This document shows, in pieces, positions 1-64,000 of a stretch of 64,000 bases of DNA. The DNA comes from a virus. The translations under genes were made by a program, and so were the position numbers. The number at the start of each line of letters is the position of its first letter. The stretch's first letter is position 1. The stretch is from positions 1-64,000 of IMG/VR virus record IMGVR_UViG_3300030106_006724, one strand, 5' to 3'. The notes beneath the pieces are model-generated. The model did no database searches. It had not been told where the DNA came from and saw nothing but the letters and a program-made list of their open reading frames with translations.

Positions 1-2
1 GT

Positions 3-473
3 TCAGGTAAAGACGGAGCAAGAAGAGCTACCGATAGACAACATAAAGGTTTAGATATATCAGCAGCTCCTGGTACTAAAATGGTAGCTGCAATAGATGG
101 CAACATAAGTTTTTATAGTAAATATACTGCAAAAGGTGGTCCATTTTTGCAAATAGAAGGAACAGGAGACTATCAAGGATATGTAATACAGTACGGTTAC
201 TGTAATCATGGAGTAGTAGGAGTTTACGATCCTGTTACTGCGCCAGGAGGCGGTTCTTTAAAAGAAGTAAAAGCAGGACAGCATATTGGTTATATGACTG
301 ATATGGTAGGAGGACATCCAAAAGTGACTTCGATAGGGGTAACATTAAAACCTGAACAGTCATTTGTTGGATACGGAGGAAAAATGGTTAACCACGTTCA
401 TTTTAGAGTAACTGATCCAAATGGAACTAATATAGATCCTGAAACATTACCATATAAAACTGTAACAGTATAA
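3..473 (+). CDS. M23-family (lysostaphin-like) peptidase, 5'-partial
   Basis: The reading frame is open from the first bases of the window, so the N-terminus is missing. About 156 residues are visible. The zinc-site signature of M23 metallopeptidases is present: an HKGLD segment (His14 and Asp17 of the visible part) and an HVH motif near the C-terminus (about residues 130-132). The family cleaves peptide cross-bridges in peptidoglycan. In phages it is usually part of a tail protein or a lysin, and the missing upstream part should decide which. The ATG at 81 lies inside the conserved domain and is not the true start. Confidence 0.85.
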   Translation, partial: SGKDGARRATDRQHKGLDISAAPGTKMVAAIDGNISFYSKYTAKGGPFLQIEGTGDYQGYVIQYGYCNHGVVGVYDPVTAPGGGSLKEVKAGQHIGYMTDMVGGHPKVTSIGVTLKPEQSFVGYGGKMVNHVHFRVTDPNGTNIDPETLPYKTVTV

Positions 474-476
474 GAT

Positions 477-1343
477 ATGTATATACCATTAAGTAAATAT
501 ACTAAAGCAAAATATACCCGAGGAGGGGAGCTAGCTAAAAGCGACGGATCTAGTTATGTAGGCTGGTACTTTAAAGATTTAGCTGGTAATACTTTTGCAG
601 GTAAAAAGCCGTCTAAATCTGCTGTTAGGTTAACTAAAGATGATGATGAATTCGTTACAGTAATTCCTAATTCTCCTTTTAAACCTGATTATATTCAACC
701 TACCGCAGGTGATTATAGTAATGGTTTTTTTATAAGATATTTTTTACAAGATAAGAGATCTAAAAAAATTATAGAAGTAAAAAAAGAAAAATTTGATTAT
801 CATAAAAAATTTAGTTATATTATTAGTTTAGAATTAGAATGGTTATTAACTAATCCTATAGAAAATATTAATAAAGGACCTTATGTTTATTTTGGATCAT
901 CAGCAAGAAATAAAGAAACAGTAATGGATCAAAGTAAAATTAATTTTCCAAAAAATTACTTTAGCAATTACTATCAATTTATAAAAGAAGAAGAGGTTGA
1001 ACTAACAAAACAACAACTATCTAATCCTAAATTCGACCCAGTTACTGATAAAAAAGATAGAGTTCAAGAAAATTTATTTACTGAAGGTGGAGAATATTAT
1101 ATTAAAGGTACAAATAAAGAATATGTTGGTAAATATCATATTCATCCTACAAAAGGAGCTATGGTAGGTGCTAAGCATACTAGATTACCTCATGATTCCC
1201 TAGTAAGAATAGACCCTACTAAAATGGAAACTACCACTCAATTAGATACTGGTTCTCAAGAGTTTACCCCTTCAGTTAATATAAGTGGAGGAACCGGATT
1301 TACCGCAGGTAGTAGCGGAGGAGGAGGATCTTCTGGTTATTAG
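477..1343 (+). CDS. hypothetical protein, possible virion component
   Basis: This 288-residue protein begins 3 bases after the peptidase stop and was probably co-transcribed with it. No known domain is recognised. The middle is lysine- and aromatic-rich. Residues about 205-240 form a Gly/His/Tyr-rich segment (GGEYYIKGTNKEYVGKYHIH). The tail is low-complexity Gly/Ser (GSSGGGGSSGY), as seen in some structural proteins. A virion role is inferred only from this composition and from the neighbouring peptidase. It is the last gene before a promoter that opens the replication block. Confidence 0.75.
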   Translation: MYIPLSKYTKAKYTRGGELAKSDGSSYVGWYFKDLAGNTFAGKKPSKSAVRLTKDDDEFVTVIPNSPFKPDYIQPTAGDYSNGFFIRYFLQDKRSKKIIEVKKEKFDYHKKFSYIISLELEWLLTNPIENINKGPYVYFGSSARNKETVMDQSKINFPKNYFSNYYQFIKEEEVELTKQQLSNPKFDPVTDKKDRVQENLFTEGGEYYIKGTNKEYVGKYHIHPTKGAMVGAKHTRLPHDSLVRIDPTKMETTTQLDTGSQEFTPSVNISGGTGFTAGSSGGGGSSGY

Positions 1344-1374
1344 TTGGTAATTTAAAATTTATTACTTATATTAT
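1344..1374 (+). promoter_or_regulatory. Bacteroidetes-type promoter (TTG-N20-TATATTAT)
   Basis: TTG at 1344-1346, a spacer of exactly 20 bases, then TATATTAT at 1367-1374. It starts directly after the stop of the preceding gene and lies 15 bases upstream of the GTG start of the polymerase-like gene. The same layout recurs nine more times in the window. Confidence 0.75.
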
Positions 1375-1389
1375 AAAAAAGGTTATAGA

Positions 1390-2715
1390 GTGTTTTATAT
1401 TTCAGAAACGGATTATCAGTTAGAAAGATTAAAAAATTTAGGTAGATTAGGAGCATTTATACATGTTATTTCTTCTAATGATAATTATCACCCTAAATTA
1501 GCTGATACATTAGCAGTTTACATAAGGCCTATTGATAGTAAATACGGATATATTATTCCTATAGATCATGAAGAAGGTTTAAATGTAAAAAAAGAACGTG
1601 TCTACGACCTTTTACAAGGTTTTAGTACTCTATATACTATCGATAAGAAAGAATTGCTATACCACTTTAATATACAGGAGTCTATTGATTTATCTCTTCT
1701 ATACTCTATGGTAAAATTTGATAGGTTAGAATACTCTAAAGAAAATTCTACTATTAATTACTTTTACCATAAACATAGAGATTTTAAAGATATAAATAAA
1801 TTAATTCCTATAAGTAAATTATATGAGTCTTGTGAAAAACTATATGATCAAATAAAAAATGTTATAAAGTATAAAATACCATCAGGTTTTGATTTTTATA
1901 ATACTACTGCTATTAATGTATTTTACTTAATAGAGCAGGCTGGACTAGGAGTTTACTATGAAGCATATAATGAATTATTTAAACCTCGTAATCCTTTATA
2001 TAATACTGTTAATAATACAGTTTTAACTTATTATAATTTATATAATATTACATCTCGACCTACTAACTCGTTTAATAGTGTTAATTATGCTGCTATTCCT
2101 CATTCTGATAAGCATAGAAAAGCTTTTAAACCGTTGAACGACTATTTTGTAGAGTTCGATTTCGATGGTTACCATTTAAGACTATTATGTGATCAAATTG
2201 ATTATCCGCTTAATGAAGAATCTGCTCATAAGCAACTTGCTAAGTTATATTTTAATAAAAAAGAAATTAGTGATGATGAGTATAGTAAAGCTAAGCAGAT
2301 AAACTTTCAGGCTATTTACGGTAAAATACCTGAAGAGCATGCATTTTTAGAAGTTTTTGAAAAAATAGATAAGTTTATTAAAGATTTATGGAAAAAATTT
2401 GAAAAGAAAGGTAAAATTGAAGCTCCTATTAGTAAAAAACCCTTTACTAAGCAGTTAAAAGATATGCATCCGCAAAAATTAATGAATTATGTGATGCAAT
2501 CGTTGGAAACTTCAAGAAATATACTTATCTTAAAAGAAGTACTAAGGTACTTAAAAAATAAAAAATCAAAAATAGTTTTATATACGTATGATTCTATTAC
2601 ATTTGATTTTAGTAAAGAAGATGGAAAAGAAACTTTAGAGGATATTAAAAATATACTAGAAGAAGGTAAAAAATACCCAATAAAGTTTAAATATTCCAAT
2701 AATTTAGTTTTGTAA
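1390..2715 (+). CDS. divergent family A DNA polymerase-like protein
   Basis: This 441-residue protein starts at GTG. Its C-terminal half follows the palm order of family A polymerases. About residues 223-238 (RPTNSFNSVNYAAIP) resemble the TGRLSS...NLQNIP segment. Motif A is EFDFDGYHLRLL (255-266, with Asp). Motif B is AKQINFQAIYG (301-311), and motif C is TYDSI around Asp401. Motif C departs from the usual HDE: His is Tyr and Glu is Ser. The N-terminal half is too diverged to call an active exonuclease. A full-length PolA is encoded at 31925-34252, so this is a second, much reduced copy. It may be an accessory or regulatory relative, or a specialised polymerase. Confidence 0.7.
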   Translation: MFYISETDYQLERLKNLGRLGAFIHVISSNDNYHPKLADTLAVYIRPIDSKYGYIIPIDHEEGLNVKKERVYDLLQGFSTLYTIDKKELLYHFNIQESIDLSLLYSMVKFDRLEYSKENSTINYFYHKHRDFKDINKLIPISKLYESCEKLYDQIKNVIKYKIPSGFDFYNTTAINVFYLIEQAGLGVYYEAYNELFKPRNPLYNTVNNTVLTYYNLYNITSRPTNSFNSVNYAAIPHSDKHRKAFKPLNDYFVEFDFDGYHLRLLCDQIDYPLNEESAHKQLAKLYFNKKEISDDEYSKAKQINFQAIYGKIPEEHAFLEVFEKIDKFIKDLWKKFEKKGKIEAPISKKPFTKQLKDMHPQKLMNYVMQSLETSRNILILKEVLRYLKNKKSKIVLYTYDSITFDFSKEDGKETLEDIKNILEEGKKYPIKFKYSNNLVL

Positions 2716-2737
2716 AACAGTTTAATATTTATATAAA

Positions 2738-3187
2738 ATGGCAAATGTTGTGGCCTCCAGGTTCGATTACGATTTAGAACCTCTTTATTTAAACGAAGAT
2801 ATGAGTAATAAACTGTTCTGTACTTTTGCTACAGAAGATTCACTTGAGAGTGTACTTAACCAAATTCAAGAACGTTATAAGATTATCTATAATAAGATAT
2901 TCGTTCTTTACTCTAAAAGTCAAGACGAGTATATCTGTACTTATAATGTAGATTTTGGTAATGTAGGCGCATTTTTAGATAATACTATTCTAGTTCATAG
3001 AAAGAAAGAATCTAATACTCTATATACTATCAACGCTTTAAATACATTAATTAAGCAATTAAATGGAGGAGTCTTAGATACTACCTATAAAATAAACTGG
3101 ACAGATTTCAGAAACTGCATACTACTCACTAAAGGTCCAGATCTCAAAAGAATAAATACAAAATTATACAAAATTTTAGAGATATAG
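2738..3187 (+). CDS. hypothetical protein between pol-like and SSB genes
   Basis: 149 residues with no recognised domain. It is a soluble mixed alpha/beta-type sequence without signal peptide or membrane segment. It sits 22 bases after the polymerase-like gene and directly before the promoter of the ssb-uvsX operon, so a replication-related role is plausible from position only. A TTCGATTACG stretch near its start recalls a tRNA T-arm but is coding sequence. Confidence 0.7.
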   Translation: MANVVASRFDYDLEPLYLNEDMSNKLFCTFATEDSLESVLNQIQERYKIIYNKIFVLYSKSQDEYICTYNVDFGNVGAFLDNTILVHRKKESNTLYTINALNTLIKQLNGGVLDTTYKINWTDFRNCILLTKGPDLKRINTKLYKILEI

Positions 3188-3218
3188 TTGGATAATAGAA
3201 TTTTATTACCTATATTAT
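3188..3218 (+). promoter_or_regulatory. Bacteroidetes-type promoter of the ssb-uvsX operon
   Basis: TTG at 3188-3190, 20-base spacer, TATATTAT at 3211-3218, 31 bases before the SSB start. It would drive SSB, UvsX, the 5' nuclease and the helicase, which follow without room for another promoter. Confidence 0.8.
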
Positions 3219-3249
3219 ATTAAACGTTATATTTTAAAATTAGTTATAT

Positions 3250-4053
3250 ATGGATTTAAATGCGATCAAGGCAAAATTAGATGCCTTAAACAACGGTAAT
3301 AATCAGCAAGAAAAAACTGATTATACCAAAATTTTCTGGAGACCTGAATTAGGTAAACAGACAGTTAGAATTGTTCCATCAGCGTTTGACCCTACATTTC
3401 CTTTTAAAGAGTTGAAGTTTCATTACGGTATAGGGAAGTACCCAATGGTAGCTTTATCGAATTTCGGTAAGCAAGACCCTATAGAAGAGTTTGTAAAGGA
3501 ACTTAAAAAGACTTCAGATAAGGATAATTGGTCATTAGCAGGGAAGCTTAACCCGAAAACTAGAATCTTTGCACCTGTAATAGTTAGAGGTGAAGAAGAT
3601 AAAGGTGTAAGGTTATGGGGATTCGGTATTACTATCTACAAAGCATTATTAGCATTAGCTGAAGATGAAGATGTAGGTGATTTTACTGATGTTATAAACG
3701 GTTGGGATATGATTGTTGAACAACAACAAGGTAATCCTTATCCTACTACTTCGGTTAGAATTAAACCTAAGCAATCTCCTTTATCAGATAATAATGATTT
3801 AGTAGATACTTGGTTAAAAACTCAACCTAACCCGGTAGAGGTTCATTCTCAATACGATTATGATTTTATTAAGAAACAACTTCAAAATTATTTGAATCCT
3901 GGATCAGCTGAGGAGAATGCTCCAGCAGCAGGTTCGGAATCAAGTACGCCAGAAAGCTCAGGAAGTCCTCAAAAGACTGACTTTACTTTGGAAACAGCTA
4001 CTGCTGGCAACAAAGATACAGTTAGTAAGTTTGATGATTTATTTAATGAGTAA
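3250..4053 (+). CDS. gp32-like single-stranded DNA-binding protein
   Basis: 267 residues. The core (IFWRPELGKQTVRIVPS, FKELKFHYGIGKYP) matches the OB-fold of T4 gp32-type SSBs found in marine myophages. The C-terminus is Ser/Thr/Pro/Gly-rich and ends in an acidic tip (SKFDDLFNE), the usual interaction tail for replication partners. The Cys/His zinc knuckle of T4 gp32 is not seen. It overlaps uvsX by one base. The likely role is to coat single-stranded DNA at the fork and during UvsX-driven recombination. Confidence 0.85.
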   Translation: MDLNAIKAKLDALNNGNNQQEKTDYTKIFWRPELGKQTVRIVPSAFDPTFPFKELKFHYGIGKYPMVALSNFGKQDPIEEFVKELKKTSDKDNWSLAGKLNPKTRIFAPVIVRGEEDKGVRLWGFGITIYKALLALAEDEDVGDFTDVINGWDMIVEQQQGNPYPTTSVRIKPKQSPLSDNNDLVDTWLKTQPNPVEVHSQYDYDFIKKQLQNYLNPGSAEENAPAAGSESSTPESSGSPQKTDFTLETATAGNKDTVSKFDDLFNE

Positions 4054-5123
4054 TGGCAAAAAAGAAAGAAGTACAACAAAGAGCGACCGCTGCAGTACGT
4101 AAGTCGTTCAATTTAAGCAATTTTAAAAAGAAGAAAGGTTTTTCTAATGCCTCTGTTAAATTTAAAGAACAGGGCTGGATACCACTATCTAAAGCTTTTC
4201 AAGACATTACTTCCCTACCCGGTATACCTACCGGTCACATCACTCTTTTAAGAGGACACAGTGATACGGGCAAAACGACTGCCCTAATAGAAGCTGCGGT
4301 GAGTGCTCAGAAAATGGGCATTCTCCCAGTCTTTATTATTACTGAGATGAAGTGGTCTTGGGAACATGCTAAAGAAATGGGATTAGAAGTAAGCGAGGTA
4401 ACAGATGCTAATGGTACTATCGTTGATTACGAAGGTCATTTTTTATATGCAGATAGAGGTACTCTAAATACTATAGAAGATGTAGCAGTTTATATTGCTG
4501 ACTTAATGGATGAACAAGCAAAAGGAAATCTTCCTTTTGATATGTGTTTTCTATGGGACTCAATAGGATCTGTTCCTTGTGATCTATCAGTACGTTCTAA
4601 TAAGAATAATAATGAATGGAACGCAGGAGCTATGTCTACTCAGTTTGGAAATAACCTAAATCAAAAAATTCTTTTATCTAGAAAAGAAAACTCACCTTAT
4701 ACTAATACTTTAGTAGCTATTAATAAGGTATGGACTATGAAACCTGAATCACCTATGGGTATGCCTAAATTACAAAATAAAGGAGGGATGTCTATGTGGT
4801 ATGATGCTACGTTAGTAGTTACTTTTGGTAATATTACTAACCCAGGTACGTCTAAAATTAAAGCTATTAAGAATGGTATGCAAGTAGAGTTTGCTAAAAG
4901 AACTAACGTTCAAATAGAAAAGAATCATATTGGAGGAGTACAGTCTAGAGGTAGAGTAGTAATGACTCAACATGGTTTTATCCCAGATGATAAAAGAGCG
5001 ATTGATAAGTATAAAGATCAGTATAAAGATCACTGGTTAAAATTAGTTGGTAGCTTAGATTTCGATCTAGTCGAAGAAGGAGATTTAGAAGAAGAAAAAA
5101 TTACTACTAATTTATTAGACTAG
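4053..5123 (+). CDS. uvsX: UvsX/RecA-like recombinase
   Basis: 356 residues. Walker A is GHSDTGKT (68-75), Walker B ends at FLWDS (Asp169), and a Glu in ITEMKW (about 98) fits the catalytic glutamate of RecA-family ATPases. The N-terminus is basic and the C-terminus is acidic (EEGDLEEEK), as in UvsX. It should form filaments on gp32-coated single strands and promote recombination-dependent replication and repair. It sits between SSB and the 5' nuclease in a tight operon. Confidence 0.9.
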   Translation: MAKKKEVQQRATAAVRKSFNLSNFKKKKGFSNASVKFKEQGWIPLSKAFQDITSLPGIPTGHITLLRGHSDTGKTTALIEAAVSAQKMGILPVFIITEMKWSWEHAKEMGLEVSEVTDANGTIVDYEGHFLYADRGTLNTIEDVAVYIADLMDEQAKGNLPFDMCFLWDSIGSVPCDLSVRSNKNNNEWNAGAMSTQFGNNLNQKILLSRKENSPYTNTLVAINKVWTMKPESPMGMPKLQNKGGMSMWYDATLVVTFGNITNPGTSKIKAIKNGMQVEFAKRTNVQIEKNHIGGVQSRGRVVMTQHGFIPDDKRAIDKYKDQYKDHWLKLVGSLDFDLVEEGDLEEEKITTNLLD

Positions 5124-6142
5124 TGGCATACGATAATATACTAAAGAATTTAAAGCAGACCCCACCCCGAGAGCTGAACGATCACATTTTAGTGATCGAT
5201 GCTATGAATATGTTGATTCGTAGCTTTTCCCTGCTCAAAGCAATGAGTCCAACAGGTCACCATATCGGAGGCCTGGTTGGCTTCTTGCGATCTTTAGGAT
5301 ATGTTACTAGAATATTTGACCCTACTAGAGTAGTAGTTGTATGGGACGGTAAAGGAGCTTCCGGAAATCGTCAAAATATAAACCCTGATTATAAAGCTCA
5401 TAGAGCTACTAATAGAATTACACACTGGGGATTATACGATACTAAGCAAGAAGAAACTGAAGCACTAGTAGGTCAATTATTTAGAACTAAAGACTATCTT
5501 GAATGCCTTCCAGTACATCAGATTATGATGGAAAAATTAGAGGCTGATGATATTATAGCTTACTTAGCTCAAGAAGCTACTAAAAATAAAAAGAAATTTA
5601 CTATTATTTCTTCTGATAAAGACTTTTTACAGATGATTAATAAGTACGTAGAGGTCTACGCACCAGTTAAGAAAAAAGTTTATACTATTAAAAATACTAA
5701 AGATGAAATAAAAGTAATACCAGAAAATTATAACTTAGTAAAAGCATTATTAGGTGATAATTCCGATGGGTTAAGAGGGGTAAAAGGTTTAGGTATAAAA
5801 ACTATAGTATCAGAATTTCCTGATGTAGTTAATAAATCTAAAACTAATTTAGATTATATATTTAATATATGTGAAAAAAATATAGAAGGTAAAAAAATCT
5901 TTTCTAAAATTATTCATCAATGGGATAAAGTAGAAACTAACTTTAAATTAATGAATTTACATGAAAGTGTGTTGGATAATAAAGAAAAAGATACTATATT
6001 AGATATTATAAAAAGTGATATACCTGATCTTCAAGCAGGAGCTTTCTTACATCTATTAGATACTGATAGAATAGAAGGTGTAACTAAGAATACTGAAGGT
6101 TGGTTAGAAAACTTTAGGGGTTTAACGGTTTTTAAAAAATAG
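5123..6142 (+). CDS. 5'-3' exonuclease / flap endonuclease-like nuclease
   Basis: 339 residues starting at GTG, with TAGTG overlap with uvsX. Features of the PIN/FEN superfamily are visible: an early Asp (VIDAMN, about 26), WDGKG near 77, LEADDII, SSDKDF, and a helix-3-turn-helix DNA-binding segment (GDNSDGLRGVKGLGIKT). Such enzymes remove RNA primers and flaps, as T4 RNase H or the PolA N-terminal domain does. The phage PolA lacks this domain, so this gene likely supplies it in trans. Confidence 0.88.
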   Translation: MAYDNILKNLKQTPPRELNDHILVIDAMNMLIRSFSLLKAMSPTGHHIGGLVGFLRSLGYVTRIFDPTRVVVVWDGKGASGNRQNINPDYKAHRATNRITHWGLYDTKQEETEALVGQLFRTKDYLECLPVHQIMMEKLEADDIIAYLAQEATKNKKKFTIISSDKDFLQMINKYVEVYAPVKKKVYTIKNTKDEIKVIPENYNLVKALLGDNSDGLRGVKGLGIKTIVSEFPDVVNKSKTNLDYIFNICEKNIEGKKIFSKIIHQWDKVETNFKLMNLHESVLDNKEKDTILDIIKSDIPDLQAGAFLHLLDTDRIEGVTKNTEGWLENFRGLTVFKK

Positions 6143-6148
6143 GTTATT

Positions 6149-7495
6149 ATGACATTAAAAAGTCTTCAACAGTACGGTAAAGCATTTCAATTAAAAGTGC
6201 TTGGATCGTTGCTTACTGATAAGACATTTCTATTAAACGTTAGAGATGTACTTTACCCAGATTATTTTGATGCTGATTCTCATAAATGGATCATATCTCA
6301 AATTATAGAATATTTTGATCAGTATCACACGATAATTACTATGGATGTTCTTAAAGTTGAACTACATAAAGTGGAAAATGAAGTATTGCAAGTAGCATTA
6401 AAAGAAGAATTAAGAAACTCTTATGCATCATCTCAAGACGATTTAGAATACGTACAAGAGGAATTTACTAATTTTTGTAAGAATCAAGAAATGAAAAATG
6501 CTATTTTGAATTCAGCTGATTTACTTAAGTTAGGAGATTTTGATGGTATAAGAAACTTAGTAGAAAAAGCTATTAAAGCTGGAATGGATAAAAATATAGG
6601 ACATGAATATAATAAAGATGTTGAAACTAGGTATAGGGTTGATTACAGGCCTACTATTCCTTCTCCTTGGCCGATTCTTAATGAAGGAATTCAAGGAGGC
6701 TTCGGACCGGGCGACTTAGGAATTATTTTCGGTAGCCCTGGTGGTGGTAAATCTTGGACTATGGTTGCAATTGCAGCTCACGCAGTTCAGTTAGGTCATA
6801 AAGTTAATTACTATACTTTAGAATTAGGAGAAGATTATGTAGGTAAAAGATTTGACTGTTATTTTACAGGTTATAGTATTGATGAAATAAATAAACATAG
6901 AAAAGACGTTCAAACGTATGTTGATAATTTAAAAGGTAAATTAATAGTAAAAGAATACCCTCCTAAAGGTGCTTCTATTTCTACTATTAAAGCTCACGTA
7001 CAGAAATGTATTGATATGGATCATAAACCTGATATGATAATTATTGATTACGTTGATTATTTAAGAGCTCCTTCTAAAAGTAAATACTCAGAACGTAAAG
7101 ATGAGATTGATGATAATTTTATAGCTACTAAAGGTTTAGCTAAAGATTTAAAAATTCCTATTCTTACTCCTTCTCAAGTAAATAGAATGGGTGCTAGAGA
7201 TAGTATTATTGAAGGAGATAAAGCAGCAGGATCTTATGATAAAATGATGGTAGCAGATGTTTGTTTATCGCTATCAAGAATGAAAGAAGATAAAGTACTA
7301 GGAACTGGTAGAATACATGTTATGAAAAATAGATATGGTCAAGACGGTATGACGTATAATATTAAAATGGATACTAATAATGGACATATTGATTTCGAAG
7401 GTAAAACCGATCCTGCAGAACTAATAGTTGACGAGTCAAAACCTACTTTTAATCTAGATAGTCAGACTATGTCAAAAATATTTGAAAATAAATAA
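6149..7495 (+). CDS. DnaB/gp41-like replicative helicase
   Basis: 448 residues. The N-terminal helical domain is followed by a RecA-type SF4 helicase core with Walker A GSPGGGKS (195-202) and a Walker B-like DMIIIDYVDYL. It should be the ring helicase that unwinds the fork. No primase domain is fused and no separate primase is seen in the window. It is the last gene of the ssb-uvsX-nuclease-helicase run and is followed by a hairpin that may terminate transcription. Confidence 0.9.
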   Translation: MTLKSLQQYGKAFQLKVLGSLLTDKTFLLNVRDVLYPDYFDADSHKWIISQIIEYFDQYHTIITMDVLKVELHKVENEVLQVALKEELRNSYASSQDDLEYVQEEFTNFCKNQEMKNAILNSADLLKLGDFDGIRNLVEKAIKAGMDKNIGHEYNKDVETRYRVDYRPTIPSPWPILNEGIQGGFGPGDLGIIFGSPGGGKSWTMVAIAAHAVQLGHKVNYYTLELGEDYVGKRFDCYFTGYSIDEINKHRKDVQTYVDNLKGKLIVKEYPPKGASISTIKAHVQKCIDMDHKPDMIIIDYVDYLRAPSKSKYSERKDEIDDNFIATKGLAKDLKIPILTPSQVNRMGARDSIIEGDKAAGSYDKMMVADVCLSLSRMKEDKVLGTGRIHVMKNRYGQDGMTYNIKMDTNNGHIDFEGKTDPAELIVDESKPTFNLDSQTMSKIFENK

Positions 7496-7540
7496 AAAAA
7501 ATAACAAGGAACATGAATATATATGATATTTATTTGAGAG

Positions 7541-7571
7541 TCCTTGAGAGAATCCTTTCAAGGATCTTTTT
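7541..7571 (+). terminator. hairpin terminator or attenuator between helicase and nrdB
   Basis: TCCTTGA (7541-7547) pairs with TCAAGGA (7558-7564), followed by TCTTTTT. A second, mutually exclusive stem, ATCCT/AGGAT with a TTCA loop, can form in the same bases before the same T run. Two competing stems would allow attenuation, but a simple weak terminator is equally possible. Confidence 0.5.
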
Positions 7572-7602
7572 GTCTAACCCCATAAGTAATATATAAAGAT
7601 AT

Positions 7603-8580
7603 ATGAGTTTAATAAAAGAAAGAGTGGTTTATAAACCCTTCGAATACCCTAAAGCGTTTGATTTTTGGTTAAAGCAACAACAAGCTCATTGGCTTCATAC
7701 TGAAGTACCAATGGCTCAAGATGTTTCTGATTGGAAAAGTAATTTAAAAGATCATGAAAAAAATATTATAGGTCAAATTTTAAAAGGATTTGCACAGACT
7801 GAAACTATAGTAAATGATTACTGGTCTACTTTAGTAACTAAATGGTTTAGGAAACCTGAAGTAATTATGATGGGTACTACATTAGGTTCTAGCGAAACTA
7901 TTCATGCAGAAGCTTATTCTTTATTAAACGAACAATTAGGGTTAGACGACTTTGCTGAGTTTTTAGAAGATGAAACTACAATGGCTAAAATAGAAGCTTT
8001 AATGAATGTTAGAGATAATCATGACGGTACTCCTAACTGGCATGAAAGAGCTAAATCATTAGCTATATTCTCAGCTTTTACTGAAGGTGTTAATCTATTT
8101 TCTTCTTTTGCTGTTTTATTATCTTTTAAAATGAGAAATAAATTAAAAGGAGTTGGACAGATAGTTGAATGGTCAGTAAGAGATGAATCATTACATTCAG
8201 ATGCTGGTTGTTGGTTATTTAGAACTTTAATGGAAGAAAATCCTAAGTTTAAAACTAAAAAATTAGTTAAACAAATAGAAGAAGCAGCTCATTTAGCTTT
8301 AGAATTAGAATTTAATTTTATAGATAAAGCTTTTGAAATGGGGGATTTAGAAAATCTTAAAAAAGATGAACTTAAAAACTTTATCAAGCATAGAGTTAAT
8401 ACTAAAATGACTGATCTTGGATTAGATCCTATAATTCCAGCATCAGAGATAGATAAAGGTGCGTTAAAAACTATGAAATGGTTTGATGCAGTAATAGCTG
8501 GTAAACAGCATACTGATTTTTTTGCAAATAGAGTTACTAACTATGCCAAAGGGCATATGGATTGGTCTAACGCATTTTAA
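7603..8580 (+). CDS. nrdB: ribonucleotide reductase small (beta) subunit, class I
   Basis: 325 residues. Iron ligands and the radical tyrosine are visible in SETIHAEAY (E-x2-H-x3-Y spacing as in E. coli E115/H118/Y122), with a further ligand pair in RDESLH. It holds the di-iron tyrosyl radical that starts reduction of ribonucleotides by NrdA, which follows after 9 bases. It supplies dNTPs for phage replication. The start is ATG at 7603, following a leader with the hairpin at 7541. Confidence 0.93.
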   Translation: MSLIKERVVYKPFEYPKAFDFWLKQQQAHWLHTEVPMAQDVSDWKSNLKDHEKNIIGQILKGFAQTETIVNDYWSTLVTKWFRKPEVIMMGTTLGSSETIHAEAYSLLNEQLGLDDFAEFLEDETTMAKIEALMNVRDNHDGTPNWHERAKSLAIFSAFTEGVNLFSSFAVLLSFKMRNKLKGVGQIVEWSVRDESLHSDAGCWLFRTLMEENPKFKTKKLVKQIEEAAHLALELEFNFIDKAFEMGDLENLKKDELKNFIKHRVNTKMTDLGLDPIIPASEIDKGALKTMKWFDAVIAGKQHTDFFANRVTNYAKGHMDWSNAF

Positions 8581-8589
8581 TATAAGGTT

Positions 8590-10305
8590 ATGACAATACA
8601 AGTAGATTATTCCCAATGGGAAAAGGGTAAGGATTACCCAGATTGGATGAATGAAATATCTTTAGCTACAATATCTAAAGGTTATTTACTACCAGACGAA
8701 ACTCCTAAATTAGCTTTTAGAAGGGTAGCTAATACTATAGCTATGAGATTAGATAAACCTGATTTAGCTAATAAATTTTTTAGGTATATGTGGAAAGGGT
8801 GGTTAAATTTAGCATCTCCTGTATTATCTAATACTGGTACTGATAAAGGATTACCTATTAGTTGTTTTGGTATAGATACTCCTGATTCTATTAGAGGAAT
8901 AGGTCTAACTAATGCTGAATTAATGAGGTTGACATCTTTAGGAGGAGGAGTAGGAATTAGTTTATCAAGAGTAAGAGGAAGAGGTAAAAAAATCGGAAAT
9001 GGAGTTATGGGTCATTCAGAAGGAGTAGTACCTTGGGCTAAAATTTATGATTCTACTATAATAGCTACTAATCAAGGTGCAGTAAGAAGAGGAGCAGCCT
9101 CAGTAAATCTTGATATAAACCATCCTGATATACAGGAATATCTACAAATAAGAAGACCTAAGGGAGATCCTAATAGACAGTGCTTAAATTTACATCAAGC
9201 TGTAATGGTAGATGATTCGTTTATGGAACGTCTTGAAAGAAGAGAACAAGAAGCAATGGATCTTTGGGTAAAAATATTAAAATCTAGAGTTGAAACTGGA
9301 GAGCCTTATATTATGTATTCAGATAATGTAAATAATGCTAATCCACCTGCTTATAAAAAGAATAACCTAGAAGTTACAATGACAAATATATGTTCTGAGA
9401 TAACGCTTTTTACAGATGAAGAGCATAGTTTTATTTGTTGCTTATCAAGCGTTAATCTTACAAAATGGCATGAATGGAAAAATACAGACCTAGTAGAAAC
9501 TGCAATTTACTTTTTAGACGGAGTTTTAGAAGAATTTTTAGCAAAAACTTCTGGAAGAGAATCACTAATAAGAGCGCATAGAAGTGCTAAAAAAGGTAGA
9601 GCAGTAGGATTAGGAGTATTAGGATGGCATACTTTTTTACAGAACGAAAGAATACCTTTTTCATCAGTAGCAGCAACTTCATTAACTCATCAAATTTTCT
9701 CTGATATTAAACAAAAAGCTGAAAAAGCATCAAGAGAGTTAGCTGATGAATATGGTGAACCAGTTTGGTGTAGAGGTACGGGGATGAGAAATAGTCATTT
9801 ACTTGCTATAGCTCCAACAGTATCTAATTCAACTATAGCTGGAGGAGTTTCTGCAGGCATTGAACCTTTACCGGCTAATATATGGACTTTTAACTCAGCT
9901 AAAGGTACTTTTATTAGAAAAAATAGGGCATTAGAAGCTTATTTAGAAGAAAGAGGTCATAATACTGATGAAGTATGGGATCAGATAATGAGAGATAGAG
10001 GATCAGTAGTAAATTTACCTGAAGAAATTATATCAGCTGAAGATAAAGAGATATTTTATACTTTTGCTGAAATAAATCAATTACAATTAGTAGAACAAGC
10101 AGCAGCTAGGCAAAAGTATATAGATCAAACTCAATCTTTGAATTTAGCTTTTGATCCAGGCGATTCTCCAAAATTTATTAACGAAGTTCATCAAGCTGCT
10201 TGGAGATTAGGAATAAAAACACTATATTATTTAAGAACAGACTCGGTAATTAATGGAGATATAGGAACTCGTACCTCTGTAGACTGTTTAAGTTGCGATG
10301 GATAA
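8590..10305 (+). CDS. nrdA: ribonucleotide reductase large (alpha) subunit, class I
   Basis: 571 residues, shorter than the roughly 750 of bacterial NrdA. The ATP-cone regulatory domain is missing, as in many phage enzymes, so dATP inhibition through that domain is not expected. Catalytic features are present: ISCFG, NICSEI, CCLSSVNL, the paired tyrosines in LYYLRTDS that relay the radical, and a C-terminal redox pair CLSC. A thioredoxin encoded at 15944 could reduce this pair. The gene overlaps the next small gene by 8 bases. Confidence 0.93.
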   Translation: MTIQVDYSQWEKGKDYPDWMNEISLATISKGYLLPDETPKLAFRRVANTIAMRLDKPDLANKFFRYMWKGWLNLASPVLSNTGTDKGLPISCFGIDTPDSIRGIGLTNAELMRLTSLGGGVGISLSRVRGRGKKIGNGVMGHSEGVVPWAKIYDSTIIATNQGAVRRGAASVNLDINHPDIQEYLQIRRPKGDPNRQCLNLHQAVMVDDSFMERLERREQEAMDLWVKILKSRVETGEPYIMYSDNVNNANPPAYKKNNLEVTMTNICSEITLFTDEEHSFICCLSSVNLTKWHEWKNTDLVETAIYFLDGVLEEFLAKTSGRESLIRAHRSAKKGRAVGLGVLGWHTFLQNERIPFSSVAATSLTHQIFSDIKQKAEKASRELADEYGEPVWCRGTGMRNSHLLAIAPTVSNSTIAGGVSAGIEPLPANIWTFNSAKGTFIRKNRALEAYLEERGHNTDEVWDQIMRDRGSVVNLPEEIISAEDKEIFYTFAEINQLQLVEQAAARQKYIDQTQSLNLAFDPGDSPKFINEVHQAAWRLGIKTLYYLRTDSVINGDIGTRTSVDCLSCDG

Positions 10306-10489
10306 GATAAAAGGACTTGGCGATGTGATATTTATAATAACAAAGTACACTGGAATAAGGTGGCTTGTTAAGAAGGTATGGGGAGAAGACTGTGGTTGTG
10401 ATGAAAGACAGGAAATTCTCAATGATTTAGTACCTTTTAAAGAAAACGAAAGAGTTATACAAAAACCGAAACCGACACCAAAGTTATGA
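10298..10489 (+). CDS. small conserved phage protein with Cys-Gly-Cys motif
   Basis: 63 residues, starting inside the end of nrdA. The recognisable part is GIRWLVKKVWGEDCGCDERQ, a pattern I associate with short uncharacterised proteins in T4-like marine phages. The two Cys separated by one Gly could bind metal with partners or be redox active. The C-terminus is Pro/Lys-rich. No function is known. Confidence 0.65.
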   Translation: MDKIKGLGDVIFIITKYTGIRWLVKKVWGEDCGCDERQEILNDLVPFKENERVIQKPKPTPKL

Positions 10490-11763
10490 CAATTAAAAAC
10501 GGTACAATATTTGTACAGATAGCAAGTTATAGAGACCCAGAATTAAGACCTACATTAGCTGATTTATTAGATAAAGCTGATAATCCTGATAGATTAAAAG
10601 TATGTGTTGCATGGCAACATACCTCAGAAGATGAATGGGATAAATTAGATGAATATTTAAATGATGATAGATTTATAATTTTAGATATTCCTCACAATGA
10701 AACTAACGGTACTTGCTGGGCTAGAAACAAAATACAAACAAAATACAATGGAGAAGATTATACTCTCCAGTTAGATTCTCATCATAGATTTGTAAAAGGA
10801 TGGGATAGCAAATGTATAAGAATGATAAAACAGTTAGAAAAAAAAGGACATAAAAAACCTTTATTAACTGGTTATATTCCTTCTTATAATCCTAAGAATG
10901 ATCCTGAAGATAGAGTTCAATCACCATGGAAAATGGATTTTGATAGATTTACACCTGAAGGGGTAGTATTTTTCTTACCCGCCACTATAGATGATTGGAA
11001 AGAAAGAACCGAACCAGTTCCTGCTAGATTCTTTTCTGCGCATTTTACTTTTACTTTAGGAATTTTTTGTAATGAAGTACAACATGACCCTAAATATTAT
11101 TTTCATGGTGAAGAAATAGCTTTAGCAGTTAGAGCATATACACATGGATATGATTTATTCCATCCTCATAGAATTATAGCATGGCATGAGTATACTAGAG
11201 TAGGTAGATCTAAGCATTGGGATGATGATAATTCCTGGGTTGAAAGAAATAAAACTACTTTTTATAGGTTAAAAGGTTTATTAGGTACTGATGGTACTAC
11301 ATGTACTCCTTGTATGAAAAAACAATTAGTTCCTTATTACTTAGGAGAAGAAAGATCTTTAGAAGATTATCAAAAATATGCAGGTATAAGATTTACTGAT
11401 AGAGGTATACAGCAGTATACATTAGATAAAAAAGGTTATCCACCTAATCCTGAAGTAGATGATTACGATAATTCGTTCCATTCAGTATTTAGACACTGTA
11501 TAGATATTCACATTAACGATGTTCCTGAAACTGATTATGAATTCTGGGCAGTAGCTTTTCATGATGGAGAAGGAAATGAGCTTTTTAGGCATGATGCTAG
11601 TAAGGAAGAAATAGCTAGTTTAAAAGCTACTAAAAAAGATGGTTGGATTAATTTATGGAGAGAGTATACTGGTCCTTTACCTGCTAGTTGGAGTGTATGG
11701 CCATATTCTACAAGTAAAGAATGGTGTAAGAGGTTAGAAGGTAAATTAGGTATAGAAAAATAA
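10486..11763 (+). CDS. GlcNAc-transferase-like glycosyltransferase
   Basis: 425 residues. The N-terminal about 270 residues match the family of UDP-GlcNAc-dependent transferases related to Skp1 GlcNAc-transferase (FVQIASYRDPEL at the start, LQLDSHHRF as the metal/nucleotide site, WHEYTR further on). The last about 150 residues are an added domain I do not recognise. The acceptor cannot be told from sequence. It opens a run of glycan genes with a carbamoyltransferase and two HtrL-like proteins. Possible acceptors are virion protein, host surface glycan or modified DNA. Confidence 0.8.
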   Translation: MTIKNGTIFVQIASYRDPELRPTLADLLDKADNPDRLKVCVAWQHTSEDEWDKLDEYLNDDRFIILDIPHNETNGTCWARNKIQTKYNGEDYTLQLDSHHRFVKGWDSKCIRMIKQLEKKGHKKPLLTGYIPSYNPKNDPEDRVQSPWKMDFDRFTPEGVVFFLPATIDDWKERTEPVPARFFSAHFTFTLGIFCNEVQHDPKYYFHGEEIALAVRAYTHGYDLFHPHRIIAWHEYTRVGRSKHWDDDNSWVERNKTTFYRLKGLLGTDGTTCTPCMKKQLVPYYLGEERSLEDYQKYAGIRFTDRGIQQYTLDKKGYPPNPEVDDYDNSFHSVFRHCIDIHINDVPETDYEFWAVAFHDGEGNELFRHDASKEEIASLKATKKDGWINLWREYTGPLPASWSVWPYSTSKEWCKRLEGKLGIEK

Positions 11764-13346
11764 TGGCTAATATAGCGTTTTATGGATCACATAATGCTGC
11801 TGTAGCTGTTGAACAAAATGGTAAAGTTCTAACGGTTATAGAGATTGAAAGATTTTTGAATACTAAAAACGCAGGATACGGTCAATACCTCATATCTTAT
11901 ACTCGACCAAAATTAATCAATTATATTTTAGATTATATTTATAGGACCTACGGTATTAAAACATACGATACTTGTTACTATCAAAATACCGATACTATAG
12001 AAGGTTCTAAAGGAAAAGTACATTACGAAAAATTAATACCTGCTAAAAACTATGTTGATTGTTTACATCATTATAGTCATGCAGCTAGTGGTTTATATCA
12101 AACTGATTATGAAAAAGCATTAATAATATCATTTGATGGAGGAGGAAATGATGGTTATTTTAATATTTACCATGCTAAAAATAGGAATGAAATAGAAATA
12201 CTTTATAAAGAAAATTTAGATTTAGGTTTCCCTTATATGATTTTTGGTAATTACTTAAATGATATTAAAATGGAACCTGCTCTTAATATAGGTAATCTAG
12301 TATATTCAGGTAAATTAATGGGTTTATGTTCTTATGGTAAAGTTAATCAAGAATGGTTACCACATTTTAAAAAGTTTTATTTAAGTAAACCTGATGGAGA
12401 AAATTATATAGAATTATTAAAAGTACTTTCTAAAAATACTGGGTTAAAATTTGATACTGAAGATAGGTTAAAAGATCAACTAGCATACGATGTAGCAGCA
12501 ACTTCTCAAGAAGCTTTTGAACAAATATTTTTTCAATATACTGAATCATATATTAAAGAGTACTCTAACATACCTATAATATTAGTAGGAGGTTGCGCAT
12601 TAAATATTATTCTTAATAGTAAGGTTAAAAGTAAATATAAAAGAGAAGTTTTTATACCACCGAATCCTAATGATTGCGGATTAGCTTCTGGTATGATTTT
12701 AAATCATATAAAACCTAAAAAAGCTATAGATTTGACTTATTCTGGAACTGAAGTATTAGATAAAGATATGTTAATGTATTATGTAGAAAATAAAAGAGGT
12801 AGTGAAACTAATCTTAAAGAGTTATGCAATGATTTAAATGAAGGTAGCATAGTAGGAGTTGTAAGAGGACAGTCTGAGCACGGACCTAGAGCATTAGGTA
12901 ACAGAAGTATTATTTGTAACCCAGGTATTGAGAATATGAAAGATATTCTTAACGAAAAAGTTAAAAAAAGAGAATGGTACCGTCCATTTGCTCCTGTATG
13001 TAAACTTGAAGATGTAAATAAGTATTTTAACTTTCAAGGAGAAAGCAGATTTATGAGTTTTTGCCCTACTGTAAAAGCTAAATGGAGAAAAAAACTTTCT
13101 TCTATAACTCATGTAGATAATACAGCAAGAATACAAACAGTAACCAAAGAACAGAATGAATGGCTATATAATTTACTTACTGAATTTGAAAAAGTATCAG
13201 GATATGGAGTTTTATTAAATACTTCTTTTAACGTTAACGGTAAACCTATACTTTCTAGTTATTCAGATGCAATAAAAGTATTTCAAGATTCTGATATGGA
13301 TAAATTAATTTTAGAAAATTATTATTTTAGATGGAAACACGTTTAG
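11763..13346 (+). CDS. NodU/CmcH-type O-carbamoyltransferase (copy 1)
   Basis: 527 residues with the two-part architecture of the family: an N-terminal ASKHA/Kae1-like domain (HHYSHAASGLY, ISFDGGGNDG) and a C-terminal YrdC-like domain (GQSEHGPRALGNRSI, REWYRPFAPV). The family uses carbamoyl phosphate and ATP to carbamoylate hydroxyls, for instance on sugars. It lies between glycosyltransferases, so a sugar hydroxyl is the likely acceptor. A second member is encoded at 20688, diverged enough to suggest a different acceptor. Confidence 0.88.
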   Translation: MANIAFYGSHNAAVAVEQNGKVLTVIEIERFLNTKNAGYGQYLISYTRPKLINYILDYIYRTYGIKTYDTCYYQNTDTIEGSKGKVHYEKLIPAKNYVDCLHHYSHAASGLYQTDYEKALIISFDGGGNDGYFNIYHAKNRNEIEILYKENLDLGFPYMIFGNYLNDIKMEPALNIGNLVYSGKLMGLCSYGKVNQEWLPHFKKFYLSKPDGENYIELLKVLSKNTGLKFDTEDRLKDQLAYDVAATSQEAFEQIFFQYTESYIKEYSNIPIILVGGCALNIILNSKVKSKYKREVFIPPNPNDCGLASGMILNHIKPKKAIDLTYSGTEVLDKDMLMYYVENKRGSETNLKELCNDLNEGSIVGVVRGQSEHGPRALGNRSIICNPGIENMKDILNEKVKKREWYRPFAPVCKLEDVNKYFNFQGESRFMSFCPTVKAKWRKKLSSITHVDNTARIQTVTKEQNEWLYNLLTEFEKVSGYGVLLNTSFNVNGKPILSSYSDAIKVFQDSDMDKLILENYYFRWKHV

Positions 13347-14230
13347 TTACAGCTTTTTATTTTGATAACTACGGTGGGGATCAGAGACCTCCTTATCATA
13401 TGCATAGTGCAGTAGCCAGATATCATAGGTATTTATACTCTATAGTTCAATTATCAAGAATGAATTTACCTATTAAGTTAGTTTGCGGTGAAAACGTATA
13501 CGATGCATTAACTATTGAATTACAACATAATAATGTTAAAAATATAGAAGTAGAAGTTAGAGATTTATCTAGCTTTAAGTATTCTAAAAAGATAGGAGAA
13601 TTAAAAAATAAGTATCCTGAAAAATTTAATTTTTATCATGAAATAGATTGGGCTAAATTAGACTTACTAAAAGAAGAAGCAGAAAAAGGTGCAGATTATA
13701 CTTACTGGATTGATTGTGGCTTAGCTCATAGAGGATTATGGCCGGATAGATATAGTAAAAGTCCTGATACTTTAACTGGTTTTTCTCATGATAGGCAAAA
13801 TTATGAATTTGATAAAGTATTTAACCCGCACTTTTTTACTAAAATTAATGAATGGGTAGGAGATAAGCTAATAGATATAAGAAGTATTATGCAATATCAT
13901 CCTTTCGACGAAATAAACAAACTAGCCGGTGAAGATATATGCTGTGACGGTCAGACCATAGGAGGCATACTCGGTGGTAATAAAAATCAATTAGATTTTT
14001 TTATTAATAATTTTTATCATTATGCTGATTTATGTTTAAGTGACGATAAAGTACTTAATCACGAAGCTATAATTACTACAATCGCTCATAAAAACTCTGA
14101 AAAATTTAAAACTTTTAAATTTGATACTTGGTACCATGAAAATACTGGTGGTATGGATTGGATAACTCCTGAATGGTTAGATACTCAAGTTAGTTTTTAT
14201 GAATTTATTAAAGAAATAGACCATGAATAA
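13331..14230 (+). CDS. HtrL/WlaTC-like glycosyltransferase-family protein
   Basis: 299 residues, overlapping the preceding carbamoyltransferase by 16 bases. YWIDCGLAHRG (about residues 129-139) is the conserved core of the WlaTC/HtrL family, found in LPS and glycan loci. No signal peptide is seen, so it acts in the cytoplasm. It shares this core with the N-terminal part of the next protein. Confidence 0.65.
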   Translation: METRLVTAFYFDNYGGDQRPPYHMHSAVARYHRYLYSIVQLSRMNLPIKLVCGENVYDALTIELQHNNVKNIEVEVRDLSSFKYSKKIGELKNKYPEKFNFYHEIDWAKLDLLKEEAEKGADYTYWIDCGLAHRGLWPDRYSKSPDTLTGFSHDRQNYEFDKVFNPHFFTKINEWVGDKLIDIRSIMQYHPFDEINKLAGEDICCDGQTIGGILGGNKNQLDFFINNFYHYADLCLSDDKVLNHEAIITTIAHKNSEKFKTFKFDTWYHENTGGMDWITPEWLDTQVSFYEFIKEIDHE

Positions 14231-15899
14231 AAAAGTTACTTTAGTTACAGGTCTCTGGGATATAAAAAGAGATACATTAGAAGAGGGATGGAATAGATCT
14301 TTTAAAGATCATTATATTGAAAAATTTAAAGATCTATTAAATGTTCCTTGTAACTTAATTATATTTGGAGAAGAAGAATTAAAAGAGGTAGTCTTTGAAA
14401 TAAGATCAGAAGAAAATACTCAATTTATAGTTAGAAATCAAGATTGGTTTAAAAATGAGTTTTATGAAAAGATTCAATCAATAAGAACTAGTGAACAATG
14501 GAAAGGTAGAGCACCTTGGTTACCTGAATCAACTCAAGGTAAATTAGAGATGTATAATCCTTTGGTAATGTCTAAAATGTTTTTATTGAACGATGCAAGG
14601 ATATTTGATAAATTTCAATCTGAACACCTATATTGGATAGATGCAGCCTTATCTACTACTGTTAGCATGGGGTATTTTACGTCTGATAACGTCTTAGATA
14701 AATTATATGATAAAGTAAATAAGTTTTTATTTATATGTTTTCCTTATGAGGCTAACACAGAAATTCACGGTTTTGCATATCCTGAAATTAACACATATAT
14801 TCAAGGTAATATAAATAAAGTAGGTAGAGGAGGATTTTTTGGAGGACCAGTAGATACTATAGGTGATATAAATGGAAAATATTACGATTTAATGAGTACT
14901 ACTTTAAATGATGGTTTTATGGGAACCGAAGAATCTTTATTTTCTATATTACTTTACCAATTTCCCGATTTAACTTGTTATTCTCTTATAGAAAGTAATG
15001 GTTTAATTTATTACTTTTTTGAAAAATTAAAAAATAACGAAGCAATTTTTCATAGCGAACTAAAAAGAGGTAGTTTAGAAATTATTGACTATAGAAAAGT
15101 TGCTCTTTATGTTATTACTTATAATTCCCCTGATCAATTCGATACATTATGCAAATCGTTTGAAATATATGATAAAGATTATTTAGATTTACCTAAACGT
15201 AAAATTTTACTTAATAACTCTATGGATAGATCTACTGATGATAAGTATAAAGAACTATGTACAAAATGGGGATTTGAAGAAATTAAAAAAGATAATATAG
15301 GAATATGTGGTGGTAGACAGTTTATAGCTGAACATTTTGAAGAGCAAAAAGATTTAGAGCATTACTTATTTTATGAAGATGATATGTTTTTTTATAATGG
15401 TAAAGAAACTACTTGTAAAAATGGGTTTTTAAGAAAAGTACCCGGTTTATATAAAAAATCATTAGAAATATGTAATATGGAAGGTTTAGATTATTTAAAA
15501 TTAAATATGACTGAATTTTTCGGGGATAATACAAGGCAATGGGCTTGGCATAACGTACCTAGCGATAAAAGAGCTGATTACTTCCCAGAGCATCCTATAA
15601 AAAATAATCATACTTTTGATTTTCCTAATACTATTTTTAAACATATAAAGTCACATAAGAATATTCCTTATGCTTTAGGTGAAGTATACTATTGTAACTG
15701 GCCTCAAGTAATAACTAAAGAAGGTAGTAAAAAAATGTTTCTTGAAACTAAGTGGGCTAATCCATTTGAACAAACTTGGATGTCTCATATTTTTCAATTA
15801 ACTAGAGAAGAAAAAATTAAAACGGGTATATTGTTATTAACTCCTACTGAACATGATAGATTTGATCATTACCCTAAAGAAGAAAGAAGAGAAAACTAG
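14223..15899 (+). CDS. two-part glycosyltransferase: HtrL-like N-half, GT2-like C-half
   Basis: 558 residues. The N-terminal half carries LYWIDAALSTT, equivalent to the HtrL/WlaTC core of the previous gene. From about residue 295 a second module begins (VALYVITYNSPDQFDTLC), with a LFYEDDMFF acidic motif, as expected of a GT-A type transferase. The order suggests a fusion that adds two sugars or couples recognition and transfer. It is the last gene before the thioredoxin promoter. Confidence 0.6.
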   Translation: MNKKVTLVTGLWDIKRDTLEEGWNRSFKDHYIEKFKDLLNVPCNLIIFGEEELKEVVFEIRSEENTQFIVRNQDWFKNEFYEKIQSIRTSEQWKGRAPWLPESTQGKLEMYNPLVMSKMFLLNDARIFDKFQSEHLYWIDAALSTTVSMGYFTSDNVLDKLYDKVNKFLFICFPYEANTEIHGFAYPEINTYIQGNINKVGRGGFFGGPVDTIGDINGKYYDLMSTTLNDGFMGTEESLFSILLYQFPDLTCYSLIESNGLIYYFFEKLKNNEAIFHSELKRGSLEIIDYRKVALYVITYNSPDQFDTLCKSFEIYDKDYLDLPKRKILLNNSMDRSTDDKYKELCTKWGFEEIKKDNIGICGGRQFIAEHFEEQKDLEHYLFYEDDMFFYNGKETTCKNGFLRKVPGLYKKSLEICNMEGLDYLKLNMTEFFGDNTRQWAWHNVPSDKRADYFPEHPIKNNHTFDFPNTIFKHIKSHKNIPYALGEVYYCNWPQVITKEGSKKMFLETKWANPFEQTWMSHIFQLTREEKIKTGILLLTPTEHDRFDHYPKEERREN

Positions 15900-15907
15900 T
15901 AAAATAG

Positions 15908-15938
15908 TTGTTTAATAAATAAATTTTAACTATATTAT
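15908..15938 (+). promoter_or_regulatory. Bacteroidetes-type promoter of trx-queC
   Basis: TTG at 15908-15910, 20-base spacer, TATATTAT at 15931-15938. Only 5 bases separate it from the thioredoxin ATG, so the transcript would begin at or next to the start codon. Confidence 0.8.
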
Positions 15939-15943
15939 ATATT

Positions 15944-16204
15944 ATGAAAGATGTTATAAAATTTCACGCTGAGTGGTGTTCTCCATGTAGATATTATAAA
16001 ACTGTATGGAATGAAGCTAAAGAGAAACATGGAGCTAAACATAACTTTATAGAAGTAGATATTGATAATGATACTACTGGTTTAGCAGCTAAGTTTGCAG
16101 TTAGAAGCGTACCGACTACAGTAGTAGTTCAACCTAATAAAGATTTCGAAAAGAAAGTGGGAGCTTTAGCTTATGGAGATCTTGAAAAACTAATAAACGG
16201 ATAA
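15944..16204 (+). CDS. thioredoxin
   Basis: 86 residues with active site WCSPC (11-15) and a cis-Pro motif SVPTT near 57. It is a compact thioredoxin without extra domains or signal peptide. Likely partners are the phage ribonucleotide reductase (NrdA C-terminal cysteines) and possibly sulfate-pathway enzymes in the next block. It is the first gene after a promoter. Confidence 0.85.
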   Translation: MKDVIKFHAEWCSPCRYYKTVWNEAKEKHGAKHNFIEVDIDNDTTGLAAKFAVRSVPTTVVVQPNKDFEKKVGALAYGDLEKLING

Positions 16205-16518
16205 TGTTAAGAAAACCAAATTCTATACCAAAAGGAGATACTATAATAGAAGATAAAGCTATAGAACCTTATTTTTTAGTAAAATCTCAAACAGGAGGAT
16301 ATGTTATTTACAAAAGAGTTATAAAAGGAGTAAATAATACACCATATATTAAGACTATTTGCTACCCAGGAAATTTTAGTCAAGCGCTAAAGTTAGTAGC
16401 TGAGAGCATACTTAATGATGGTAACGAAAAAGTATATAATTCATTACAAGATTATATTAGTGAATATAAAAATATTGAATCTAAAATAGGTTCGATGAAG
16501 GATCAGCCTATATCCTAA
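16204..16518 (+). CDS. hypothetical protein
   Basis: 104 residues, TAATG-coupled to thioredoxin. The pattern EPYFLVKSQTGGYVIYKR followed by KTICYPGNFSQALK suggests a small globular domain, but I do not recognise a characterised family. No membrane or signal segments. Its place between thioredoxin and queC gives no clear clue. Confidence 0.65.
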   Translation: MLRKPNSIPKGDTIIEDKAIEPYFLVKSQTGGYVIYKRVIKGVNNTPYIKTICYPGNFSQALKLVAESILNDGNEKVYNSLQDYISEYKNIESKIGSMKDQPIS

Positions 16519-16550
16519 AAATACCTGGCAAATTTAATTTTTATATTATT

Positions 16551-17402
16551 ATGGCAAAAAATGCTGTTTTATCATTAAGTGGAGGAATGGATTCTTCTAC
16601 GTTATTGTTACATTTACTAAGAGAAGGTTATAATGTAACTGCACTCTCTTTTGATTATGGTCAAAAGCATAGAGTTGAATTAGAAAGAGCTCAAGCTCTA
16701 GTTGATTACGTTAATAGTAACTGTAATCAAGTTGTAGGTACTGAACCTGATACAGGTGCAACTATTGCAAAATTAAAATATATGCCTGTTAATTATCAAG
16801 TGATTAAGATTGATGGAATTACTAATTTACTAAATTCTGCTTTAGTAGAAGGTGGAGATGATGTTCCGGAAGGTCATTATGAGCAAGATAATATGAAAGA
16901 AACTGTAGTTCCTAATAGGAATAAGATATTTTCTTCTTTAACGCAAGCTGTAGCTCTGTCTATTGCTAATAAAACTGGAGAAGATACCTATATATCATTA
17001 GGAATACATGCTGGAGATCATGCAGTTTACCCTGATTGTAGACAAGAATTTAGAGATGCTGATATGGAAGCGTTTCAAATAGGTAACTGGGATGCTGATA
17101 GAGTTAAATTCTATACTCCTTATCTAGAAATAGATAAATACGGAATACTTCAGGATGGACAAGAAAGTTGTTTAAGTTTAAATATTGATTTTAATGAGGT
17201 CTATAGTAGAACTAATACTTCTTATAAGCCTTACCCTTCTGGTAATAGCGATTATAAGTCTGCTAGTAGTGTGGAGCGTATCGAAGCTTTTATTAAACTG
17301 GGTATCGCAGATCCTGTTCAATACGAAGACGAGACTGGACCAGTGGATTACGAAGTAGCTAAAAATCATGTTGAAAAGGTTCTTGCTGAATATGCAGGAT
17401 AA
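16551..17402 (+). CDS. queC: QueC-like 7-cyano-7-deazaguanine (preQ0) synthase
   Basis: 283 residues. The PP-loop SGGMDSS (10-16) and the SFDYGQKHRVEL segment identify QueC, which turns 7-carboxy-7-deazaguanine into preQ0 with ATP and ammonia. Where bacterial QueC carries four zinc-binding cysteines before a VERxEAF-like segment, this protein has Ser, Asp and Ala (TSY...SDYKSASSVERIEAF), so the structural zinc site appears lost. It supplies preQ0 to QueF (29669) and DpdA (26955). It sits apart from the other que genes, behind the thioredoxin promoter. Confidence 0.85.
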   Translation: MAKNAVLSLSGGMDSSTLLLHLLREGYNVTALSFDYGQKHRVELERAQALVDYVNSNCNQVVGTEPDTGATIAKLKYMPVNYQVIKIDGITNLLNSALVEGGDDVPEGHYEQDNMKETVVPNRNKIFSSLTQAVALSIANKTGEDTYISLGIHAGDHAVYPDCRQEFRDADMEAFQIGNWDADRVKFYTPYLEIDKYGILQDGQESCLSLNIDFNEVYSRTNTSYKPYPSGNSDYKSASSVERIEAFIKLGIADPVQYEDETGPVDYEVAKNHVEKVLAEYAG

Positions 17403-18002
17403 ATGAGGATACTTTTAATAGCAAATGCTAGAACAGGTTCTACCGTACTTTATAAAGCTTTAAGTGATATCTTAGGTTTAAAAAAGTACGGTGAACCTTT
17501 CAATTATGGAATGCGCAGAAAAGCTAATTCCTTAATTAGAAAGTACCCTTTTCCTTTAGAAGATAACTGTATAGTAAAAACTTTAACAAGGCATATTCCG
17601 GAAGAATTCGAAAGCCAAGAAATTAATTTTTATGACGAATGGAAAAGAGATTTCGATAAAGTTATCTTATTAGCAAGAGAAAACCTACAGGATATATACG
17701 AAAGTCAAGATTTTTTTAGACATGTAAAAAAGCATTGGCATCAAAAGTACAAATACGAAACTCCTTATACTTTTAGAAGAGAACTTTATAAGTTTATTAC
17801 TGATTCTTACGATTATATAAAATGGTATAGTAAAAAATCTCACATACCTATTACATGGTACGAAGATTTATATAGTGGAGATAAAGAAAAAATAAAAGAA
17901 TGCATAGATAACTGGGAGATAGATATATCTGTAGATGATCTTTACAACTACGTAAACCCAGAAAAAAGATACAGACAATTTACTAAACAAACTATAATAT
18001 GA
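17403..18002 (+). CDS. sulfotransferase-like protein (copy 1)
   Basis: 199 residues. The N-terminal loop ARTGST (about 9-14) fits the 5'-phosphosulfate binding loop of P-loop sulfotransferases, followed by a Leu/Gly-rich helix and a later VILLAREN strand. PAPS could come from the APS kinase encoded directly downstream, which it overlaps by 4 bases. The acceptor is unknown. It lies in the glycan decoration block. Sequence is diverged, so a related nucleotide-binding fold cannot be excluded. Confidence 0.65.
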   Translation: MRILLIANARTGSTVLYKALSDILGLKKYGEPFNYGMRRKANSLIRKYPFPLEDNCIVKTLTRHIPEEFESQEINFYDEWKRDFDKVILLARENLQDIYESQDFFRHVKKHWHQKYKYETPYTFRRELYKFITDSYDYIKWYSKKSHIPITWYEDLYSGDKEKIKECIDNWEIDISVDDLYNYVNPEKRYRQFTKQTII

Positions 18003-18439
18003 TATACTGGTTTACAGGACAACCTGGCTCAGGAAAAACAGTACTAGCCGATTTACTTAAAGAACAAGCATTACCTCACGCTTATAGGATAGATGGTGAT
18101 GAAATGAGAGATTTATTTGAAAATAAAGATTATTCTATAAAAGGTAGAATAGCTAATATAGATGCAGCTCAAAAAATAGCTCATTATTTACATAATCAAG
18201 GTAAAGATGTAATAGTATCATTAGTTTCACCTTATCTTGATCAAAGAGAAGAATTTAAAAAGTTACTAGATTGGCAAATTAATGAAATATATGTTCATTA
18301 TACTAATGAAATTAGAGGTAGAGAAGAGTATCATGTGTTAGGGTATCAAGCTCCTCAATTTAATTACCTTGATATAAATACATCAGAGCAAACACCAGAG
18401 CAAAGTTTAGATATAATAAGAGAAAAACTTAAAGTATAA
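17999..18439 (+). CDS. cysC: adenylylsulfate (APS) kinase-like protein
   Basis: 146 residues. FTGQPGSGKTVLA is the P-loop, and RIDGDEMRDL and KGRIANI are typical of APS kinase, which makes the sulfate donor PAPS from APS. It is slightly shorter than bacterial CysC (about 200), mainly at the ends. The upstream neighbour is a sulfotransferase-like gene, and two more sulfotransferase-like genes follow at 22343 and 40717. APS would come from host ATP sulfurylase, since no clear phage copy is seen. Confidence 0.75.
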   Translation: MIYWFTGQPGSGKTVLADLLKEQALPHAYRIDGDEMRDLFENKDYSIKGRIANIDAAQKIAHYLHNQGKDVIVSLVSPYLDQREEFKKLLDWQINEIYVHYTNEIRGREEYHVLGYQAPQFNYLDINTSEQTPEQSLDIIREKLKV

Positions 18440-18440
18440 A

Positions 18441-18779
18441 ATGGAGAAAAAAAATACATACTTTGTAGATATAGATGGTACTATATTTAAGTATAGAAAA
18501 TTTGAAACTTACGAAACTAGTAAAGCTGAACCAATCCAAAGTACAGTAGACTATTTAAAAAATAAAAAAGAACATGGTCATATGATAGTATTAACCACAG
18601 CTAGACCTGACTGGTTATATGAGCATACAGTAAGAGAATTAAAAGTAAATGATATACCTTTCGATAGATTAATAATGGGTATTGAAAGAGGACCTAGATT
18701 TTTAATTAATGATAAGGATCCTAATATAAAAGAAGATAGAGCTACAGCAATTAATTTAATTAGAGATAAAGGAATATGA
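18441..18779 (+). CDS. small HAD-family phosphatase
   Basis: 112 residues. VDIDGTIF (about 9-16) is HAD motif I with both Asp residues, LTTARP is motif II, and INDKDPN near 90 is motif III/IV. No cap domain, so small phosphorylated substrates or a polynucleotide phosphatase-like role are possible. Its place after APS kinase suggests removal of a phosphate in nucleotide or sugar metabolism, but the substrate is open. Confidence 0.75.
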   Translation: MEKKNTYFVDIDGTIFKYRKFETYETSKAEPIQSTVDYLKNKKEHGHMIVLTTARPDWLYEHTVRELKVNDIPFDRLIMGIERGPRFLINDKDPNIKEDRATAINLIRDKGI

Positions 18780-19129
18780 AAAAATACAGTATGTTTATAG
18801 GTAGATGGCAACCATGGCATAAAGGTCATAGGTGGTTGATTGACCAAAGATTAAATGAAGGTAAAAACGTATGGATAGCTATTAGAGATGTAGAACCTAA
18901 CGAAAATCAACCCTGGACTCCTCAAGAAGTGATGGAGAATCTTGAAAAAGAATTATCAGATTTAATAAACGAAGGTAGAATATTTATAAGTATAATACCT
19001 GATATTGAATCAGTTAACTACGGAAGAGGAGTAGGTTATGAAATTATTGAACATATACCCCCTCAGAGCATAAAGGAAGTTTCAGCTACTAGTATTAGAG
19101 CTGAAATGAGAAAAGATGGAAAACTCTAA
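18776..19129 (+). CDS. small cytidylyl/adenylyltransferase-fold protein
   Basis: 117 residues. GRWQPWHKGH (8-17) contains the HxGH motif, and SATSIRAEMR near the end matches the ISxTxIR motif of the nucleotidyltransferase superfamily. The family adenylylates or cytidylylates small phosphates (NMN, phosphopantetheine, glycerol phosphate), and ATP sulfurylase shares the fold. At this size it is a minimal single domain. Overlaps both neighbours, so translation is coupled. Confidence 0.7.
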   Translation: MKKYSMFIGRWQPWHKGHRWLIDQRLNEGKNVWIAIRDVEPNENQPWTPQEVMENLEKELSDLINEGRIFISIIPDIESVNYGRGVGYEIIEHIPPQSIKEVSATSIRAEMRKDGKL

Positions 19130-19604
19130 AGTTTGGAATAAAGATTATTGTAAAGAAGTTATTAATTATTTCTGTAACGAACAAGTTATGGAAAATTATT
19201 CAAGTGATAATAGAAAATATAAAAGAAATTTATTATTTGAACGTGATAAAGGTAATAACTGGGTATGGAAATCAGTCGACAATCTTATAAAATCTAATCT
19301 TGGAGAAAATTATTTTTTATCTACTTGGTTGATAGGTTTAAGATATGATAAAAACGATTTTTTTACTGAGCATAGAGACGGAGAAGGAACTGCAAATAGG
19401 TACCTTTCCGGTGGAATAGAATTATCAGACCAAAATAGTTACAAAGGAGGTATTTACGTACTAAAAGGTAGTAATAGTAGGAGTAAACAAGGAGAGTTAT
19501 TTACTCACGATCCGTATGTACTGCATGAAATTACAAAAGTTACTAAAGGTACTAGATATAGTCTTCATTTTTGCATAGGGAAAAAACCTGATACTTTAAT
19601 TTAA
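19116..19604 (+). CDS. 2-oxoglutarate/Fe(II)-dependent oxygenase
   Basis: 162 residues with the double-stranded beta-helix signature: an HRD in TEHRDGEG (about 88-95), a distal His in VLHEITKV, and an Arg ten residues later (TRYSL) for 2-oxoglutarate. Such enzymes hydroxylate proteins, nucleobases or small molecules. It overlaps the nucleotidyltransferase gene by 14 bases and is TAATG-coupled to the DUF2061 gene. A substrate in the glycan/sulfation block is likely, but a DNA base is possible. Confidence 0.75.
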   Translation: MENSKVWNKDYCKEVINYFCNEQVMENYSSDNRKYKRNLLFERDKGNNWVWKSVDNLIKSNLGENYFLSTWLIGLRYDKNDFFTEHRDGEGTANRYLSGGIELSDQNSYKGGIYVLKGSNSRSKQGELFTHDPYVLHEITKVTKGTRYSLHFCIGKKPDTLI

Positions 19605-19813
19605 TGGTAGCTAAAAAAAGACATATAGTTAAGACAATAACTTGGAGAATAGTTGGTACTTTAGATACTTTTTTACTATCTTGGTTAATAACAGGTAGTG
19701 CTAAGATAGGAGCAGCTATAGGAGGAATAGAAATAGTAACGAAAATGATATTATACTATTTTCATGAAAGAGCATGGTATAAATTCAGTAAATTTGGTAT
19801 TAAAAAAAAATAA
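19604..19813 (+). CDS. DUF2061 membrane protein
   Basis: 69 residues, almost a full match to DUF2061: TITWRIVGTLDTFLLSWLIT near the start and HERAWYKF at the end, with two membrane helices (about 10-28 and 33-52). In bacteria this family is often found beside sulfate-activation genes, including cysC, which fits the APS kinase four genes upstream. Function unknown. Confidence 0.8.
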   Translation: MVAKKRHIVKTITWRIVGTLDTFLLSWLITGSAKIGAAIGGIEIVTKMILYYFHERAWYKFSKFGIKKK

Positions 19814-20533
19814 GTGAAAAATTTTGATATTTTAAGAACATCAGAATACGTAGTTACTGAAAGTAAACTTGTAAATAGCTTTAAGTCTAAATTTGAGTAT
19901 ATAGATATCAAAGTTGATCCTAATAATTATAGAGAAACTTATATTTTAAATAACGGAAACGAACCTCAAATTAGATATCAAATGCAATCCCAAGTTAGGA
20001 AGACAAAACTACAAGATATCTTAGTATATTTAAATTTTCCTATTAATTTTTTTAGTGATGATATTAAATCTACTACTCATGGTAATTTTGATTATAGTTT
20101 AGTAAAGCAATTCTGCGAAGAATTAGATATAGAAAATATTACTGGAAAAGAAATAGCTGAAAAATCAGGAGAATGGCGAGATCAATTCTTACCTGAACAG
20201 TATTGGTCTTTTATAAAATATGGACAATTAGGGGTTCCTTTAATTGATAGACCTCATCAATTATTTTTCGGTTCTTCTCATAGTTTATTTTCAGCTCATC
20301 TTGCTAAATTTAAATCAATGCCTTTATATATTCAAATTCCTAAACCTAAGAAAAAGTGGTTTATGAAGATGCCAGGTACAGTTTTTAAATCTAAATTTAC
20401 TTATTTATTTTATATAGATTTAGAGGAGAAAAGTTTATGGGGTAAAAAATCTTATGATCCTAATAGTTTAGGAGAAGGTTATGAGTTTAACGATGATGAA
20501 AAAAATTTAAATAACTATACTAAGTTGTTATGA
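19814..20533 (+). CDS. hypothetical protein
   Basis: 239 residues starting with GTG right after the previous stop. No known family recognised. The protein is rich in aromatic and charged residues, with a HQLFFGSSHSLFSAH stretch in the middle and a KPKKKWFMKM basic patch. No signal or membrane segments. It lies between DUF2061 and the second carbamoyltransferase block. Confidence 0.65.
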   Translation: MKNFDILRTSEYVVTESKLVNSFKSKFEYIDIKVDPNNYRETYILNNGNEPQIRYQMQSQVRKTKLQDILVYLNFPINFFSDDIKSTTHGNFDYSLVKQFCEELDIENITGKEIAEKSGEWRDQFLPEQYWSFIKYGQLGVPLIDRPHQLFFGSSHSLFSAHLAKFKSMPLYIQIPKPKKKWFMKMPGTVFKSKFTYLFYIDLEEKSLWGKKSYDPNSLGEGYEFNDDEKNLNNYTKLL

Positions 20534-20688
20534 TTAAAATAGATGTAAAAAAAGGTGATACTATTTTAGTAGGTCGCTTTAAAAATAAAAGAACTAAAGT
20601 AAAAACTATAGAGTATGATGAATTCGGTATGCCTATAATAAACGGTAGACCTGCTTGTACTTTTAGACTAGTAAAAAACCCAAGATAA
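20530..20688 (+). CDS. small hypothetical protein, 52 residues
   Basis: An ATGA overlap with the upstream gene and a TAATG overlap with the carbamoyltransferase gene support this 52-residue frame (MIKIDVKKGDTILVG at the start, ending RLVKNPR). It looks like a small beta-barrel, SH3-like, judging by alternating hydrophobic/charged strands. Function unknown. Confidence 0.65.
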   Translation: MIKIDVKKGDTILVGRFKNKRTKVKTIEYDEFGMPIINGRPACTFRLVKNPR

Positions 20689-22346
20689 TGTTACAATTAG
20701 GAATATCAGCCTTTTACCATGATTCTGCAGCTTGTATAGTTAAACATGGCGAAGTATTAGCAGCAGCTGAAGAAGAAAGATTTACTGAAATAAAACACGA
20801 TTCTTCTTTCCCTATTAATGCAATAGCATATGTATTATCAGAAGTAGGTATAGAAGATATAAACGATATAGATGAAGTATGTTGGTATGAAAAACCTAAA
20901 GTTAAAAAAAATAGGGTACTTAGAACGTTTAACAAGCATTTTTTCAAAACTTTTAAAAATAGACTTATTTTTCTTTATAACTATTATTTTAATTCTCCTA
21001 AAAATTTACTTAAACGTCATTTCCAATATAAAGGTATAATTAAATATACTGATCATCATTTATCTCATGCCGGTTTTAGTTATTATACCAGTCCTTTTAA
21101 AAATGCTGCTATTTTAACTGTAGACGGTGTTGGAGAATGGGAAACTATTACTATTTCTAAAGGTGAAGGTGCTGATATTACTAAAATGTATAGTATAGAC
21201 TTTCCTAATTCTTTAGGTATGCTGTATTCAACTGTAACAGCATTTCTAGGATTTAAACCTAACGAAGGAGAATACAAAGTTATGGGTTTAGCTCCTTTTG
21301 GAGATCCTTTAAAATATATTAATAAGCTATCTAAAATATTCGATAGAAAAGGTAATATTGATCAAAAATACTTTACATGGGAATATTCTGAAAAAATAAT
21401 GTTCAATATAGAATTTTGTAAACTTTTAGGATTACCTCCTAGATTTAAAGAAGAACCTATAACTCAAGATCATAAAGATTTAGCAGCAGCATTACAAAAA
21501 GTATACGAAAGAGAATTTGAAAAATTAGTACATAAAGCAAAAAAGTTAACTGGATCCCCTAATATTTGCTTAGGAGGCGGCTGCGCTTATAACGGAGTAG
21601 CTAATGTACTTGCCTATAATCATTTTAGATCAGTATATATTCCTTTTGCTCCTTCTGATGCTGGGTCTGCTATAGGAGCTTGTCTAATAAATAATCCTAT
21701 CTCAGGGTATGCAACTGATAATGGTTGTCCTTATTTAGGTAATGGTTATACTAATGAAGAAATTGAAAATATATTAGATAATTACAAAGATAAAGTTAAA
21801 GTACAATTATTTAATGAGAGTACTCTATTAGAAAAAACAGCTGAAATAATTAACGATCAGAAGATAGTTGCTTGGTTTCAAGGAAGAATGGAATTCGGTG
21901 CAAGAGCATTAGGAAATAGATCAATATTAGCTTCTCCTAGGGATGCAAGTATGAGAGATAAACTAAATAGAGTAATTAAAAAGAGAGAAGGATTTAGACC
22001 TTTTGCTCCTTCAGTTACAGTTAATCAAGCTTCTAAATGGTTTAATTTAAAACAAAGCGTACCGTATATGAATATAGTTTTACAAGCTAAGACTAATAAG
22101 TTTAAAGCAGCAACTCATATAGATGGATCATGTAGAGTACAGACAGTTGATAAATATCGAAATCCATTATATTTTAAACTAATAAAAGAAATAGGTAAAA
22201 AATCAGGTGCTGAAGTAGTTTTAAATACTTCATATAATCTAAAGGACCAGACTATTACTAGAACACCTCAACAAGCTATAGAAAGATTTTTAGATTCAGA
22301 TATAGATAATTTAGTTATAAATAAATTTTTAATTAGTAAAAAATGA
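20688..22346 (+). CDS. NodU/CmcH-type O-carbamoyltransferase (copy 2)
   Basis: 552 residues. It is a canonical member: GISAFYHDSAAC at the N-terminus, HHLSHAGFSYY, TVDGVGEWET, and in the C-terminal YrdC-like domain FGARALGNRSIL and REGFRPFAPSV. It is closer to the bacterial NodU/antibiotic-carbamoylation type than the copy at 11763. Its direct neighbour downstream is a sulfotransferase-like gene, an association typical of glycan decoration. Confidence 0.9.
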   Translation: MLQLGISAFYHDSAACIVKHGEVLAAAEEERFTEIKHDSSFPINAIAYVLSEVGIEDINDIDEVCWYEKPKVKKNRVLRTFNKHFFKTFKNRLIFLYNYYFNSPKNLLKRHFQYKGIIKYTDHHLSHAGFSYYTSPFKNAAILTVDGVGEWETITISKGEGADITKMYSIDFPNSLGMLYSTVTAFLGFKPNEGEYKVMGLAPFGDPLKYINKLSKIFDRKGNIDQKYFTWEYSEKIMFNIEFCKLLGLPPRFKEEPITQDHKDLAAALQKVYEREFEKLVHKAKKLTGSPNICLGGGCAYNGVANVLAYNHFRSVYIPFAPSDAGSAIGACLINNPISGYATDNGCPYLGNGYTNEEIENILDNYKDKVKVQLFNESTLLEKTAEIINDQKIVAWFQGRMEFGARALGNRSILASPRDASMRDKLNRVIKKREGFRPFAPSVTVNQASKWFNLKQSVPYMNIVLQAKTNKFKAATHIDGSCRVQTVDKYRNPLYFKLIKEIGKKSGAEVVLNTSYNLKDQTITRTPQQAIERFLDSDIDNLVINKFLISKK

Positions 22347-23107
22347 GATTAACAGGTACTGAAAATGTAAGAATAGTAGGAATACCTAAAAATGCAAGTC
22401 AATCTATTAAGAGAATAGGTTTAGATAACCCTAATATTTTTAACTGGGACTACGATATACCGAATGCTAATAGAGAAAAACATATACATTTTACTGAAAA
22501 AGAATTCTACAAAGAAGATTTAACAGTAATATTTCCTTTTAGAAACGAATGGGAAAGAGTAAAAAGCAATTTCCTTCAATTTTTTAGAGATCATTTAGAG
22601 TTAATAGGAGCATTTGATTCTCGAGATGAAGAAAAAAGTTATAAACGAGTTTTACATTTTATAAAAACCAGTCTTAAACGTCCTGAGCTTAATATAACTA
22701 ATAACCCTCGTAATCTAGTTATTAATACTGAATTAGATAATAGATTAAGTTATTTTAATGAAACAGTATTCAATTTTTTTATAGATAATATTTTTAATAA
22801 CAGTAACTGGAAAGGTATGAAGATGTACTTTGTTGATTTAGAAGCTTTACGTAAACAGCAATTTATAGATTGGCTTATAAAGTTAGATAGTAGATTTGAG
22901 GGTTGTACTGTTCCTGAAGCTAATTTAGCTTCTTCTAATTGGCATAAAACTTTAATAGTTAAAGCATTTAATGAAGTTCGAGATGAAAAACTATATTTAG
23001 ATTATACTAAATTATCTGACTGGAATACTAACGTTAAAGTTAATGTTGATAATAGTAGCAAGATTTGGAGATTGATAAAAAATACTAATTATTATAAAAG
23101 TATATAA
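22343..23107 (+). CDS. sulfotransferase-like protein (copy 2)
   Basis: 254 residues, ATGA-coupled to the carbamoyltransferase. GIPKNASQSI (about 13-22) resembles the PKNASTS-type PAPS-binding loop, and VIFPFRNEWERVKSNFLQF resembles the RNPxxRxxS second motif of sulfotransferases. Overall diverged. With APS kinase upstream, sulfation of the same glycan that is carbamoylated is a reasonable inference. Confidence 0.6.
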   Translation: MRLTGTENVRIVGIPKNASQSIKRIGLDNPNIFNWDYDIPNANREKHIHFTEKEFYKEDLTVIFPFRNEWERVKSNFLQFFRDHLELIGAFDSRDEEKSYKRVLHFIKTSLKRPELNITNNPRNLVINTELDNRLSYFNETVFNFFIDNIFNNSNWKGMKMYFVDLEALRKQQFIDWLIKLDSRFEGCTVPEANLASSNWHKTLIVKAFNEVRDEKLYLDYTKLSDWNTNVKVNVDNSSKIWRLIKNTNYYKSI

Positions 23108-23223
23108 TGAAAGAAGATAAAACTAAAGAGCAAATAGAGAAAGAAAAGAAGCTAGAAGAAGAATTTCAAAAAAAATTGAAAGAGCTTAAAAAAAGAGATC
23201 CATTTATTTATAAAAATTTTTAG
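23107..23223 (+). CDS. small charged helical protein, 38 residues
   Basis: ATG overlaps the previous stop (TAATG). The 38 residues are almost entirely Lys/Glu with Leu at intervals, as in a single coiled-coil helix, and end in a FIYKNF tail. Too short for a family call. The coupling to the upstream gene and the following promoter make it a plausible end of operon. Confidence 0.5.
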   Translation: MKEDKTKEQIEKEKKLEEEFQKKLKELKKRDPFIYKNF

Positions 23224-23229
23224 TAATAG

Positions 23230-23260
23230 TTGGATAATAGAATATTTATACTTATATTAT
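23230..23260 (+). promoter_or_regulatory. Bacteroidetes-type promoter of the queD-queE block
   Basis: TTG at 23230-23232, 20-base spacer, TATATTAT at 23253-23260. It is followed by a 40-base leader before the ATG at 23301, containing GTGTCGTAGCACCAC, which can fold as a short hairpin (GTG/CAC). Confidence 0.8.
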
Positions 23261-23300
23261 AGTATAATTAGTGTCGTAGCACCACTTTAAAAACACAAGA

Positions 23301-23561
23301 ATGAAAAAAGACGTATTAAAGGTTATAGAAAAAGAACTCTACGATAGAGATCTAAGATACAATTCACACAAAGAAGTTAACCTCGAAAACTTACCGAATA
23401 CCACCGAATATCCGGATGCTAAATTACACCAGATAATATCATTTATAAAATCTGGTATTAGGATAGCAGCTTGTATTGCTGGTATTATGGGCTACATATG
23501 GATTGGTTTCTTAGGACTTGCTATTGCAGAGGTAGTTGGTATAATAGAAGAATTAGTTTAG
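23301..23561 (+). CDS. small membrane protein
   Basis: 86 residues. The first about 45 are charged and the last about 40 are hydrophobic with many Gly/Ala/Ile (IAACIAGIMGYIWIGFLGLA), giving one long or two short membrane helices. No recognised family. First gene after a promoter, upstream of queD. Possible roles include superinfection exclusion or lysis timing, but nothing in the sequence decides. Confidence 0.65.
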   Translation: MKKDVLKVIEKELYDRDLRYNSHKEVNLENLPNTTEYPDAKLHQIISFIKSGIRIAACIAGIMGYIWIGFLGLAIAEVVGIIEELV

Positions 23562-23563
23562 TT

Positions 23564-24040
23564 ATGAATAAGAATAAATTTTTATCTACAAAAGTATTTG
23601 ATGGATTTAGTACAGTATTTCGTCAATGGAAAGCAGAAACTACTCACTGTAAATTTTTACACGGATATGGAGTATCTTTTAAGATTTGGTTCGAAGGGGA
23701 ATTAGATGAAAGAAACTGGGTATGGGATTTCGGTGGAATGAAAAGAGCCAAAGGAACTATTGATGGTAGATCTCCTAAAGAGTGGTTTGATTATATGTTT
23801 GATCATACATTTATAGTAGCAGAAGATGATCCATATTTAGAATCTTTTAATAAGATGGACGATGCTGAAGTTGCACAGGTTAGAGTAGTAGAAGCAACTG
23901 GAGCTGAAAAATTTGCTGAATTAGTTTATTATAAAGTTAATGAATTCATTACTTTAGAAACTGAAGGCAGAGTAAAAATAGCGAGAGTAGAATTTAGAGA
24001 GCACGGTAAAAATAGTGCTATATTTGAACCTAGTATATAA
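23564..24040 (+). CDS. queD: QueD-like 6-carboxytetrahydropterin synthase
   Basis: 158 residues from ATG 23564; a longer frame upstream only overlaps the membrane gene. The catalytic Cys lies in HCKFLHGYG, and WDFGGMK, FDHTF and EATGAEKFAE match the PTPS/QueD family. It would convert dihydroneopterin triphosphate from FolE2 to 6-carboxytetrahydropterin. The usual zinc-binding HGH is HGY here, and the early zinc His (F-x-AAH in E. coli) aligns with a non-His residue, so metal binding may differ. Confidence 0.8.
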   Translation: MNKNKFLSTKVFDGFSTVFRQWKAETTHCKFLHGYGVSFKIWFEGELDERNWVWDFGGMKRAKGTIDGRSPKEWFDYMFDHTFIVAEDDPYLESFNKMDDAEVAQVRVVEATGAEKFAELVYYKVNEFITLETEGRVKIARVEFREHGKNSAIFEPSI

Positions 24041-24042
24041 TA

Positions 24043-24819
24043 ATGTTAGGACGAGTTAAGAACTACGATAAAACCCTACCTATAGTTGAAGTGTATACTG
24101 CAGTTCAATCAGAAGGAAGTAGAGCTGGGTATCCTACAGTAGTTATTAGAACTACAGGATGTACTCATAGATGTTATTTTGGAGAAGGAGGATGGTGTGA
24201 TTCTTGGTATACTAGTATTCATGCTGAAAAAGGTAAATATACTTTTAATGATATTATTAAGATGTATGATGATAATCCTCAAATATCAGAAATGATGCTA
24301 ACAGGAGGTTCTCCTACTATGCATAAAAAACTAGTTAATGAATTAACACATTTTGCACATGAAAGAGATATTTTTATTACTATTGAGACTGAAGGTAGCC
24401 ATTTTCTTCCTACTGATTACCCTATTAACTTGCTTTCTATTAGTCCCAAGCTTAGTAATAGCGTCCCCGTACTTGGTGTACTTACTCCTCAAGGGGCAGT
24501 AACAGATCAAAAAATGATTGATAGACATAATAAATTTAGATTAAATTATGATGCTATCTCTAAACAAATTGAATATCATTCAGATTATCATATAAAACCT
24601 GTATGGGACGGTAAAGATCAAGATGCATTAAATGAAATAATGGACTTCATTGAAAAATTAAATATACCAAGGGATAAAGTATGGTTTATGCCTGCAGGTG
24701 ATAGTAGAGAATCTCTTTTTAAGTCATACCCAGTACTTTTTGATTGGGTTAGAGATAACGGTTATAGAATGACATGGAGACCTCATATTATAGCATTTGA
24801 AGATAAAAGAGAAGTTTAA
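24043..24819 (+). CDS. queE: QueE-like 7-carboxy-7-deazaguanine synthase (radical SAM)
   Basis: 258 residues. VYTAVQSEGSRAGYPTVVIR and TTGCTHRCYFGEGGWCDSWY mark QueE. The iron-sulfur cysteines are spaced C-x3-C-x7-C rather than the usual radical SAM C-x3-C-x2-C. TGGSPT is the SAM-binding GGE-like motif. It contracts the pterin ring to 7-carboxy-7-deazaguanine, the substrate of QueC. It follows queD by two bases and is TAATG-coupled to a phosphoribosyltransferase. Confidence 0.88.
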   Translation: MLGRVKNYDKTLPIVEVYTAVQSEGSRAGYPTVVIRTTGCTHRCYFGEGGWCDSWYTSIHAEKGKYTFNDIIKMYDDNPQISEMMLTGGSPTMHKKLVNELTHFAHERDIFITIETEGSHFLPTDYPINLLSISPKLSNSVPVLGVLTPQGAVTDQKMIDRHNKFRLNYDAISKQIEYHSDYHIKPVWDGKDQDALNEIMDFIEKLNIPRDKVWFMPAGDSRESLFKSYPVLFDWVRDNGYRMTWRPHIIAFEDKREV

Positions 24820-25217
24820 TGGATAAAACTTTTATTACATGGAATCAGGTAAATAAATTACTCGACAAAATCCATGACCAAACTCAAGGAGGATTTGATT
24901 ATGTTTCTGGAATACCTAGAGGGGGATTAATTTTGGCAGTATTGTATTCGCATAGATTTGGAGTTGAATTTATGGAATACCCTAGTAATCATTATCATAA
25001 TTTATTAATTTTAGATGATATAGCTGATAGTGGTAAAACATTAAAAAAATGGACTGAAAAATTAAATATTCCTTACTTTGCTACTCTTCATTATAAGAGA
25101 AGTTCATGCGTAGAACCAGATTTTTACGGCAGAAAAATGATAAAAGAAGATAGATGGATAGTATATCCTTGGGAAAATAAAGACTCAAAAACTATACAAA
25201 ATTATTTGGAAAATTAA
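24819..25217 (+). CDS. purine phosphoribosyltransferase-like protein
   Basis: 132 residues. LLILDDIADSGKTLK is the PRPP-binding signature of type I phosphoribosyltransferases, and SGIPRGGLIL is the preceding substrate loop, closest to xanthine/hypoxanthine (Gpt-like) enzymes. Within the que cluster it could salvage guanine released when DpdA swaps bases in DNA, which is an inference from context. The FolE2 promoter -33 element lies in its last codons. Confidence 0.75.
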   Translation: MDKTFITWNQVNKLLDKIHDQTQGGFDYVSGIPRGGLILAVLYSHRFGVEFMEYPSNHYHNLLILDDIADSGKTLKKWTEKLNIPYFATLHYKRSSCVEPDFYGRKMIKEDRWIVYPWENKDSKTIQNYLEN

Positions 25218-25236
25218 ATAAAATTACTTATATTAT
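25206..25236 (+). promoter_or_regulatory. Bacteroidetes-type promoter of folE2-dpdA operon
   Basis: TTG at 25206-25208 (inside the end of the phosphoribosyltransferase gene), 20-base spacer, TATATTAT at 25229-25236. It ends 4 bases before the FolE2 ATG, so a leaderless transcript is expected. Confidence 0.75.
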
Positions 25237-25240
25237 AGAT

Positions 25241-26260
25241 ATGAAAGACGATAAAGCAAAAGGTTACGAATGGATAGGAGATGCAGACGAAACTGTAGAA
25301 GCTCCAGCTAATGAACATTCAGTGAAATACTACGAACCTGATAGAGATTATGATTCTAAATATAATCCTACTAAAGATGATATTAAAACGTTTCCTGATC
25401 TTCAAAATGGTCCTTCTTCTTTGATTCAAGGGTCTCCTGTCGCTATACAGCAGGTAGGTATTCATAATTTTAGATTACCTTTAAAGTATAGCAAGAGAGG
25501 AGGTGGTGATATAGAATTAGAAACTAAAGTTACTGGTACGGTTTCTTTAGCGGCTCATAAAAAAGGTATTAATATGTCTCGTATCATGAGATCATTTTAT
25601 GAATATAAAGATGATTATGTATATGACAAGTTAGATGAAATATTATTAAAGTATAAAGAAAATTTAGAGACCTTTGATGCTAAAATAGGATTACATTTTT
25701 CTTACCCTATATTACAACCTTCATTAAGATCAGATAATGCAGGTTATCAATATTATAACTGTACTTTAGAAGGTAATATAGATGATAAAGGTAATTTTAG
25801 AAAGTTTTTACATTTCGATTTCGTTTATTCATCTGCTTGTCCTTGTTCTTATGAATTAGCAGAGCATGCTAGAAAATATAGAAATAAAGCAACAGTATCT
25901 CATTCTCAAAGATCTGTAGCAAGAATATCTATTGAATTTGACGATATAGTATGGATTGAAGATTTACAAGAGATGTGTGCTAATGCTCTACAGACTGAAA
26001 CTCAAGTAGTTGTTAAAAGAGAAGATGAGATGGCATTTGCTGAATTAAATGGTTCTTATCTTAAGTTTGTAGAAGATGCTGCTAGATTACTATATGAGCA
26101 GTTAATAGAGGATAAAAGAGTAAAAGATTTTAGAGTTATTTGTTCTCATCAAGAGTCATTACATTCTCATGATGCTGTTTCAGTAATTACAGCTCCTGAT
26201 AGTGAATTTTGTCAAGATGTTCCTCATGAGTTATGGTCAAGTTTAATTCATATATCATAA
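25241..26260 (+). CDS. folE2: GTP cyclohydrolase IB (FolE2)
   Basis: 339 residues. SSACPCS (about 199-205) holds the catalytic/metal cysteine, followed by VSHSQRS, and VSLAAHKKGINMSR near 108-121 is also typical of FolE2. It has an acidic N-terminal extension of about 50 residues relative to bacterial enzymes. It makes dihydroneopterin triphosphate from GTP, the first step to 7-deazaguanines. It is the metal-flexible type IB enzyme, not FolE1. Overlaps the cupin gene by one base. Confidence 0.88.
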   Translation: MKDDKAKGYEWIGDADETVEAPANEHSVKYYEPDRDYDSKYNPTKDDIKTFPDLQNGPSSLIQGSPVAIQQVGIHNFRLPLKYSKRGGGDIELETKVTGTVSLAAHKKGINMSRIMRSFYEYKDDYVYDKLDEILLKYKENLETFDAKIGLHFSYPILQPSLRSDNAGYQYYNCTLEGNIDDKGNFRKFLHFDFVYSSACPCSYELAEHARKYRNKATVSHSQRSVARISIEFDDIVWIEDLQEMCANALQTETQVVVKREDEMAFAELNGSYLKFVEDAARLLYEQLIEDKRVKDFRVICSHQESLHSHDAVSVITAPDSEFCQDVPHELWSSLIHIS

Positions 26261-26796
26261 TGTCTAAAATTGAAGAATTAAAAAAATTATGTGGTGAGTT
26301 AAGAACTTTAACTGAACAGACTTTTGATGAGGTTAAGAGTGATAAATATTCTAAATATGAAGATGCTTTAAGATCTTTTATTGATAAGTATGAAATAGAT
26401 CATAGACCATGGGGTAAGTACGAAGTAATGTACAGTAGTCCTTTTGTAAAAGTAAAGAAGATAATAGTTAAACCTCGAGGTATATTATCTTATCAGTATC
26501 ATGATCAAAGAACTGAGGATTGGATAATTACTAGAGGAAGCGCTAAAATAGTACTTGATGATGAAGAGGTATGGAGAACTGAAGGAGAAAGAATTAGAAT
26601 AAAAGTAGGACAGAAGCATAGAGTTAGTAATCCTAGTTTTGATAATATATTAGAATTTATAGAAGTGCAAACAGGAACTTACTTTGGAGAAGATGATATA
26701 ATCAGAATAGAAGATGATTATGGTAGATTAGAAGACGAGCATTTAAGAGATCATGATATAAAAGGAGGAATAATTAATAGTTATGAAAAAAAATAA
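26260..26796 (+). CDS. mannose-6-phosphate isomerase type II-like cupin
   Basis: 178 residues from the ATG at 26260 (TAATG overlap); an upstream in-frame ATG lies within folE2. HRPWGKYEVMYSSPFVKVKK and the cupin strand segments SYQYHDQRTEDWIITRG and VGQKHRVSNP match the cupin domain of bifunctional ManC/PMI type II. It would feed mannose phosphate toward GDP-mannose, used by the GDP-mannose epimerase and dehydrogenase genes at 55-62 kb. No guanylyltransferase domain is attached. Confidence 0.8.
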   Translation: MSKIEELKKLCGELRTLTEQTFDEVKSDKYSKYEDALRSFIDKYEIDHRPWGKYEVMYSSPFVKVKKIIVKPRGILSYQYHDQRTEDWIITRGSAKIVLDDEEVWRTEGERIRIKVGQKHRVSNPSFDNILEFIEVQTGTYFGEDDIIRIEDDYGRLEDEHLRDHDIKGGIINSYEKK

Positions 26797-26962
26797 AAGT
26801 TTAGCAGAATATATAGTTGAAATAGATGGTAAGCAATATGTACCTTACAGTAAAGCTGTAGAGGCGATAATGCAATCCGTAAGTAGAGAAGTAAGAGAAG
26901 CTATGGATGAAGTAGCTTCCGGAATGAAGGATGTAAATAGTTTATTAGAAGATAATGATTAA
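26783..26962 (+). CDS. small hypothetical protein, 59 residues
   Basis: Starts within the end of the cupin gene and overlaps the dpdA start by 8 bases, typical translational coupling here. 59 residues, mostly helical and charged (EAIMQSVSREVREAMDEVAS). No family recognised. Confidence 0.6.
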   Translation: MKKNKSLAEYIVEIDGKQYVPYSKAVEAIMQSVSREVREAMDEVASGMKDVNSLLEDND

Positions 26963-27770
26963 AATAGCGCACGAATCTCCTAAGAGTATTTTTGATGATG
27001 TACAGAAAGTAACTGACTACGATTACGCTCTAGTTCATTTATTAGAAGAAGACGAACAGTATCTTAAGCATTTTCAACAAGCTATTAAAAAAGGAAGAGA
27101 AGTAATTTTAGATAATTCAATATTTGAATTAGAAGAAGCTTTTGAAGCTGAAAAATTTGCATACTGGGTTGAAAAATTAAGACCTGAATGGTATATAGTA
27201 CCTGATGCTTTAGAAAACTCTCTTCTTACCATGGCTCAGATGGAAAAATGGAACTCTCAGTATAAAAACCTTCCCGGTAAAAAAATTGGAGTAGTACAAG
27301 GTCAAACTTATCAATCTATTATAGACTGTTATAAGTATATGGATTATGTAGCTGATGTTGATATGATAGCTATATCATTTGATTACTCTTATTATACCGA
27401 ATCAGTACCTCATGCTAATAAGTACGTTAGTTGGATGTTAGGTAGAATAAAATTATTAGGAGACTTACTTAAGCATGGTATAATAAATAAAAATAAACCT
27501 CATCACCTTTTAGGATGTGGATTACCTCAAGAATTTAGCTTTTATAAACATTCAGATTACGATTGGTTATACTCTTTAGATACTTCTAATCCAGTAGTTC
27601 ACGGTATCAAAGGTATTAAATATGGTGATGATGGTTTGTGGAGCAAAGAATCTCAAAAACTTTATGAATTAATTAATTATGAAGTTGAAGATACTAATAT
27701 AATAATGAATAATATACAAAAATTTAGATGGTTAACTAATGGGAGACACAAAGTGGATATCGTTCTTTAG
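26955..27770 (+). CDS. dpdA: DpdA-like DNA-guanine transglycosylase
   Basis: 271 residues. It fits the phage TGT-like family that exchanges guanine in DNA for 7-deazaguanine bases: VILDNSIFELEEAF (about 50-63), IVPDALENS, KIGVVQGQT, HHLLGCGLPQEF and YSLDTSNPV in a TIM-barrel order. The Asp residues in LDNS and PDAL and in SLDTS are candidate catalytic residues. It lacks the zinc-binding Cys cluster of tRNA-guanine transglycosylase. It overlaps the formyltransferase gene by 32 bases, and the whole preQ1 pathway is encoded around it. Confidence 0.85.
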   Translation: MIKIAHESPKSIFDDVQKVTDYDYALVHLLEEDEQYLKHFQQAIKKGREVILDNSIFELEEAFEAEKFAYWVEKLRPEWYIVPDALENSLLTMAQMEKWNSQYKNLPGKKIGVVQGQTYQSIIDCYKYMDYVADVDMIAISFDYSYYTESVPHANKYVSWMLGRIKLLGDLLKHGIINKNKPHHLLGCGLPQEFSFYKHSDYDWLYSLDTSNPVVHGIKGIKYGDDGLWSKESQKLYELINYEVEDTNIIMNNIQKFRWLTNGRHKVDIVL

Positions 27771-28302
27771 TCAAACAGGATCTGAAATAGCTGATATATC
27801 TGAAGCATTAGGACAAGCTCCTGATGTTATTATTACTAATGATAGACCCGATCATCTTAGAACTATAGATGAAAGAATAGAAAAGCAAGGTTATTTTACC
27901 TGGGCTAATAAACCTTCAGAAGAAGATTATATTAGTTTATTAGAAGCTTATCCTGATGCAATAGTTACTTTACATGGTTGGTTAAGAATAGTACCTCCGT
28001 ATGTCTGTGAACGTTCTAAAATTTATAACGGTCATCCCGGTCTGATAACTAAATATCCAGAACTAAAAGGTAAAGATCCTCAAGAGAAAGCTTTTAAATT
28101 ACAACACGAAGTTATGGGGTGTGTACTTCATGAGGTTTCTCCTGGAGTAGATGAAGGGAAAATACTAATGGAAGAAAGATTTAACTCTCATGGGTTGGAT
28201 CTTAACGGAGTTTTTCGTACCTTAAGAGATAGAAGTTTATACATGTGGATTAAATTTTTAAGAATAGCTTTAATTCATCAAAATTATTATAATGATAACT
28301 AG
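27739..28302 (+). CDS. formyltransferase, candidate DpdN (dPreQ1 N-formyltransferase)
   Basis: 187 residues. It has the 10-formyl-THF-dependent formyltransferase fold of PurN/Fmt: FSQTGSEIADIS, YNGHPGLITKYPELKG (catalytic Asn and His) and GVDEGKIL (catalytic Asp). It begins inside dpdA, so translation is coupled. A formyltransferase named DpdN has been proposed for phages whose DNA holds 7-(formylamino)methyl-7-deazaguanine; position and fold suggest this role here. GAR transformylase is the alternative, but no other purine synthesis genes are present. Confidence 0.75.
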   Translation: MGDTKWISFFSQTGSEIADISEALGQAPDVIITNDRPDHLRTIDERIEKQGYFTWANKPSEEDYISLLEAYPDAIVTLHGWLRIVPPYVCERSKIYNGHPGLITKYPELKGKDPQEKAFKLQHEVMGCVLHEVSPGVDEGKILMEERFNSHGLDLNGVFRTLRDRSLYMWIKFLRIALIHQNYYNDN

Positions 28303-28813
28303 AATAGCTTTAGTAGGAGCAAGTAGTACAGGAAAAACTACTGTATTTGAATTACTTAAAAATAAATTACCTAAGTATGAATTCGTTAATGAATCGACTC
28401 GTACTATAGGTAACTATGGTTTTCCTATAAATGAACAAGGTACTGATGCTACTCAATTAGCTATTAGTAGCTTTCATTTAGAAGCTTTACTTCAACCTAA
28501 TAATTTAGTATTAGATAGATGCTATATGGATGTAGTAGTTTATTCTAAATTTATGGAAAATTTAAGAGCTAGAACTTATAATTATATTGAAGATACTTGG
28601 AATAGAATAAAAAAAGAGTATACTCATTATATTTATTTTCCTATTGAATTTGATTCAGTTGATGATGGAGTAAGGAGTATAGATGAGACTTGGAGAAAAG
28701 ATATAGATGATGAATTCCAAGCTGTATTAGAAGGAGTACGAAAACCTTATTTAACTGTTACTGGATCCCCGATGCAGAGAATTGAACAAATATTAAAATT
28801 TATAAATGAGTAA
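28292..28813 (+). CDS. P-loop kinase/ATPase (NadR- or AAA_28-like)
   Basis: 173 residues. VGASSTGKTT (8-17) is the P-loop, and LDRCYMDVVVY is a Walker B-like strand with a DRxxxD pattern, as in the kinase domain of NadR. NadR-type folds phosphorylate nicotinamide riboside or other nucleosides. It lies between the formyltransferase and MazG-like genes, so a nucleoside or base intermediate is a possible substrate. Confidence 0.7.
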   Translation: MITRIALVGASSTGKTTVFELLKNKLPKYEFVNESTRTIGNYGFPINEQGTDATQLAISSFHLEALLQPNNLVLDRCYMDVVVYSKFMENLRARTYNYIEDTWNRIKKEYTHYIYFPIEFDSVDDGVRSIDETWRKDIDDEFQAVLEGVRKPYLTVTGSPMQRIEQILKFINE

Positions 28814-29318
28814 ACAATTAGAACTAGACTTTGGCGGTCCTGAAAAATATGTACCTTTCGTTTCAGAGGTAGAAGAATTTAATGCCACGTTTGGCAAACC
28901 TAATAATTATGAACCAACTATTCCAGAGAAAAAAGAATGGCAATTCGTCTATGACTTTATTCTCGAAGAACTTGAAGAATATAGAGAAGCTTGCGAAAGA
29001 GGAGACATCGTCGAAGTTTTGGATGCTCTTTGCGATATTGCTTACGTTTCCATTGGGAACGGTACTATGTTACATGGCCTTAAGGATAAGATATGGCCTG
29101 CTTATCAAGAAGTACAAGCGTCTAATATGTCAAAAGCTTGTACTACTGAAGAAGAAGCAAAAGAAACTGTCGCCCTCAGAACTAAAGAACAGGGTGAAGA
29201 GTGTTATTATGAAAAAGTAGGTGACTATTATATAGTATACCGAAAAAGAGATAAAAAGGTTATGAAATCTATAAATTATTTCAGACCAGATTTAAGTAAA
29301 TTTTTAAAAAATGTATAA
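28806..29318 (+). CDS. MazG-like nucleotide pyrophosphohydrolase
   Basis: 170 residues. FILEELEEYREACERGD and EVLDALCDIAYV are the metal-binding EExxE...ExxD pattern of MazG/dUTPase-like all-alpha pyrophosphatases. SNMSKACTTEEEA in the second half also matches phage relatives. Such enzymes remove unwanted nucleotides or ppGpp-type alarmones. It overlaps the upstream kinase and downstream nuclease genes by 8 bases each. A second frame (28882-29220) inside it is a shadow. Confidence 0.8.
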   Translation: MSKQLELDFGGPEKYVPFVSEVEEFNATFGKPNNYEPTIPEKKEWQFVYDFILEELEEYREACERGDIVEVLDALCDIAYVSIGNGTMLHGLKDKIWPAYQEVQASNMSKACTTEEEAKETVALRTKEQGEECYYEKVGDYYIVYRKRDKKVMKSINYFRPDLSKFLKNV

Positions 29319-29676
29319 ATACGGAGCAAAATTAGTTAGAGTAGTCGATGGAGATACAGCTGATGTAATGATCGACTTAGGTTTTGATACTTGGGTTAAG
29401 GCTAGACTTAGATTTAAAGGAGTTGATACCTGGGAAAAAAGAACTAGAAATAAAGAAGAAAAAATAAAAGGTTTAGCTGCTACAGCTTTTACTGCAACTT
29501 ATTTAGAAAAGAATAAAGGTAATTTTACTATTCAATCATACGGTAAAGGTAAGTACGGTAGAGTTTTAGCAGAGATCTTTATAGATGGAGAAGAAAAATC
29601 TCTTAATCAGTTATTAATAGAAAATGGTCATGCGTATATTTACGAAGGCGGTAAAAAACAAGTATTTAATGGATAA
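29311..29676 (+). CDS. staphylococcal nuclease-like (SNase/thermonuclease) protein
   Basis: 121 residues. VVDGDTADV, ARLRFKGVDTWE (catalytic Arg and Glu) and GKYGRVLAEIF (second Arg) follow the SNase pattern. No signal peptide, so it acts in the cytoplasm, probably on host DNA or RNA. If phage DNA carries deazaguanine this could help tell host from phage DNA, which is speculation. It overlaps queF by 8 bases (ATGGATAA). Confidence 0.85.
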   Translation: MYKYGAKLVRVVDGDTADVMIDLGFDTWVKARLRFKGVDTWEKRTRNKEEKIKGLAATAFTATYLEKNKGNFTIQSYGKGKYGRVLAEIFIDGEEKSLNQLLIENGHAYIYEGGKKQVFNG

Positions 29677-30568
29677 TCAAAGTAAAGTAAAAGAAATAGC
29701 AGGTAAACATTTAGGTAAAGTAGGTGGAGCCGGCTATAGCGATCAGTATAATAGAGACTTATTAGTAAAAGTTCCTAGAAAGTTAAATAGAGAAACTTAT
29801 AATCTTTCTGGAAATGAATTTGTAGGAGTTGATACATGGAATGCATATGAAGTATCTGCTATTACTACTAAGGGTCAACCTGTAGCGGGTATGTTAAAAA
29901 TAGTATGCCCTTCTAACTCTGAATTTCACGTAGAATCTAAGTCTATAAAGTTATATTTAAATTCTCTTAATATGACTAAGATAGGAGATACAGCTAAAGA
30001 CTGTATTAAAGGTATAGAAGCTACAGTTAAAAGAGATTTAGATGAATTATTAGAAACTAATACGACTGTATCTTTTTATGCTGATGATTCAGAAACTACT
30101 CCTCTATCCTTTAAAGATTATGAAGATGTAGCCGAAATTGCTAATTTAGATGAAATAGATTTTACCTCTTTTAAATCTGATGCTTCTCAGTTAGAAGCTC
30201 AAGATAATGATGAAGTAGAAGAATTAAGGTATAGATCTAACTTATTAAGATCGAACTGTAGAGTAACTAATCAACCTGATTGGGGTGATGTATTTATCTA
30301 TCTTAGAGGTAAAAAATTACCTACTGCAGCTTCATTAGCAAAGTATATAGTAAGCCATAGAACTGTAAGTCATTTCCATGAAGAGATATGTGAAATGGTA
30401 TTTGCTCATTTATGTGAAGCATTTCAACCAGACCAATTAATGGTTGCATGTTTATATACTAGAAGAGGAGGTTTAGATATTAATCCTATTAGAGCTACTC
30501 ATTCTAGTTTAATACCAGAATTTTTTACTAATCCTGATTTTACTATTCAAAAAACTTTAAGGCAGTAA
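29669..30568 (+). CDS. queF: QueF, NADPH-dependent preQ0 reductase (long, two-module type)
   Basis: 299 residues from ATG 29669; a 45-base in-frame extension upstream lies in the nuclease gene. The QueF motif ESKSIKLYLNSLN and the catalytic cysteine in LLRSNCRVTNQPDWG are both clear, in the order found in the long E. coli-type enzyme. A Phe-His-Glu segment (HFHEEICE) completes the site. It reduces the nitrile of preQ0 to the amine of preQ1. This makes the phage pathway complete from GTP to preQ1. Confidence 0.88.
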   Translation: MDNQSKVKEIAGKHLGKVGGAGYSDQYNRDLLVKVPRKLNRETYNLSGNEFVGVDTWNAYEVSAITTKGQPVAGMLKIVCPSNSEFHVESKSIKLYLNSLNMTKIGDTAKDCIKGIEATVKRDLDELLETNTTVSFYADDSETTPLSFKDYEDVAEIANLDEIDFTSFKSDASQLEAQDNDEVEELRYRSNLLRSNCRVTNQPDWGDVFIYLRGKKLPTAASLAKYIVSHRTVSHFHEEICEMVFAHLCEAFQPDQLMVACLYTRRGGLDINPIRATHSSLIPEFFTNPDFTIQKTLRQ

Positions 30569-31173
30569 TGAATAAACTATGGTCCTTTGGTGATTCTTGG
30601 ACATATGGTCAAGGAGTTAATTCTAATGAAACCTTCACACAGCTTATAGCTGATTCCCTTAATTTAGAACCTTTAAATTTAGGTATACCAGGAGCTGCTA
30701 ATAGTTACATATATAATAAACTTATTCATTACCGTATTAATTTTAAACCTGGTGATTTAGTTTTAATAAACTGGAGTAGTCCTCATAGAGATGAATATAC
30801 AGATAGATATGATTATAAACGTTCTGATAATAAATTAAACTTTAATATAAAATTCTATCCTGAATATTTAAATAATACATATAATAAATTAAAAGAGTTT
30901 AATTTTATTATGACTCAAGCTTTTAATCCTATTTTTGGTTATGACTATAGTTTAAATACTAACTATCACGGTAAAAATTTTATAGAGTGGGGCAAACCTA
31001 ATAATACTTTAGTTGATATTATAAGTGATAATTGGTGTAAAGAAAATAGAAATAATTTATTTATGTCAAATTTTCCTGTTAAAAAAGATTTTTCGATGTT
31101 TGTTAAAGACGATAATCATCCATCACCTAAAGGGCATAAATTAATAGCAGATAAACTTTTAGAATATTTATAA
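30568..31173 (+). CDS. SGNH/GDSL-like hydrolase (copy 1)
   Basis: 201 residues. SFGDSWTYGQG (6-16) is block I with the nucleophilic Ser, and DNHPSPKGHKLIAD near the end holds the Asp-x-x-His of block V. LNLGIPGAANSY provides block II Gly. The family includes esterases and acetyl-hydrolases of glycans. In a phage with many glycan genes, deacetylation of host or own sugars is plausible. No signal peptide. TAATG coupling to queF. Confidence 0.75.
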   Translation: MNKLWSFGDSWTYGQGVNSNETFTQLIADSLNLEPLNLGIPGAANSYIYNKLIHYRINFKPGDLVLINWSSPHRDEYTDRYDYKRSDNKLNFNIKFYPEYLNNTYNKLKEFNFIMTQAFNPIFGYDYSLNTNYHGKNFIEWGKPNNTLVDIISDNWCKENRNNLFMSNFPVKKDFSMFVKDDNHPSPKGHKLIADKLLEYL

Positions 31174-31175
31174 TT

Positions 31176-31433
31176 ATGACAAAAGAAACAGTAGAATCTA
31201 TAAAACTAATCGCAGAAAGAGTCCCCCCTGGAGATAACTGGGAATTAGTAATTGATAAAGAGAACGTAATAGAAGGTTTAGTTCAGACTCTTACTCAATA
31301 TATGCGTAAAACTAAATTTAAAGGTAACTATAGATTAGAGCCTTTACAAGGTAAATTATTCGCTATAGAAGAAGAGCAAGTAAATATTGTTGAACCTGAA
31401 CCTGAAAAGTTTGACCTTTACGGAGAATTTTAG
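31176..31433 (+). CDS. hypothetical protein, 85 residues
   Basis: No family recognised. 85 residues, acidic C-terminus rich in Glu and Pro (EEEQVNIVEPEPEKFDLYGEF). It begins 2 bases after the SGNH gene and is followed by a promoter, so it closes this operon. Confidence 0.65.
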   Translation: MTKETVESIKLIAERVPPGDNWELVIDKENVIEGLVQTLTQYMRKTKFKGNYRLEPLQGKLFAIEEEQVNIVEPEPEKFDLYGEF

Positions 31434-31441
31434 AAAATTAG

Positions 31442-31472
31442 TTGGAATTCTGAGATATTCTTCTTATATTAG
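31442..31472 (+). promoter_or_regulatory. Bacteroidetes-type promoter of GIY-YIG/polA/metK
   Basis: TTG at 31442-31444, 20-base spacer, TATATTAG at 31465-31472 (one base from the common TATATTAT). The ATG at 31490 follows after 17 bases, preceded by GGTTAT. Confidence 0.75.
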
Positions 31473-31489
31473 GTTAATAAAACGGTTAT

Positions 31490-31921
31490 ATGGATAAAGT
31501 TTATCATTGGTTAGAAGAAGGTTTTATTCAAGCTGGTACTTTCTTTATTTCCGATAAATATACTCAAGGTGTTGATGTAGAATTTATAGTAGATAGAAAA
31601 GATTGGTATATACCTGGAGTATATATTTTTGCTGATAAACAAGGTAGTGTACTTAAAATAGGTGAAAGTGGTAAGCTTGCCGATAGAATGTTTAATCAAT
31701 ATAAGTGTATTGATAACGTTACTAATAATCGAATTAGAGAAAGCTTAAAAGCTGATTATAAAAAAGTTAATTTTTTCTTTTTTCCGGTTCCTCAAGCAAC
31801 TGAAACTATAATGAATAGAGAGATTACAGGAGCTTTTCATAAGCAGTTAGAAGAACAATTATTAAAAGAATACTTTAAAAATACTGGTAAACTTCCTACT
31901 TGGAACGAAATGAGAAAATAA
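31490..31921 (+). CDS. GIY-YIG-like nuclease-fold protein
   Basis: 143 residues. PGVYIFADKQG is like the GIY strand and LKIGESGKLADRMFNQY like the YIG strand plus the catalytic Arg, while EEQLLKEYF near the end can supply the conserved Glu. This layout fits a minimal GIY-YIG domain. It could be a repair or host-DNA nuclease. Directly upstream of polA (3 bases). Confidence 0.6.
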   Translation: MDKVYHWLEEGFIQAGTFFISDKYTQGVDVEFIVDRKDWYIPGVYIFADKQGSVLKIGESGKLADRMFNQYKCIDNVTNNRIRESLKADYKKVNFFFFPVPQATETIMNREITGAFHKQLEEQLLKEYFKNTGKLPTWNEMRK

Positions 31922-31924
31922 TAT

Positions 31925-34252
31925 ATGCAATTAGAGAAAAAATACTATACCGTTCAAGATAATGAAACTCTTGAACTCTTATATAAACATATTGAATCGT
32001 CTGATATACTAGCTGTCGATACTGAAACTTCTGGTCTTAATCCTCGTAAAGATAAAATAGTTGGTTGGTCAGTATCTGGCGACGAAGGTGTAGGGTTTTA
32101 CCTACCTACCTTAGTTTGGAACTTTGATAAAGATGAATTAGAACTTCAAACTATTAACGGTAAATCTACTGAAACTATATCTAAAAACTTTATGAGAATG
32201 CTAAAAGGTAAAAAATTAGTATTTCATAATGCTTCGTTTGACTGTCAGTTTATTAAAAATTATTTTGGAGTAGATCTTATTGAAGATATATGGGTTGATA
32301 CTGGTCTATTAGTTCATACTGTATATGAAGAAGGTGCGTTTGGTTATGGTAATCCTTTTGGTTTGAAACCTATTGCTATAATGAATCAGAAAGAATTAGG
32401 TTTAGATGTAGAAAAAGCTGCTAACGAAGAGCAATTAGAACTTAAAGGCTCTATAAAGAAAAATGGCGGTCAGACTACTAAGTTACTATTTGAGATTTAT
32501 AAAGCTGATTTAGATATTCTATCTAAGTATGCTTCTGCCGATACCGATTTAACTTTACGTATATGTAACTTATATCTAAAGAAATTAAAAGAAGAAGGGC
32601 TAGAGAAGTTTTTCTTTGAAGAAGAAGTTATGCCGATATATAGAGAAGTAACTGTTCCTATGGAATCTGCAGGTGTTGATTTAGATGTAGAACTAATAGA
32701 AAAGACTCATAAAGAGATTAGCGAAGACTTAATTAAAAATAAAGAGATAGTAATGAAATCTTTATTAGCTATTTCTGAAGTTAAAGAATGGGTATTAGGT
32801 ACTGCATTAAGTAACTACCCTGTATCTCATAAAGGTAACTGGGCTCAGAATTTGGTTACTCGTTATTCTTTACCTTTACCTAAGTCTGAAAAAACTGGTA
32901 AGTATTCTCTTACTAGTAAAAATATAGAAGAGTTAGAGGAATCTAATGTTAAGCAGTTTTTACTTACTGGTGATACTGATCTTATAGAAGATGTAGAAAA
33001 AGCTCGTATATCGATGGCTATGTGGAAAGAATCTAATGATGGAGAGTATATTAATATTCAATCTAAGAAGCATTTAGGTGAAATAGTATTTAAGTATATG
33101 GGTATTAAACCTAAAGTAGCTGGTGCTAATACTAAATCTGGTAGAGCTAAGTTTGATATGGATATGGTAGAAGAACTAGCGAAAGAATATCCTTGGGCTG
33201 AAAACTTAAGAATATATAATAAACTACTTAAGATTAAATCTACTTATGTAGATAGGTTTAGAGATAGAAATGAAGATGGTAAATATTATTTTTACTTTAA
33301 GCAGAATGGTACTGTATCTGGTCGATATGGATCTGATGCTCAACAGTTACCTAAACCTTTAGAAGAAGGTGAAGATGCTCCTATTATTATGAAGTATGTT
33401 AATATAGTAAGGGCTTTCTTAGTAGCCGGTAAAGGTAGAAAAGTTATTGATGCTGATTACGAATCATTAGAACCTCATTGCTTTGCCTCAGTATCTGGTG
33501 ATAAAAAACTTCAAGAAATATTCGATAATGGTTGGGACTTTTATTCTTATGTCGCTATTCAAACTGAAAAGCTTGATGGAGTATCTGCTGATAAAAAAGC
33601 TGATAACTACCTTAAAAAATTAGATCCTGTTAAAAGAAATAAAGCTAAAGCTTATTCTTTAGGAGTTGCATATGGAATGGAAGCTTATGCTCTTAAAATG
33701 ACTTTAGGAGTAGATCAAAAGACTGCTGAAGGATTAATAAAGGGTTACTTAGATGGTTTTCCTGGTTTAAGAGATTGGAGAGAAAACTCTCGTAGGCAAG
33801 TAAAAGATCATGGTTTTATTAAAAATTATGTTGGTCGTATAAGGCACGTACCTAAGGTAAAAAAGATTTATGAAAAGTTTGGTGAAAAGATGATGGATTG
33901 GAGGTTTAGAAAAGACTTAGAGAATCAAGGATATAATAGAGATGATATAGTTAAGGTTTATAGAGATTACCGTAATGGATTAAACTTCTGCCTTAACTTT
34001 CAATTACAATCTTTAGCTGCAGCGGTAGTAAATAGAGCTGCTGTAGTTATTAATAGGACTGCTAGAGAAAAAGGCTTCGATGCTTTCGTTCAAGCACAAG
34101 TACATGACCAGTTAATTATAAACGTGAAAGACGATCAAGCTGAAGCCTTTGCTCCTTTAGTTCAAGAGATTATGGAAAATACTACTAAGTTACCTGGAGT
34201 AACTTTAAAAGCTCCTCCTGAAATAGCTAATAACTGGAGAGACGGACATTAA
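31925..34252 (+). CDS. polA: DNA polymerase I (family A) with 3'-5' exonuclease
   Basis: 775 residues. The exonuclease domain is intact: DTE (32-34), HNASFD (101-106) and YASADTD (202-208). Polymerase motif A is DADYESLEPHCF (509-520) and motif B is RNKAKAYSLGVAYG (571-584). Motif C is VHDQL (726-730), with Gln for the usual Glu. The residue equal to E. coli Phe762 is Leu579. No 5' nuclease domain; the gene at 5123 can supply it. It is the main replicative polymerase. Another, reduced family A-like gene lies at 1390. Confidence 0.93.
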   Translation: MQLEKKYYTVQDNETLELLYKHIESSDILAVDTETSGLNPRKDKIVGWSVSGDEGVGFYLPTLVWNFDKDELELQTINGKSTETISKNFMRMLKGKKLVFHNASFDCQFIKNYFGVDLIEDIWVDTGLLVHTVYEEGAFGYGNPFGLKPIAIMNQKELGLDVEKAANEEQLELKGSIKKNGGQTTKLLFEIYKADLDILSKYASADTDLTLRICNLYLKKLKEEGLEKFFFEEEVMPIYREVTVPMESAGVDLDVELIEKTHKEISEDLIKNKEIVMKSLLAISEVKEWVLGTALSNYPVSHKGNWAQNLVTRYSLPLPKSEKTGKYSLTSKNIEELEESNVKQFLLTGDTDLIEDVEKARISMAMWKESNDGEYINIQSKKHLGEIVFKYMGIKPKVAGANTKSGRAKFDMDMVEELAKEYPWAENLRIYNKLLKIKSTYVDRFRDRNEDGKYYFYFKQNGTVSGRYGSDAQQLPKPLEEGEDAPIIMKYVNIVRAFLVAGKGRKVIDADYESLEPHCFASVSGDKKLQEIFDNGWDFYSYVAIQTEKLDGVSADKKADNYLKKLDPVKRNKAKAYSLGVAYGMEAYALKMTLGVDQKTAEGLIKGYLDGFPGLRDWRENSRRQVKDHGFIKNYVGRIRHVPKVKKIYEKFGEKMMDWRFRKDLENQGYNRDDIVKVYRDYRNGLNFCLNFQLQSLAAAVVNRAAVVINRTAREKGFDAFVQAQVHDQLIINVKDDQAEAFAPLVQEIMENTTKLPGVTLKAPPEIANNWRDGH

Positions 34253-34262
34253 AATTAATTAT

Positions 34263-35213
34263 ATGATTAGAACAGCAGAATGTATAACACCTAAGCATCC
34301 AGATAAAATCTGTGATAGAATATCAGATGCTATTTTAGATGCATGTTTAAAGCAGGATCCTAATACAAGAGCTGCTATAGAAACTATGGGAGGTCACGGA
34401 ATTATAACCGTAACCGGCGAACTAACTACAACAGCCTTTGTTGATATTCCGGAAGTAGTAAAATCAGTATACGGTAAAGATATAGGAGTACAAACCAATA
34501 TAGTAATGCAATCACCAGAAATAGCTCAAGGAGTAGATACTGGCGGAGCAGGTGATCAAGGTATTATGATAGGATATGCTTGTACTGAAAATGATGAAAT
34601 GGTACCTCTAGAGTATTATTTTGCAAGAAAGTTATGTGAATCTATCTATATAAATCATCCTTATGATGGAAAAACTCAAGTTACTATATTAGAAGATGAT
34701 TCATTAAATGTAGTAGCATCGTTTCAAAATACTTCTACTGAAGACTTAATACATCATATAAAAGATTTCTTTGCAGAAACAAATTATACCATCAATTCTC
34801 TACATTGCAACCCAGCTGGAGAATGGAATTTAGGAGGCTTTGATGCTGATACAGGATTAACAGGAAGAAAATTAGCTGTAGATAACTATGGTCCTAGAAT
34901 ACCTTTAGGTGGAGGAGCTTTTAGCGGTAAGGATAGTTCTAAAGTAGATAGATCAGCAGCATATATGGCTAGAAGAATAGCTACAGACTATATAGGAAAA
35001 TATAAAGCTAGTGAAGTTTATGTAACTCTAGCTTATGCTATAGGACATGATAAACCTTTACAAGCTACAGCTTTAGTAGATGGAAAAGAAATTTATATAA
35101 ACGACTATGATTTATCTCCAAAAGGAATAGTAGAGTTTTTAGGTTTAAAACAACCTATTTTCTACGAAACTTCTAAATGGGGGCATATGGGAAAAAACTT
35201 TTCATGGAATTAG
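34263..35213 (+). CDS. metK: S-adenosylmethionine synthetase
   Basis: 316 residues, about 70 shorter than bacterial MetK (about 385). Conserved elements: TPKHPDKICDRISDAILD, GGAGDQGIMIGYA, NYGPRIPLGGGAFSGKD and DRSAAYMARR. It makes SAM from methionine and ATP. Radical SAM QueE uses SAM in this phage, and adenine from SAM products could be recycled by the genes at 38943-39967. It follows polA by 10 bases and ends at the Hsp20 promoter. Confidence 0.88.
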   Translation: MIRTAECITPKHPDKICDRISDAILDACLKQDPNTRAAIETMGGHGIITVTGELTTTAFVDIPEVVKSVYGKDIGVQTNIVMQSPEIAQGVDTGGAGDQGIMIGYACTENDEMVPLEYYFARKLCESIYINHPYDGKTQVTILEDDSLNVVASFQNTSTEDLIHHIKDFFAETNYTINSLHCNPAGEWNLGGFDADTGLTGRKLAVDNYGPRIPLGGGAFSGKDSSKVDRSAAYMARRIATDYIGKYKASEVYVTLAYAIGHDKPLQATALVDGKEIYINDYDLSPKGIVEFLGLKQPIFYETSKWGHMGKNFSWN

Positions 35214-35244
35214 TTGCCTATTAAATGAAAATAGTATATATTTA
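35214..35244 (+). promoter_or_regulatory. Bacteroidetes-type promoter of hsp20
   Basis: TTG at 35214-35216, 20-base spacer, TATATTTA at 35237-35244, fitting TAnnTTTx best of all sites. A leader of about 80 bases follows. It contains unusually GC-rich segments (CGACTCGAGAGCG, ACCGCGAGCTTAGGCCGC) for this AT-rich genome and may fold. Confidence 0.65.
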
Positions 35245-35326
35245 TTATATATTGAAAGATCGACTCGAGAGCGATTTATTTTTAATATGTTAAACCGCGA
35301 GCTTAGGCCGCACAAATTTAAATGAT

Positions 35327-35734
35327 ATGAGTACATTATTTTATAGACCATCCCCTTTCGACATTTTAGTTCGAAATTTTTTTCAAGACGCAAGCCAATT
35401 TTCACCGCTTGCTGAAACCAAATTACAACATCCTGTAGATATCTATCAGACTGATAAAAGTCTTAATATTGATATAGCTTGTACAGGGATCTCTAAAGAA
35501 GAGATCGAGATTCAAATTCAAGATAATATCTTAAAAATCAATTACGATAAAGGTAAAGATGATAAATTAGAGTATATACATAAAGGTATAGCTAAAAGAT
35601 CGTTTAACTTAGGTTGGAAGATTGATAGTAAGTTTAATCTTGGAAAAGCAAACGCTAAGTTTGAAAATGGGTTGTTAGCCATTAGTATCCCTTATGCTAA
35701 AGGGTCAGAGTTAAAAACTTTGAAAATTAGCTAA
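35327..35734 (+). CDS. Hsp20 small heat-shock protein
   Basis: 135 residues. An alpha-crystallin domain runs from about residue 37 to the end (HPVDIYQTDKSLNIDIACTG; ISKEEIEIQIQDNILKI; FENGLLAISIP). The FENGLLxIxIP segment and early SPFDILV are typical. It should hold unfolding proteins for the GroEL encoded just downstream. It has its own promoter and a long leader. Confidence 0.88.
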   Translation: MSTLFYRPSPFDILVRNFFQDASQFSPLAETKLQHPVDIYQTDKSLNIDIACTGISKEEIEIQIQDNILKINYDKGKDDKLEYIHKGIAKRSFNLGWKIDSKFNLGKANAKFENGLLAISIPYAKGSELKTLKIS

Positions 35735-35751
35735 ATTTTTTTGTTCTCGAG

Positions 35752-35782
35752 TTGGATCTTTTATAAAAATTTATTATATTAT
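35752..35782 (+). promoter_or_regulatory. Bacteroidetes-type promoter of groES-groEL
   Basis: TTG at 35752-35754, 20-base spacer, TATATTAT at 35775-35782, 16 bases before the groES ATG. It follows the hsp20 stop after a short T-rich stretch. Confidence 0.8.
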
Positions 35783-35798
35783 ATTAAAAGAAAGTTAT

Positions 35799-36110
35799 AT
35801 GCCAAAGTTATTAAACCCCGCAAATGATAGAGTACTTATCAAGCCTATAGATGAAGGTGAACAGACTTACGGGTCTATAGTTATTCCTGATATGGGTAAA
35901 GAAAAACCTGAAATGGGAGAAGTACTAGCCGTAGGACCTGGTAGATTATCAGAATATGGCAAAATGATACCGATAAGATCTTGTAAAGTAGGAGATATAG
36001 TTTTAGTTCCTAAAATAGGTTCTCTAAGAATAGATTTCGATGGAGAAGAATATTATATTACAAGAGATAGTGAAATATTAGCAGTAGTAAAAGAATCAAA
36101 TAATGAGTAA
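35799..36110 (+). CDS. groES: GroES co-chaperonin
   Basis: 103 residues. NDRVLIKPIDEGEQTYGSIV with the flexible mobile loop, GEVLAVGPGR, and CKVGDIVLVPKIG are standard. It caps the chaperonin ring encoded next, overlapping it by 8 bases (ATGAGTAA). It is a full-length co-chaperonin, not the T4 gp31 analogue. Confidence 0.93.
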   Translation: MPKLLNPANDRVLIKPIDEGEQTYGSIVIPDMGKEKPEMGEVLAVGPGRLSEYGKMIPIRSCKVGDIVLVPKIGSLRIDFDGEEYYITRDSEILAVVKESNNE

Positions 36111-37746
36111 AAAAATTACATTTTCAAAAGACGCTAGGAATAAATTACTAAGCGGAGTTAATCAATTAGCAAATGCTGTAACAGCAACGTTAGGCCCTTC
36201 CGGAAGAAACGTTATTATAGAAAAAGATATGGGTAATCCAGTATCTACTAAAGATGGAGTTACGGTAGCTAAATCGATAGAGTTAAAAGATAAAGTAGAA
36301 AATTTAGGAGCACAAATAGTAAAACAAGCAGCTATTAAAACTGCTGACTATGCTGGTGATGGTACTACTACGTCTACTTTATTAGCTCAAGAAATTTTAA
36401 AAGAAGGTATAACTAGAATGGAAGCTGGTAGTAATGCAGTAGATATCAAAAAAGGTATAGATAACGCTACTGAAAAAGTTACTGATTTCTTATCTAGCAT
36501 ATCTAAAGATATTACAGATGAAGTACAATTAGAACAAATTGCTACTATATCTGCAAATAATGATAAAGAAGTTGGAAAGTTAATATCAACAGCCATGGAC
36601 AAGGTAGGGAGAGATGGAGTAGTTACGATTGAAGAGTCGAAGACAGGAGAGACGTATCTGGAAACAGTAGAAGGAATGCAATTCGACAGAGGTTATAAAT
36701 CTCCATATTTTGTTACGGACAATAATTCTATGACATCAGTACTGAAGGATCCTTTTATTCTTATTGTCGATAAGAGGTTAAATCAGGTCAAAGAGTTACT
36801 TCCTATCTTGGAGGCTGTTTCTCAACAGAATAAATCGTTATTAATTATAGCAGAAGATATAGACGGAGAGGCTTTATCTACTATGGTAGTTAATAAAATG
36901 AGAGGAATATTAGCCTGTGCTGCTGTTAAAGCTCCTGATTTTGGAGATAGAAGAAAGGCTATCATGGAAGATATAGCTGAATTAACCGGAGGTCAAGTAG
37001 TATCATCCGAAAAAGGTATGAGATTAGAAAAGTTTGATACTGGATGGTTAGGTAAGGCTAATAAAGCTACTATATCTAAAGAGTCTACTACTATTATAGA
37101 TGCTCAAGGATCTGAAGAATCTATTAATCAAAGAATAGCTTATCTAAAAGATCTTATTGAAGAATCAAATTCTCCTTTCGAAAAAGAAAATTTACAAAAT
37201 AGATTAGCTAAATTTATAGGAGGAGTTGCTGTAGTTAATGTAGGCGGTCATACTGAGATAGAAATGAAGGAAAAGAAAGATAGAGTTGAAGATGCTTTAC
37301 ATGCTACTAAAGCTGCATTAGAAGAAGGAGTTTTACCTGGAGGAGGAGTAGCATTATTAAATGCTGCAAATAATTTAGTTCAAAGCTTAGATGGAGTAGA
37401 TAATCGTGATGAAAGAACTGGTTACGATATAGTTATTAATGCTATAGAACAACCTTTCTTTAAAATACTAACTAATGCAGGATTATCAGATACTTATATT
37501 ACTAATATTGAAACTAATATTAAACAAACAGGAGACGTATGGGAAGGATTTAATCCTAGAGTAGATAAATCTGTTAATATGTTTAACGAAGGAATTATCG
37601 ATCCTACTAAAGTAACGAGATTAGCATTAGAAAATGCTTCCTCTGTTGCCGGTACTTTACTTATAACTGAAGCAGTAGTATCAAAAGGAAAAGAAAAAGA
37701 AAATAAACCAGTCGGAGGCGTAGATCCAAATATGCTTTTAGGCTAA
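36103..37746 (+). CDS. groEL: GroEL chaperonin
   Basis: 547 residues, full length. TATLGPSGRNV, DGVTVAKSIEL, YAGDGTTTSTLLAQ (ATPase Asp), and EEGVLPGGGVALLNA are present. The C-terminus ends PVGGVDPNMLLG, without the GGM repeat tail of bacterial GroEL. It forms the folding chamber with GroES, probably for virion proteins. Host-like sequence implies acquisition from a bacterium followed by divergence. Confidence 0.93.
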   Translation: MSKKITFSKDARNKLLSGVNQLANAVTATLGPSGRNVIIEKDMGNPVSTKDGVTVAKSIELKDKVENLGAQIVKQAAIKTADYAGDGTTTSTLLAQEILKEGITRMEAGSNAVDIKKGIDNATEKVTDFLSSISKDITDEVQLEQIATISANNDKEVGKLISTAMDKVGRDGVVTIEESKTGETYLETVEGMQFDRGYKSPYFVTDNNSMTSVLKDPFILIVDKRLNQVKELLPILEAVSQQNKSLLIIAEDIDGEALSTMVVNKMRGILACAAVKAPDFGDRRKAIMEDIAELTGGQVVSSEKGMRLEKFDTGWLGKANKATISKESTTIIDAQGSEESINQRIAYLKDLIEESNSPFEKENLQNRLAKFIGGVAVVNVGGHTEIEMKEKKDRVEDALHATKAALEEGVLPGGGVALLNAANNLVQSLDGVDNRDERTGYDIVINAIEQPFFKILTNAGLSDTYITNIETNIKQTGDVWEGFNPRVDKSVNMFNEGIIDPTKVTRLALENASSVAGTLLITEAVVSKGKEKENKPVGGVDPNMLLG

Positions 37747-37764
37747 ACAATTAAATTTTAAATT

Positions 37765-37932
37765 ATGAATAAGCAAGAATTATTTGAACAAATCGTTTCA
37801 CATTTTGAAGAATTTGAAGCACATCATAGTGGTACTACAAAAGTATCACAAAGAAGAGCAAGAGCTGCAATTGGTTCTATTAAGAAGTTAATTACTCCTT
37901 ATAAGAAAGCAAGTGTAGCGGAGTCGAAGTAG
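37765..37932 (+). CDS. small basic protein, possible histone H1-like (Hc1-type)
   Basis: 55 residues, too short for usual ORF cut-offs. ELFEQIVSHFEEFEAHH followed by QRRARAAIGSIKKLI and a KKASVAESK tail resembles the short Hc1/histone-H1-like proteins of Bacteroidetes and similar small proteins in T4-like marine phages. It may bind phage or host DNA. A strong terminator follows 40 bases downstream. Confidence 0.6.
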   Translation: MNKQELFEQIVSHFEEFEAHHSGTTKVSQRRARAAIGSIKKLITPYKKASVAESK

Positions 37933-37972
37933 GGGGCGTTTTTCTCTCTTTGCCACGCGCGAATTTGAAGAA

Positions 37973-37997
37973 CCTTCCGGAGACGGAGGGTTTTTTT
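37973..37997 (+). terminator. rho-independent terminator after the chaperone block
   Basis: CCTTCCG (37973-37979) pairs with CGGAGGG (37984-37990) around a GAGA tetraloop, with one G-T pair, followed by seven T. It separates the GroEL block from the SGNH gene at 38022. Confidence 0.88.
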
Positions 37998-38021
37998 GTA
38001 TATTTATAGTAAACGTTTTAT

Positions 38022-38837
38022 ATGAAAGGAGACTACTACTCTCAATTTAAAAGGGTTTTTATGCGTAAACATGCAAATAGTATAGTGAATTATACTACCC
38101 CGGATAACGAAGAGCTATTTAAAGAGAACCTTGCAAAATACCCCGATAATAAAGAGTTATTACATTATCGAGATAACCCTATAAAGTATGCGTTAAATGA
38201 TTATGGTTTTAGAACACCGGATAATTTTGATAATGCTGAAGAAGAGGGTAATGTATTTCTGGGTTGTAGTCATACTTTTGGTATAGGACATTATTTAGAA
38301 AATACTTGGTCTTGGAGACTTAACCAAAAGATTGGAGGTAAGTTTTGGAATCTATCTGCGCCGGGAACAGGAATAGGAACCGCTGCGCGTTTGTTGGGAG
38401 AATTTAAAAATAAATTAAAAATAAAAAATATATTTCTCTACACTCCTTTCTGTTATAGGTATGAGGTTTATGAAGCTAAAAAAGGGGTATGGATAAATAT
38501 ATCTCCTGCTAATGTCTTTCACCATTATATAGAAGTATCAGATGAAGTAAGATTCATCTTAGGACAAGAAGAAAATATGAGATTAAATTGGAGAACTAAT
38601 CTTGCTGCTATAAAATACTATGCTCATGAAGTAGGAGCTAAATTATTTAGTATTGAAAATATAGATTTTTATGTTAATAATAATGATAACTTTCCAGAAA
38701 TAGCTAGAGATATATTACATCCAGGAGTTAGTTATCAAGATTTAGTTTATGATAAATTTTTAGATGCATATAAAAATAATTTACCATTATGGGAAGAACC
38801 TGCTAGCAGTTTTAAACCGTTAAAGACTTTGATATAA
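38022..38837 (+). CDS. SGNH-hydrolase-like protein (copy 2)
   Basis: 271 residues. FLGCSHTFGIGHYLENTWSW (about 79-98) resembles block I with GCSHT in place of GDSxT, and WNLSAPGTG is like block II. A late DILHPG supplies Asp/His of block V. It is much longer than the copy at 30568 and the two are not close relatives. Substrate unknown; a glycan ester is possible. Confidence 0.6.
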   Translation: MKGDYYSQFKRVFMRKHANSIVNYTTPDNEELFKENLAKYPDNKELLHYRDNPIKYALNDYGFRTPDNFDNAEEEGNVFLGCSHTFGIGHYLENTWSWRLNQKIGGKFWNLSAPGTGIGTAARLLGEFKNKLKIKNIFLYTPFCYRYEVYEAKKGVWINISPANVFHHYIEVSDEVRFILGQEENMRLNWRTNLAAIKYYAHEVGAKLFSIENIDFYVNNNDNFPEIARDILHPGVSYQDLVYDKFLDAYKNNLPLWEEPASSFKPLKTLI

Positions 38838-38953
38838 TGAAAAAGATAGTAGCTACAATGAAGGAAATATATGATGCGATGAAACCTAACGTTTATCGTA
38901 ATAGAAAGAAATATACTCGTAAAACAAAACATAAGAATAAAAATGAAAATTAA
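38837..38953 (+). CDS. small basic peptide, 38 residues
   Basis: TAATG overlap with the SGNH-like gene and 11-base overlap with aprt. 38 residues with a strongly basic C-terminus (RNRKKYTRKTKHKNKNEN). Could bind nucleic acid; otherwise unrecognised. Confidence 0.5.
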   Translation: MKKIVATMKEIYDAMKPNVYRNRKKYTRKTKHKNKNEN

Positions 38954-39425
38954 TTTATTAGATTATATACATACTATAAAAGACTTTCCTAAAGAAGGGA
39001 TTTACTTTAAAGATATACAACCTCTATTAGCTGATACTGTAGCATTTAAACAAGCTATAACTGAAATGGGTAGATTAGTTGAACAACCTGATTATTGGGT
39101 TGGTATAGAATCTAGAGGTTTTATCTTTGCTTCTGCTTTAGCCGCTACTTTCGGAGGAGGGTTAAGATTGATAAGAAAGGAAGGTAAATTACCTCCTGAT
39201 TTTTTAGTTAAAGAATCTTACGACTTAGAATACGGCAGTGATACTATAGAAATGAAACGAGGTAATGGATCAGTAATATTAGTTGATGATGTAATCGCTA
39301 CCGGAGGCACTATGAATGCATCGGAAAACATCGTATCTAATGCAGGTTATGATTTATTAGATAAATTAGTATTAATAGATATTGGAATAGCTGAGAACAA
39401 CGTTAAATCTTTAATTAAATATTAA
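38943..39425 (+). CDS. apt: adenine phosphoribosyltransferase
   Basis: 160 residues. DFPKEGIYFKDIQPLL (substrate loop), GIESRGFIFASALA, and the PRPP motif VILVDDVIATGGT identify APRT. It converts adenine plus PRPP to AMP. The next gene encodes a nucleoside hydrolase of the MTA/SAH type that releases adenine, so the pair forms a salvage step linked to the phage SAM synthetase. Confidence 0.9.
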   Translation: MKINLLDYIHTIKDFPKEGIYFKDIQPLLADTVAFKQAITEMGRLVEQPDYWVGIESRGFIFASALAATFGGGLRLIRKEGKLPPDFLVKESYDLEYGSDTIEMKRGNGSVILVDDVIATGGTMNASENIVSNAGYDLLDKLVLIDIGIAENNVKSLIKY

Positions 39426-39967
39426 TGGAAAATAAAATACTTTTACTTTCTGCTACTGACTACGAACATGACTGTAAAGACTTATTTGGTATACCGATTC
39501 ATATCACAGGTATAGGTAAAATTAATGCAGCAGTAAATAGTACTAGATTGATACAAAAATACGATCCTGATATAGTTATCAACTTTGGTTCTTGTGGCAA
39601 TTTAAAAGATTATCAAATAGGAGAAGTATTAGAAGTAGGAACGGTAATAAACGATTTAGATACTCTAGGATTTTATAATCAAATGTCTAATATATTAAAT
39701 AAAGATTTAAATATAAAATGTTTAACTACTGATCATATGTACGATAGCTCTCATGATGATTATGTAGAGTCATATATGGAAAAAATAGATGAATGTGATA
39801 TAGTTGATATGGAACTATTTAGTATAGCAGAAAGTTGTAAAATTGCTAAAAAATTCTTATATTCATATAAATGGGTTAGCGACGATGGGAGTAATGACGA
39901 ATGGTTAGAAAACGCTAAAGCCGGTTTTAATAATTTTAAACAAATATTTAAATCTAAACATCTATGA
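39425..39967 (+). CDS. MTA/SAH nucleosidase-like nucleoside phosphorylase-fold protein
   Basis: 180 residues, shorter than the about 230 of MtnN. IVINFGSCGNL, IVDMELFSIA (catalytic Glu) and KWVSDDGSND (catalytic Asp) match the PNP/UDP superfamily, closest to MTA/SAH nucleosidase. It would cleave SAH or methylthioadenosine to adenine. TAATG-coupled to aprt. Confidence 0.7.
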   Translation: MENKILLLSATDYEHDCKDLFGIPIHITGIGKINAAVNSTRLIQKYDPDIVINFGSCGNLKDYQIGEVLEVGTVINDLDTLGFYNQMSNILNKDLNIKCLTTDHMYDSSHDDYVESYMEKIDECDIVDMELFSIAESCKIAKKFLYSYKWVSDDGSNDEWLENAKAGFNNFKQIFKSKHL

Positions 39968-40203
39968 GTGATTCAGTAAAAAAATGGCACGAAACTATTT
40001 CAGAAGATATACAAGCAGTTTATGAAACAGCAGAAGTAAGAAGAGAAAAAAAGATAAATAAGTTATTAAATGTAGCTAAAGAATCTGGTAAAATGACTGA
40101 GATAATGCTAAGAGTAGTAGAAGTTCAAAAAGAATTCAATACTAGTTCATTTTTGTTAGGTTTAGAAATAGCCTGTGATGAATTATTAAAAGATGGTGCC
40201 TGA
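39964..40203 (+). CDS. hypothetical protein, 79 residues
   Basis: 79 residues, mostly alpha-helical and charged. No known family. ATGA-coupled to the nucleosidase and overlapping the next gene by 11 bases, so it is part of the same transcript. Confidence 0.65.
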   Translation: MSDSVKKWHETISEDIQAVYETAEVRREKKINKLLNVAKESGKMTEIMLRVVEVQKEFNTSSFLLGLEIACDELLKDGA

Positions 40204-40717
40204 TAAAAAAGATGTAGTACAATTAGTATTACATAAAGAAAATTATATTCCTATACAAGAGATCGATAACTCATTCTCCTATAAATGGTTTTATAAGTTA
40301 GATCAAGAACACGACTTTCATTCTATTATAAAAAGTATTAACTTAATGCTAGAAGATTGGAATGAAGCACCTACTTTTGATGATATAGTATCTAGATTCG
40401 AAGCAGGAAGTTTTGTAATGCTTCAATATTATAAAAATGAACCTATAGGGTGGTTTTGGGGGAATACGAGACTAACTTACGACTGGAAAAATATAGTAAA
40501 AGAATTACCCTCAGTTAATTCAATGTATGGAGGAGGTTCTTATATTACTAAAGATAGAAACATTCCTAAAAATACTGGTATTCAGCTTTATACTAAATTT
40601 TTTAATGATATATTTGATTTTTATAAATCAGCTTATGGTTATGTAGATTCATGGAATAAAGCTCCTATAAGAATTAATAAAAGATCAGGAGCTATCGAAA
40701 TAAATAATCTTTTATAA
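40193..40717 (+). CDS. hypothetical protein, possible GNAT-like fold
   Basis: 174 residues. FVMLQYYKNEPIGWFWGNTRL (about 78-98) resembles the central GNAT beta-strand pair, and GYVDSWNKAPIRINKRSGA resembles the late part of acetyltransferases. The acetyl-CoA P-loop is unclear. Possible acyltransferase; confidence in the fold is low. Confidence 0.5.
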   Translation: MVPDKKDVVQLVLHKENYIPIQEIDNSFSYKWFYKLDQEHDFHSIIKSINLMLEDWNEAPTFDDIVSRFEAGSFVMLQYYKNEPIGWFWGNTRLTYDWKNIVKELPSVNSMYGGGSYITKDRNIPKNTGIQLYTKFFNDIFDFYKSAYGYVDSWNKAPIRINKRSGAIEINNLL

Positions 40718-41292
40718 TGAGAGTATGTATTTATGCTCAATCTAGATCTGGCTCTACAGTATTAAGTTTATATGTATCTAATCAATTAGGTCTTTATAAT
40801 ATTGCAGAACCTTATAATCCAAGAAATTCAGCTAGAGGAAGATACTTTCCTGATGAAGCAGTTTGGTTAGATCCTGGAGTATCGGTTAAGTTTTTATGCG
40901 GAGAGCTTAGAGTTGAACAGCAAGAATCATTAGATAAGTATTTTGATAAAGTAATTATCTTAACTAGAGAAGATGATATAGCTGGTGCTGAAAGTCATAT
41001 GATGGGGCTTATAACTAGAATATGGGAACCATATAAGTATAATTTAAAAGAATTTAACGAAGAAGAAAGAATTAAACTTCAGTATAATATAAAATGGAGA
41101 ACTGAAACTAGAGAGCAATTAACTAATTTACCTTACTTTCAAGTAACTTATGAGGAATTATTTTATAAAAAAGTTGGAATTACGAGATTAAATTCTTATC
41201 TTAATATAGAAAAGGATAACTCGGATATAGGTATGTTTGATTTAAAGCATAAGTATAGACAGGATCCTATAAATAAAAAGTCTCTAATTTGA
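40717..41292 (+). CDS. sulfotransferase-like protein (copy 3)
   Basis: 191 residues. AQSRSGSTVL (about 7-16) is the 5'-phosphosulfate loop, and DKVIILTREDDIAGAESH follows the second PAPS-binding motif. It shares overall layout with the protein at 17403 (NARTGSTVL; KVILLAREN). Together with the APS kinase these form a sulfation set. TAATG overlap with the upstream gene. Confidence 0.65.
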   Translation: MRVCIYAQSRSGSTVLSLYVSNQLGLYNIAEPYNPRNSARGRYFPDEAVWLDPGVSVKFLCGELRVEQQESLDKYFDKVIILTREDDIAGAESHMMGLITRIWEPYKYNLKEFNEEERIKLQYNIKWRTETREQLTNLPYFQVTYEELFYKKVGITRLNSYLNIEKDNSDIGMFDLKHKYRQDPINKKSLI

Positions 41293-41765
41293 TAACTAAT
41301 AAAATTTATAATCCTCCTTTAAGTAAAGCTTGGATAATTAAGTATTTTAAGAAAGATTATTTAAAAAGGTCATATAATAGATTTCAATGGTGGAGAAGTT
41401 ATACTCCTAAAAGACCTCCTTTGAAAGCTTCTGCTTCTTTTAAAGATAAGATATATAATGGTGATTTCGATCATTCTCCTCTTTTGTTTGAAGCTTATTT
41501 AGCTGAATATAAGTTAAATGAATTATGGAATGAATGTGATCAAGATCATACTAGGTTTGGTCAGCCTGCTTCTATTCATAAGGCTAGAAGAAAAAGACTT
41601 TTAGAAGATTATCAAAAAGATGAGACTAATAGACTAGAGTATATTCGTAAAGGTTTTATGAAAGAATTTAAAATTGATCGTGAAACTTATACTAAAGAAG
41701 TAGAAAAAACTACAAAAAGTTTAAAAGATTTTTACGATTATATGTCTAGAAAATATAAACCATAA
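41289..41765 (+). CDS. hypothetical protein with TTG start
   Basis: 158 residues. The best start is TTG at 41289, which overlaps the previous stop, as other genes here do. Basic and Tyr/Trp-rich N-terminus (KKDYLKRSYNRFQWWRSYTP), helical C-terminus. No family recognised. Confidence 0.6.
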   Translation: MITNKIYNPPLSKAWIIKYFKKDYLKRSYNRFQWWRSYTPKRPPLKASASFKDKIYNGDFDHSPLLFEAYLAEYKLNELWNECDQDHTRFGQPASIHKARRKRLLEDYQKDETNRLEYIRKGFMKEFKIDRETYTKEVEKTTKSLKDFYDYMSRKYKP

Positions 41766-41794
41766 ATATTTATTAACAATAACAAACATTAATT

Positions 41795-42100
41795 ATGAAT
41801 ACAATTTTTATTATTTTAGGGATTCTTGCAGTAGGAGCAGGTGTCTATTTCTTTTTCTACTCTAAGGGAAAGATTAACGATAGAGACGGAGATTTTATTC
41901 CTGACGAAGTTGAAGATAAAGTCGACGAAGTTAAGGAAAAAGTTGATAATGTCAAAAAAGAAGTTAAACGTAGAGTTAAAAATGTTAAAGCTGAAGTAAA
42001 AGACGTAAAAGAGTCTGCTGTAGATTTAGCAAAAGATGTGAGAGATGTAGGAAGAGCTGCTAGAGGTAAGAGCCGTAGAGGCCGCAAACCTAAAAAATAA
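41795..42100 (+). CDS. membrane-anchored coiled-coil protein with basic tail
   Basis: 101 residues. One membrane helix (about 3-22), then DRDGDFIPDEVED, similar to a calcium-binding thrombospondin type 3 repeat, then a long Val/Lys/Glu coiled coil and a basic tail (GKSRRGRKPKK). It may be a scaffold at the membrane or a nucleic acid tether. Function unknown. Confidence 0.65.
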   Translation: MNTIFIILGILAVGAGVYFFFYSKGKINDRDGDFIPDEVEDKVDEVKEKVDNVKKEVKRRVKNVKAEVKDVKESAVDLAKDVRDVGRAARGKSRRGRKPKK

Positions 42101-42102
42101 TT

Positions 42103-42324
42103 ATGCAGCAACAGCTAAATGTCGACATCAACCAAACAACAGGAGTTACATGCGATGAATGTGGAGGAATCTACTTTGAAAACGGACTTATTATCCGAGC
42201 AGCAAGTGGACTTCTCACCGGAACAGGTAAAAAGACTTACATCCCAATACCCGTCTTCAATTGTAAGAAGTGCGGACACGTTAATAGCGAGTTCCAACCC
42301 AAAGAACTTGAGTCATTGGTCTAG
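42103..42324 (+). CDS. small zinc-ribbon protein conserved in marine phages
   Basis: 73 residues. CDECGG (16-21) and CKKCGH (53-58) form a four-cysteine zinc ribbon around GLLTGTGKKTYIPIPVF. I recognise this pattern from T4-like cyanophage and relatives; no function is assigned. Unrelated frames on both strands overlap it and are shadows. Confidence 0.7.
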   Translation: MQQQLNVDINQTTGVTCDECGGIYFENGLIIRAASGLLTGTGKKTYIPIPVFNCKKCGHVNSEFQPKELESLV

Positions 42325-42428
42325 GTACTGCTATTCCGGAATACAGGGACAGATATATGGTGATTCCTCTGATGAGGAATATGATGGAGAGACTAGTTAG
42401 AGGGTAGGAGCTCGACTAGTTAGAAATT
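42325..42428 (+). other. short untranslated segment with perfect inverted repeats
   Basis: The 104 bases after the zinc-ribbon gene carry no convincing gene. They contain TATTCCGGAATA (perfect 12-base palindrome), ATTCCTC-TGAT-GAGGAAT (7-base stem, 4-base loop) and the ten-base direct repeat GACTAGTTAG twice. They lead into a strong terminator, so they may be a structured 3' end or a small RNA. Confidence 0.4.
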
Positions 42429-42451
42429 GAGGCCTTCGGGCCTCTTTTTTT
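42429..42451 (+). terminator. rho-independent terminator with TTCG tetraloop
   Basis: GAGGCC (42429-42434), loop TTCG, GGCCTC (42439-42444), then seven T. A textbook stable terminator that ends the transcript through the zinc-ribbon gene. Confidence 0.92.
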
Positions 42452-42498
42452 ATATATTTAAATCTATTTATAATAAAGTTTTCTAAAATAAGTTACAT

Positions 42499-42756
42499 AT
42501 GAATTGGATAAAAAAAACATTTATGGACTTTAAAAATTTATTTAAAGACAATAACGACATTAACGAAAAGTCGATTGTCGGTTTTATAGCTTTTATAGTA
42601 ATGATATTATTTGCATTTGCAGACTTACTTACTGGTTACTTTGGAAAAGATTTAGTTATAAACGAATTTATTTATGATTCATTCCTTTGGATAGTACTTG
42701 GTTGTTTCGGTATAGCTGAAGCAGGTAGAGCTATTAACCCTAATAATAAAAAATAA
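42499..42756 (+). CDS. two-helix membrane protein, holin candidate
   Basis: 85 residues. Two membrane helices (about 26-46 and 60-80) separated by a short loop, with a charged N-terminus and NPNNKK tail. Size and topology fit a class II holin, but such small proteins are diverse. It precedes the beta-barrel gene by 4 bases. Confidence 0.55.
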   Translation: MNWIKKTFMDFKNLFKDNNDINEKSIVGFIAFIVMILFAFADLLTGYFGKDLVINEFIYDSFLWIVLGCFGIAEAGRAINPNNKK

Positions 42757-42760
42757 AAAA

Positions 42761-43999
42761 ATGAAAAAAACATTATTAATTGCTCTTGCTTTATTGATAG
42801 CAGTACCATCATTAGCTCAAGAGGAAAAGAAAAAGAAAAACTTCTTCAAAGAGCTATATTCTGACTTTTTAAAATATGGAACATTATATGCAGCTGGAGA
42901 TATTAGAAATGCATATGAAAACTCAAGAAAAGACTTTTTTGTAGAAAGACCAGCTGACGGTGACTTATATGCAATACCAAGAGTAATAGAGGTAACTGAA
43001 TATTTCGACTTCGATTATAGATACGGAGTAGGTATTCGTAAATTAGGAAGATTCGGTTATGAAAGAAAACCAGGTAACTTTTGGACTGGTAACCAATATA
43101 GAGAGAGTCAATTAGCATTATCAGCTCCAACATCTGCAGTAGATGGTTTTGAATATTTATTTCATTTTGAAAAAGAAAGATTAAGAGGAGAAGAATTTGA
43201 AAACTTTAGATATTTTTTAAGACATACAGGTAAATACCATATAGCTAAAATAGAATCTAGAGAGCAAGGTGCATATGACTTTTCTTATAAGTCAGCTGAA
43301 TTAAGAGCTAGATTACCTATCGGTAAAAAATTCAGTATATCAGCAGGAGCAATATATAGAACACACGAAAGAGCTTATGGATATAATCCTATCGAAATTT
43401 GGTTAAATGAAACCGAAACTTGGACTAATCCTACTACAGGAGAAGAAATTGAATACCCAGCTAACCCTTGGTACAGCTTAGGATTCCAATATGGATATAG
43501 CGACCACTATACTACTTATACAGATGTTAATACTGGAGAGGTACTTAACGATTGGATTTGGAAAGATGAACAAGGAAACATAGTAGCATATTCAGATTTA
43601 GATTTTAGGAATACAGTATTTAGAGACCTAATTAACAGATATAATAATGAAATCTGGGATACTATAGACCCCTTCGGTGTTGTATCTCCAATCATAGGAG
43701 CAGATTTTTATCATTATAAATCTAATTTCTGGCTTCACGCTTATGCTAACTATTTACCTCCATTCCACAAATATGTCTCAGGAGATGAAGACTTTAGTTA
43801 CTTAAATAGAAATAACTGGGGTAAAGGCGGATTAATACAGGATGCTGAAGGAGAACAATGGGAAGATTATCAAGTAGGACTTAATTTTGGTTGGAAAATA
43901 GGAAAAAATTTAGGAGTATTTATAGAAGGAGAGTATAATAAAATGTGGGATACTAAATTCTATAACTCAACATTTGGTATAAATTATACATTTAGATAA
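42761..43999 (+). CDS. outer-membrane beta-barrel-like protein with signal peptide
   Basis: 412 residues. An N-terminal signal (MKKTLLIALALLIAVPSLAQ) is followed by a Lys-rich linker and many Tyr/Phe/Trp-rich alternating strands, ending NSTFGINYTFR as an OMP-like last strand. It is likely exported and placed in the host outer membrane. No phage virion or lysis role is known for such proteins; blocking superinfection or altering the cell surface are possibilities. Confidence 0.65.
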   Translation: MKKTLLIALALLIAVPSLAQEEKKKKNFFKELYSDFLKYGTLYAAGDIRNAYENSRKDFFVERPADGDLYAIPRVIEVTEYFDFDYRYGVGIRKLGRFGYERKPGNFWTGNQYRESQLALSAPTSAVDGFEYLFHFEKERLRGEEFENFRYFLRHTGKYHIAKIESREQGAYDFSYKSAELRARLPIGKKFSISAGAIYRTHERAYGYNPIEIWLNETETWTNPTTGEEIEYPANPWYSLGFQYGYSDHYTTYTDVNTGEVLNDWIWKDEQGNIVAYSDLDFRNTVFRDLINRYNNEIWDTIDPFGVVSPIIGADFYHYKSNFWLHAYANYLPPFHKYVSGDEDFSYLNRNNWGKGGLIQDAEGEQWEDYQVGLNFGWKIGKNLGVFIEGEYNKMWDTKFYNSTFGINYTFR

Positions 44000-44001
44000 A
44001 A

Positions 44002-44286
44002 ATGGCAAAACAAATAGGTGAAGATACTAAGGTTACTTTAGATCTAAAAACAATAGGTATGTTAGCAGTAGGTATAGCTACCTTAGTTGGTATGTGGTTT
44101 GCCCTGCAAGGAGATATACAAGAAGCAAAAGAACTACCAGCACCAGTGATAGACAGGGTTGAATACGATTTGAAAGATGAATTGATTCGACAAACAATAA
44201 TGGATACTCAAGAAGACGTAGAAGATATAAAGGAACAGTTGGATAAGATTGATGAACGTCTTTATGAGTTACAACAAAAAAGATAA
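44002..44286 (+). CDS. membrane protein with C-terminal coiled coil
   Basis: 94 residues. A membrane helix (about 17-36) is followed by VIDRVEYDLKDELIRQTIMD and a coiled coil ending LYELQQKR. It resembles short proteins that recur in marine T4-like phages. A lysis-accessory role (spanin-like) is possible but not shown. Confidence 0.6.
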   Translation: MAKQIGEDTKVTLDLKTIGMLAVGIATLVGMWFALQGDIQEAKELPAPVIDRVEYDLKDELIRQTIMDTQEDVEDIKEQLDKIDERLYELQQKR

Positions 44287-44288
44287 GT

Positions 44289-44690
44289 ATGAAAAAAGTT
44301 ATTTTCATTTTACTACTCTTTCTTCCTTTTATTAATAATGCACAAGAATTTATCGATGATTCTAACTTTGATAATAAAATCAACGAACAATCTGCTTTTG
44401 GAGATGATGAGACTAACATAGTAGTTGTTGAGTTTTGGGCTAAATTTAATGAAGCTAATGCTTTTGCTGATTGGGATAAAGTAGAAGGTGTAAAGTACTA
44501 TAGAGTAGATATAGGAGCAGCACCAGAAGCTAAAAAAGAATATAGAGTAAGAATGGCTCCTACCATAATAATATTCAAAAACGGTATTAACCAAGAATCA
44601 TTTAAAGCAGGTTTAGACTTAGAATGTCCTGTAACTTTAGATGAGTTGATAGAATCTATTGAAGAAGTCAAAACAGCAGATCAATTTTAA
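44289..44690 (+). CDS. exported thioredoxin-fold protein without active cysteines
   Basis: 133 residues. Signal peptide (MKKVIFILLLFLPFINNAQ), then a thioredoxin-like layout: VVVEFWAKFNEANAF where WCxxC would be, KYYRVDIGAAPEAKKEYRVRMAPTIIIF with the cis-Pro, and KAGLD. The CxxC is replaced by KFNE, so it cannot act as a disulfide reductase. It likely binds other exported proteins. Confidence 0.7.
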   Translation: MKKVIFILLLFLPFINNAQEFIDDSNFDNKINEQSAFGDDETNIVVVEFWAKFNEANAFADWDKVEGVKYYRVDIGAAPEAKKEYRVRMAPTIIIFKNGINQESFKAGLDLECPVTLDELIESIEEVKTADQF

Positions 44691-44700
44691 TTTTATAATA

Positions 44701-45261
44701 ATGAAAAAGTTAGTATTATTTTTAGCAATGGTTTTACTAATAAGTTGTGATAAAGAGGAAGAAGTAATCTTAGAACCAGTATTTGAAATAAGTCTTAATG
44801 GTGAGTCCTTCGATCCTTATGAAAGATACTCTAAAATAGAATCATTCGGCGGTACTAAATATGTCGATGGAGTTGTAAAAAAGATATTTATTCTTTATCT
44901 TCAAATAGATGATGGTCCTCCTCGATTAGATAGACAGCATTTTGCTCTTTATACATTAGACCATGATGCTAATGATGATGGAGAGTTATTAGATGTTGGT
45001 ACCTATACTTGGGAAGCACCTGATGGTAAATATGCTGGTGTAGAAATACCCGGTAATGACGAGTATATAGTATGGAATGAAGTTATAGTACAAGATGCAG
45101 GACAATTAGGCGGACCTCATACAGGTCTAATTTGCTTAACTGCTGAAGGAGTATTTTATAATCCTTACATACAGTCTAATATGAGTGTAAGTTTAAAACT
45201 AGAAAATTTTCCTATAGGGTTAGATATAGATGCTACTCCTTATGGTTACTTATTAAACTAA
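44701..45261 (+). CDS. lipoprotein with Bacteroidetes surface-export-like signal
   Basis: 186 residues from ATG 44701; the longer frame lacks a sensible signal. The N-terminus MKKLVLFLAMVLLISC is a lipobox. The cysteine is followed by DKEEE, similar to the K-(D/E)2 export signal that sends Bacteroidetes lipoproteins to the cell surface. The rest looks like a beta-sandwich. It may change the host surface during infection. Confidence 0.7.
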   Translation: MKKLVLFLAMVLLISCDKEEEVILEPVFEISLNGESFDPYERYSKIESFGGTKYVDGVVKKIFILYLQIDDGPPRLDRQHFALYTLDHDANDDGELLDVGTYTWEAPDGKYAGVEIPGNDEYIVWNEVIVQDAGQLGGPHTGLICLTAEGVFYNPYIQSNMSVSLKLENFPIGLDIDATPYGYLLN

Positions 45262-45441
45262 GTGAAATATTTAATTTTATTGATATGTTTATTTGGATGT
45301 GCGGAGATAATATATACTCCTCCAACAGTATCCTATATAACTTCAATAACTCAAAAGGGAGATACTGTCAAAGTTATACAAGTTAAGGATAAGTATAAAA
45401 CTAGTTATTATGTTCCTCCTTGTAATAAAATAAATAAATAA
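45262..45441 (+). CDS. small lipoprotein
   Basis: 59 residues starting with GTG right after the previous stop. KYLILLICLFGC is a lipobox, followed by AEIIYTPPTVSYIT and a Lys-rich tail ending CNKINK. Too small for a family call; an o-spanin-like or surface role is possible. Confidence 0.6.
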   Translation: MKYLILLICLFGCAEIIYTPPTVSYITSITQKGDTVKVIQVKDKYKTSYYVPPCNKINK

Positions 45442-45446
45442 AAGTT

Positions 45447-45650
45447 ATGGCTTTTCCTTGCCCTTCCTGTGGAAACCCTCTAGGGTTAACTATCGAACAT
45501 ATTATGAAGCACGATCAAATGGCTTGTCCTCATTGTTTTGCTATTTTATCTTTTAAAGTAAAAGAAGAAACTACTAAAAGGATGAAGAAAGGATTAGCTG
45601 AGATTGAAAAAATCAAAAAAAAGTATAGTAATATAGCTAAGTTTGGATAG
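45447..45650 (+). CDS. small zinc-ribbon protein
   Basis: 67 residues. CPSCGN (about 5-10) and CPHCFA (about 27-32) form a zinc ribbon, followed by a Lys/Glu helix. Function unknown. It comes last before the DUF2589 pair. Confidence 0.65.
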   Translation: MAFPCPSCGNPLGLTIEHIMKHDQMACPHCFAILSFKVKEETTKRMKKGLAEIEKIKKKYSNIAKFG

Positions 45651-45693
45651 TAGTATTCTATTTATTACTATATAACCTTTAAATTTTATGTAA

Positions 45694-46320
45694 ATGTCAC
45701 AAATTGCAGATCAATTCGTCGGATTACCAATCGAAGATCTTATCACCGGACCATTAGTAGGTATAGCAAAAGGACAAGCAAAACTAAACGAAGTAACTTG
45801 GGATTATGTTCAAGAGGTAGCTTTTGAAACAGGATCAGTAGTTAACGGAGTTGACGTTTTAAAGACCAGAGCTATAGATGTTCAAATTACTAAGGCAGTT
45901 ACAAACTCAAATTTAGATACTGGTAGCAATACCGATGGTAGTATTAAAGAATGGAAAACTTTCTATAGTAAAGTTCCAATGATTGCTTTAATTCCATTAC
46001 CATCTTTAGCAGTTACAAAAGCAGATATTAACTTTACAATGGAGGTCAAAGAATCTTCTGTTAGCAAAGACACTACGTCAAAATCAGGACAGTTTAGTGC
46101 TTCTATGGGATACAGCGGATGGGGCTTCAATGTTAAAGCTAATATATCTGGTAAAGTAGCTACTACGAAAGAAAATACCAGAAGTACTGATAATTCAGCT
46201 AAATATGTAGTTAATGTACATGCAGAACAATTAAAACCTACTGAAGGTATGTTAAAACTCTACGATGCAGTAAACTCAATGATTGAGCCAGTAGATCTAG
46301 CACCATCAGGTTCTAACTAA
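45694..46320 (+). CDS. DUF2589-family protein (first of a pair)
   Basis: 208 residues. FVGLPIEDLITGPLVGIAKG and DINFTMEVKESS, then SMGYSGWGFNVKANISGKVA and KYVVNVHAEQLKP, match the DUF2589 family found in Bacteroidetes genomes. Function unknown. A second, diverged member follows at 46386 behind its own promoter, and the lysis-type genes follow that. Confidence 0.75.
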   Translation: MSQIADQFVGLPIEDLITGPLVGIAKGQAKLNEVTWDYVQEVAFETGSVVNGVDVLKTRAIDVQITKAVTNSNLDTGSNTDGSIKEWKTFYSKVPMIALIPLPSLAVTKADINFTMEVKESSVSKDTTSKSGQFSASMGYSGWGFNVKANISGKVATTKENTRSTDNSAKYVVNVHAEQLKPTEGMLKLYDAVNSMIEPVDLAPSGSN

Positions 46321-46336
46321 ATTTTTATAGAATAAG

Positions 46337-46367
46337 TTGGTAATTAGGATAGTTTTTACTATCTTAT
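46337..46367 (+). promoter_or_regulatory. Bacteroidetes-type promoter of second DUF2589 gene and lysis genes
   Basis: TTG at 46337-46339, 20-base spacer, TATCTTAT at 46360-46367, 18 bases before the ATG at 46386. It could express the lysis-type genes separately from the upstream envelope genes. Confidence 0.7.
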
Positions 46368-46385
46368 AAAAAAAGGTTTCTATCA

Positions 46386-46871
46386 ATGGCAAAATTACAA
46401 ATTGAAGAGCTAGTAAGCGGTCTCCTTGAGGCCGCTATCGTAGCTAAACAGATAAGTGAAAGGCAACATATTAATGCCTTATCTAATTATTTTGACGATA
46501 AAGGTCAACCTATCACGACTGATGTACAGGTAGGAGACAAAAAAATCACTATACCTTATTATAGTATCGCAGATCATTCATCTATAGGATTAGACGAAAT
46601 GGAAATAGAGTTTGATGCAAGATTAGGATTCGATACTAGAAAAGGACCATCAGATCTTAAAAAATCATTGTTGGGTAAATTTAAAGGAGGAAAAAGGTAT
46701 AAGCATTTAGTTAAGAATATTGAGGTAGATCACGCTCATAATCCTAATAATATTGCTTGTGCTAAGATTAGAGTAAAATTTAAGAAAGATGAAACTCCTG
46801 AGACAGTTTCACGATTAGTAGATAGTTACATATCTATTATGGACGAACCAAATATAAACGATAAAGTATGA
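46386..46871 (+). CDS. DUF2589-like protein (second of a pair)
   Basis: 161 residues. LQIEELVSGLLEAAIVAKQI and the strand segments PYYSIADHSSIGLDEMEIEF and ACAKIRVKFKKDETPE follow the DUF2589-like partner found next to the first type. Function unknown; it overlaps the next gene by 4 bases (ATGA). Confidence 0.6.
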   Translation: MAKLQIEELVSGLLEAAIVAKQISERQHINALSNYFDDKGQPITTDVQVGDKKITIPYYSIADHSSIGLDEMEIEFDARLGFDTRKGPSDLKKSLLGKFKGGKRYKHLVKNIEVDHAHNPNNIACAKIRVKFKKDETPETVSRLVDSYISIMDEPNINDKV

Positions 46872-47473
46872 GCTATACAAGAGAACAAATAGAAGCGGCA
46901 GTTAAAAAAGAAGGACATAAATGGTTTGAAAATGGAGACTATAATGTTAATATAGTCGGTGTAAGAAACTCTGCAACACATAATGAAGTAACTAATAAAT
47001 TTGATGATTGGATGACAATCTCATATAAAGTCAATGGAGAATGGAATTTCCATTGCTATGACTGTACTACTGACCCTGGTAAGTATTGGGTTGATAACCT
47101 AATGAACCCAGATGGAGTAGCAATAGTAGTACCAGGACAGTATAGATCATCTCATAAGATTGGACTACATCAAGGTAAATATGAAGCTTTGAGACAACAA
47201 AAACCAATTAAAGTATGGAGAGATGATAATAAAGATAACGTTTATGATCATATTGCTGACGATATTCAAGATGGAGTATTCGGTATTAATATACATAGAG
47301 CAACTAAATATCCAGGTCATGAATCTACTCAAGTTGATAAATGGTCTGCAGGTTGCCAAGTAATAGCAGCATATAATGACTTCGAAGAATTTATGAACGT
47401 AATGTATAAAGCTAGAGATGCTTGGAGTAACTCTTTTACCTACACTTTGATAGAGTCTAAATATATAGACTAA
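46868..47473 (+). CDS. L,D-transpeptidase-like catalytic domain, lysin candidate
   Basis: 201 residues. FGINIHRA (about 137-144) and WSAGCQVI (about 158-165) resemble the His and SxGC motif of YkuD-type L,D-transpeptidase domains, here spaced about 20 residues. Similar domains act in phage lysins. No signal peptide, so it would need a holin. The two genes downstream look like spanins, so a lysis role is the best reading. Confidence 0.6.
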   Translation: MSYTREQIEAAVKKEGHKWFENGDYNVNIVGVRNSATHNEVTNKFDDWMTISYKVNGEWNFHCYDCTTDPGKYWVDNLMNPDGVAIVVPGQYRSSHKIGLHQGKYEALRQQKPIKVWRDDNKDNVYDHIADDIQDGVFGINIHRATKYPGHESTQVDKWSAGCQVIAAYNDFEEFMNVMYKARDAWSNSFTYTLIESKYID

Positions 47474-47859
47474 TGAAAAATAAAGATATAAGAACTTATC
47501 TCTTCTGGGCTATACTCGGTATATTTGTCGGGTATGTGATATTCGGTAGAGGAACCATCAAAGTTGATGTAAAAAAATATGAAGCACAAATAGAAGCTTT
47601 AAACATAGTTATTGATTCAGCAAGAACAAAAAATAAAGAATTAGAAAAAGAAGTCGCAGATTTTCAATTAGTGATTTCTGAAGCTAATAGTAAGATTAGT
47701 AATCTTAATGATAAAATTTTTATAATTAAAAAGCAAACAGATGAAAAGATTAATGCTATCAACAGTCTTAATAATGATGAGCTTTATCAGTTTTTCACAG
47801 AACGATACAGACAGTACCTCGATTCGATTGGAAGTACCGATAGTAAAGCTAGTAATTAA
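47473..47859 (+). CDS. spanin-like membrane coiled-coil protein
   Basis: 128 residues. One N-terminal membrane helix (about 8-25) then a long coiled coil (about 36-105). This is the layout of an inner-membrane spanin (Rz). The last 119 bases overlap a second gene in another frame, as in Rz/Rz1 pairs. TAATG coupling to the lysin candidate. Confidence 0.6.
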   Translation: MKNKDIRTYLFWAILGIFVGYVIFGRGTIKVDVKKYEAQIEALNIVIDSARTKNKELEKEVADFQLVISEANSKISNLNDKIFIIKKQTDEKINAINSLNNDELYQFFTERYRQYLDSIGSTDSKASN

Positions 47860-48151
47860 AGATCTAATTAACGGTGATGCAGCTAAAGAAGAACTAATAG
47901 TATTAGATACTATTTTACATCATAAAGATATTCAGTTAAACGTTAAAGATACTATCATTTTAAATCTTAATTCACAAATAGCTAACTTTAATAAAATAGT
48001 TTCTACTAAGGATAAACAACGAGAAATCCAAGAGAATCTTCAAAAGGACTTAGAAAAAGCTTTAAAAAAAGCTAAAAGAAGAGAGTTTCTATATAAAGTA
48101 GGTACTATAGCCGGCGGTGTAATGACCGTTCTTTACTTAACCACCAAGTAA
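47741..48151 (+). CDS. overlapping exported coiled-coil protein, spanin partner candidate
   Basis: 136 residues, starting inside the 3' end of the previous gene in a different frame. A signal peptide-like start (MKRLMLSTVLIMMSFISFSQ) is followed by a coiled coil and a C-terminal hydrophobic segment (VGTIAGGVMTVLYL). Rz1 would be a lipoprotein without a C-terminal helix, so this is not a plain Rz1. An ATG at 47753 is an alternative start. Confidence 0.6.
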   Translation: MKRLMLSTVLIMMSFISFSQNDTDSTSIRLEVPIVKLVIKDLINGDAAKEELIVLDTILHHKDIQLNVKDTIILNLNSQIANFNKIVSTKDKQREIQENLQKDLEKALKKAKRREFLYKVGTIAGGVMTVLYLTTK

Positions 48152-48175
48152 AAACTATTTATATTAAAGAAAATC

Positions 48176-49432
48176 ATGCTAAAAACTTTAAGAAAAGGTT
48201 TTTTTCCTTTTATTATAGCTATCTCTGCTCTTTCCGTTTCTGGTTCAGCAGCTTTTTATTCAGTATTTGGTTTAAGTAAACTATTTGCTGGTGCTACTGT
48301 AGAGGTAATTATAATGGCCGGTTCTTTAGAAGTAGCTAAATTAGTTATAGCTTCTCTACTTTATCAGTATTGGGATACTATAAATAAACTTTTAAGAACT
48401 TATTTAACAATAGCAGCTATTATACTTGTACTTATAACCAGTATGGGTATATATGGATTCTTATCAGCTGCATATCAAGATACATACCAAACATTACTAC
48501 TTAATGAAAATAGAATCGAATTTCTAGATAATAAAGCTAAATTTTATGAAGACGATATTCAAAGATACGATAAAGAACTTGAACAAATACTGGACAATAT
48601 TAGTACTCTTTCTAACGCCAAGTCGGTTTCTATACAAGTCAAGGACACCAGTGTGGCTGGAGGCATTCGAAATACGATTTCCACGGTTGACTTACGTCTT
48701 GCACAAGATAGACTCAGAGTTGAAGAAAGTAACAGGAAAGATGTCTATTTAAGAAGAAGTATAGCTGCAGATAGTTTACAAAAATATAAATTTGAAATAT
48801 TAGAGTTACAAAATAATTCTGATGCTGCAGGTGAATTAGGTCCTTTAAAATACTTATCTGGATTAACTGGTACTCCTATGGATAGCATAATTAATATTTT
48901 ATTATTAGTTATTATATTTGTATTTGATCCTTTAGCAGTAGCTTTAGTTGTAGCAGCTAATATGGCTTTCGCAAATGCTTTTCCTAGAAAAGAAGAAAAT
49001 ATATATGGAGAAGTAGAAGAAGAAGACGATTCGTGGGAGGCTTTTATAGAAGATGAAACTTACGAACCTACAAAAAATTATACTGAAGAGGATGAAAAGA
49101 GGATGGACATTATAGGTCAAAACGGAAATGATGGAGAACATTACGAAGCTCCTGTAATACAGACTTTATTAGCTGATGTAGAAGCATTAAAAAAAGAAGA
49201 AAAACAAGTACCTGCACCTAAAATTAAACCGAAAGAGGAACCTGTAGGTAATGTAAATGATCTTAAGTCTAATCCTAATACTTTTCAAATAGTCAATAAA
49301 GATGGATCTAGAGAATTTTTAAATGAAGAACCTAAAATAGATATTAGAGGTACTAGAGCATATGTAAAACTAAATGACGGTAGAGAAGGATGGATGGATC
49401 GAGACAATAGTGATAGAATAATTTACATGTAA
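48176..49432 (+). CDS. multi-spanning membrane protein with long cytosolic tail
   Basis: 418 residues. Four predicted membrane helices (about 10-32, 38-62, 73-98, 238-265), a coiled coil between 105 and 215, an acidic region near 285-320, and a C-terminal RAYVKLNDGREGWMD resembling a small SH3-like fold. Similar proteins occur in other marine phages without known function. A small frame inside it is a shadow. Confidence 0.7.
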   Translation: MLKTLRKGFFPFIIAISALSVSGSAAFYSVFGLSKLFAGATVEVIIMAGSLEVAKLVIASLLYQYWDTINKLLRTYLTIAAIILVLITSMGIYGFLSAAYQDTYQTLLLNENRIEFLDNKAKFYEDDIQRYDKELEQILDNISTLSNAKSVSIQVKDTSVAGGIRNTISTVDLRLAQDRLRVEESNRKDVYLRRSIAADSLQKYKFEILELQNNSDAAGELGPLKYLSGLTGTPMDSIINILLLVIIFVFDPLAVALVVAANMAFANAFPRKEENIYGEVEEEDDSWEAFIEDETYEPTKNYTEEDEKRMDIIGQNGNDGEHYEAPVIQTLLADVEALKKEEKQVPAPKIKPKEEPVGNVNDLKSNPNTFQIVNKDGSREFLNEEPKIDIRGTRAYVKLNDGREGWMDRDNSDRIIYM

Positions 49433-49435
49433 AAG

Positions 49436-49466
49436 TTGTTCGTCTGATATATTTTTATTATATTAT
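49436..49466 (+). promoter_or_regulatory. Bacteroidetes-type promoter of the 49.5 kb block
   Basis: TTG at 49436-49438, 20-base spacer, TATATTAT at 49459-49466. The next ATG is at 49470, only 3 bases away, so a leaderless transcript is likely. Confidence 0.8.
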
Positions 49467-49469
49467 AGT

Positions 49470-49676
49470 ATGGAAAAAGAAGTATATAAATTTTTAAAAG
49501 CAGAAGCAGAAGCTGATAAAGCTAAAGCATTAGCTAGTATTAAATTATTAACTAAACACTCAGCAGGTATAGGAGATCATTCTACTAAAGACTATTGGGA
49601 TAACTGTAATGAATCCTTAAAGTTACTTGCTTCAGCTGACGAAAGATTAGAAGTACTCGATAAGTATTTCAAGTAA
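49470..49676 (+). CDS. hypothetical protein, 68 residues
   Basis: 68 residues, predicted helical (KAEAEADKAKALASIKLL). No family recognised. First gene behind a promoter with almost no leader. Confidence 0.65.
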   Translation: MEKEVYKFLKAEAEADKAKALASIKLLTKHSAGIGDHSTKDYWDNCNESLKLLASADERLEVLDKYFK

Positions 49677-49695
49677 AATTATTAATAAAAGTTAT

Positions 49696-50037
49696 ATGAG
49701 TAAAAAAACTATAGAAGTTTTAAAGAAAGAATACCCTACCATTTACAACGCTTATAAAGAGATAATGGATGAGCAGTTTGAACTGTTCGCTAAAAAGCAT
49801 CTCGATTACGGAATGGGTAATGTATCAGCTGGTACTCAATTAGTAAATGAAGAAGAGAAAGAATTTGCTATGACAGGACTTTGGTATAGACTATCTGATA
49901 AAATTAACAGATGGAAAAATATGATACTTACTGGTCGTAAAGCTCAAAATGAAACGTTGATAGATACCTTCCAGGATATTACTAACTACGGAATTATCGC
50001 TCAGTTAGTATTTAACGGTAAATGGAAAAATAAATAA
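49696..50037 (+). CDS. DUF1599 / nucleotide-modification-associated domain 1 protein
   Basis: 113 residues. FAKKHLDYGMGN, LWYRLSDKINRWKNMI and DTFQDITNYGIIAQLVF match the DUF1599 family, also described as nucleotide modification associated domain 1. It may link to the deazaguanine DNA modification encoded 20 kb upstream. ATG follows GTTAT. Confidence 0.8.
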   Translation: MSKKTIEVLKKEYPTIYNAYKEIMDEQFELFAKKHLDYGMGNVSAGTQLVNEEEKEFAMTGLWYRLSDKINRWKNMILTGRKAQNETLIDTFQDITNYGIIAQLVFNGKWKNK

Positions 50038-50038
50038 T

Positions 50039-50962
50039 ATGCCTAAAAAAATTCCAAAGCAAGTAAAACTTGTTAGGGATAGTTATATAAAGCAGAGTAA
50101 GAGTAATAAACATATCTCTTATAGTCAGCTATTTACTTACCTTAGTTGTAAACGTAAATGGGAATTACAGTATTTACGTAATATAGCTCCTTTCGAACCA
50201 TCAATACATGCTGTATTCGGATCAGCATTTCATGAAACATTGCAAAATTATTTAAATGTAATGTATACTGATACTGCAAAAGCAGCTGATGAAATAGATA
50301 CTAATGCGTATCTGTACGAAAGGATGACTAAAAATTATAAAAGACAGAAAATGCAGAACGGTAACGAGCATTTTTCTAATGCCGACGAAATGAATATGTT
50401 TTGGTTAGATGGGAAGCATATAATGGAATTTATTAAAAAGAAAAGAAGAGGTTATTTTTCTAAAAAGAATACTTACTTAGCAGGTATCGAGACTTTACTA
50501 TATCAAGAATTAAAACCAGGAGTTTATTTTAAAGGTTTTATAGATTTAGTTTTTTATAATAAATTTTTAGATGAATATACTTTAGTCGATATTAAAACGT
50601 CTACTAAAGGATGGAATAAATTTGCTAAAGCTGATGATAAAAAAATATTTCAATTACTTTTATATAAAGAATTTTTTGCTAAGCAATTTAATATTCCTAT
50701 TGAAAAAGTAAACGTAGAATACTTTATAGTAAAAAGAAGAGTACCTGTAGAAGCTGATTTTGCTTCTATGCAAAGAAGAGTACAAGAGTTTAGACCAACA
50801 GCTGGTAAAATAAAAAGAGGTAAAGCTCTATCAGCTATGAATAACTTTATAAAAGATGTATTAGATGAAAATAATAACTATATAGATAAAAGCTATCACT
50901 GTACTGGAGATAGAAATCCGTGCTGGCATTGTAACGTTTACGATGGAGTTTTAGAAAAATAG
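50039..50962 (+). CDS. PD-(D/E)XK nuclease, RecB/Cas4-like exonuclease family
   Basis: 307 residues. SYSQLFTYLSCKRKW at the start, FGSAFHETLQ (early His), GFIDLVF and YTLVDIKTS (Asp and D-x-K of the active site), and FQLLLYKE (Gln-Tyr motif) are all in the family order. A late Cys cluster (CTGDRNPCWHC) suggests a Cas4-like iron-sulfur or zinc site. Likely acts in recombination or host DNA processing. Confidence 0.83.
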   Translation: MPKKIPKQVKLVRDSYIKQSKSNKHISYSQLFTYLSCKRKWELQYLRNIAPFEPSIHAVFGSAFHETLQNYLNVMYTDTAKAADEIDTNAYLYERMTKNYKRQKMQNGNEHFSNADEMNMFWLDGKHIMEFIKKKRRGYFSKKNTYLAGIETLLYQELKPGVYFKGFIDLVFYNKFLDEYTLVDIKTSTKGWNKFAKADDKKIFQLLLYKEFFAKQFNIPIEKVNVEYFIVKRRVPVEADFASMQRRVQEFRPTAGKIKRGKALSAMNNFIKDVLDENNNYIDKSYHCTGDRNPCWHCNVYDGVLEK

Positions 50963-51011
50963 CCTATTTATATATAAATATATACTTATATATAGTTATA
51001 AAACATTAGTT

Positions 51012-51200
51012 ATGATAAAAGATGAAAAGTTAACATCCGTTAAAATCACACAGCCTCACTTCGATAAATTTAAAATGGCTTGCTTACAAGATAATTTTTC
51101 TTTTAAAAAGCTTGCAGATCGGGCAATTTTTCTTTATATTACAGATAAGGAGTTTAAGAAATTAATTCATGATACTGTATCAATTAAATTAAAAAGATGA
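51012..51200 (+). CDS. small DNA-binding-like protein, ribbon-helix-helix candidate
   Basis: 62 residues. SVKITQPHFDKFKMACLQDN followed by a second helix (SFKKLADRAIFLYI) fits the Arc/MetJ layout of one strand and two helices. The genes around it switch from nucleases to glycan synthesis, so a regulator is plausible. Confidence is limited by its short length. Confidence 0.55.
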   Translation: MIKDEKLTSVKITQPHFDKFKMACLQDNFSFKKLADRAIFLYITDKEFKKLIHDTVSIKLKR

Positions 51201-52630
51201 TAGAAGGGTATATTCCAAAAGCAGATAGAAAAAAGATACTACTATTGTGCGATGATATAAGAATGCATTCAGGTATTGCTACTATGGCAAGAGAGTTTGT
51301 AGTAAACTTATCACATAAATATAATTGGTTCCAATTAGGTGCAGCACTTAAACATCCTGATGCTGGTAAGACCTTTGATATAAGTCAAGACGTTGGTAAG
51401 AGAGCAGGAATAAATGATGCTGATATAAAAGTTATGCCATGGAATGGTTACGGAGACGCAGGTGTAGTAAGAAATTTAATGGCAAAAGAAGACCCTGATG
51501 CTATTTTTATATTTACTGATCCAAGATATTGGATATGGTTATTTGAAATAGAAAGAGAAATAAGAAGTAAAATTCCTATATTTTGGTTAAATATTTGGGA
51601 CGACTATCCTGCTCCTATGTACAATAGACCTTATTATGAATCAGTAGACTTATTAATGGGTATATCAAAACAAACAGTTAATATTAATAAATTAGTATTA
51701 GAAGAAAAAGCTAATGATAAAGTTATAGAATATGTACCTCATGGAATAGATACTAAAGATTTCTTCCCTATCAGAGAAGGAGATGAACTTTACCCTAAGT
51801 TAATAGAATTTAAAAAACAAACAGTACCTGTTGAAACTGACTTTATAGTATATTTTAATTCCAGAAATATTCATAGAAAAAGACCAGGTGATACATTAAT
51901 GGCTTATAAACATTTTTGTGATATAATAGGAGAAGAGAAAGCTAAAAGAACTGCATTAGTAATGCATACTCAACCAACTGATAATAACGGTACTGATCTT
52001 CAAGCGATGAAAAATACTTTTTATCCTAATGGTAATATATTTTTCTCTAGTGCTAAAATTAGTCCTCAACAGATGAACTTTATGTATAATATGGCTGACT
52101 TAACTGTATTACTATCATCTAATGAAGGATGGGGATTAGCATTAACTGAATCGATGATGTGCGGTACTATGATATCAGCTAATGTTACTGGAGGTATGCA
52201 AGATCAAATGAGATTTGTAGATGATAAAGGTAAATGGATAGAATTCGATGCTGATTTTCCTTCTAATCATAGAGGTACATATAAAGAACATGGTGAATGG
52301 GCTATACCAGTATTTCCTTCTAATATTTCCTTTACTGGTTCTCCTCTGACTCCTTATATATACGATGATAGATTAAGCCCTGAAGATGCTGCTCAAGCTA
52401 TATTAAAAGCTTATAATTTAAGTAAAGAAGAGAGAGATAAAAGAGGAATGAAAGGCCACGAATGGGTTATGTCTGATGAAGCAGGTATGTCTTCTAAGAA
52501 TATGAGTAAAAAAGTAGGAGAGTGTATGGAAAAAGCATTTAAAAACTTTAAGCCTAGACCTTCATATAACGTAATAAAAATAAAAGAGTATAAACCTCCA
52601 ACTGTTAAACATAAAATTATAGGTTATTAA
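51197..52630 (+). CDS. GT4-family glycosyltransferase (copy 1)
   Basis: 477 residues. MHSGIATMAREFV near the start fits the acceptor-binding domain, and SSNEGWGLALTESMMCGT is the EX7E nucleotide-sugar motif. FNSRNIHRKRPGDT precedes the second domain. A retaining GT-B enzyme acting on a cytoplasmic glycan. It opens a run of polysaccharide genes. Confidence 0.85.
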   Translation: MIEGYIPKADRKKILLLCDDIRMHSGIATMAREFVVNLSHKYNWFQLGAALKHPDAGKTFDISQDVGKRAGINDADIKVMPWNGYGDAGVVRNLMAKEDPDAIFIFTDPRYWIWLFEIEREIRSKIPIFWLNIWDDYPAPMYNRPYYESVDLLMGISKQTVNINKLVLEEKANDKVIEYVPHGIDTKDFFPIREGDELYPKLIEFKKQTVPVETDFIVYFNSRNIHRKRPGDTLMAYKHFCDIIGEEKAKRTALVMHTQPTDNNGTDLQAMKNTFYPNGNIFFSSAKISPQQMNFMYNMADLTVLLSSNEGWGLALTESMMCGTMISANVTGGMQDQMRFVDDKGKWIEFDADFPSNHRGTYKEHGEWAIPVFPSNISFTGSPLTPYIYDDRLSPEDAAQAILKAYNLSKEERDKRGMKGHEWVMSDEAGMSSKNMSKKVGECMEKAFKNFKPRPSYNVIKIKEYKPPTVKHKIIGY

Positions 52631-52631
52631 T

Positions 52632-53897
52632 ATGGATAAAATATCAGTAGTAATTAGTTCTCCTGTAGATACTTATTCAGGATATGGAGCAAGAGCTAGA
52701 GACTTTGTTAAAGCAGTTATGGCTTTAGATAAGTATGATGTTAAGTTATTATCTCAACGTTGGGGTAATACTAGATTCGGTTATTTAGAAGATCATGGTG
52801 AAGATGATATGTTAGTAAATATTATTCCTCAAATGACCTCACAACCTGATATATGGATACAGATTACTGTACCGAATGAATTTCAAAAGATAGGTAAATA
52901 TAATATAGGAGTTACTGCAGGTATAGAAACTACTCTTTGTGCAAAAGAATGGATTGACGGATTAAATAGAATGGATCTAGTTCTTACTTCTTCTAATCAT
53001 TCTAAAAACGTATTAGAAGAAACTAAATGGGATATTAAAGATAATAGAACTAATCAAATAGTAGAAACTACTAAAGCTACAGTTCCTATTAAAGTTTTAT
53101 TTGAAGGTATTGATAATAATAAGTACAAAGTAAGTCCTAGTAAAGAATTTGATTTATCTATAGTACAAGAAGAATTTTGTTTTTTATTTGTAGGACATTG
53201 GCTGCAAGGTAGTTTTGGTCATGATAGAAAGAATATAAGTTACATGATTAAATCTTTCTTAGAAACGTTTAAAAATAAACCTAAACAACCTGCATTAGTA
53301 TTAAAAACCTCTCATGTAGGAAGTTCTATAATAGATGAAGATAGAATACTTAAAAAAATAGGAGAAATAAGACAATCAGTAAAAGGTAAATTACCTAATA
53401 TATATTTAGTTCATGGAGAGATTTCAGATACTGAAATGAATAATTTATATAATCATCCTAGAATTAAAGCAATGGTTTCGTTTACTAAAGGAGAAGGTTT
53501 CGGAAGACCTTTACTTGAATTTAGTGTAGTTAAAAAACCTATTATAGCATCAGGATGGTCTGGTCAAACTGATTTCCTTAATAATAAACAGTCTTTTTTA
53601 GTAGGAGGTCAAGTTCATAAATTAGATAAGTCATCGGTACAGAAAGGAGTATTATTAGAAGAAAGTGAATGGTTCCAACCTGAAGATGCTCAAGTAGGTG
53701 CAGCATATAAAGAAATTTATAAAAATTATAAAAAATGGGTTCCTTTAGCTAAACAGTTAGGATTTAAAAATTCTAAAGATTTTAGTTTTGAAGCTATGAC
53801 TAAACTACTAGGTGAAATACTAGATGAAAGTTTACCTGAGTTTCCTAAACAAGTTGAGTTAGAGTTACCTAAATTAGATTTACCTAAATTAAAATAG
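52632..53897 (+). CDS. GT4-family glycosyltransferase (copy 2)
   Basis: 421 residues. VDTYSGYGARARDFV at the N-terminus, and KGEGFGRPLLEFSVVKKP as the EX7E motif. Diverged from copy 1, so it probably adds a different sugar. The C-terminus is Leu/Pro/Lys-repetitive (ELPKLDLPKLK). Confidence 0.8.
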   Translation: MDKISVVISSPVDTYSGYGARARDFVKAVMALDKYDVKLLSQRWGNTRFGYLEDHGEDDMLVNIIPQMTSQPDIWIQITVPNEFQKIGKYNIGVTAGIETTLCAKEWIDGLNRMDLVLTSSNHSKNVLEETKWDIKDNRTNQIVETTKATVPIKVLFEGIDNNKYKVSPSKEFDLSIVQEEFCFLFVGHWLQGSFGHDRKNISYMIKSFLETFKNKPKQPALVLKTSHVGSSIIDEDRILKKIGEIRQSVKGKLPNIYLVHGEISDTEMNNLYNHPRIKAMVSFTKGEGFGRPLLEFSVVKKPIIASGWSGQTDFLNNKQSFLVGGQVHKLDKSSVQKGVLLEESEWFQPEDAQVGAAYKEIYKNYKKWVPLAKQLGFKNSKDFSFEAMTKLLGEILDESLPEFPKQVELELPKLDLPKLK

Positions 53898-53899
53898 TT

Positions 53900-54373
53900 A
53901 TGAGTGATAATTTAACAAAAGATAGATTAGTAAAAGGTCCTTTTGGTAGTGATGCTTGTTATGAGCAATCATTTCAGCAAGAAGGTAAAGAAGTTAAAAC
54001 TTGGCTTTGTATGGGAAGTGGTTTCAGTACTTCAACTATGATGGATAAAGATTCTAAATTAGTAAAAGATACTTTAGAAACTTCCCCTGAATTATATAAA
54101 GATCTTATGCATATAGATGAAAATGATAGAGCATGGTTTCCTGCTACAATAACTCTTCCTGGAAAAGGAATGGTATTTGCAGATGGTACTAATAAAAAAG
54201 ATTGGAAATGGGCTGCAGTTAGAGCTCAAGAATTAACTAACGAAGAAGTTGAATCAGGAAAGTTTCCTAAAGATCAAACGCACAAAATGGATATGAAAAA
54301 TATGACTTATTTTGATGCTCATAGAGGATTTATGGATGCTTTAGAAGTAATAGGGTTTTATGAAATCAATTAG
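53900..54373 (+). CDS. hypothetical protein, 157 residues
   Basis: No family recognised. 157 residues, soluble, with KTWLCMGSGFSTST and WFPATITLPGKGMVFAD segments. It lies between two glycosyltransferases and overlaps the next gene by 14 bases. A structural or regulatory role cannot be judged. Confidence 0.65.
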   Translation: MSDNLTKDRLVKGPFGSDACYEQSFQQEGKEVKTWLCMGSGFSTSTMMDKDSKLVKDTLETSPELYKDLMHIDENDRAWFPATITLPGKGMVFADGTNKKDWKWAAVRAQELTNEEVESGKFPKDQTHKMDMKNMTYFDAHRGFMDALEVIGFYEIN

Positions 54374-54992
54374 TTACGCTATAACAGTTTGTAATGAGTT
54401 TATAGAAATACAAAAACTCGTTCCTTTTCTTTTAGAACATAAAAGAGATGAAGACCAGATAGTAGTATTGTATGATCAAAGTAATGGTACTGAAGGAGTA
54501 GAAGACTTCTTAAGAGCTAAGAGTATTAATTATGATTTTAGTTGGTATCCAGGATCATTCAATAAAAATTTTAGTGAATGGAAAAATTTATTAACTAGCT
54601 ATTGTTCAGGAGATTATATATTTCAAATAGATGCTGACGAATTACCTGATGAAGGATTAATTAAAGATCTTCCTAGAATTATAGAAGCTAATCCTGATAA
54701 TGAAGTATATTTAACCCCTAGAATTAATACAGTCGAAGGATTAACTCAAGAGCATATAGGTAGATGGCAATGGAGAGTAAATGAAAAAGGATGGGTTAAC
54801 TGGCCTGATTACCAATGGAGAATCTGGAAAAATATACCTAGTATAAAATGGATAAATAAAGTTCATGAAAAATTATCTGGGTATAAAACTTATGCTGCAC
54901 TACCTGCTTCTCCTAAATATGCTTTATATCATCCAAAAGATATTAAGAGACAGGAAAGACAAAATGAATTTTATAACACTTTAACAGATTAA
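54360..54992 (+). CDS. GT2-family glycosyltransferase
   Basis: 210 residues. SYAITVCNEFIEIQKLV is the first strand, and FQIDADELPDEG is the acidic metal-binding motif of GT-A enzymes. It resembles LPS-core type GT2 members (YHPKDIKRQERQN near the end). Likely inverting transferase on surface or virion glycan. Confidence 0.8.
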   Translation: MKSISYAITVCNEFIEIQKLVPFLLEHKRDEDQIVVLYDQSNGTEGVEDFLRAKSINYDFSWYPGSFNKNFSEWKNLLTSYCSGDYIFQIDADELPDEGLIKDLPRIIEANPDNEVYLTPRINTVEGLTQEHIGRWQWRVNEKGWVNWPDYQWRIWKNIPSIKWINKVHEKLSGYKTYAALPASPKYALYHPKDIKRQERQNEFYNTLTD

Positions 54993-54994
54993 AT

Positions 54995-55411
54995 ATGGGA
55001 GCACCTTTTATATTACAAGAAGAATCAGTAAAAGATGTAGTTAACTCAGTAGGAGTAATTACTGATTATCTAAAAAAGTTTGAACAAAAAGATATATCAT
55101 TAGTAAAATTATTTTCAAAAGATGTAGAACTTATAGATTGGAACATACATAAGAAAGGATTTAGCGATGTAGTCAAAGCTTATGAAGATATATTTACATC
55201 AGTTAATACTTTTAAAATTACCAGTCCTGGTATAGGAGATGTATCTTCAACCGATTCAGTTTTACTTTATCCAGTTATTAAAGTTGACGCTCAAGCATTT
55301 CTTTGTAGAATCGATATAGCTATAGATGGTAAAGAACCTTTAAAAGTAATAGATATTATAACTTTAAATAATGAAGGGTTAATTAGTAAGATTAATGCTT
55401 TTAAACAATAA
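54995..55411 (+). CDS. NTF2/SnoaL-like protein
   Basis: 138 residues. Alternating helices and a curved sheet as in SnoaL/NTF2 folds (LVKLFSKDVELIDW; KVIDIITLNNEGLISKINAF). The fold binds small ligands or acts as an isomerase. It lies between glycosyltransferase and sugar dehydrogenase genes. Confidence 0.7.
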   Translation: MGAPFILQEESVKDVVNSVGVITDYLKKFEQKDISLVKLFSKDVELIDWNIHKKGFSDVVKAYEDIFTSVNTFKITSPGIGDVSSTDSVLLYPVIKVDAQAFLCRIDIAIDGKEPLKVIDIITLNNEGLISKINAFKQ

Positions 55412-56223
55412 TGAAAGTAGGAATAATTGGTAATGGTTTTGTAGGAGAAGCTCAAGCTTTTGCTTTTAGTCCTACGTATGAAATAAAGATCTACGATGTT
55501 GATCCTCTTAAAAGTCTAAATACATTAGATGAAGTACATAACTGTGATGTAGTATTTGTTTGTGTTCCTTCTCCTATGAACGAAGATGGATCTCAAAATT
55601 TAACCTATATTGAAGACGTTTTTGATAATGCTGATCCTGGCCCAGTATATGTAATAAAATCAACTGTTATACCTGGTACTACACGTCTCTTACAAAAGAA
55701 ATATAAAGATTTAAGTATTGTATTTAGTCCTGAATTTTTAACTCAAAGAACCGCTAAATTAGATATGATGACTCAAGCAAGAGTTATCTTTGGAGGTGAC
55801 GATATAACTACTGGAGCATTAGAAAAATTTTATTCTAAAAGGTTTAAGAATAGAAACTATATACATACCGATCCAACAACAGCTGAATTAATCAAGTATA
55901 TGAATAATACTTTTTTTGCTACTAAAGTATCGTTTATGAATGAATTTAAAATATTAGCTAATAAGCTAGGAGTTGATTGGGATACAGCAGTATGGGGATT
56001 TGCATCTGATCATAGATTAGGAGATAGTCATTTAGATGTTCCTGGTCCTGATGGTAAGTTAGGATTTGGAGGAACTTGTTTTCCAAAAGATATAAACGCT
56101 ATTATTGATGTTGCTAATAGTAATAAAGTAGATATGAAAGTATTAAAAGCAGCTTGGGAAACCAATTTAGTAGTAAGACCAGAAAAAGATTGGGAAGAAT
56201 TAAAAGGAAAAGCAGTAGTATGA
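55411..56223 (+). CDS. UDP-glucose/GDP-mannose dehydrogenase family, lacking C-terminal domain
   Basis: 270 residues. GIIGNGFVGEAQAFAF (Rossmann), VFVCVPSPMNEDG, and FGGTCFPKDINA with the catalytic Cys. The C-terminal nucleotide-sugar binding domain present in full enzymes is missing, so it may need another subunit. A full-length relative lies at 60766. TAATG overlap upstream, ATGA overlap downstream. Confidence 0.8.
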   Translation: MKVGIIGNGFVGEAQAFAFSPTYEIKIYDVDPLKSLNTLDEVHNCDVVFVCVPSPMNEDGSQNLTYIEDVFDNADPGPVYVIKSTVIPGTTRLLQKKYKDLSIVFSPEFLTQRTAKLDMMTQARVIFGGDDITTGALEKFYSKRFKNRNYIHTDPTTAELIKYMNNTFFATKVSFMNEFKILANKLGVDWDTAVWGFASDHRLGDSHLDVPGPDGKLGFGGTCFPKDINAIIDVANSNKVDMKVLKAAWETNLVVRPEKDWEELKGKAVV

Positions 56224-57308
56224 AAACAAAGATACGTAAAAAGTCCGCTTTAGTCTTAGGCGGAGGAGGATTTATAGGAGGACATTTAGCTAAAAGATTA
56301 AAAGAAGAAGGCTTTTGGGTTAGAATAGTTGATATAAAAACTAATCATGAATACTTTAACCATAAAGATATTTGTAACGATTACGTATCAGGTGATTTAA
56401 GGGATCCTAAAGTAGTAGAAGCAATCTTTAGAATAGAAACAGATCCTAATCATAAGGACGTAATTTATAATTATACTTTTTATAAACAACCTTTTACTAA
56501 CGTAGAAGCATTTGATGAAGTTTACCAACTAGCTGCTGATATGGGTGGTGCAGGTTATATCTTTACAGGAGATAATGATGCAAATGTTATGCACAACTCA
56601 GCATTAGTTAATTTAAACGTAGTAAATGAAGCTACTAAAACTGGAGTAGGTAGAATATTTTATTCTTCTTCTGCTTGTATGTATCCAGAACATAATCAAT
56701 TAGATCCTGATAATCCTAACTGTGAAGAGTCTTCAGCTTATCCAGCTGATCCTGATAGCGAATACGGATGGGAGAAACTATTTAGTGAAAGATTGTATTT
56801 TGCTTTTAATAGAAATTATAACTTAGATGTTAGAGTAGCTCGTTATCATAATATATTCGGTCCTGAAGGAACATACGATGGAGGAAGAGAAAAAGCTCCA
56901 GCTGCTATGTGCCGTAAAGCTGCTGAAGGTAAAGAAGAAATAGAAGTATGGGGTAGCGGTAATCAAACAAGATCGTTTATGTATGTAGATGAATGTGTTG
57001 AAGCAACTTTAAGATTAATGAGACAAGATAAATTTTTAGGACCTGTAAATATAGGCTCAGAAGAAATGGTAACTATTAATGAATTAGCTCAAATAGCAAT
57101 AGATCTTTCCGGAAATAATCTTTCTATAAAAAATATAGATGGTCAAGAGTTTATAGACAAATATGGCTTTCCATGTCCGTTAGGAGTAAATGGTAGAAAC
57201 TCTCATAATAAATTATATAAAGAAAAAATAGGATGGGAATCTAAAGCTACTCTTAAAGAAGGAATGGCTAAAACTTTTGAATGGATCAATAAAAAAATTA
57301 ATGGATAA
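56220..57308 (+). CDS. GDP-mannose 3,5-epimerase-like SDR protein
   Basis: 362 residues from ATG 56220; the frame extends further upstream but only within the dehydrogenase gene. VLGGGGFIGGHLA (NAD), ADMGGAGYI, SSSACMYPE, YGWEK (catalytic Tyr/Lys), EGTYDGGREKAPAAMC and NQTRSFMYVDECVE follow plant and bacterial GDP-mannose 3,5-epimerase closely. It would make GDP-L-galactose or GDP-L-gulose from GDP-mannose. With the ManC-like cupin this shows the phage draws on the GDP-mannose pool. Confidence 0.85.
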   Translation: MKTKIRKKSALVLGGGGFIGGHLAKRLKEEGFWVRIVDIKTNHEYFNHKDICNDYVSGDLRDPKVVEAIFRIETDPNHKDVIYNYTFYKQPFTNVEAFDEVYQLAADMGGAGYIFTGDNDANVMHNSALVNLNVVNEATKTGVGRIFYSSSACMYPEHNQLDPDNPNCEESSAYPADPDSEYGWEKLFSERLYFAFNRNYNLDVRVARYHNIFGPEGTYDGGREKAPAAMCRKAAEGKEEIEVWGSGNQTRSFMYVDECVEATLRLMRQDKFLGPVNIGSEEMVTINELAQIAIDLSGNNLSIKNIDGQEFIDKYGFPCPLGVNGRNSHNKLYKEKIGWESKATLKEGMAKTFEWINKKING

Positions 57309-58092
57309 GAAAATATTATTATTTACAACTATTGGTAAACTCTCAGAAGAGTCTCAAGCTCATGTTAATGCTAGCTTTCAATCTTGGAAAGATTATGGGT
57401 TAGATATATTAGTATTTGGAGAAACATTTCATAAAGATTTATGTAGTAAGTTTGACGCTATATTAGATACATCAGTTGAAAAATCTGAGTTTGGTATACC
57501 TTTAGTAAGAAGCCTATTTGTTAAAGCATCACAATATGAAGGATACGATTTATTTTGTTATATTAATTCTGATATTATTTTTAATAAAGATCCTAGACCT
57601 ATACTGGAACTAATTAAATATAAAGAGTTTATGGCTGTAGGTCAAAGACTAGATGTATGGAACTGGCCTAATATTACTAAAAAGAAGGTACATAATCCTG
57701 GAGGTATAGATTACTTTTTTATGACCAAAGGGTTTAGAGATTGGAATGATATGCCTGACTTTAGCGTTGCAAGGGGTAGATTCGATCATTGGATTATGGG
57801 TAAAGCATTAGAAAGCGGTAAAGCAGTAGTAGACTTAACTAAGGTATTTTTACCTATCCATCCCGAACCTATAAATAGAATATCAGCAAATCCTGATATA
57901 CAGTACGCTAACGGTATGATTAAGTTAGGGTACCAGCAATATAGAAATATGAATATTTTTTTAGATCTACAATGTCATGGTCAAACTAATATGACTCCAT
58001 TTGTTATGACTAAAAAAGGATTAGAAAAAAGAAAAGACATACCTTTAAATGAATTTAAACATCAGTTCGAATATGACTACGAAAAATTTTGA
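57301..58092 (+). CDS. glycosyltransferase-like protein (GT-A type)
   Basis: 263 residues from ATG 57301. FTTIGKLSEESQ at the start and LFCYINSDIIFNKD with an NSD acidic motif at about 95 fit a GT-A fold. RFDHWIMGKAL and FLPIHPEPINRI occur further on. Probably transfers a sugar from the nucleotide-sugars made by neighbouring genes. Confidence 0.65.
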   Translation: MDKKILLFTTIGKLSEESQAHVNASFQSWKDYGLDILVFGETFHKDLCSKFDAILDTSVEKSEFGIPLVRSLFVKASQYEGYDLFCYINSDIIFNKDPRPILELIKYKEFMAVGQRLDVWNWPNITKKKVHNPGGIDYFFMTKGFRDWNDMPDFSVARGRFDHWIMGKALESGKAVVDLTKVFLPIHPEPINRISANPDIQYANGMIKLGYQQYRNMNIFLDLQCHGQTNMTPFVMTKKGLEKRKDIPLNEFKHQFEYDYEKF

Positions 58093-58453
58093 TTTATCTG
58101 AACCTAAAACTATAGTATTCGATTTAGATGGAACATTACTTAATGTTGATAGAAACTATTACGATAAAGCTACTCCTATCAAACATAGAATCAATATGGT
58201 TAATAAACTATACGATGAAGGCCACACGATAATAATAGAAACAGCTAGAGGCTGTGTAAGTGGAAAAAATTATTTCTTTTATACTTTAGATCAACTTAAA
58301 GAATTTGGTTTAAAATTTCATACTCTACGTACTGGAGTTAAATATGGAGCGGATTTATTTGTAGATGATAAGGGTATATCTGATAATAATTTTTTTAAAG
58401 ATAACGGTAAAGGTAAAAAATTAGAACCTTGGCAGTTAAAAGATCGTGATTAA
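58073..58453 (+). CDS. HAD-family phosphatase, small
   Basis: 126 residues from ATG 58073, inside the end of the previous gene. IVFDLDGTLL (motif I), IIETARG (motif II), and LFVDDKGISD (motif III/IV). No cap domain. Similar in size to the HAD protein at 18441, so both may act on phosphorylated sugars or nucleotides. TAATG overlap downstream. Confidence 0.75.
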   Translation: MTTKNFDLSEPKTIVFDLDGTLLNVDRNYYDKATPIKHRINMVNKLYDEGHTIIIETARGCVSGKNYFFYTLDQLKEFGLKFHTLRTGVKYGADLFVDDKGISDNNFFKDNGKGKKLEPWQLKDRD

Positions 58454-59781
58454 TGGCAAGTATAAAAAAGTTTATAAATAAAAGTCCAAACATAGTAAAA
58501 AAGTTATATTATAAATTAGTTCCATTTTATAAAAGATATGGGTCTGAATTTAAAGATACTTATGACTTTTTACTACATTCATTAGATTTTACTCCTAAGC
58601 AGTTAAAAGATTATCAGTTTAGTAAACTACGAGAGACTATTTCTAATGCTTATGAGAACGTACCATACTATCATAAGTTAATGGTAGATTACGGAGTACC
58701 TAAGTATATTCAAGATCCATCTGATATTTCTAAATTACCTATACTTACAAAACAAATAGTTAAAGATAATTGGAAAGATTTAATTAATAAGAAATACAAA
58801 GATGATATAATAACTTTTAAAACCTCAGGTTCTACTGGAGAAAAATTTAAGTTTTTAGGGAACGATAATTTATATAAAAGAGAAGCAGCATTTGTACTAA
58901 GAGCATTTAATATGCATAACGCTTCTCTATATGATAAACCTTCAGTTTGGGTTAGACGATATGCTCCTAAAGCCGGAGACCCAATTTCCTATACTGATCA
59001 TGAATTAAATAGAGTATATTTATCTCCTTTTAATTTGTCTCCTTCAACTATAGAAAGTTATGTTAGAGAAATAGATAGAACATCAGCTGAAACTTTAGTT
59101 ACTTATCCTTCGTTAGCTAATTTTATGGCTAACTTAATGTATGATAAATGTTTAAGATTTAAAAAGATTAGAAGTATTCATGTAGCTTCTGAAATGGTCC
59201 TTCCGGAATGGAGAAATAATATTAGAGCTAAGTTAGGAATTAATTTATATGCTCATTATGGTATGATGGAAAAGGTTTCTTTCTTTTCTAATTTTTTAGG
59301 TAGTGATAAGTATGCTGAAAGTTTAGAATATGGTTATACTGAAATAGTGAACGGTGATGTTATAGGTACTGGCTTCTTAAACGATGTTATGCCTTTTATA
59401 CGTTATTCTCCCGGTGATAGAGCTGTTAAAAATAGTAACATTGAATACTTTAATGCATTACCGGTTAGTATAGATGATTTTATAGGAAGATCCACAGATA
59501 TGATTTTTACAAAAGATGGTAGAAAGTTATCCGGAGTTAATTTTTATACTATGATGTATAAAATACCTGGAGTAGAAATGTTTCAAATTATTCAAAAATC
59601 ATTGGATGAAATAATAGTTAATTATATACCTTCTGATGAATGGGGTAAAGATACAGAAAACTGTATAATAGATGGTATGGAAGATAGAGCAGGAAAAGAT
59701 ATTAAGTTACAAGTTAATTCAGTTATAGAGTTGGAAAGAAGTTCTACTGGGAAGTTAAAAACGATTAAGAATGAATGTTAA
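58453..59781 (+). CDS. CapK/phenylacetate-CoA-ligase-like adenylate-forming enzyme
   Basis: 442 residues. TFKTSGSTGEKFKFLGND is the AMP-binding P-loop, and YAHYGMMEK resembles the second motif of the CapK/PaaK group. CapK proteins are common in capsule loci with unclear role, probably activating an acid for transfer to sugar. It overlaps the aminotransferase by 11 bases. Confidence 0.75.
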   Translation: MASIKKFINKSPNIVKKLYYKLVPFYKRYGSEFKDTYDFLLHSLDFTPKQLKDYQFSKLRETISNAYENVPYYHKLMVDYGVPKYIQDPSDISKLPILTKQIVKDNWKDLINKKYKDDIITFKTSGSTGEKFKFLGNDNLYKREAAFVLRAFNMHNASLYDKPSVWVRRYAPKAGDPISYTDHELNRVYLSPFNLSPSTIESYVREIDRTSAETLVTYPSLANFMANLMYDKCLRFKKIRSIHVASEMVLPEWRNNIRAKLGINLYAHYGMMEKVSFFSNFLGSDKYAESLEYGYTEIVNGDVIGTGFLNDVMPFIRYSPGDRAVKNSNIEYFNALPVSIDDFIGRSTDMIFTKDGRKLSGVNFYTMMYKIPGVEMFQIIQKSLDEIIVNYIPSDEWGKDTENCIIDGMEDRAGKDIKLQVNSVIELERSSTGKLKTIKNEC

Positions 59782-60766
59782 TTTAGATAATGTAAAACCT
59801 TATATACTTTCTGATAGAGTTATATCATCTGATATGACTTACTTAGATTGGAATGAAGGTAGTCCTATACCTATAGAACTTTTAGATAATATTAAAAGAA
59901 AATTAACTGACCTACACCACTACTCAGACCCTTCTAATAATGAATTAAAAGAAGCATTAGAGAACCATACAGGAGTAGATAAAACTTTTATCGAAGTATT
60001 TAACGGATCTGATTCAGCTTTAGATTATACATTTAGAGTTTTACTTAACAGTAATGATAAAGTCTGTATACCTTACCCTAATTATACTCAAGTAAATCAA
60101 ACTATAACTTCATTAGGATGTCGAGTTCTTAATTGCGATATTAGTACTTTAGAAGAGAATATTAAATCTTTTAAACCTAAAGTAGTTTACTTATCAGTAC
60201 CTAATAATCCTTTAGGGTATGTTTATAATACTTTACCTCTTGCTGAGAAGTACCCTAATACTTTCTTTATAGTAGATGAAGCTTATGCTGAATACTTTCC
60301 TAAATGCTCAGTATTTGATCAAGCTTATAAGTATTCAAATGTAATAGTTACAAGAACTTTTTCAAAAGGTTTTGGATTAGCTGGGATTAGGCTTGGATAT
60401 TTGACAACTAATTCATATATTATGAATAAGATAAGGTCTATTAATAACTTTAAACAAGTAAATACTTTAGCAGCAATAGCTGGAGTAGAAGCATTAAAAG
60501 ATTTTAAAACTATACAAGCAAGTATTAATTTAACTAATATAGTTAAAAAGAGTTTTTTAAATGTACTTAAAGATTATAGAATAAGAGATAGTCATGCTAA
60601 CTTTGTATTATTAGAGCATACTAGAGCTAAAGAAATAATAGAAGAATTAAAAAGATCAGGTATTTTAGTTAGAGATAGAAGTAAATTTATTAATAATACT
60701 ATGAGAATTACTATTGGAGATGGATCTATAATGAAAAAAATAGCTGAAATTATAAAAAAATATTAA
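59771..60766 (+). CDS. HisC-like PLP aminotransferase
   Basis: 331 residues. LSVPNNPLGYV, FIVDEAYAEYF (Asp to pyridoxal) and RTFSKGFGLAGIRLGY with the Schiff-base Lys are the class I/II aminotransferase motifs, closest to histidinol-phosphate aminotransferase. In a glycan locus it may make an amino-sugar precursor or amino-alcohol substituent. Confidence 0.85.
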   Translation: MNVNLDNVKPYILSDRVISSDMTYLDWNEGSPIPIELLDNIKRKLTDLHHYSDPSNNELKEALENHTGVDKTFIEVFNGSDSALDYTFRVLLNSNDKVCIPYPNYTQVNQTITSLGCRVLNCDISTLEENIKSFKPKVVYLSVPNNPLGYVYNTLPLAEKYPNTFFIVDEAYAEYFPKCSVFDQAYKYSNVIVTRTFSKGFGLAGIRLGYLTTNSYIMNKIRSINNFKQVNTLAAIAGVEALKDFKTIQASINLTNIVKKSFLNVLKDYRIRDSHANFVLLEHTRAKEIIEELKRSGILVRDRSKFINNTMRITIGDGSIMKKIAEIIKKY

Positions 60767-62046
60767 TGTATAAAAAGATATCCTTTGTAGGTTTAGGTAA
60801 GCTAGGTCTTCCTTTAGCTACTAATTTTGCTAAAAACGGTCACGAAGTATTAGCAGTAGATAAAAATACTAGATTAATTGAAATACTAAACGCAGGTAAA
60901 GAACCTTGGTTGGAGGTAGGACTATTAGATAATATTAAGCAAGCAAAAAAGAATATAACATATACCACAGGTTACGATGGAGTAGGCAAATCTGATGTTA
61001 GTATAATATTAGTTAATACTCCTTCAATTAAAAAAGATGGATCGTTTTCAAATTTATATGTTGAACAGTCTATCCAATCTATATGTGAACAACTTGAATT
61101 AGAAAGAAAAAAAGAACATCATATAATACTATCTTCTACAGTAATGCCTGGTTCGATTAATAATGATTTTATTCCTCTAATTAAATCTTTAACTAAATGC
61201 AAAGTAAGTTTTAGTTATGTACCTGATTTTGTAGCTATAGGACAAGTTATAAAAGATTTTGAGAACCCAGACTTTTTATTAATAGGAAGTGATTCAAAAA
61301 AATCTTCTACGTTTACAAAAAAATTATATAAAAGTATTTTAAAAAGTAAACCTCCTGTAAAAGAATTAACGTTAGCTGAAGCTGAACTTTGTAAGGTATC
61401 GTTAAATGCATATATTACTACTAAAATATCTTTTGCTAACTATTTAGGATTATTAGCGAATAAATTAGATCCTAATATTCAAGTTGATAATATTACTGAT
61501 ACGATAGGATTAGATGCTCGTATAGGAACTAAATACTTTAAATCTGGAGGTCCGTACGGCGGTACTTGTTTTCCTAGAGATACCTGGGCATTCGCAAAAG
61601 TATCTGAAAAAGTAGGATTAGAATCTTTTCAAATGTTTGCCAATGAAAAAATTAACGATCAAACCGATAAAGATATATTCAATCAGGTAATGGATAGAAA
61701 TCCTGATAATATTGGTTTAATTGGTTTAGGTTTTAAACCCGGTACTTCTGTTATTACTGAAGGAGTTGCTACTAAATTTTTAGAAAAAATAAAGAATTAT
61801 CATTGTAAAGTTTATTTGTACGATAGATATTCTGATAGTATAGATAATATTATTAATGAGCATCCAGAGATAGATTTTGTAGACTGTAGAATAAATAATT
61901 ATACTATAAGAGATGTAGTTAGTGCTTGTGATTCTATTTTATTTTGCAACGGTGATAGAGAATATTTAGAAGACAAACATTTCGGAGAAGTAGATATGTT
62001 TGAAATTAATACTAAGACTGTTATAGACCCTTGGAGAATGTTATGA
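60766..62046 (+). CDS. UDP-glucose/GDP-mannose dehydrogenase, full length
   Basis: 426 residues. FVGLGKLGLPLATNFAKNG (NAD), ILSSTVMPGS, GGPYGGTCFPRDTWAF (catalytic Cys), and IGLIGLGFKPGTSVITEG in the C-terminal domain. It oxidises a nucleotide sugar to its uronic acid. TAATG overlap with the aminotransferase. Confidence 0.9.
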   Translation: MYKKISFVGLGKLGLPLATNFAKNGHEVLAVDKNTRLIEILNAGKEPWLEVGLLDNIKQAKKNITYTTGYDGVGKSDVSIILVNTPSIKKDGSFSNLYVEQSIQSICEQLELERKKEHHIILSSTVMPGSINNDFIPLIKSLTKCKVSFSYVPDFVAIGQVIKDFENPDFLLIGSDSKKSSTFTKKLYKSILKSKPPVKELTLAEAELCKVSLNAYITTKISFANYLGLLANKLDPNIQVDNITDTIGLDARIGTKYFKSGGPYGGTCFPRDTWAFAKVSEKVGLESFQMFANEKINDQTDKDIFNQVMDRNPDNIGLIGLGFKPGTSVITEGVATKFLEKIKNYHCKVYLYDRYSDSIDNIINEHPEIDFVDCRINNYTIRDVVSACDSILFCNGDREYLEDKHFGEVDMFEINTKTVIDPWRML

Positions 62047-63083
62047 AGATATTATTTGCAAAACAACAATTAGATTTAGTAGGACCAAGACAATCATTTG
62101 CTTATGCCGATGATCATGAATTAGAAATATTAAGAGGTTTTCAAGGTAAAGTTTCTTTATGGGAAATGTTATGTGCATTAAAAGCTGACTTTCTTATAAC
62201 TCCTACTTTAGTTCAAGCACCTTGGTTAGGTACTTTATTACAACAAGAAGGTTATAAAGATACTATGCAAAGAACTACTCCACAAGTTATAGATCCTAAC
62301 CATTTTGACTTTGGAGCCTACGATGTAGTAATAACTCATGATTCATTTTTAGGATTACAGATAGATGCTTTAAAAGAAAAGTTTCCTAAAACAGTTTTTG
62401 CTTATTTATTAGCTGAACATTCAAGTTGGCAAATGCATAGAATAGGATATAAATATGATTTATACTTAGATCATACTTTAGAATCAGTAGATAAGGTAGT
62501 AAGATTACCTCAAGCAGTTAACTTTTTATTTCCAAGAATACCTCAAAGAGTAAGAGAGTTATTTAAACAAGAAAGAACCTCAGTATTTTTAGATTATAGA
62601 ACCTTAGGTTATTTTATTGGTCATGGATCAAATAACTTTTTACTTACTGAAGATAAAGTAAATAACTTTTATGATAATTTAAAATTAGATTTACCGATAG
62701 AAAGAATAAGTAATATTTCTATGAAACCTTTTATGTTTGATGAAACATACAATAACGATTCGATTGAATATTATAGTAAATTATGTAGAACTAAATACTT
62801 CTTTACTATAGCTAATAGAGTAGGTCAAGCTGCTTTTGATGCAGCATCTGCAAATTGTATAGTATTTGGTAATTCTAAATCTAAACTTCATAAATTACTT
62901 TGTCATCCTTTTACTTTGATGGATGAAGAGATAAAAATAGAACATGTTAAAGATGCAATTAATACATTAGAAAACGATCAAGATTTATGTATGAAAATTT
63001 TAGATCATCAAAATAAATTTTTATTTGAAACTTGTGTAGAGCATCCTATAAACGTATTTAAAAAAGCAATTGAATTAAAATGA
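62043..63083 (+). CDS. hypothetical GT-B-like glycosyltransferase candidate
   Basis: 346 residues from ATG 62043 (ATGA overlap). The layout resembles a GT-B transferase (N-terminal acceptor domain, then IANRVGQAAFDAASANCIVF in the place of an EX7E-like segment), but key motifs are absent. I list it as a glycosyltransferase candidate only. Confidence 0.5.
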   Translation: MKILFAKQQLDLVGPRQSFAYADDHELEILRGFQGKVSLWEMLCALKADFLITPTLVQAPWLGTLLQQEGYKDTMQRTTPQVIDPNHFDFGAYDVVITHDSFLGLQIDALKEKFPKTVFAYLLAEHSSWQMHRIGYKYDLYLDHTLESVDKVVRLPQAVNFLFPRIPQRVRELFKQERTSVFLDYRTLGYFIGHGSNNFLLTEDKVNNFYDNLKLDLPIERISNISMKPFMFDETYNNDSIEYYSKLCRTKYFFTIANRVGQAAFDAASANCIVFGNSKSKLHKLLCHPFTLMDEEIKIEHVKDAINTLENDQDLCMKILDHQNKFLFETCVEHPINVFKKAIELK

Positions 63084-63271
63084 AAAAACTTATAATACTA
63101 TTTTTACTATTTACTAGTTGTGCAAGCGTACAACAGGAAAGATTAGCACCAGATAATATATTTGATGCAGTTAATATTAATGATAATAATCCTAAAAGGA
63201 ATAAAGGCATAATGAAAACATTAGTATTTAGTACTGCTGTATTTATATTAACTACAATAGCAAACAAATAA
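63080..63271 (+). CDS. small lipoprotein with C-terminal membrane helix
   Basis: 63 residues. KLIILFLLFTSC is a lipobox, followed by ASVQQERLAPDN and a second hydrophobic stretch (about 45-60). ATGA-coupled to the previous gene. Role unknown. Confidence 0.6.
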   Translation: MKKLIILFLLFTSCASVQQERLAPDNIFDAVNINDNNPKRNKGIMKTLVFSTAVFILTTIANK

Positions 63272-64000
63272 TGAAAATATTAGTAACAGGAGGTGCAGGT
63301 GCAGTAGGTACTAACCTTATAGAAAAATTATTAGAATTAGGACATAAAGTAACTAGCTGGGATAATTACTCTGCTGGTTTAGAATCTAATCATATTGAAG
63401 GTGCTACATATATTAATAGAGATACTAGAGAGATGAGTTATGGTACAGGTCCTGGGAGTATAAAAGGATTTGATTTAGTATACCATTTAGGAGAGTACTC
63501 TAAAGTTGTTCCTTCGTTTGATATACCTGAATTAGCTTTTAGATATAACTTAGATGGAAGTATGAGGGTATTAGAATCTTGCAGGCATGAAAATATACCT
63601 GTAGTATATGCAGGTTCTTCTACTAAGCTATCATACCCAGGAGAATTAGGATCTCCTTATGCTTTATATAAATCTACAGTAGCTAAATTATTTCAATGCT
63701 ATGGTGATTGGTATGATTTAAAATTTAATATATGCTATTTTTATAATGTTTATGGTCCTAGAACTGAAACTTGGGGTAATGAATGGCAAACAGTTATTAA
63801 TATATTTAGGGATCAAAAGAAAGCAGGAAAGAATTTAACTGTTACAGGAGATGGAACTCAAAAAAGAGATTTTACTCATGTAGAAGATATAATACAAGGT
63901 TTAGTTTTAGCAGGAGAAAATATTAATAATGAAGAATATCAATTAGGTACTGGGGAAGAGTTTAGTATTTTAGAAATAGCTGAAGCATTTGATCATCCTC
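63271..64000 (+). CDS. NAD-dependent nucleotide-sugar epimerase (SDR), 3'-partial
   Basis: The frame runs from ATG 63271 off the window end (about 243 codons visible). MKILVTGGAGAVGTNL holds the NAD-binding Gly motif, YAGSSTK and SPYALYKS the Ser and Tyr-x3-Lys, and GTQKRDFTHVEDI the C-terminal signature of UDP-sugar epimerases/dehydratases. It extends the nucleotide-sugar block beyond the window. Confidence 0.88.
   Translation, partial: MKILVTGGAGAVGTNLIEKLLELGHKVTSWDNYSAGLESNHIEGATYINRDTREMSYGTGPGSIKGFDLVYHLGEYSKVVPSFDIPELAFRYNLDGSMRVLESCRHENIPVVYAGSSTKLSYPGELGSPYALYKSTVAKLFQCYGDWYDLKFNICYFYNVYGPRTETWGNEWQTVINIFRDQKKAGKNLTVTGDGTQKRDFTHVEDIIQGLVLAGENINNEEYQLGTGEEFSILEIAEAFDHP

What the first reader, a model, noticed from the sequence alone, without database searches (positions are those of the whole stretch)
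1390..2715. Second, reduced family A polymerase with changed motif C
The 441-residue protein has motifs A (FDFDGYHLRLL) and B (AKQINFQAIYG) but motif C is TYDSI in place of HDE. It keeps a Phe at the 762 position, while the phage main PolA has Leu. Two family A genes in one phage, one degenerate, suggest an accessory subunit, a specialised repair or modified-base polymerase, or relic duplication.
Basis: partly seen in the sequence, partly recalled or inferred. Interest (0 to 1): 0.65.

Follow-up and report, generated by a model that had tools for sequence, protein, structure and literature searches.

The report
Small second phage DNA polymerase (divPolA1)
Besides its ordinary DNA polymerase this marine phage carries a second, stripped-down one that belongs to a group published in 2024 (divPolA1); it looks like a working, specialised enzyme with an unusual fixed active site, and it is always followed by the gene of one small unknown protein that is probably its partner.

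Summary
ORF 1390-2715 (441 aa) is a second, reduced family A polymerase, and the phage's main PolA lies at 31925-34252. It belongs to divPolA1, described in 2024 (Virol J 21:200, PMC11348598): palm catalytic residues kept, thumb truncated, 3'-5' exonuclease inactivated, encoded beside a regular PolA, PolB or PolC. So the kind is known.

'Degenerate' is misleading. Both catalytic aspartates and the residues matching R668, K758, F762, Y766, N845 and Q849 are invariant or nearly so in 155 non-redundant relatives. Equally fixed are changes at three other active-site positions: His for steric-gate Glu710, Tyr for Arg754, Tyr for His881. dN/dS is 0.09-0.18. Relic status, recent duplication of the main PolA, and a deazaguanine role are not supported.

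Not stated in the paper's text: the next gene (2738-3187, 149 aa) is an obligate companion. It occurs in the same six of 50,697 phage records, and in all 81 separately found loci with enough upstream sequence.

Most likely this is an active, non-proofreading, low-processivity polymerase that fills gaps or extends recombination intermediates within the gp32-UvsX-FEN-DnaB module, together with that partner. Activity, role and complex are inferred: a fused AlphaFold model did not confirm contact.

The parts
1390..2715 (+). divPolA1-type second family A polymerase, 441 aa: inactivated exonuclease-like domain (about 1-165), truncated thumb (about 166-222), palm and fingers (223-441)
   Evidence: Pfam DNA_pol_A 1.6e-10; AF2 pLDDT 93.4, pTM 0.90; VIA-align Z 26.9 to Bst Pol I large fragment over residues 1-441
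2056..2058 (+). R223 codon, equivalent of R668 (TSRPTN)
   Evidence: invariant in 155 of 155 non-redundant relatives
2158..2175 (+). Motif A: D257 (=D705), D259, H262 (=E710 steric-gate position)
   Evidence: D257 and H262 154/154, D259 145/154
2281..2319 (+). Motif B: Y298 (=R754), K302 (=K758), F306 (=F762), Y310 (=Y766)
   Evidence: all 155/155
2485..2499 (+). N366 (=N845) and Q370 (=Q849)
   Evidence: 154/155 and 155/155
2587..2592 (+). Motif C: Y400 (=H881), D401 (=D882)
   Evidence: 155/155 each
2738..3187 (+). Obligate companion, 149 aa, unknown family; predicted beta-alpha-beta4-alpha-beta3
   Evidence: same six phage records as divPolA1; divPolA1 upstream in 81 of 81 testable loci; no Pfam or PHROG family
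3250..4053 (+). gp32-like ssDNA-binding protein
   Evidence: PHROG 1192 7.5e-18, Pfam gp32 2.3e-9
4053..5123 (+). UvsX-like recombinase
   Evidence: PHROG 97 8.5e-15
5123..6142 (+). 5'-3' exonuclease (FEN / T4 RNase H type)
   Evidence: Pfam 5_3_exonuc_N 1.1e-30
6149..7495 (+). DnaB-type replicative helicase (gp41-like)
   Evidence: PHROG 19 1.4e-74
31925..34252 (+). Main PolA, 775 aa, exonuclease motifs present, Leu at the 762 position
   Evidence: Pfam DNA_pol_A 1e-59; motif alignment

Best explanation
The gene encodes a divPolA1-family polymerase. SHOWN BY SEQUENCE OR PREDICTION: a Pol I large-fragment fold with an inactivated exonuclease domain and shortened thumb; both metal-binding aspartates kept; a fixed, non-standard nucleotide pocket (His at 710, Tyr at 754, Tyr at 881); strong purifying selection; constant linkage to one small companion gene and then gp32, UvsX, 5'-3' exonuclease and DnaB helicase, whatever the family of the main DNA polymerase. 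INFERRED: it is catalytically active but non-proofreading and of low processivity, is recruited by the companion protein and the replication/recombination module, and does short-patch synthesis: filling gaps left by the 5'-3' exonuclease at Okazaki fragments or repair sites (the exonuclease and this polymerase together acting like a split Pol I), or extending UvsX-made D-loops, while the regular DNAP copies the bulk of the genome.
For: Fold: pLDDT 93.4, Z 26.9 over residues 1-441. Catalytic residues invariant. Exonuclease acids replaced. dN/dS 0.09-0.18. Linkage with gp32/UvsX/FEN/DnaB in marine, freshwater and jumbo phages. The main DNAP varies: PolA in the window, immuto and two more marine records; PolB in Mel-JY01 and six freshwater contigs; PolB-like pieces plus PolC in LR756508. 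DnaG-type primase is present in immuto, Mel-JY01, LR756508 and one 177-kb contig, so priming is already covered. Family description in PMC11348598.
Against: No biochemistry exists in the paper read. R754, which contacts the dNTP triphosphate in Pol I (own knowledge), is replaced by Tyr in every member, which could mean weak or altered nucleotide use. Nothing separates gap filling from D-loop extension, lesion bypass or a structural role. The fused AF2 model of polymerase plus companion had pTM 0.70 against 0.90 for the polymerase alone, so contact was not shown.
Confidence: 0.5

Rival explanations
1. It is the module's constant replicative polymerase, and the variable 'regular' DNAP is the specialised one.
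For: divPolA1 keeps its replication neighbourhood while the regular DNAP changes family and neighbourhood (PMC11348598).
Against: No proofreading acids and a shortened thumb are unlikely for copying a 160-480 kb genome. The main PolA is full length with intact exonuclease motifs.
Confidence: 0.12
2. It is a translesion or error-prone polymerase, by analogy with other second polymerases whose proofreading domain is inactivated (APEX/PolA2, PolB2).
For: Inactivated exonuclease and changed nucleotide pocket; precedent in PMC12926913.
Against: Position at the head of the core replication module rather than a damage-inducible unit. No lesion-linked gene was identified next to it.
Confidence: 0.15
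3. It makes or extends RNA: a primer polymerase or single-subunit RNA polymerase, since the Glu710 steric gate is replaced by His in all members.
For: H262 invariant. Glu710 is the rNTP gate in Pol I (PMC13228545). Small residue (Ser/Ala) after the motif C Asp.
Against: A separate DnaG-type primase exists in the complete genomes. F762 and Y766 are kept. His is bulky and could still gate. Ser/Ala after the Asp also occurs in ordinary phage PolAs.
Confidence: 0.08
4. It is a non-catalytic pseudo-polymerase that acts as a structural or regulatory subunit.
For: R754, H881 and E883 positions changed; thumb reduced; exonuclease site lost.
Against: Both catalytic Asp, K758, Y766, R668 and Q849 equivalents are invariant in 155 non-redundant relatives, which a pseudo-enzyme need not keep. 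It cannot be specific for PolA since the main polymerase varies.
Confidence: 0.12
5. Relic duplication of the main PolA.
For: Same superfamily, same genome.
Against: dN/dS 0.09-0.18; the main PolA is less similar to it than E. coli Pol I, T7 gp5 and other phage PolAs are; present in phages whose main DNAP is PolB or PolC.
Confidence: 0.01

Closest known systems
divPolA1 (Virol J 2024 21:200, PMC11348598; type: Flavobacterium phage immuto gp001)
   Same: 62% identity over all 441 residues to immuto gp001; same fold, lost exonuclease, truncated thumb, same replication neighbourhood, second gene beside a regular DNAP.
   Different: Nothing of substance: this is a member. The paper's text does not mention the invariant His710/Tyr754/Tyr881 signature or the obligate companion gene; its figures and supplements could not be read here.
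E. coli / Bst DNA polymerase I large fragment (family A)
   Same: Fold (Z 26.9 to Bst), motif positions, R668/D705/K758/F762/Y766/N845/Q849/D882 kept.
   Different: Exonuclease acids lost, thumb shortened, E710 to His, R754 to Tyr, H881 to Tyr.
APEX / PolA2 (Actinobacteria; PMC12926913)
   Same: A second PolA with an inactivated 3'-5' exonuclease domain.
   Different: Bacterial and Actinobacteria-specific, reported to carry a beta-clamp motif (QxxLF) in the vestigial exonuclease domain; not compared by sequence here.
divPolA2 (barbaviruses and others; AUR84708)
   Same: Diverged, thumb-less, exonuclease-less extra phage PolA.
   Different: Variable neighbourhood and an unrelated N-terminal domain (PMC11348598). 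In my alignment it does not share the His710/Tyr754/Tyr881 signature (alignment weak).
T4 gp32-UvsX-RNase H-gp41 gene set
   Same: Same gene set downstream.
   Different: T4 has genes 59 and 33 next to 32, where these phages have the companion and divPolA1; no profile match between the companion and gp33, gp59, gp45, RpbA or RegA.

Membership tests
divPolA1 | Sequence kinship to the type protein (immuto gp001) | tested here: met
   tblastn 61.7% over 100%, E 2e-171
divPolA1 | Encoded in addition to a regular DNAP of family A, B or C | tested here: met
   Main PolA at 31925-34252; PolB or PolC in relatives
divPolA1 | Palm with main catalytic residues conserved | tested here: met
   D257 and D401 invariant
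divPolA1 | Thumb truncated | tested here: met
   Only two short helices (167-181, 190-197) between the exonuclease-like domain and R223 in the AF2 model
divPolA1 | 3'-5' exonuclease acids replaced | tested here: met
   No acidic residue at D355, E357 or D501 positions; D424 position falls in a gap
divPolA1 | Conserved replication genes downstream | tested here: met
   gp32, UvsX, 5'-3' exonuclease, DnaB in order
divPolA1 | DNA polymerase activity | not testable with these tools
   No assay reported in the section of the paper read
Canonical family A DNA polymerase (Pol I-like) | Pfam DNA_pol_A above curated cut-off and Pol I fold | tested here: met
   40.9 bits against 34.3; Z 26.9
Canonical family A DNA polymerase (Pol I-like) | Glu at the steric gate (E710), Arg754 and HD in motif C | tested here: not met
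   His, Tyr and YD, all invariant. It is a diverged member, not a canonical one.
Sliding clamp (companion protein 2738-3187) | Clamp-domain sequence or fold | tested here: inconclusive
   Order of helices and strands resembles one clamp domain (resemblance from own knowledge), but no profile match to T4 gp45, and no clamp-loader gp44 match in immuto or G001; the domain could not be fold-searched alone

The most novel reading that the evidence does not exclude
divPolA1 and the companion protein form a dedicated two-subunit polymerase whose nucleotide pocket (His steric gate, no Arg754) has been rebuilt for a non-standard job, such as RNA-tolerant primer extension. The companion (one clamp-domain-like unit of about 125 residues) takes over the role of the missing thumb or of a clamp. 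This would be a polymerase holoenzyme type not yet described, constant in phages that swap their main DNAP.
Probability: 0.15. Interest if true: 0.8.

Novelty: new member of a known kind. Interest (0 to 1): 0.42.

Why it matters
divPolA1 was known from 14 phage genomes and has no tested function that I could find. That turns 'a diverged PolA of unknown role' into a concrete two-protein system that can be expressed and assayed, in phages whose main DNA polymerase changes while this one stays. It also gives a natural family with histidine at the sugar-discriminating position of family A.

Tried and rejected
Primase substitute: made unlikely by a DnaG-type primase in immuto, Mel-JY01, LR756508 and a 177-kb contig. 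Deazaguanine link: QueC only in the marine lineage; freshwater records at most sub-threshold. Duplicate of main PolA: rejected. Companion as T4 gp33, gp59, gp45, RpbA or RegA homologue: no profile support, though each T4 side was a single sequence. Companion in PDB sequences: none. Companion by fold: Foldseek and VIA lists were filled by Pol I, so the companion part was not tested; the only informative row was an uncharacterised phage homologue, TM 0.88. Complex by AF2 on a chain reading both ORFs through the stop codons (L064): pTM 0.70, inconclusive. T4-type clamp in these phages: PF02916 finds none although T4 itself rings. The LR756508 protein as query in viral contigs: nothing. The AF2 models give no coordinates here, so active-site geometry was not measured.

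Full report
OBSERVATION. ORF 1390-2715 (+) encodes 441 residues with a GTG start. Pfam DNA_pol_A matches residues 227-429 at E 1.6e-10; PHROGs has no proper family for it (best E 0.0014). The window is part of an 89,200-base virus record. The main PolA, 775 aa, is at 31925-34252.

IDENTITY. A literature search showed that this is divPolA1, described in 2024 (PMC11348598): an extra, diverged PolA found in Flavobacterium phage immuto and related genomes (14 in all) that also carry a regular PolA, PolB or PolC, with conserved palm residues, truncated thumb and inactivated exonuclease. The window protein is 61.7% identical to immuto gp001 over its whole length. Immuto carries both the 441-aa and the 777-aa PolA. 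All the structural features of divPolA1 that I could test are met (see membership test).

STRUCTURE. AlphaFold2 on 49 aligned relatives gave pLDDT 93.4 and pTM 0.90. The best PDB matches are Pol I large fragments: VIA-align Z 26.9, rmsd 4.2 A, 412 residues aligned over model residues 1-441, to Bst Pol I; Foldseek agrees. Residues 1-165 are therefore a 3'-5' exonuclease-like domain whose acidic residues are gone, and only two short helices stand where the thumb should be. Six positions in that dead domain (H34, Y44, H60, K87, D100, P140) are nonetheless invariant, so it has probably been given another job (inference).

ACTIVE SITE. In 155 non-redundant relatives, spanning a marine lineage, a freshwater lineage including Microcystis phage Mel-JY01, and a 484-kb phage (between-lineage identity about 25-30%), the following are invariant or nearly so: R223 (R668), D257 (D705), K302 (K758), F306 (F762), Y310 (Y766), N366 (N845), Q370 (Q849) and D401 (D882). 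Three substitutions are equally fixed: H262 at the E710 position, Y298 at R754 and Y400 at H881. Eleven of twelve active-site positions fall among the 32 invariant columns of 441 (p 5e-13). E710 is the sugar steric gate of Pol I (PMC13228545). dN/dS against close relatives is 0.09-0.18, so this is not a relic.

NEIGHBOURHOOD. Downstream, in order, come the companion ORF, gp32-like SSB, UvsX-like recombinase, 5'-3' exonuclease and DnaB-type helicase. The order is kept in Mel-JY01 and largely in the jumbo phage, with some inserted genes. The regular DNAP varies: PolA in the window, immuto and two further marine records; PolB in Mel-JY01 and six freshwater contigs; PolB-like pieces and PolC in LR756508. 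This agrees with the paper and shows that divPolA1 cannot be an accessory specific to PolA.

COMPANION GENE. ORF 2738-3187 (149 aa) has no Pfam or PHROG family. By tblastn it occurs in exactly the same six of 50,697 phage records as the divPolA1 relatives, leaving aside weak hits to ordinary PolAs. Searched on its own in IMG/VR and bacterial genome contigs, it had divPolA1 upstream in all 81 of these loci that held enough sequence; the three without it stop short of that position, and nearly all divPolA1 loci without a companion end within about 300 bases of the gene. It is more conserved than the polymerase (70% against 62% to immuto). The lists keep only the best 80 hits, so a distant companion without divPolA1 is not excluded. 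Its predicted fold (beta-alpha-beta4-alpha-beta3) recalls a single sliding-clamp domain (own knowledge), but T4 gp45 gave no profile match, and a gp44-like clamp loader was found only in the PolB phages, not in immuto or G001. I leave this as a lead. A chain reading both ORFs through the stop codons was folded to look for contact: pTM 0.70, not conclusive.

ORIGIN. The protein is less similar to the phage's own main PolA (30/224 identities) than to T7 gp5 (47/223) or E. coli Pol I (44/227), and profile comparison with the main PolA finds nothing significant. A rough tree groups all divPolA1 sequences together, away from the main PolAs (long branches, low weight). It is not a recent duplicate of the resident PolA.

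FUNCTION. Most likely it is an active but non-proofreading, low-processivity polymerase used for short-patch synthesis within the recombination/replication module, possibly acting with the neighbouring 5'-3' exonuclease as a split Pol I. Active-site conservation, fold, linkage and selection are shown; activity, substrate and complex formation are inferred. The changed nucleotide pocket leaves open an unusual substrate choice, and R754Y leaves open weak activity. A primase role is made unlikely by separate DnaG-type primases, and a deazaguanine role by the absence of a clear QueC outside the marine lineage.

VERDICT. Real, correctly seen, and a member of a published family. What this work adds is the breadth of the family, the invariant active-site signature, and the inseparable companion gene.

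Noticed in passing
2738-3187: 149-aa protein of unknown family that is inseparable from divPolA1 across IMG/VR, phage records and bacterial bins, and more conserved than it.
   Followed up: yes
31925-34252: Main PolA has Leu at the 762 position; leucine-type viral PolAs form known monophyletic clades (PMC13228545).
   Followed up: partly
477-1343: 288-aa protein just upstream of divPolA1 without a clear family, with relatives upstream of divPolA1 in 65 of 82 marine loci and some freshwater ones.
   Followed up: no
11763-13346 and 20688-22346: Two carbamoyltransferase (NodU-like) genes in one phage (Pfam N and C domains).
   Followed up: no
16551-17402, 23471-24040: QueC and QueD-like (PTPS) genes of a 7-deazaguanine pathway; immuto carries the full set with DpdA.
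   Followed up: partly
34263-35213: Compact (316 aa) S-adenosylmethionine synthetase directly after the main PolA, with a shortened central-domain match; not annotated at that place in immuto.
   Followed up: no
L083 (LR756508.1): 484-kb phage carrying divPolA1, PolB-like pieces in more than one frame, and PolC.
   Followed up: no

What the first reader, a model, noticed from the sequence alone, without database searches (positions are those of the whole stretch)
16551..30568. Complete phage pathway for 7-deazaguanine DNA, predicted to end in formylated preQ1
FolE2 (25241), QueD (23564), QueE (24043), QueC (16551) and QueF (29669) cover GTP to preQ1. DpdA (26955) would exchange DNA guanine, and a PurN-like formyltransferase starts inside dpdA (27739) with intact Asn, His and Asp catalytic motifs. 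A phage formyltransferase called DpdN has been proposed to make 7-(formylamino)methyl-7-deazaguanine. Full pathways including QueF and a coupled formyltransferase in one phage are uncommon. Product identity is inference.
Basis: partly seen in the sequence, partly recalled or inferred. Interest (0 to 1): 0.85.

Follow-up and report, generated by a model that had tools for sequence, protein, structure and literature searches.

The report
Phage pathway for formylated 7-deazaguanine DNA
This uncultured relative of a Flavobacterium phage carries all the genes needed to build a modified guanine from GTP, swap it for guanine in its DNA and add a formyl group; the same gene set is already annotated in a cultured phage and is routine in this phage lineage, but a tightly linked kinase-like gene with no known place in the pathway and a QueC enzyme without its zinc site are unexplained.

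Summary
Genes for FolE2, QueD, QueE, QueC, QueF, a DpdA-type transglycosylase and a PurN-fold formyltransferase are intact at the stated places. The formyltransferase fails the PurN equivalog cut-off (42.7 vs 150.1 bits), lies apart from PurN in a tree, keeps the catalytic Asn/His/Asp in all 48 homologues, and has an acid in place of the GAR-phosphate-loop Asn. It occurs almost only beside DpdA and QueF, so a preQ1-type amine is the likely acceptor and formylated dPreQ1 in DNA the likely product (inferred, not shown). The rarity claim is wrong: cultured Flavobacterium phage immuto has the same gene order, and 40 of 44 DpdA-recruited viral loci with room carry the formyltransferase. Its DpdA is related to those of Campylobacter phages whose dG is reported 100% replaced, so heavy replacement is plausible. 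A new member of a known kind, with two testable oddities.

The parts
16551..17402 (+). QueC-type 7-cyano-7-deazaguanine synthase lacking the four zinc cysteines
   Evidence: PF06508 E=9.3e-38; SGGMDS, YxQxHxxE, VPxRN, YPDC kept, C(x)8CxxCxxC reads S/D/S/S in the alignment
23564..24040 (+). QueD-type 6-carboxytetrahydropterin synthase, phage type
   Evidence: PHROG 2389 E=2.8e-40; C27, H31, D70, H71, E110 kept, H16->F and H33->Y as in phages Iggy and RHEph04
24043..24819 (+). QueE-type radical SAM 7-carboxy-7-deazaguanine synthase (Cx3Cx7C)
   Evidence: PHROG 2076 E=1.2e-53; motif common to this cassette family
24819..25217 (+). Phosphoribosyltransferase-like protein, in the cassette of close relatives; role unknown
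   Evidence: PF00156 E=4.4e-10; conserved position
25241..26260 (+). FolE2 (GTP cyclohydrolase IB), replacing FolE1 of relatives
   Evidence: NF010200 273 bits vs cut-off 215; gene-for-gene replacement relative to L003; no FolE1 found in the record
26955..27770 (+). Compact DpdA-type guanine transglycosylase
   Evidence: 76.5% to immuto DpdA, about 41% to Campylobacter CP220/CPt10; AF2 pLDDT 93.3, Foldseek top hits TGT and DpdA 7ui4; D53, D84, Q115, D209 invariant in 46
27739..28302 (+). DpdN-like formyltransferase (presumably 10-formyl-THF-dependent), predicted preQ1/dPreQ1 formyltransferase
   Evidence: PF00551; N97, H99, D138 invariant in 48 homologues; separated from PurN/PurU/Fmt/ArnA in a tree
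28292..28813 (+). AAA_28 deoxynucleoside-kinase-like P-loop protein, linked to DpdA
   Evidence: PF13521 E=8.4e-19; profile and fold nearest deoxynucleoside kinases and the NadR kinase domain; co-occurrence
28806..29318 (+). MazG/PRA-PH-like nucleotide pyrophosphohydrolase, in the cassette of close relatives
   Evidence: PF01503 E=1.9e-10; near DpdA in 23 of 44 DpdA-recruited loci
29669..30568 (+). QueF, bimodular NADPH-dependent preQ0 reductase
   Evidence: PF14819 and PF14489; catalytic Cys, Asp, His, Glu and ESKS motif align with E. coli QueF
31925..34252 (+). Family A DNA polymerase downstream of the cassette, conserved neighbour in near relatives
   Evidence: PF00476 E=6e-58; 69% to immuto

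Best explanation
The phage makes preQ1 from GTP with its own enzymes (FolE2, QueD, QueE, QueC, QueF), a compact DpdA-type transglycosylase exchanges guanine for the 7-deazaguanine, and the DpdN-like enzyme transfers a formyl group from 10-formyl-tetrahydrofolate to the aminomethyl group, so that virion DNA carries 7-(formylamino)methyl-7-deazaguanine in place of much or all of its guanine and escapes host restriction. Shown here: gene content, conserved active-site residues, fold of DpdA, exclusion from the PurN equivalog family, and genetic dependence of the formyltransferase on DpdA and QueF. Inferred: the product, the order of steps, the extent of replacement and the protective effect.
For: Complete set of intact genes. 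DpdA has the TGT fold, with DpdA 7ui4 among the hits, and TGT-like D53/D84/Q115/D209 invariant in 46 sequences (Q115 and D209 aligned to E. coli TGT). The formyltransferase keeps N97, H99, D138 in 48 of 48, scores 42.7 bits against the PurN equivalog (cut-off 150.1; E. coli PurN 281), and is split from PurN, PurU, Fmt, ArnA and cyanophage PurN by a branch of support 0.998. The Asn of PurN's phosphate loop (SGNGSN) is an acid in 48 of 48 (SQTGSE). Formyltransferase-recruited loci with room upstream all hold DpdA. QueF accompanies it in 80 of 82 loci versus 3 of 9 without it. Same gene order in cultured immuto. DpdA is 41% identical to those of CP220 and CPt10, whose dG is 100% replaced by dADG (PMC8306585).
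Against: No chemical data for this phage. Loci are related by descent, so the co-occurrence test overstates independence. The published DpdN paper could not be read. QueC lacks the zinc motif that helps define canonical QueC, and QueC, QueD, QueE and QueF fall below the strict NCBIfam equivalog cut-offs, so those steps rest on PHROG/Pfam matches and motif conservation. A kinase-like gene in the cassette has no role in this scheme.
Confidence: 0.72

Rival explanations
1. Nucleotide-level replacement: the compact DpdA exchanges guanine on a deoxynucleoside or nucleotide rather than on DNA, the deoxynucleoside-kinase-like protein phosphorylates the product, in near relatives a MazG-like enzyme lowers dGTP, and the phage polymerase incorporates the modified dNTP, giving complete replacement (compare the dNMP kinase of T4 and the MazG-like enzyme of S-2L, from general knowledge).
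For: Kinase near DpdA in 56 of 71 loci not recruited by the kinase; it stays with DpdA where DpdN and QueF are absent nearby, including Campylobacter CP21 and CP220, and dG of CP220 is 100% replaced. 66 of 75 kinase-recruited loci hold DpdA and 5 more hold DpdN and/or QueF. Nearest folds are deoxynucleoside kinases, thymidylate kinase and the NadR kinase domain. The kinase query matched only Streptomyces, Campylobacter, Bacteroides, Flavobacterium and Rhodococcus phages plus one unnamed record, not the Escherichia, Vibrio, Mycobacterium or Salmonella phages where other DpdA types occur. DpdA is only 271 aa, acidic (median pI 5.2) and lacks the TGT zinc subdomain. A modified dGTP route had been proposed for Campylobacter phages (PMC6884629).
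Against: 15 of 91 loci lack the kinase. Known DpdAs and TGTs act on polymer. Low pI is weak evidence: E. coli TGT is 6.0 and Iggy DpdA 5.9. The kinase also occurs in Streptomyces phages, with no DpdA or Que gene found in the stretch read. The MazG-like gene is confined to the near relatives.
Confidence: 0.22
2. The PurN-like protein is a GAR transformylase supporting purine synthesis during infection, and merely sits next to dpdA.
For: PurN entries are its best PDB sequence matches.
Against: Fails the PurN equivalog cut-off, separate in the tree, acid in the phosphate loop, constant linkage to DpdA and QueF. Only two matches in 84,980 genomes.
Confidence: 0.03
3. It is a sugar-nucleotide N-formyltransferase serving a phage glycan pathway; the window has glycosyltransferases, a UDP-sugar dehydrogenase, an epimerase and an aminotransferase at 51-61 kb.
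For: PF00551 includes such enzymes, and weak PDB matches to VioF and PseJ exist; sugar genes are present.
Against: The gene is more than 20 kb from those sugar genes and in related contigs sits in the Que/Dpd cassette.
Confidence: 0.03

Closest known systems
Flavobacterium phage vB_FspM_immuto_2-6A 7-deazaguanine cassette (NC_055915)
   Same: Same order: QueC, QueD, QueE, PRT, GTP cyclohydrolase, DpdA (76.5%), formyltransferase (53%), kinase (67%), QueF (60%), PolA (69%); zinc-less QueC too
   Different: immuto has FolE1; this phage has FolE2 and additional cupin and SNase genes in the cassette; the MazG-like gene lies upstream of dpdA in immuto and downstream of the kinase here
DpdN, proposed dPreQ1 formyltransferase (Cui et al. 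2023, NAR; paper not held, from memory)
   Same: PF00551-type enzyme beside DpdA and QueF
   Different: Could not compare sequences with the paper; in the phage collection only immuto has a close homologue
Campylobacter phages CP220, CPt10, CP21 (full dADG replacement reported for CP220 and CPt10)
   Same: DpdA about 41% identical and the kinase next to it in CP21 and CP220
   Different: No formyltransferase found in CP21, searched whole; no Campylobacter phage among the QueF matches listed
[quoted passage not shown]
   Same: QueF-family protein with dPreQ1 in DNA
   Different: Partial replacement (1.7% and 30% of G); no DpdN-like match in the phage collection

Membership tests
DpdN (dPreQ1 formyltransferase) | Formyltransferase family with catalytic Asn, His, Asp | tested here: met
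   PF00551 above cut-off; N97, H99, D138 invariant in 48
DpdN (dPreQ1 formyltransferase) | Encoded with DpdA and QueF | tested here: met
DpdN (dPreQ1 formyltransferase) | Sequence relation to the published DpdN | tested here: inconclusive
   Paper not held; immuto is the only close homologue among cultured phages; Cellulophaga phi38:2 and phiST lack it
DpdN (dPreQ1 formyltransferase) | Makes formylated dPreQ1 | not testable with these tools
   Needs LC-MS or an enzyme assay
PurN (GAR transformylase) | Equivalog score TIGR00639 | tested here: not met
   42.7 vs cut-off 150.1; E. coli PurN 281
PurN (GAR transformylase) | SGNGSN phosphate-binding loop | tested here: not met
   SQTGSE; acid at the Asn position in 48 of 48
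DpdA / TGT superfamily | TGT TIM-barrel fold | tested here: met
   AF2 pLDDT 93.3; the 12 best Foldseek hits are TGT or DpdA
DpdA / TGT superfamily | Nucleophile Asp and base-recognising Gln | tested here: met
   D209 and Q115 align with E. coli TGT (low-probability profile alignment, supported by motifs); invariant
DpdA / TGT superfamily | TGT zinc-binding C-terminal subdomain | tested here: not met
   Protein ends at 271 aa with no Cys cluster
DpdA3 subfamily (name from memory) | Subfamily of full-replacement phages | tested here: inconclusive
   Direct tblastn relatives in cultured phages are only immuto and the Campylobacter CP220 group; the subfamily definition could not be read
QueF (preQ0 reductase) | Catalytic Cys, Asp, His, Glu and ESKS motif | tested here: met
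   Alignment with E. coli QueF
QueF (preQ0 reductase) | TIGR03138 equivalog cut-off | tested here: not met
   239.4 vs 293.45 bits; a QueF-L-like activity cannot be excluded by score alone
Canonical QueC | SGGxDS, YxQxHxxE, VPxRN, YPDC | tested here: met
Canonical QueC | Zinc motif C(x)8CxxCxxC | tested here: not met
   S/D/S/S in 30 rows including the window; CCCC in 52 rows including E. coli
FolE2 (GTP cyclohydrolase IB) | NCBIfam equivalog cut-off | tested here: met
   273 vs 215 bits
dTMP kinase (for 28292-28813) | TIGR00041 equivalog cut-off | tested here: not met
   21.9 vs 83.25 bits

The most novel reading that the evidence does not exclude
Complete guanine replacement in the compact-DpdA phages (immuto-type and Campylobacter) is carried out on nucleotides before replication: DpdA makes a 7-deazaguanine deoxynucleoside or nucleotide and the linked deoxynucleoside-kinase-like protein activates it, rather than DpdA editing finished DNA.
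Probability: 0.22. Interest if true: 0.8.

Novelty: new member of a known kind. Interest (0 to 1): 0.45.

Why it matters
It adds many uncultured members to a little-studied class of phage DNA base modification and makes two open points testable: how some phages replace every guanine while others replace a few percent, for which the linked kinase is a concrete suspect, and whether QueC needs its zinc site. The in-place exchange of FolE1 and FolE2 between close relatives suggests that the phage needs to supply its own GTP cyclohydrolase step.

Tried and rejected
A fully zinc-free pathway was considered (FolE2, zinc-less QueC, DpdA without the zinc subdomain). Dropped: QueD's altered metal ligands are shared by other phage QueDs such as Iggy and RHEph04, and immuto keeps FolE1. 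Weak kinase-profile hits in kinase-less loci proved by eye to be a clamp-loader-like ATPase. The Streptomyces phage Karimac protein next to the kinase homologue is not DpdA. The HD-domain protein upstream of DpdA in CP220 is an HD plus AAA_33 fusion, not clearly a dGTPase. Cellulophaga phi38:2, phiST, Chryseobacterium MA9V-3, CP21 and Karimac have no DpdN. Literature: the DpdN paper is not held; searches for DpdN, fdPreQ1 and formylated 7-deazaguanine returned no held paper with those terms. A plain profile search of PDB sequences with DpdA found nothing significant.
Full report
Observation. The window is bases 1-64000 of an 89,200-base IMG/VR virus record. Family matches: QueC PF06508 E=9e-38, QueD PTPS, FolE2 GCHY-1 E=6.5e-70, QueF PF14819 and PF14489, formyltransferase PF00551 above cut-off; QueD and QueE are clearest in PHROGs. 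DpdA has no Pfam hit but is 76.5% identical to the annotated DpdA of Flavobacterium phage immuto and about 41% to a protein of Campylobacter phages CP220 and CPt10. The formyltransferase start lies 32 bases inside dpdA; close packing or overlap is usual in relatives.

DpdA. An AlphaFold2 model from 42 homologues (pLDDT 93.3) matches tRNA-guanine transglycosylases and the solved DNA preQ0 insertase DpdA 7ui4. D53, D84, Q115 and D209 are invariant in 46 sequences. A profile alignment to E. coli TGT, weak by probability, places Q115 and D209 on the IIQG and FDC motifs; D53 and D84 are assigned by motif order only. The protein is short (271 aa), acidic, and lacks the TGT zinc subdomain.

Formyltransferase. 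It scores 42.7 bits against the PurN equivalog (cut-off 150.1) while E. coli PurN scores 281. In a tree with PurN, PurU, Fmt, ArnA and cyanophage PurN, all DpdN-like sequences lie on the other side of a long branch of support 0.998. N97, H99 and D138 are invariant in 48. The GAR-phosphate loop SGNGSN reads SQTGSE, with E (47) or D (1) at the Asn position, which argues against a phosphate-bearing GAR acceptor. Only two of 84,980 bacterial and archaeal genomes hold a match, so the family is essentially viral at this sensitivity.

Context. 46 viral loci were fetched by the formyltransferase; those with sequence upstream hold DpdA. Of 44 nonredundant loci recruited by DpdA with at least 4 kb downstream, 40 hold the formyltransferase, 40 QueF and 38 the kinase. 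Across 91 loci QueF accompanies the formyltransferase in 80 of 82 and is present in 3 of 9 without it (Fisher p=3e-6, ignoring relatedness). This dependence is what an enzyme formylating a preQ1-derived amine predicts. The claim that such pathways are uncommon is therefore wrong for this lineage, and cultured immuto has the same order. Family A polymerase, 69% to immuto and 23-29% to the next best listed, places the phage in the immuto lineage, so a Flavobacteriia host is likely (inference).

QueF. The catalytic Cys, Asp, His and Glu and the ESKS motif match E. coli QueF, although the score is below the strict equivalog cut-off (239.4 vs 293.45). PMC6884629 notes that phage QueF and QueF-L are hard to tell apart by sequence, but that two such phages carried dPreQ1.

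Kinase. Its profile and AlphaFold2 model (pLDDT 90.7) are nearest to deoxynucleoside kinases, the NadR ribosylnicotinamide kinase domain and thymidylate kinases. It lies near DpdA in 56 of 71 loci not recruited by it. Of 75 further loci recruited by the kinase itself, 66 hold DpdA and 5 hold DpdN and/or QueF. It directly follows DpdA in Campylobacter CP21 and CP220, where no DpdN or QueF lies nearby, and dG of CP220 and CPt10 is reported 100% replaced by dADG (PMC8306585). The kinase query matched phages of Streptomyces, Campylobacter, Bacteroides, Flavobacterium and Rhodococcus and one unnamed record, none of Escherichia, Vibrio, Mycobacterium or Salmonella. This suggests that the compact DpdA and the kinase form a module for full replacement, perhaps acting on nucleotides; that step is inference, and 15 of 91 loci lack the kinase.

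QueC and FolE. In 30 of 84 aligned QueC rows, including this one and immuto, all four zinc cysteines are replaced while SGGxDS, YxQxHxxE, VPxRN, YPDC and the essential Tyr are kept in the window protein. Against sister contig L003 (DpdA 95% identical, and 18 loci) DNA similarity stops at 25248 and resumes at 26259, bounding FolE2 here and FolE1 there; the record has no FolE1 match.

Verdict. A new member of a known kind, with an unexplained kinase and a zinc-less QueC worth testing.

Noticed in passing
window:28292-28813: Deoxynucleoside-kinase-like AAA_28 protein conserved beside compact DpdA in immuto-type and Campylobacter phages; role in 7-deazaguanine replacement unexplained.
   Followed up: partly
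window:16551-17402: QueC without the zinc-binding cysteines but with intact catalytic motifs; 30 of 84 aligned rows share this.
   Followed up: partly
window:25241-26260 versus L003:7850-8493: Gene-for-gene exchange of FolE1 and FolE2 between close relatives, with sharp borders at the gene ends.
   Followed up: yes
window:24819-25217: Phosphoribosyltransferase-like gene kept between QueE and FolE in near relatives; role unknown.
   Followed up: no
window:20688-22346: Carbamoyltransferase (PF02543/PF16861) gene upstream of the cassette, also in several relatives; substrate unknown.
   Followed up: no
L112:12411-13040: Protein starting MCAISG that by eye resembles a class II glutamine amidotransferase, near QueC; its family is in 12 of 80 neighbourhoods; no Pfam hit.
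   Followed up: no
L115:289-825: Peptide deformylase family near the cassette in 11 of 80 neighbourhoods.
   Followed up: no
window:36103-37746 and window:8590-10305: Phage-encoded GroEL and ribonucleotide reductase large subunit.
   Followed up: no
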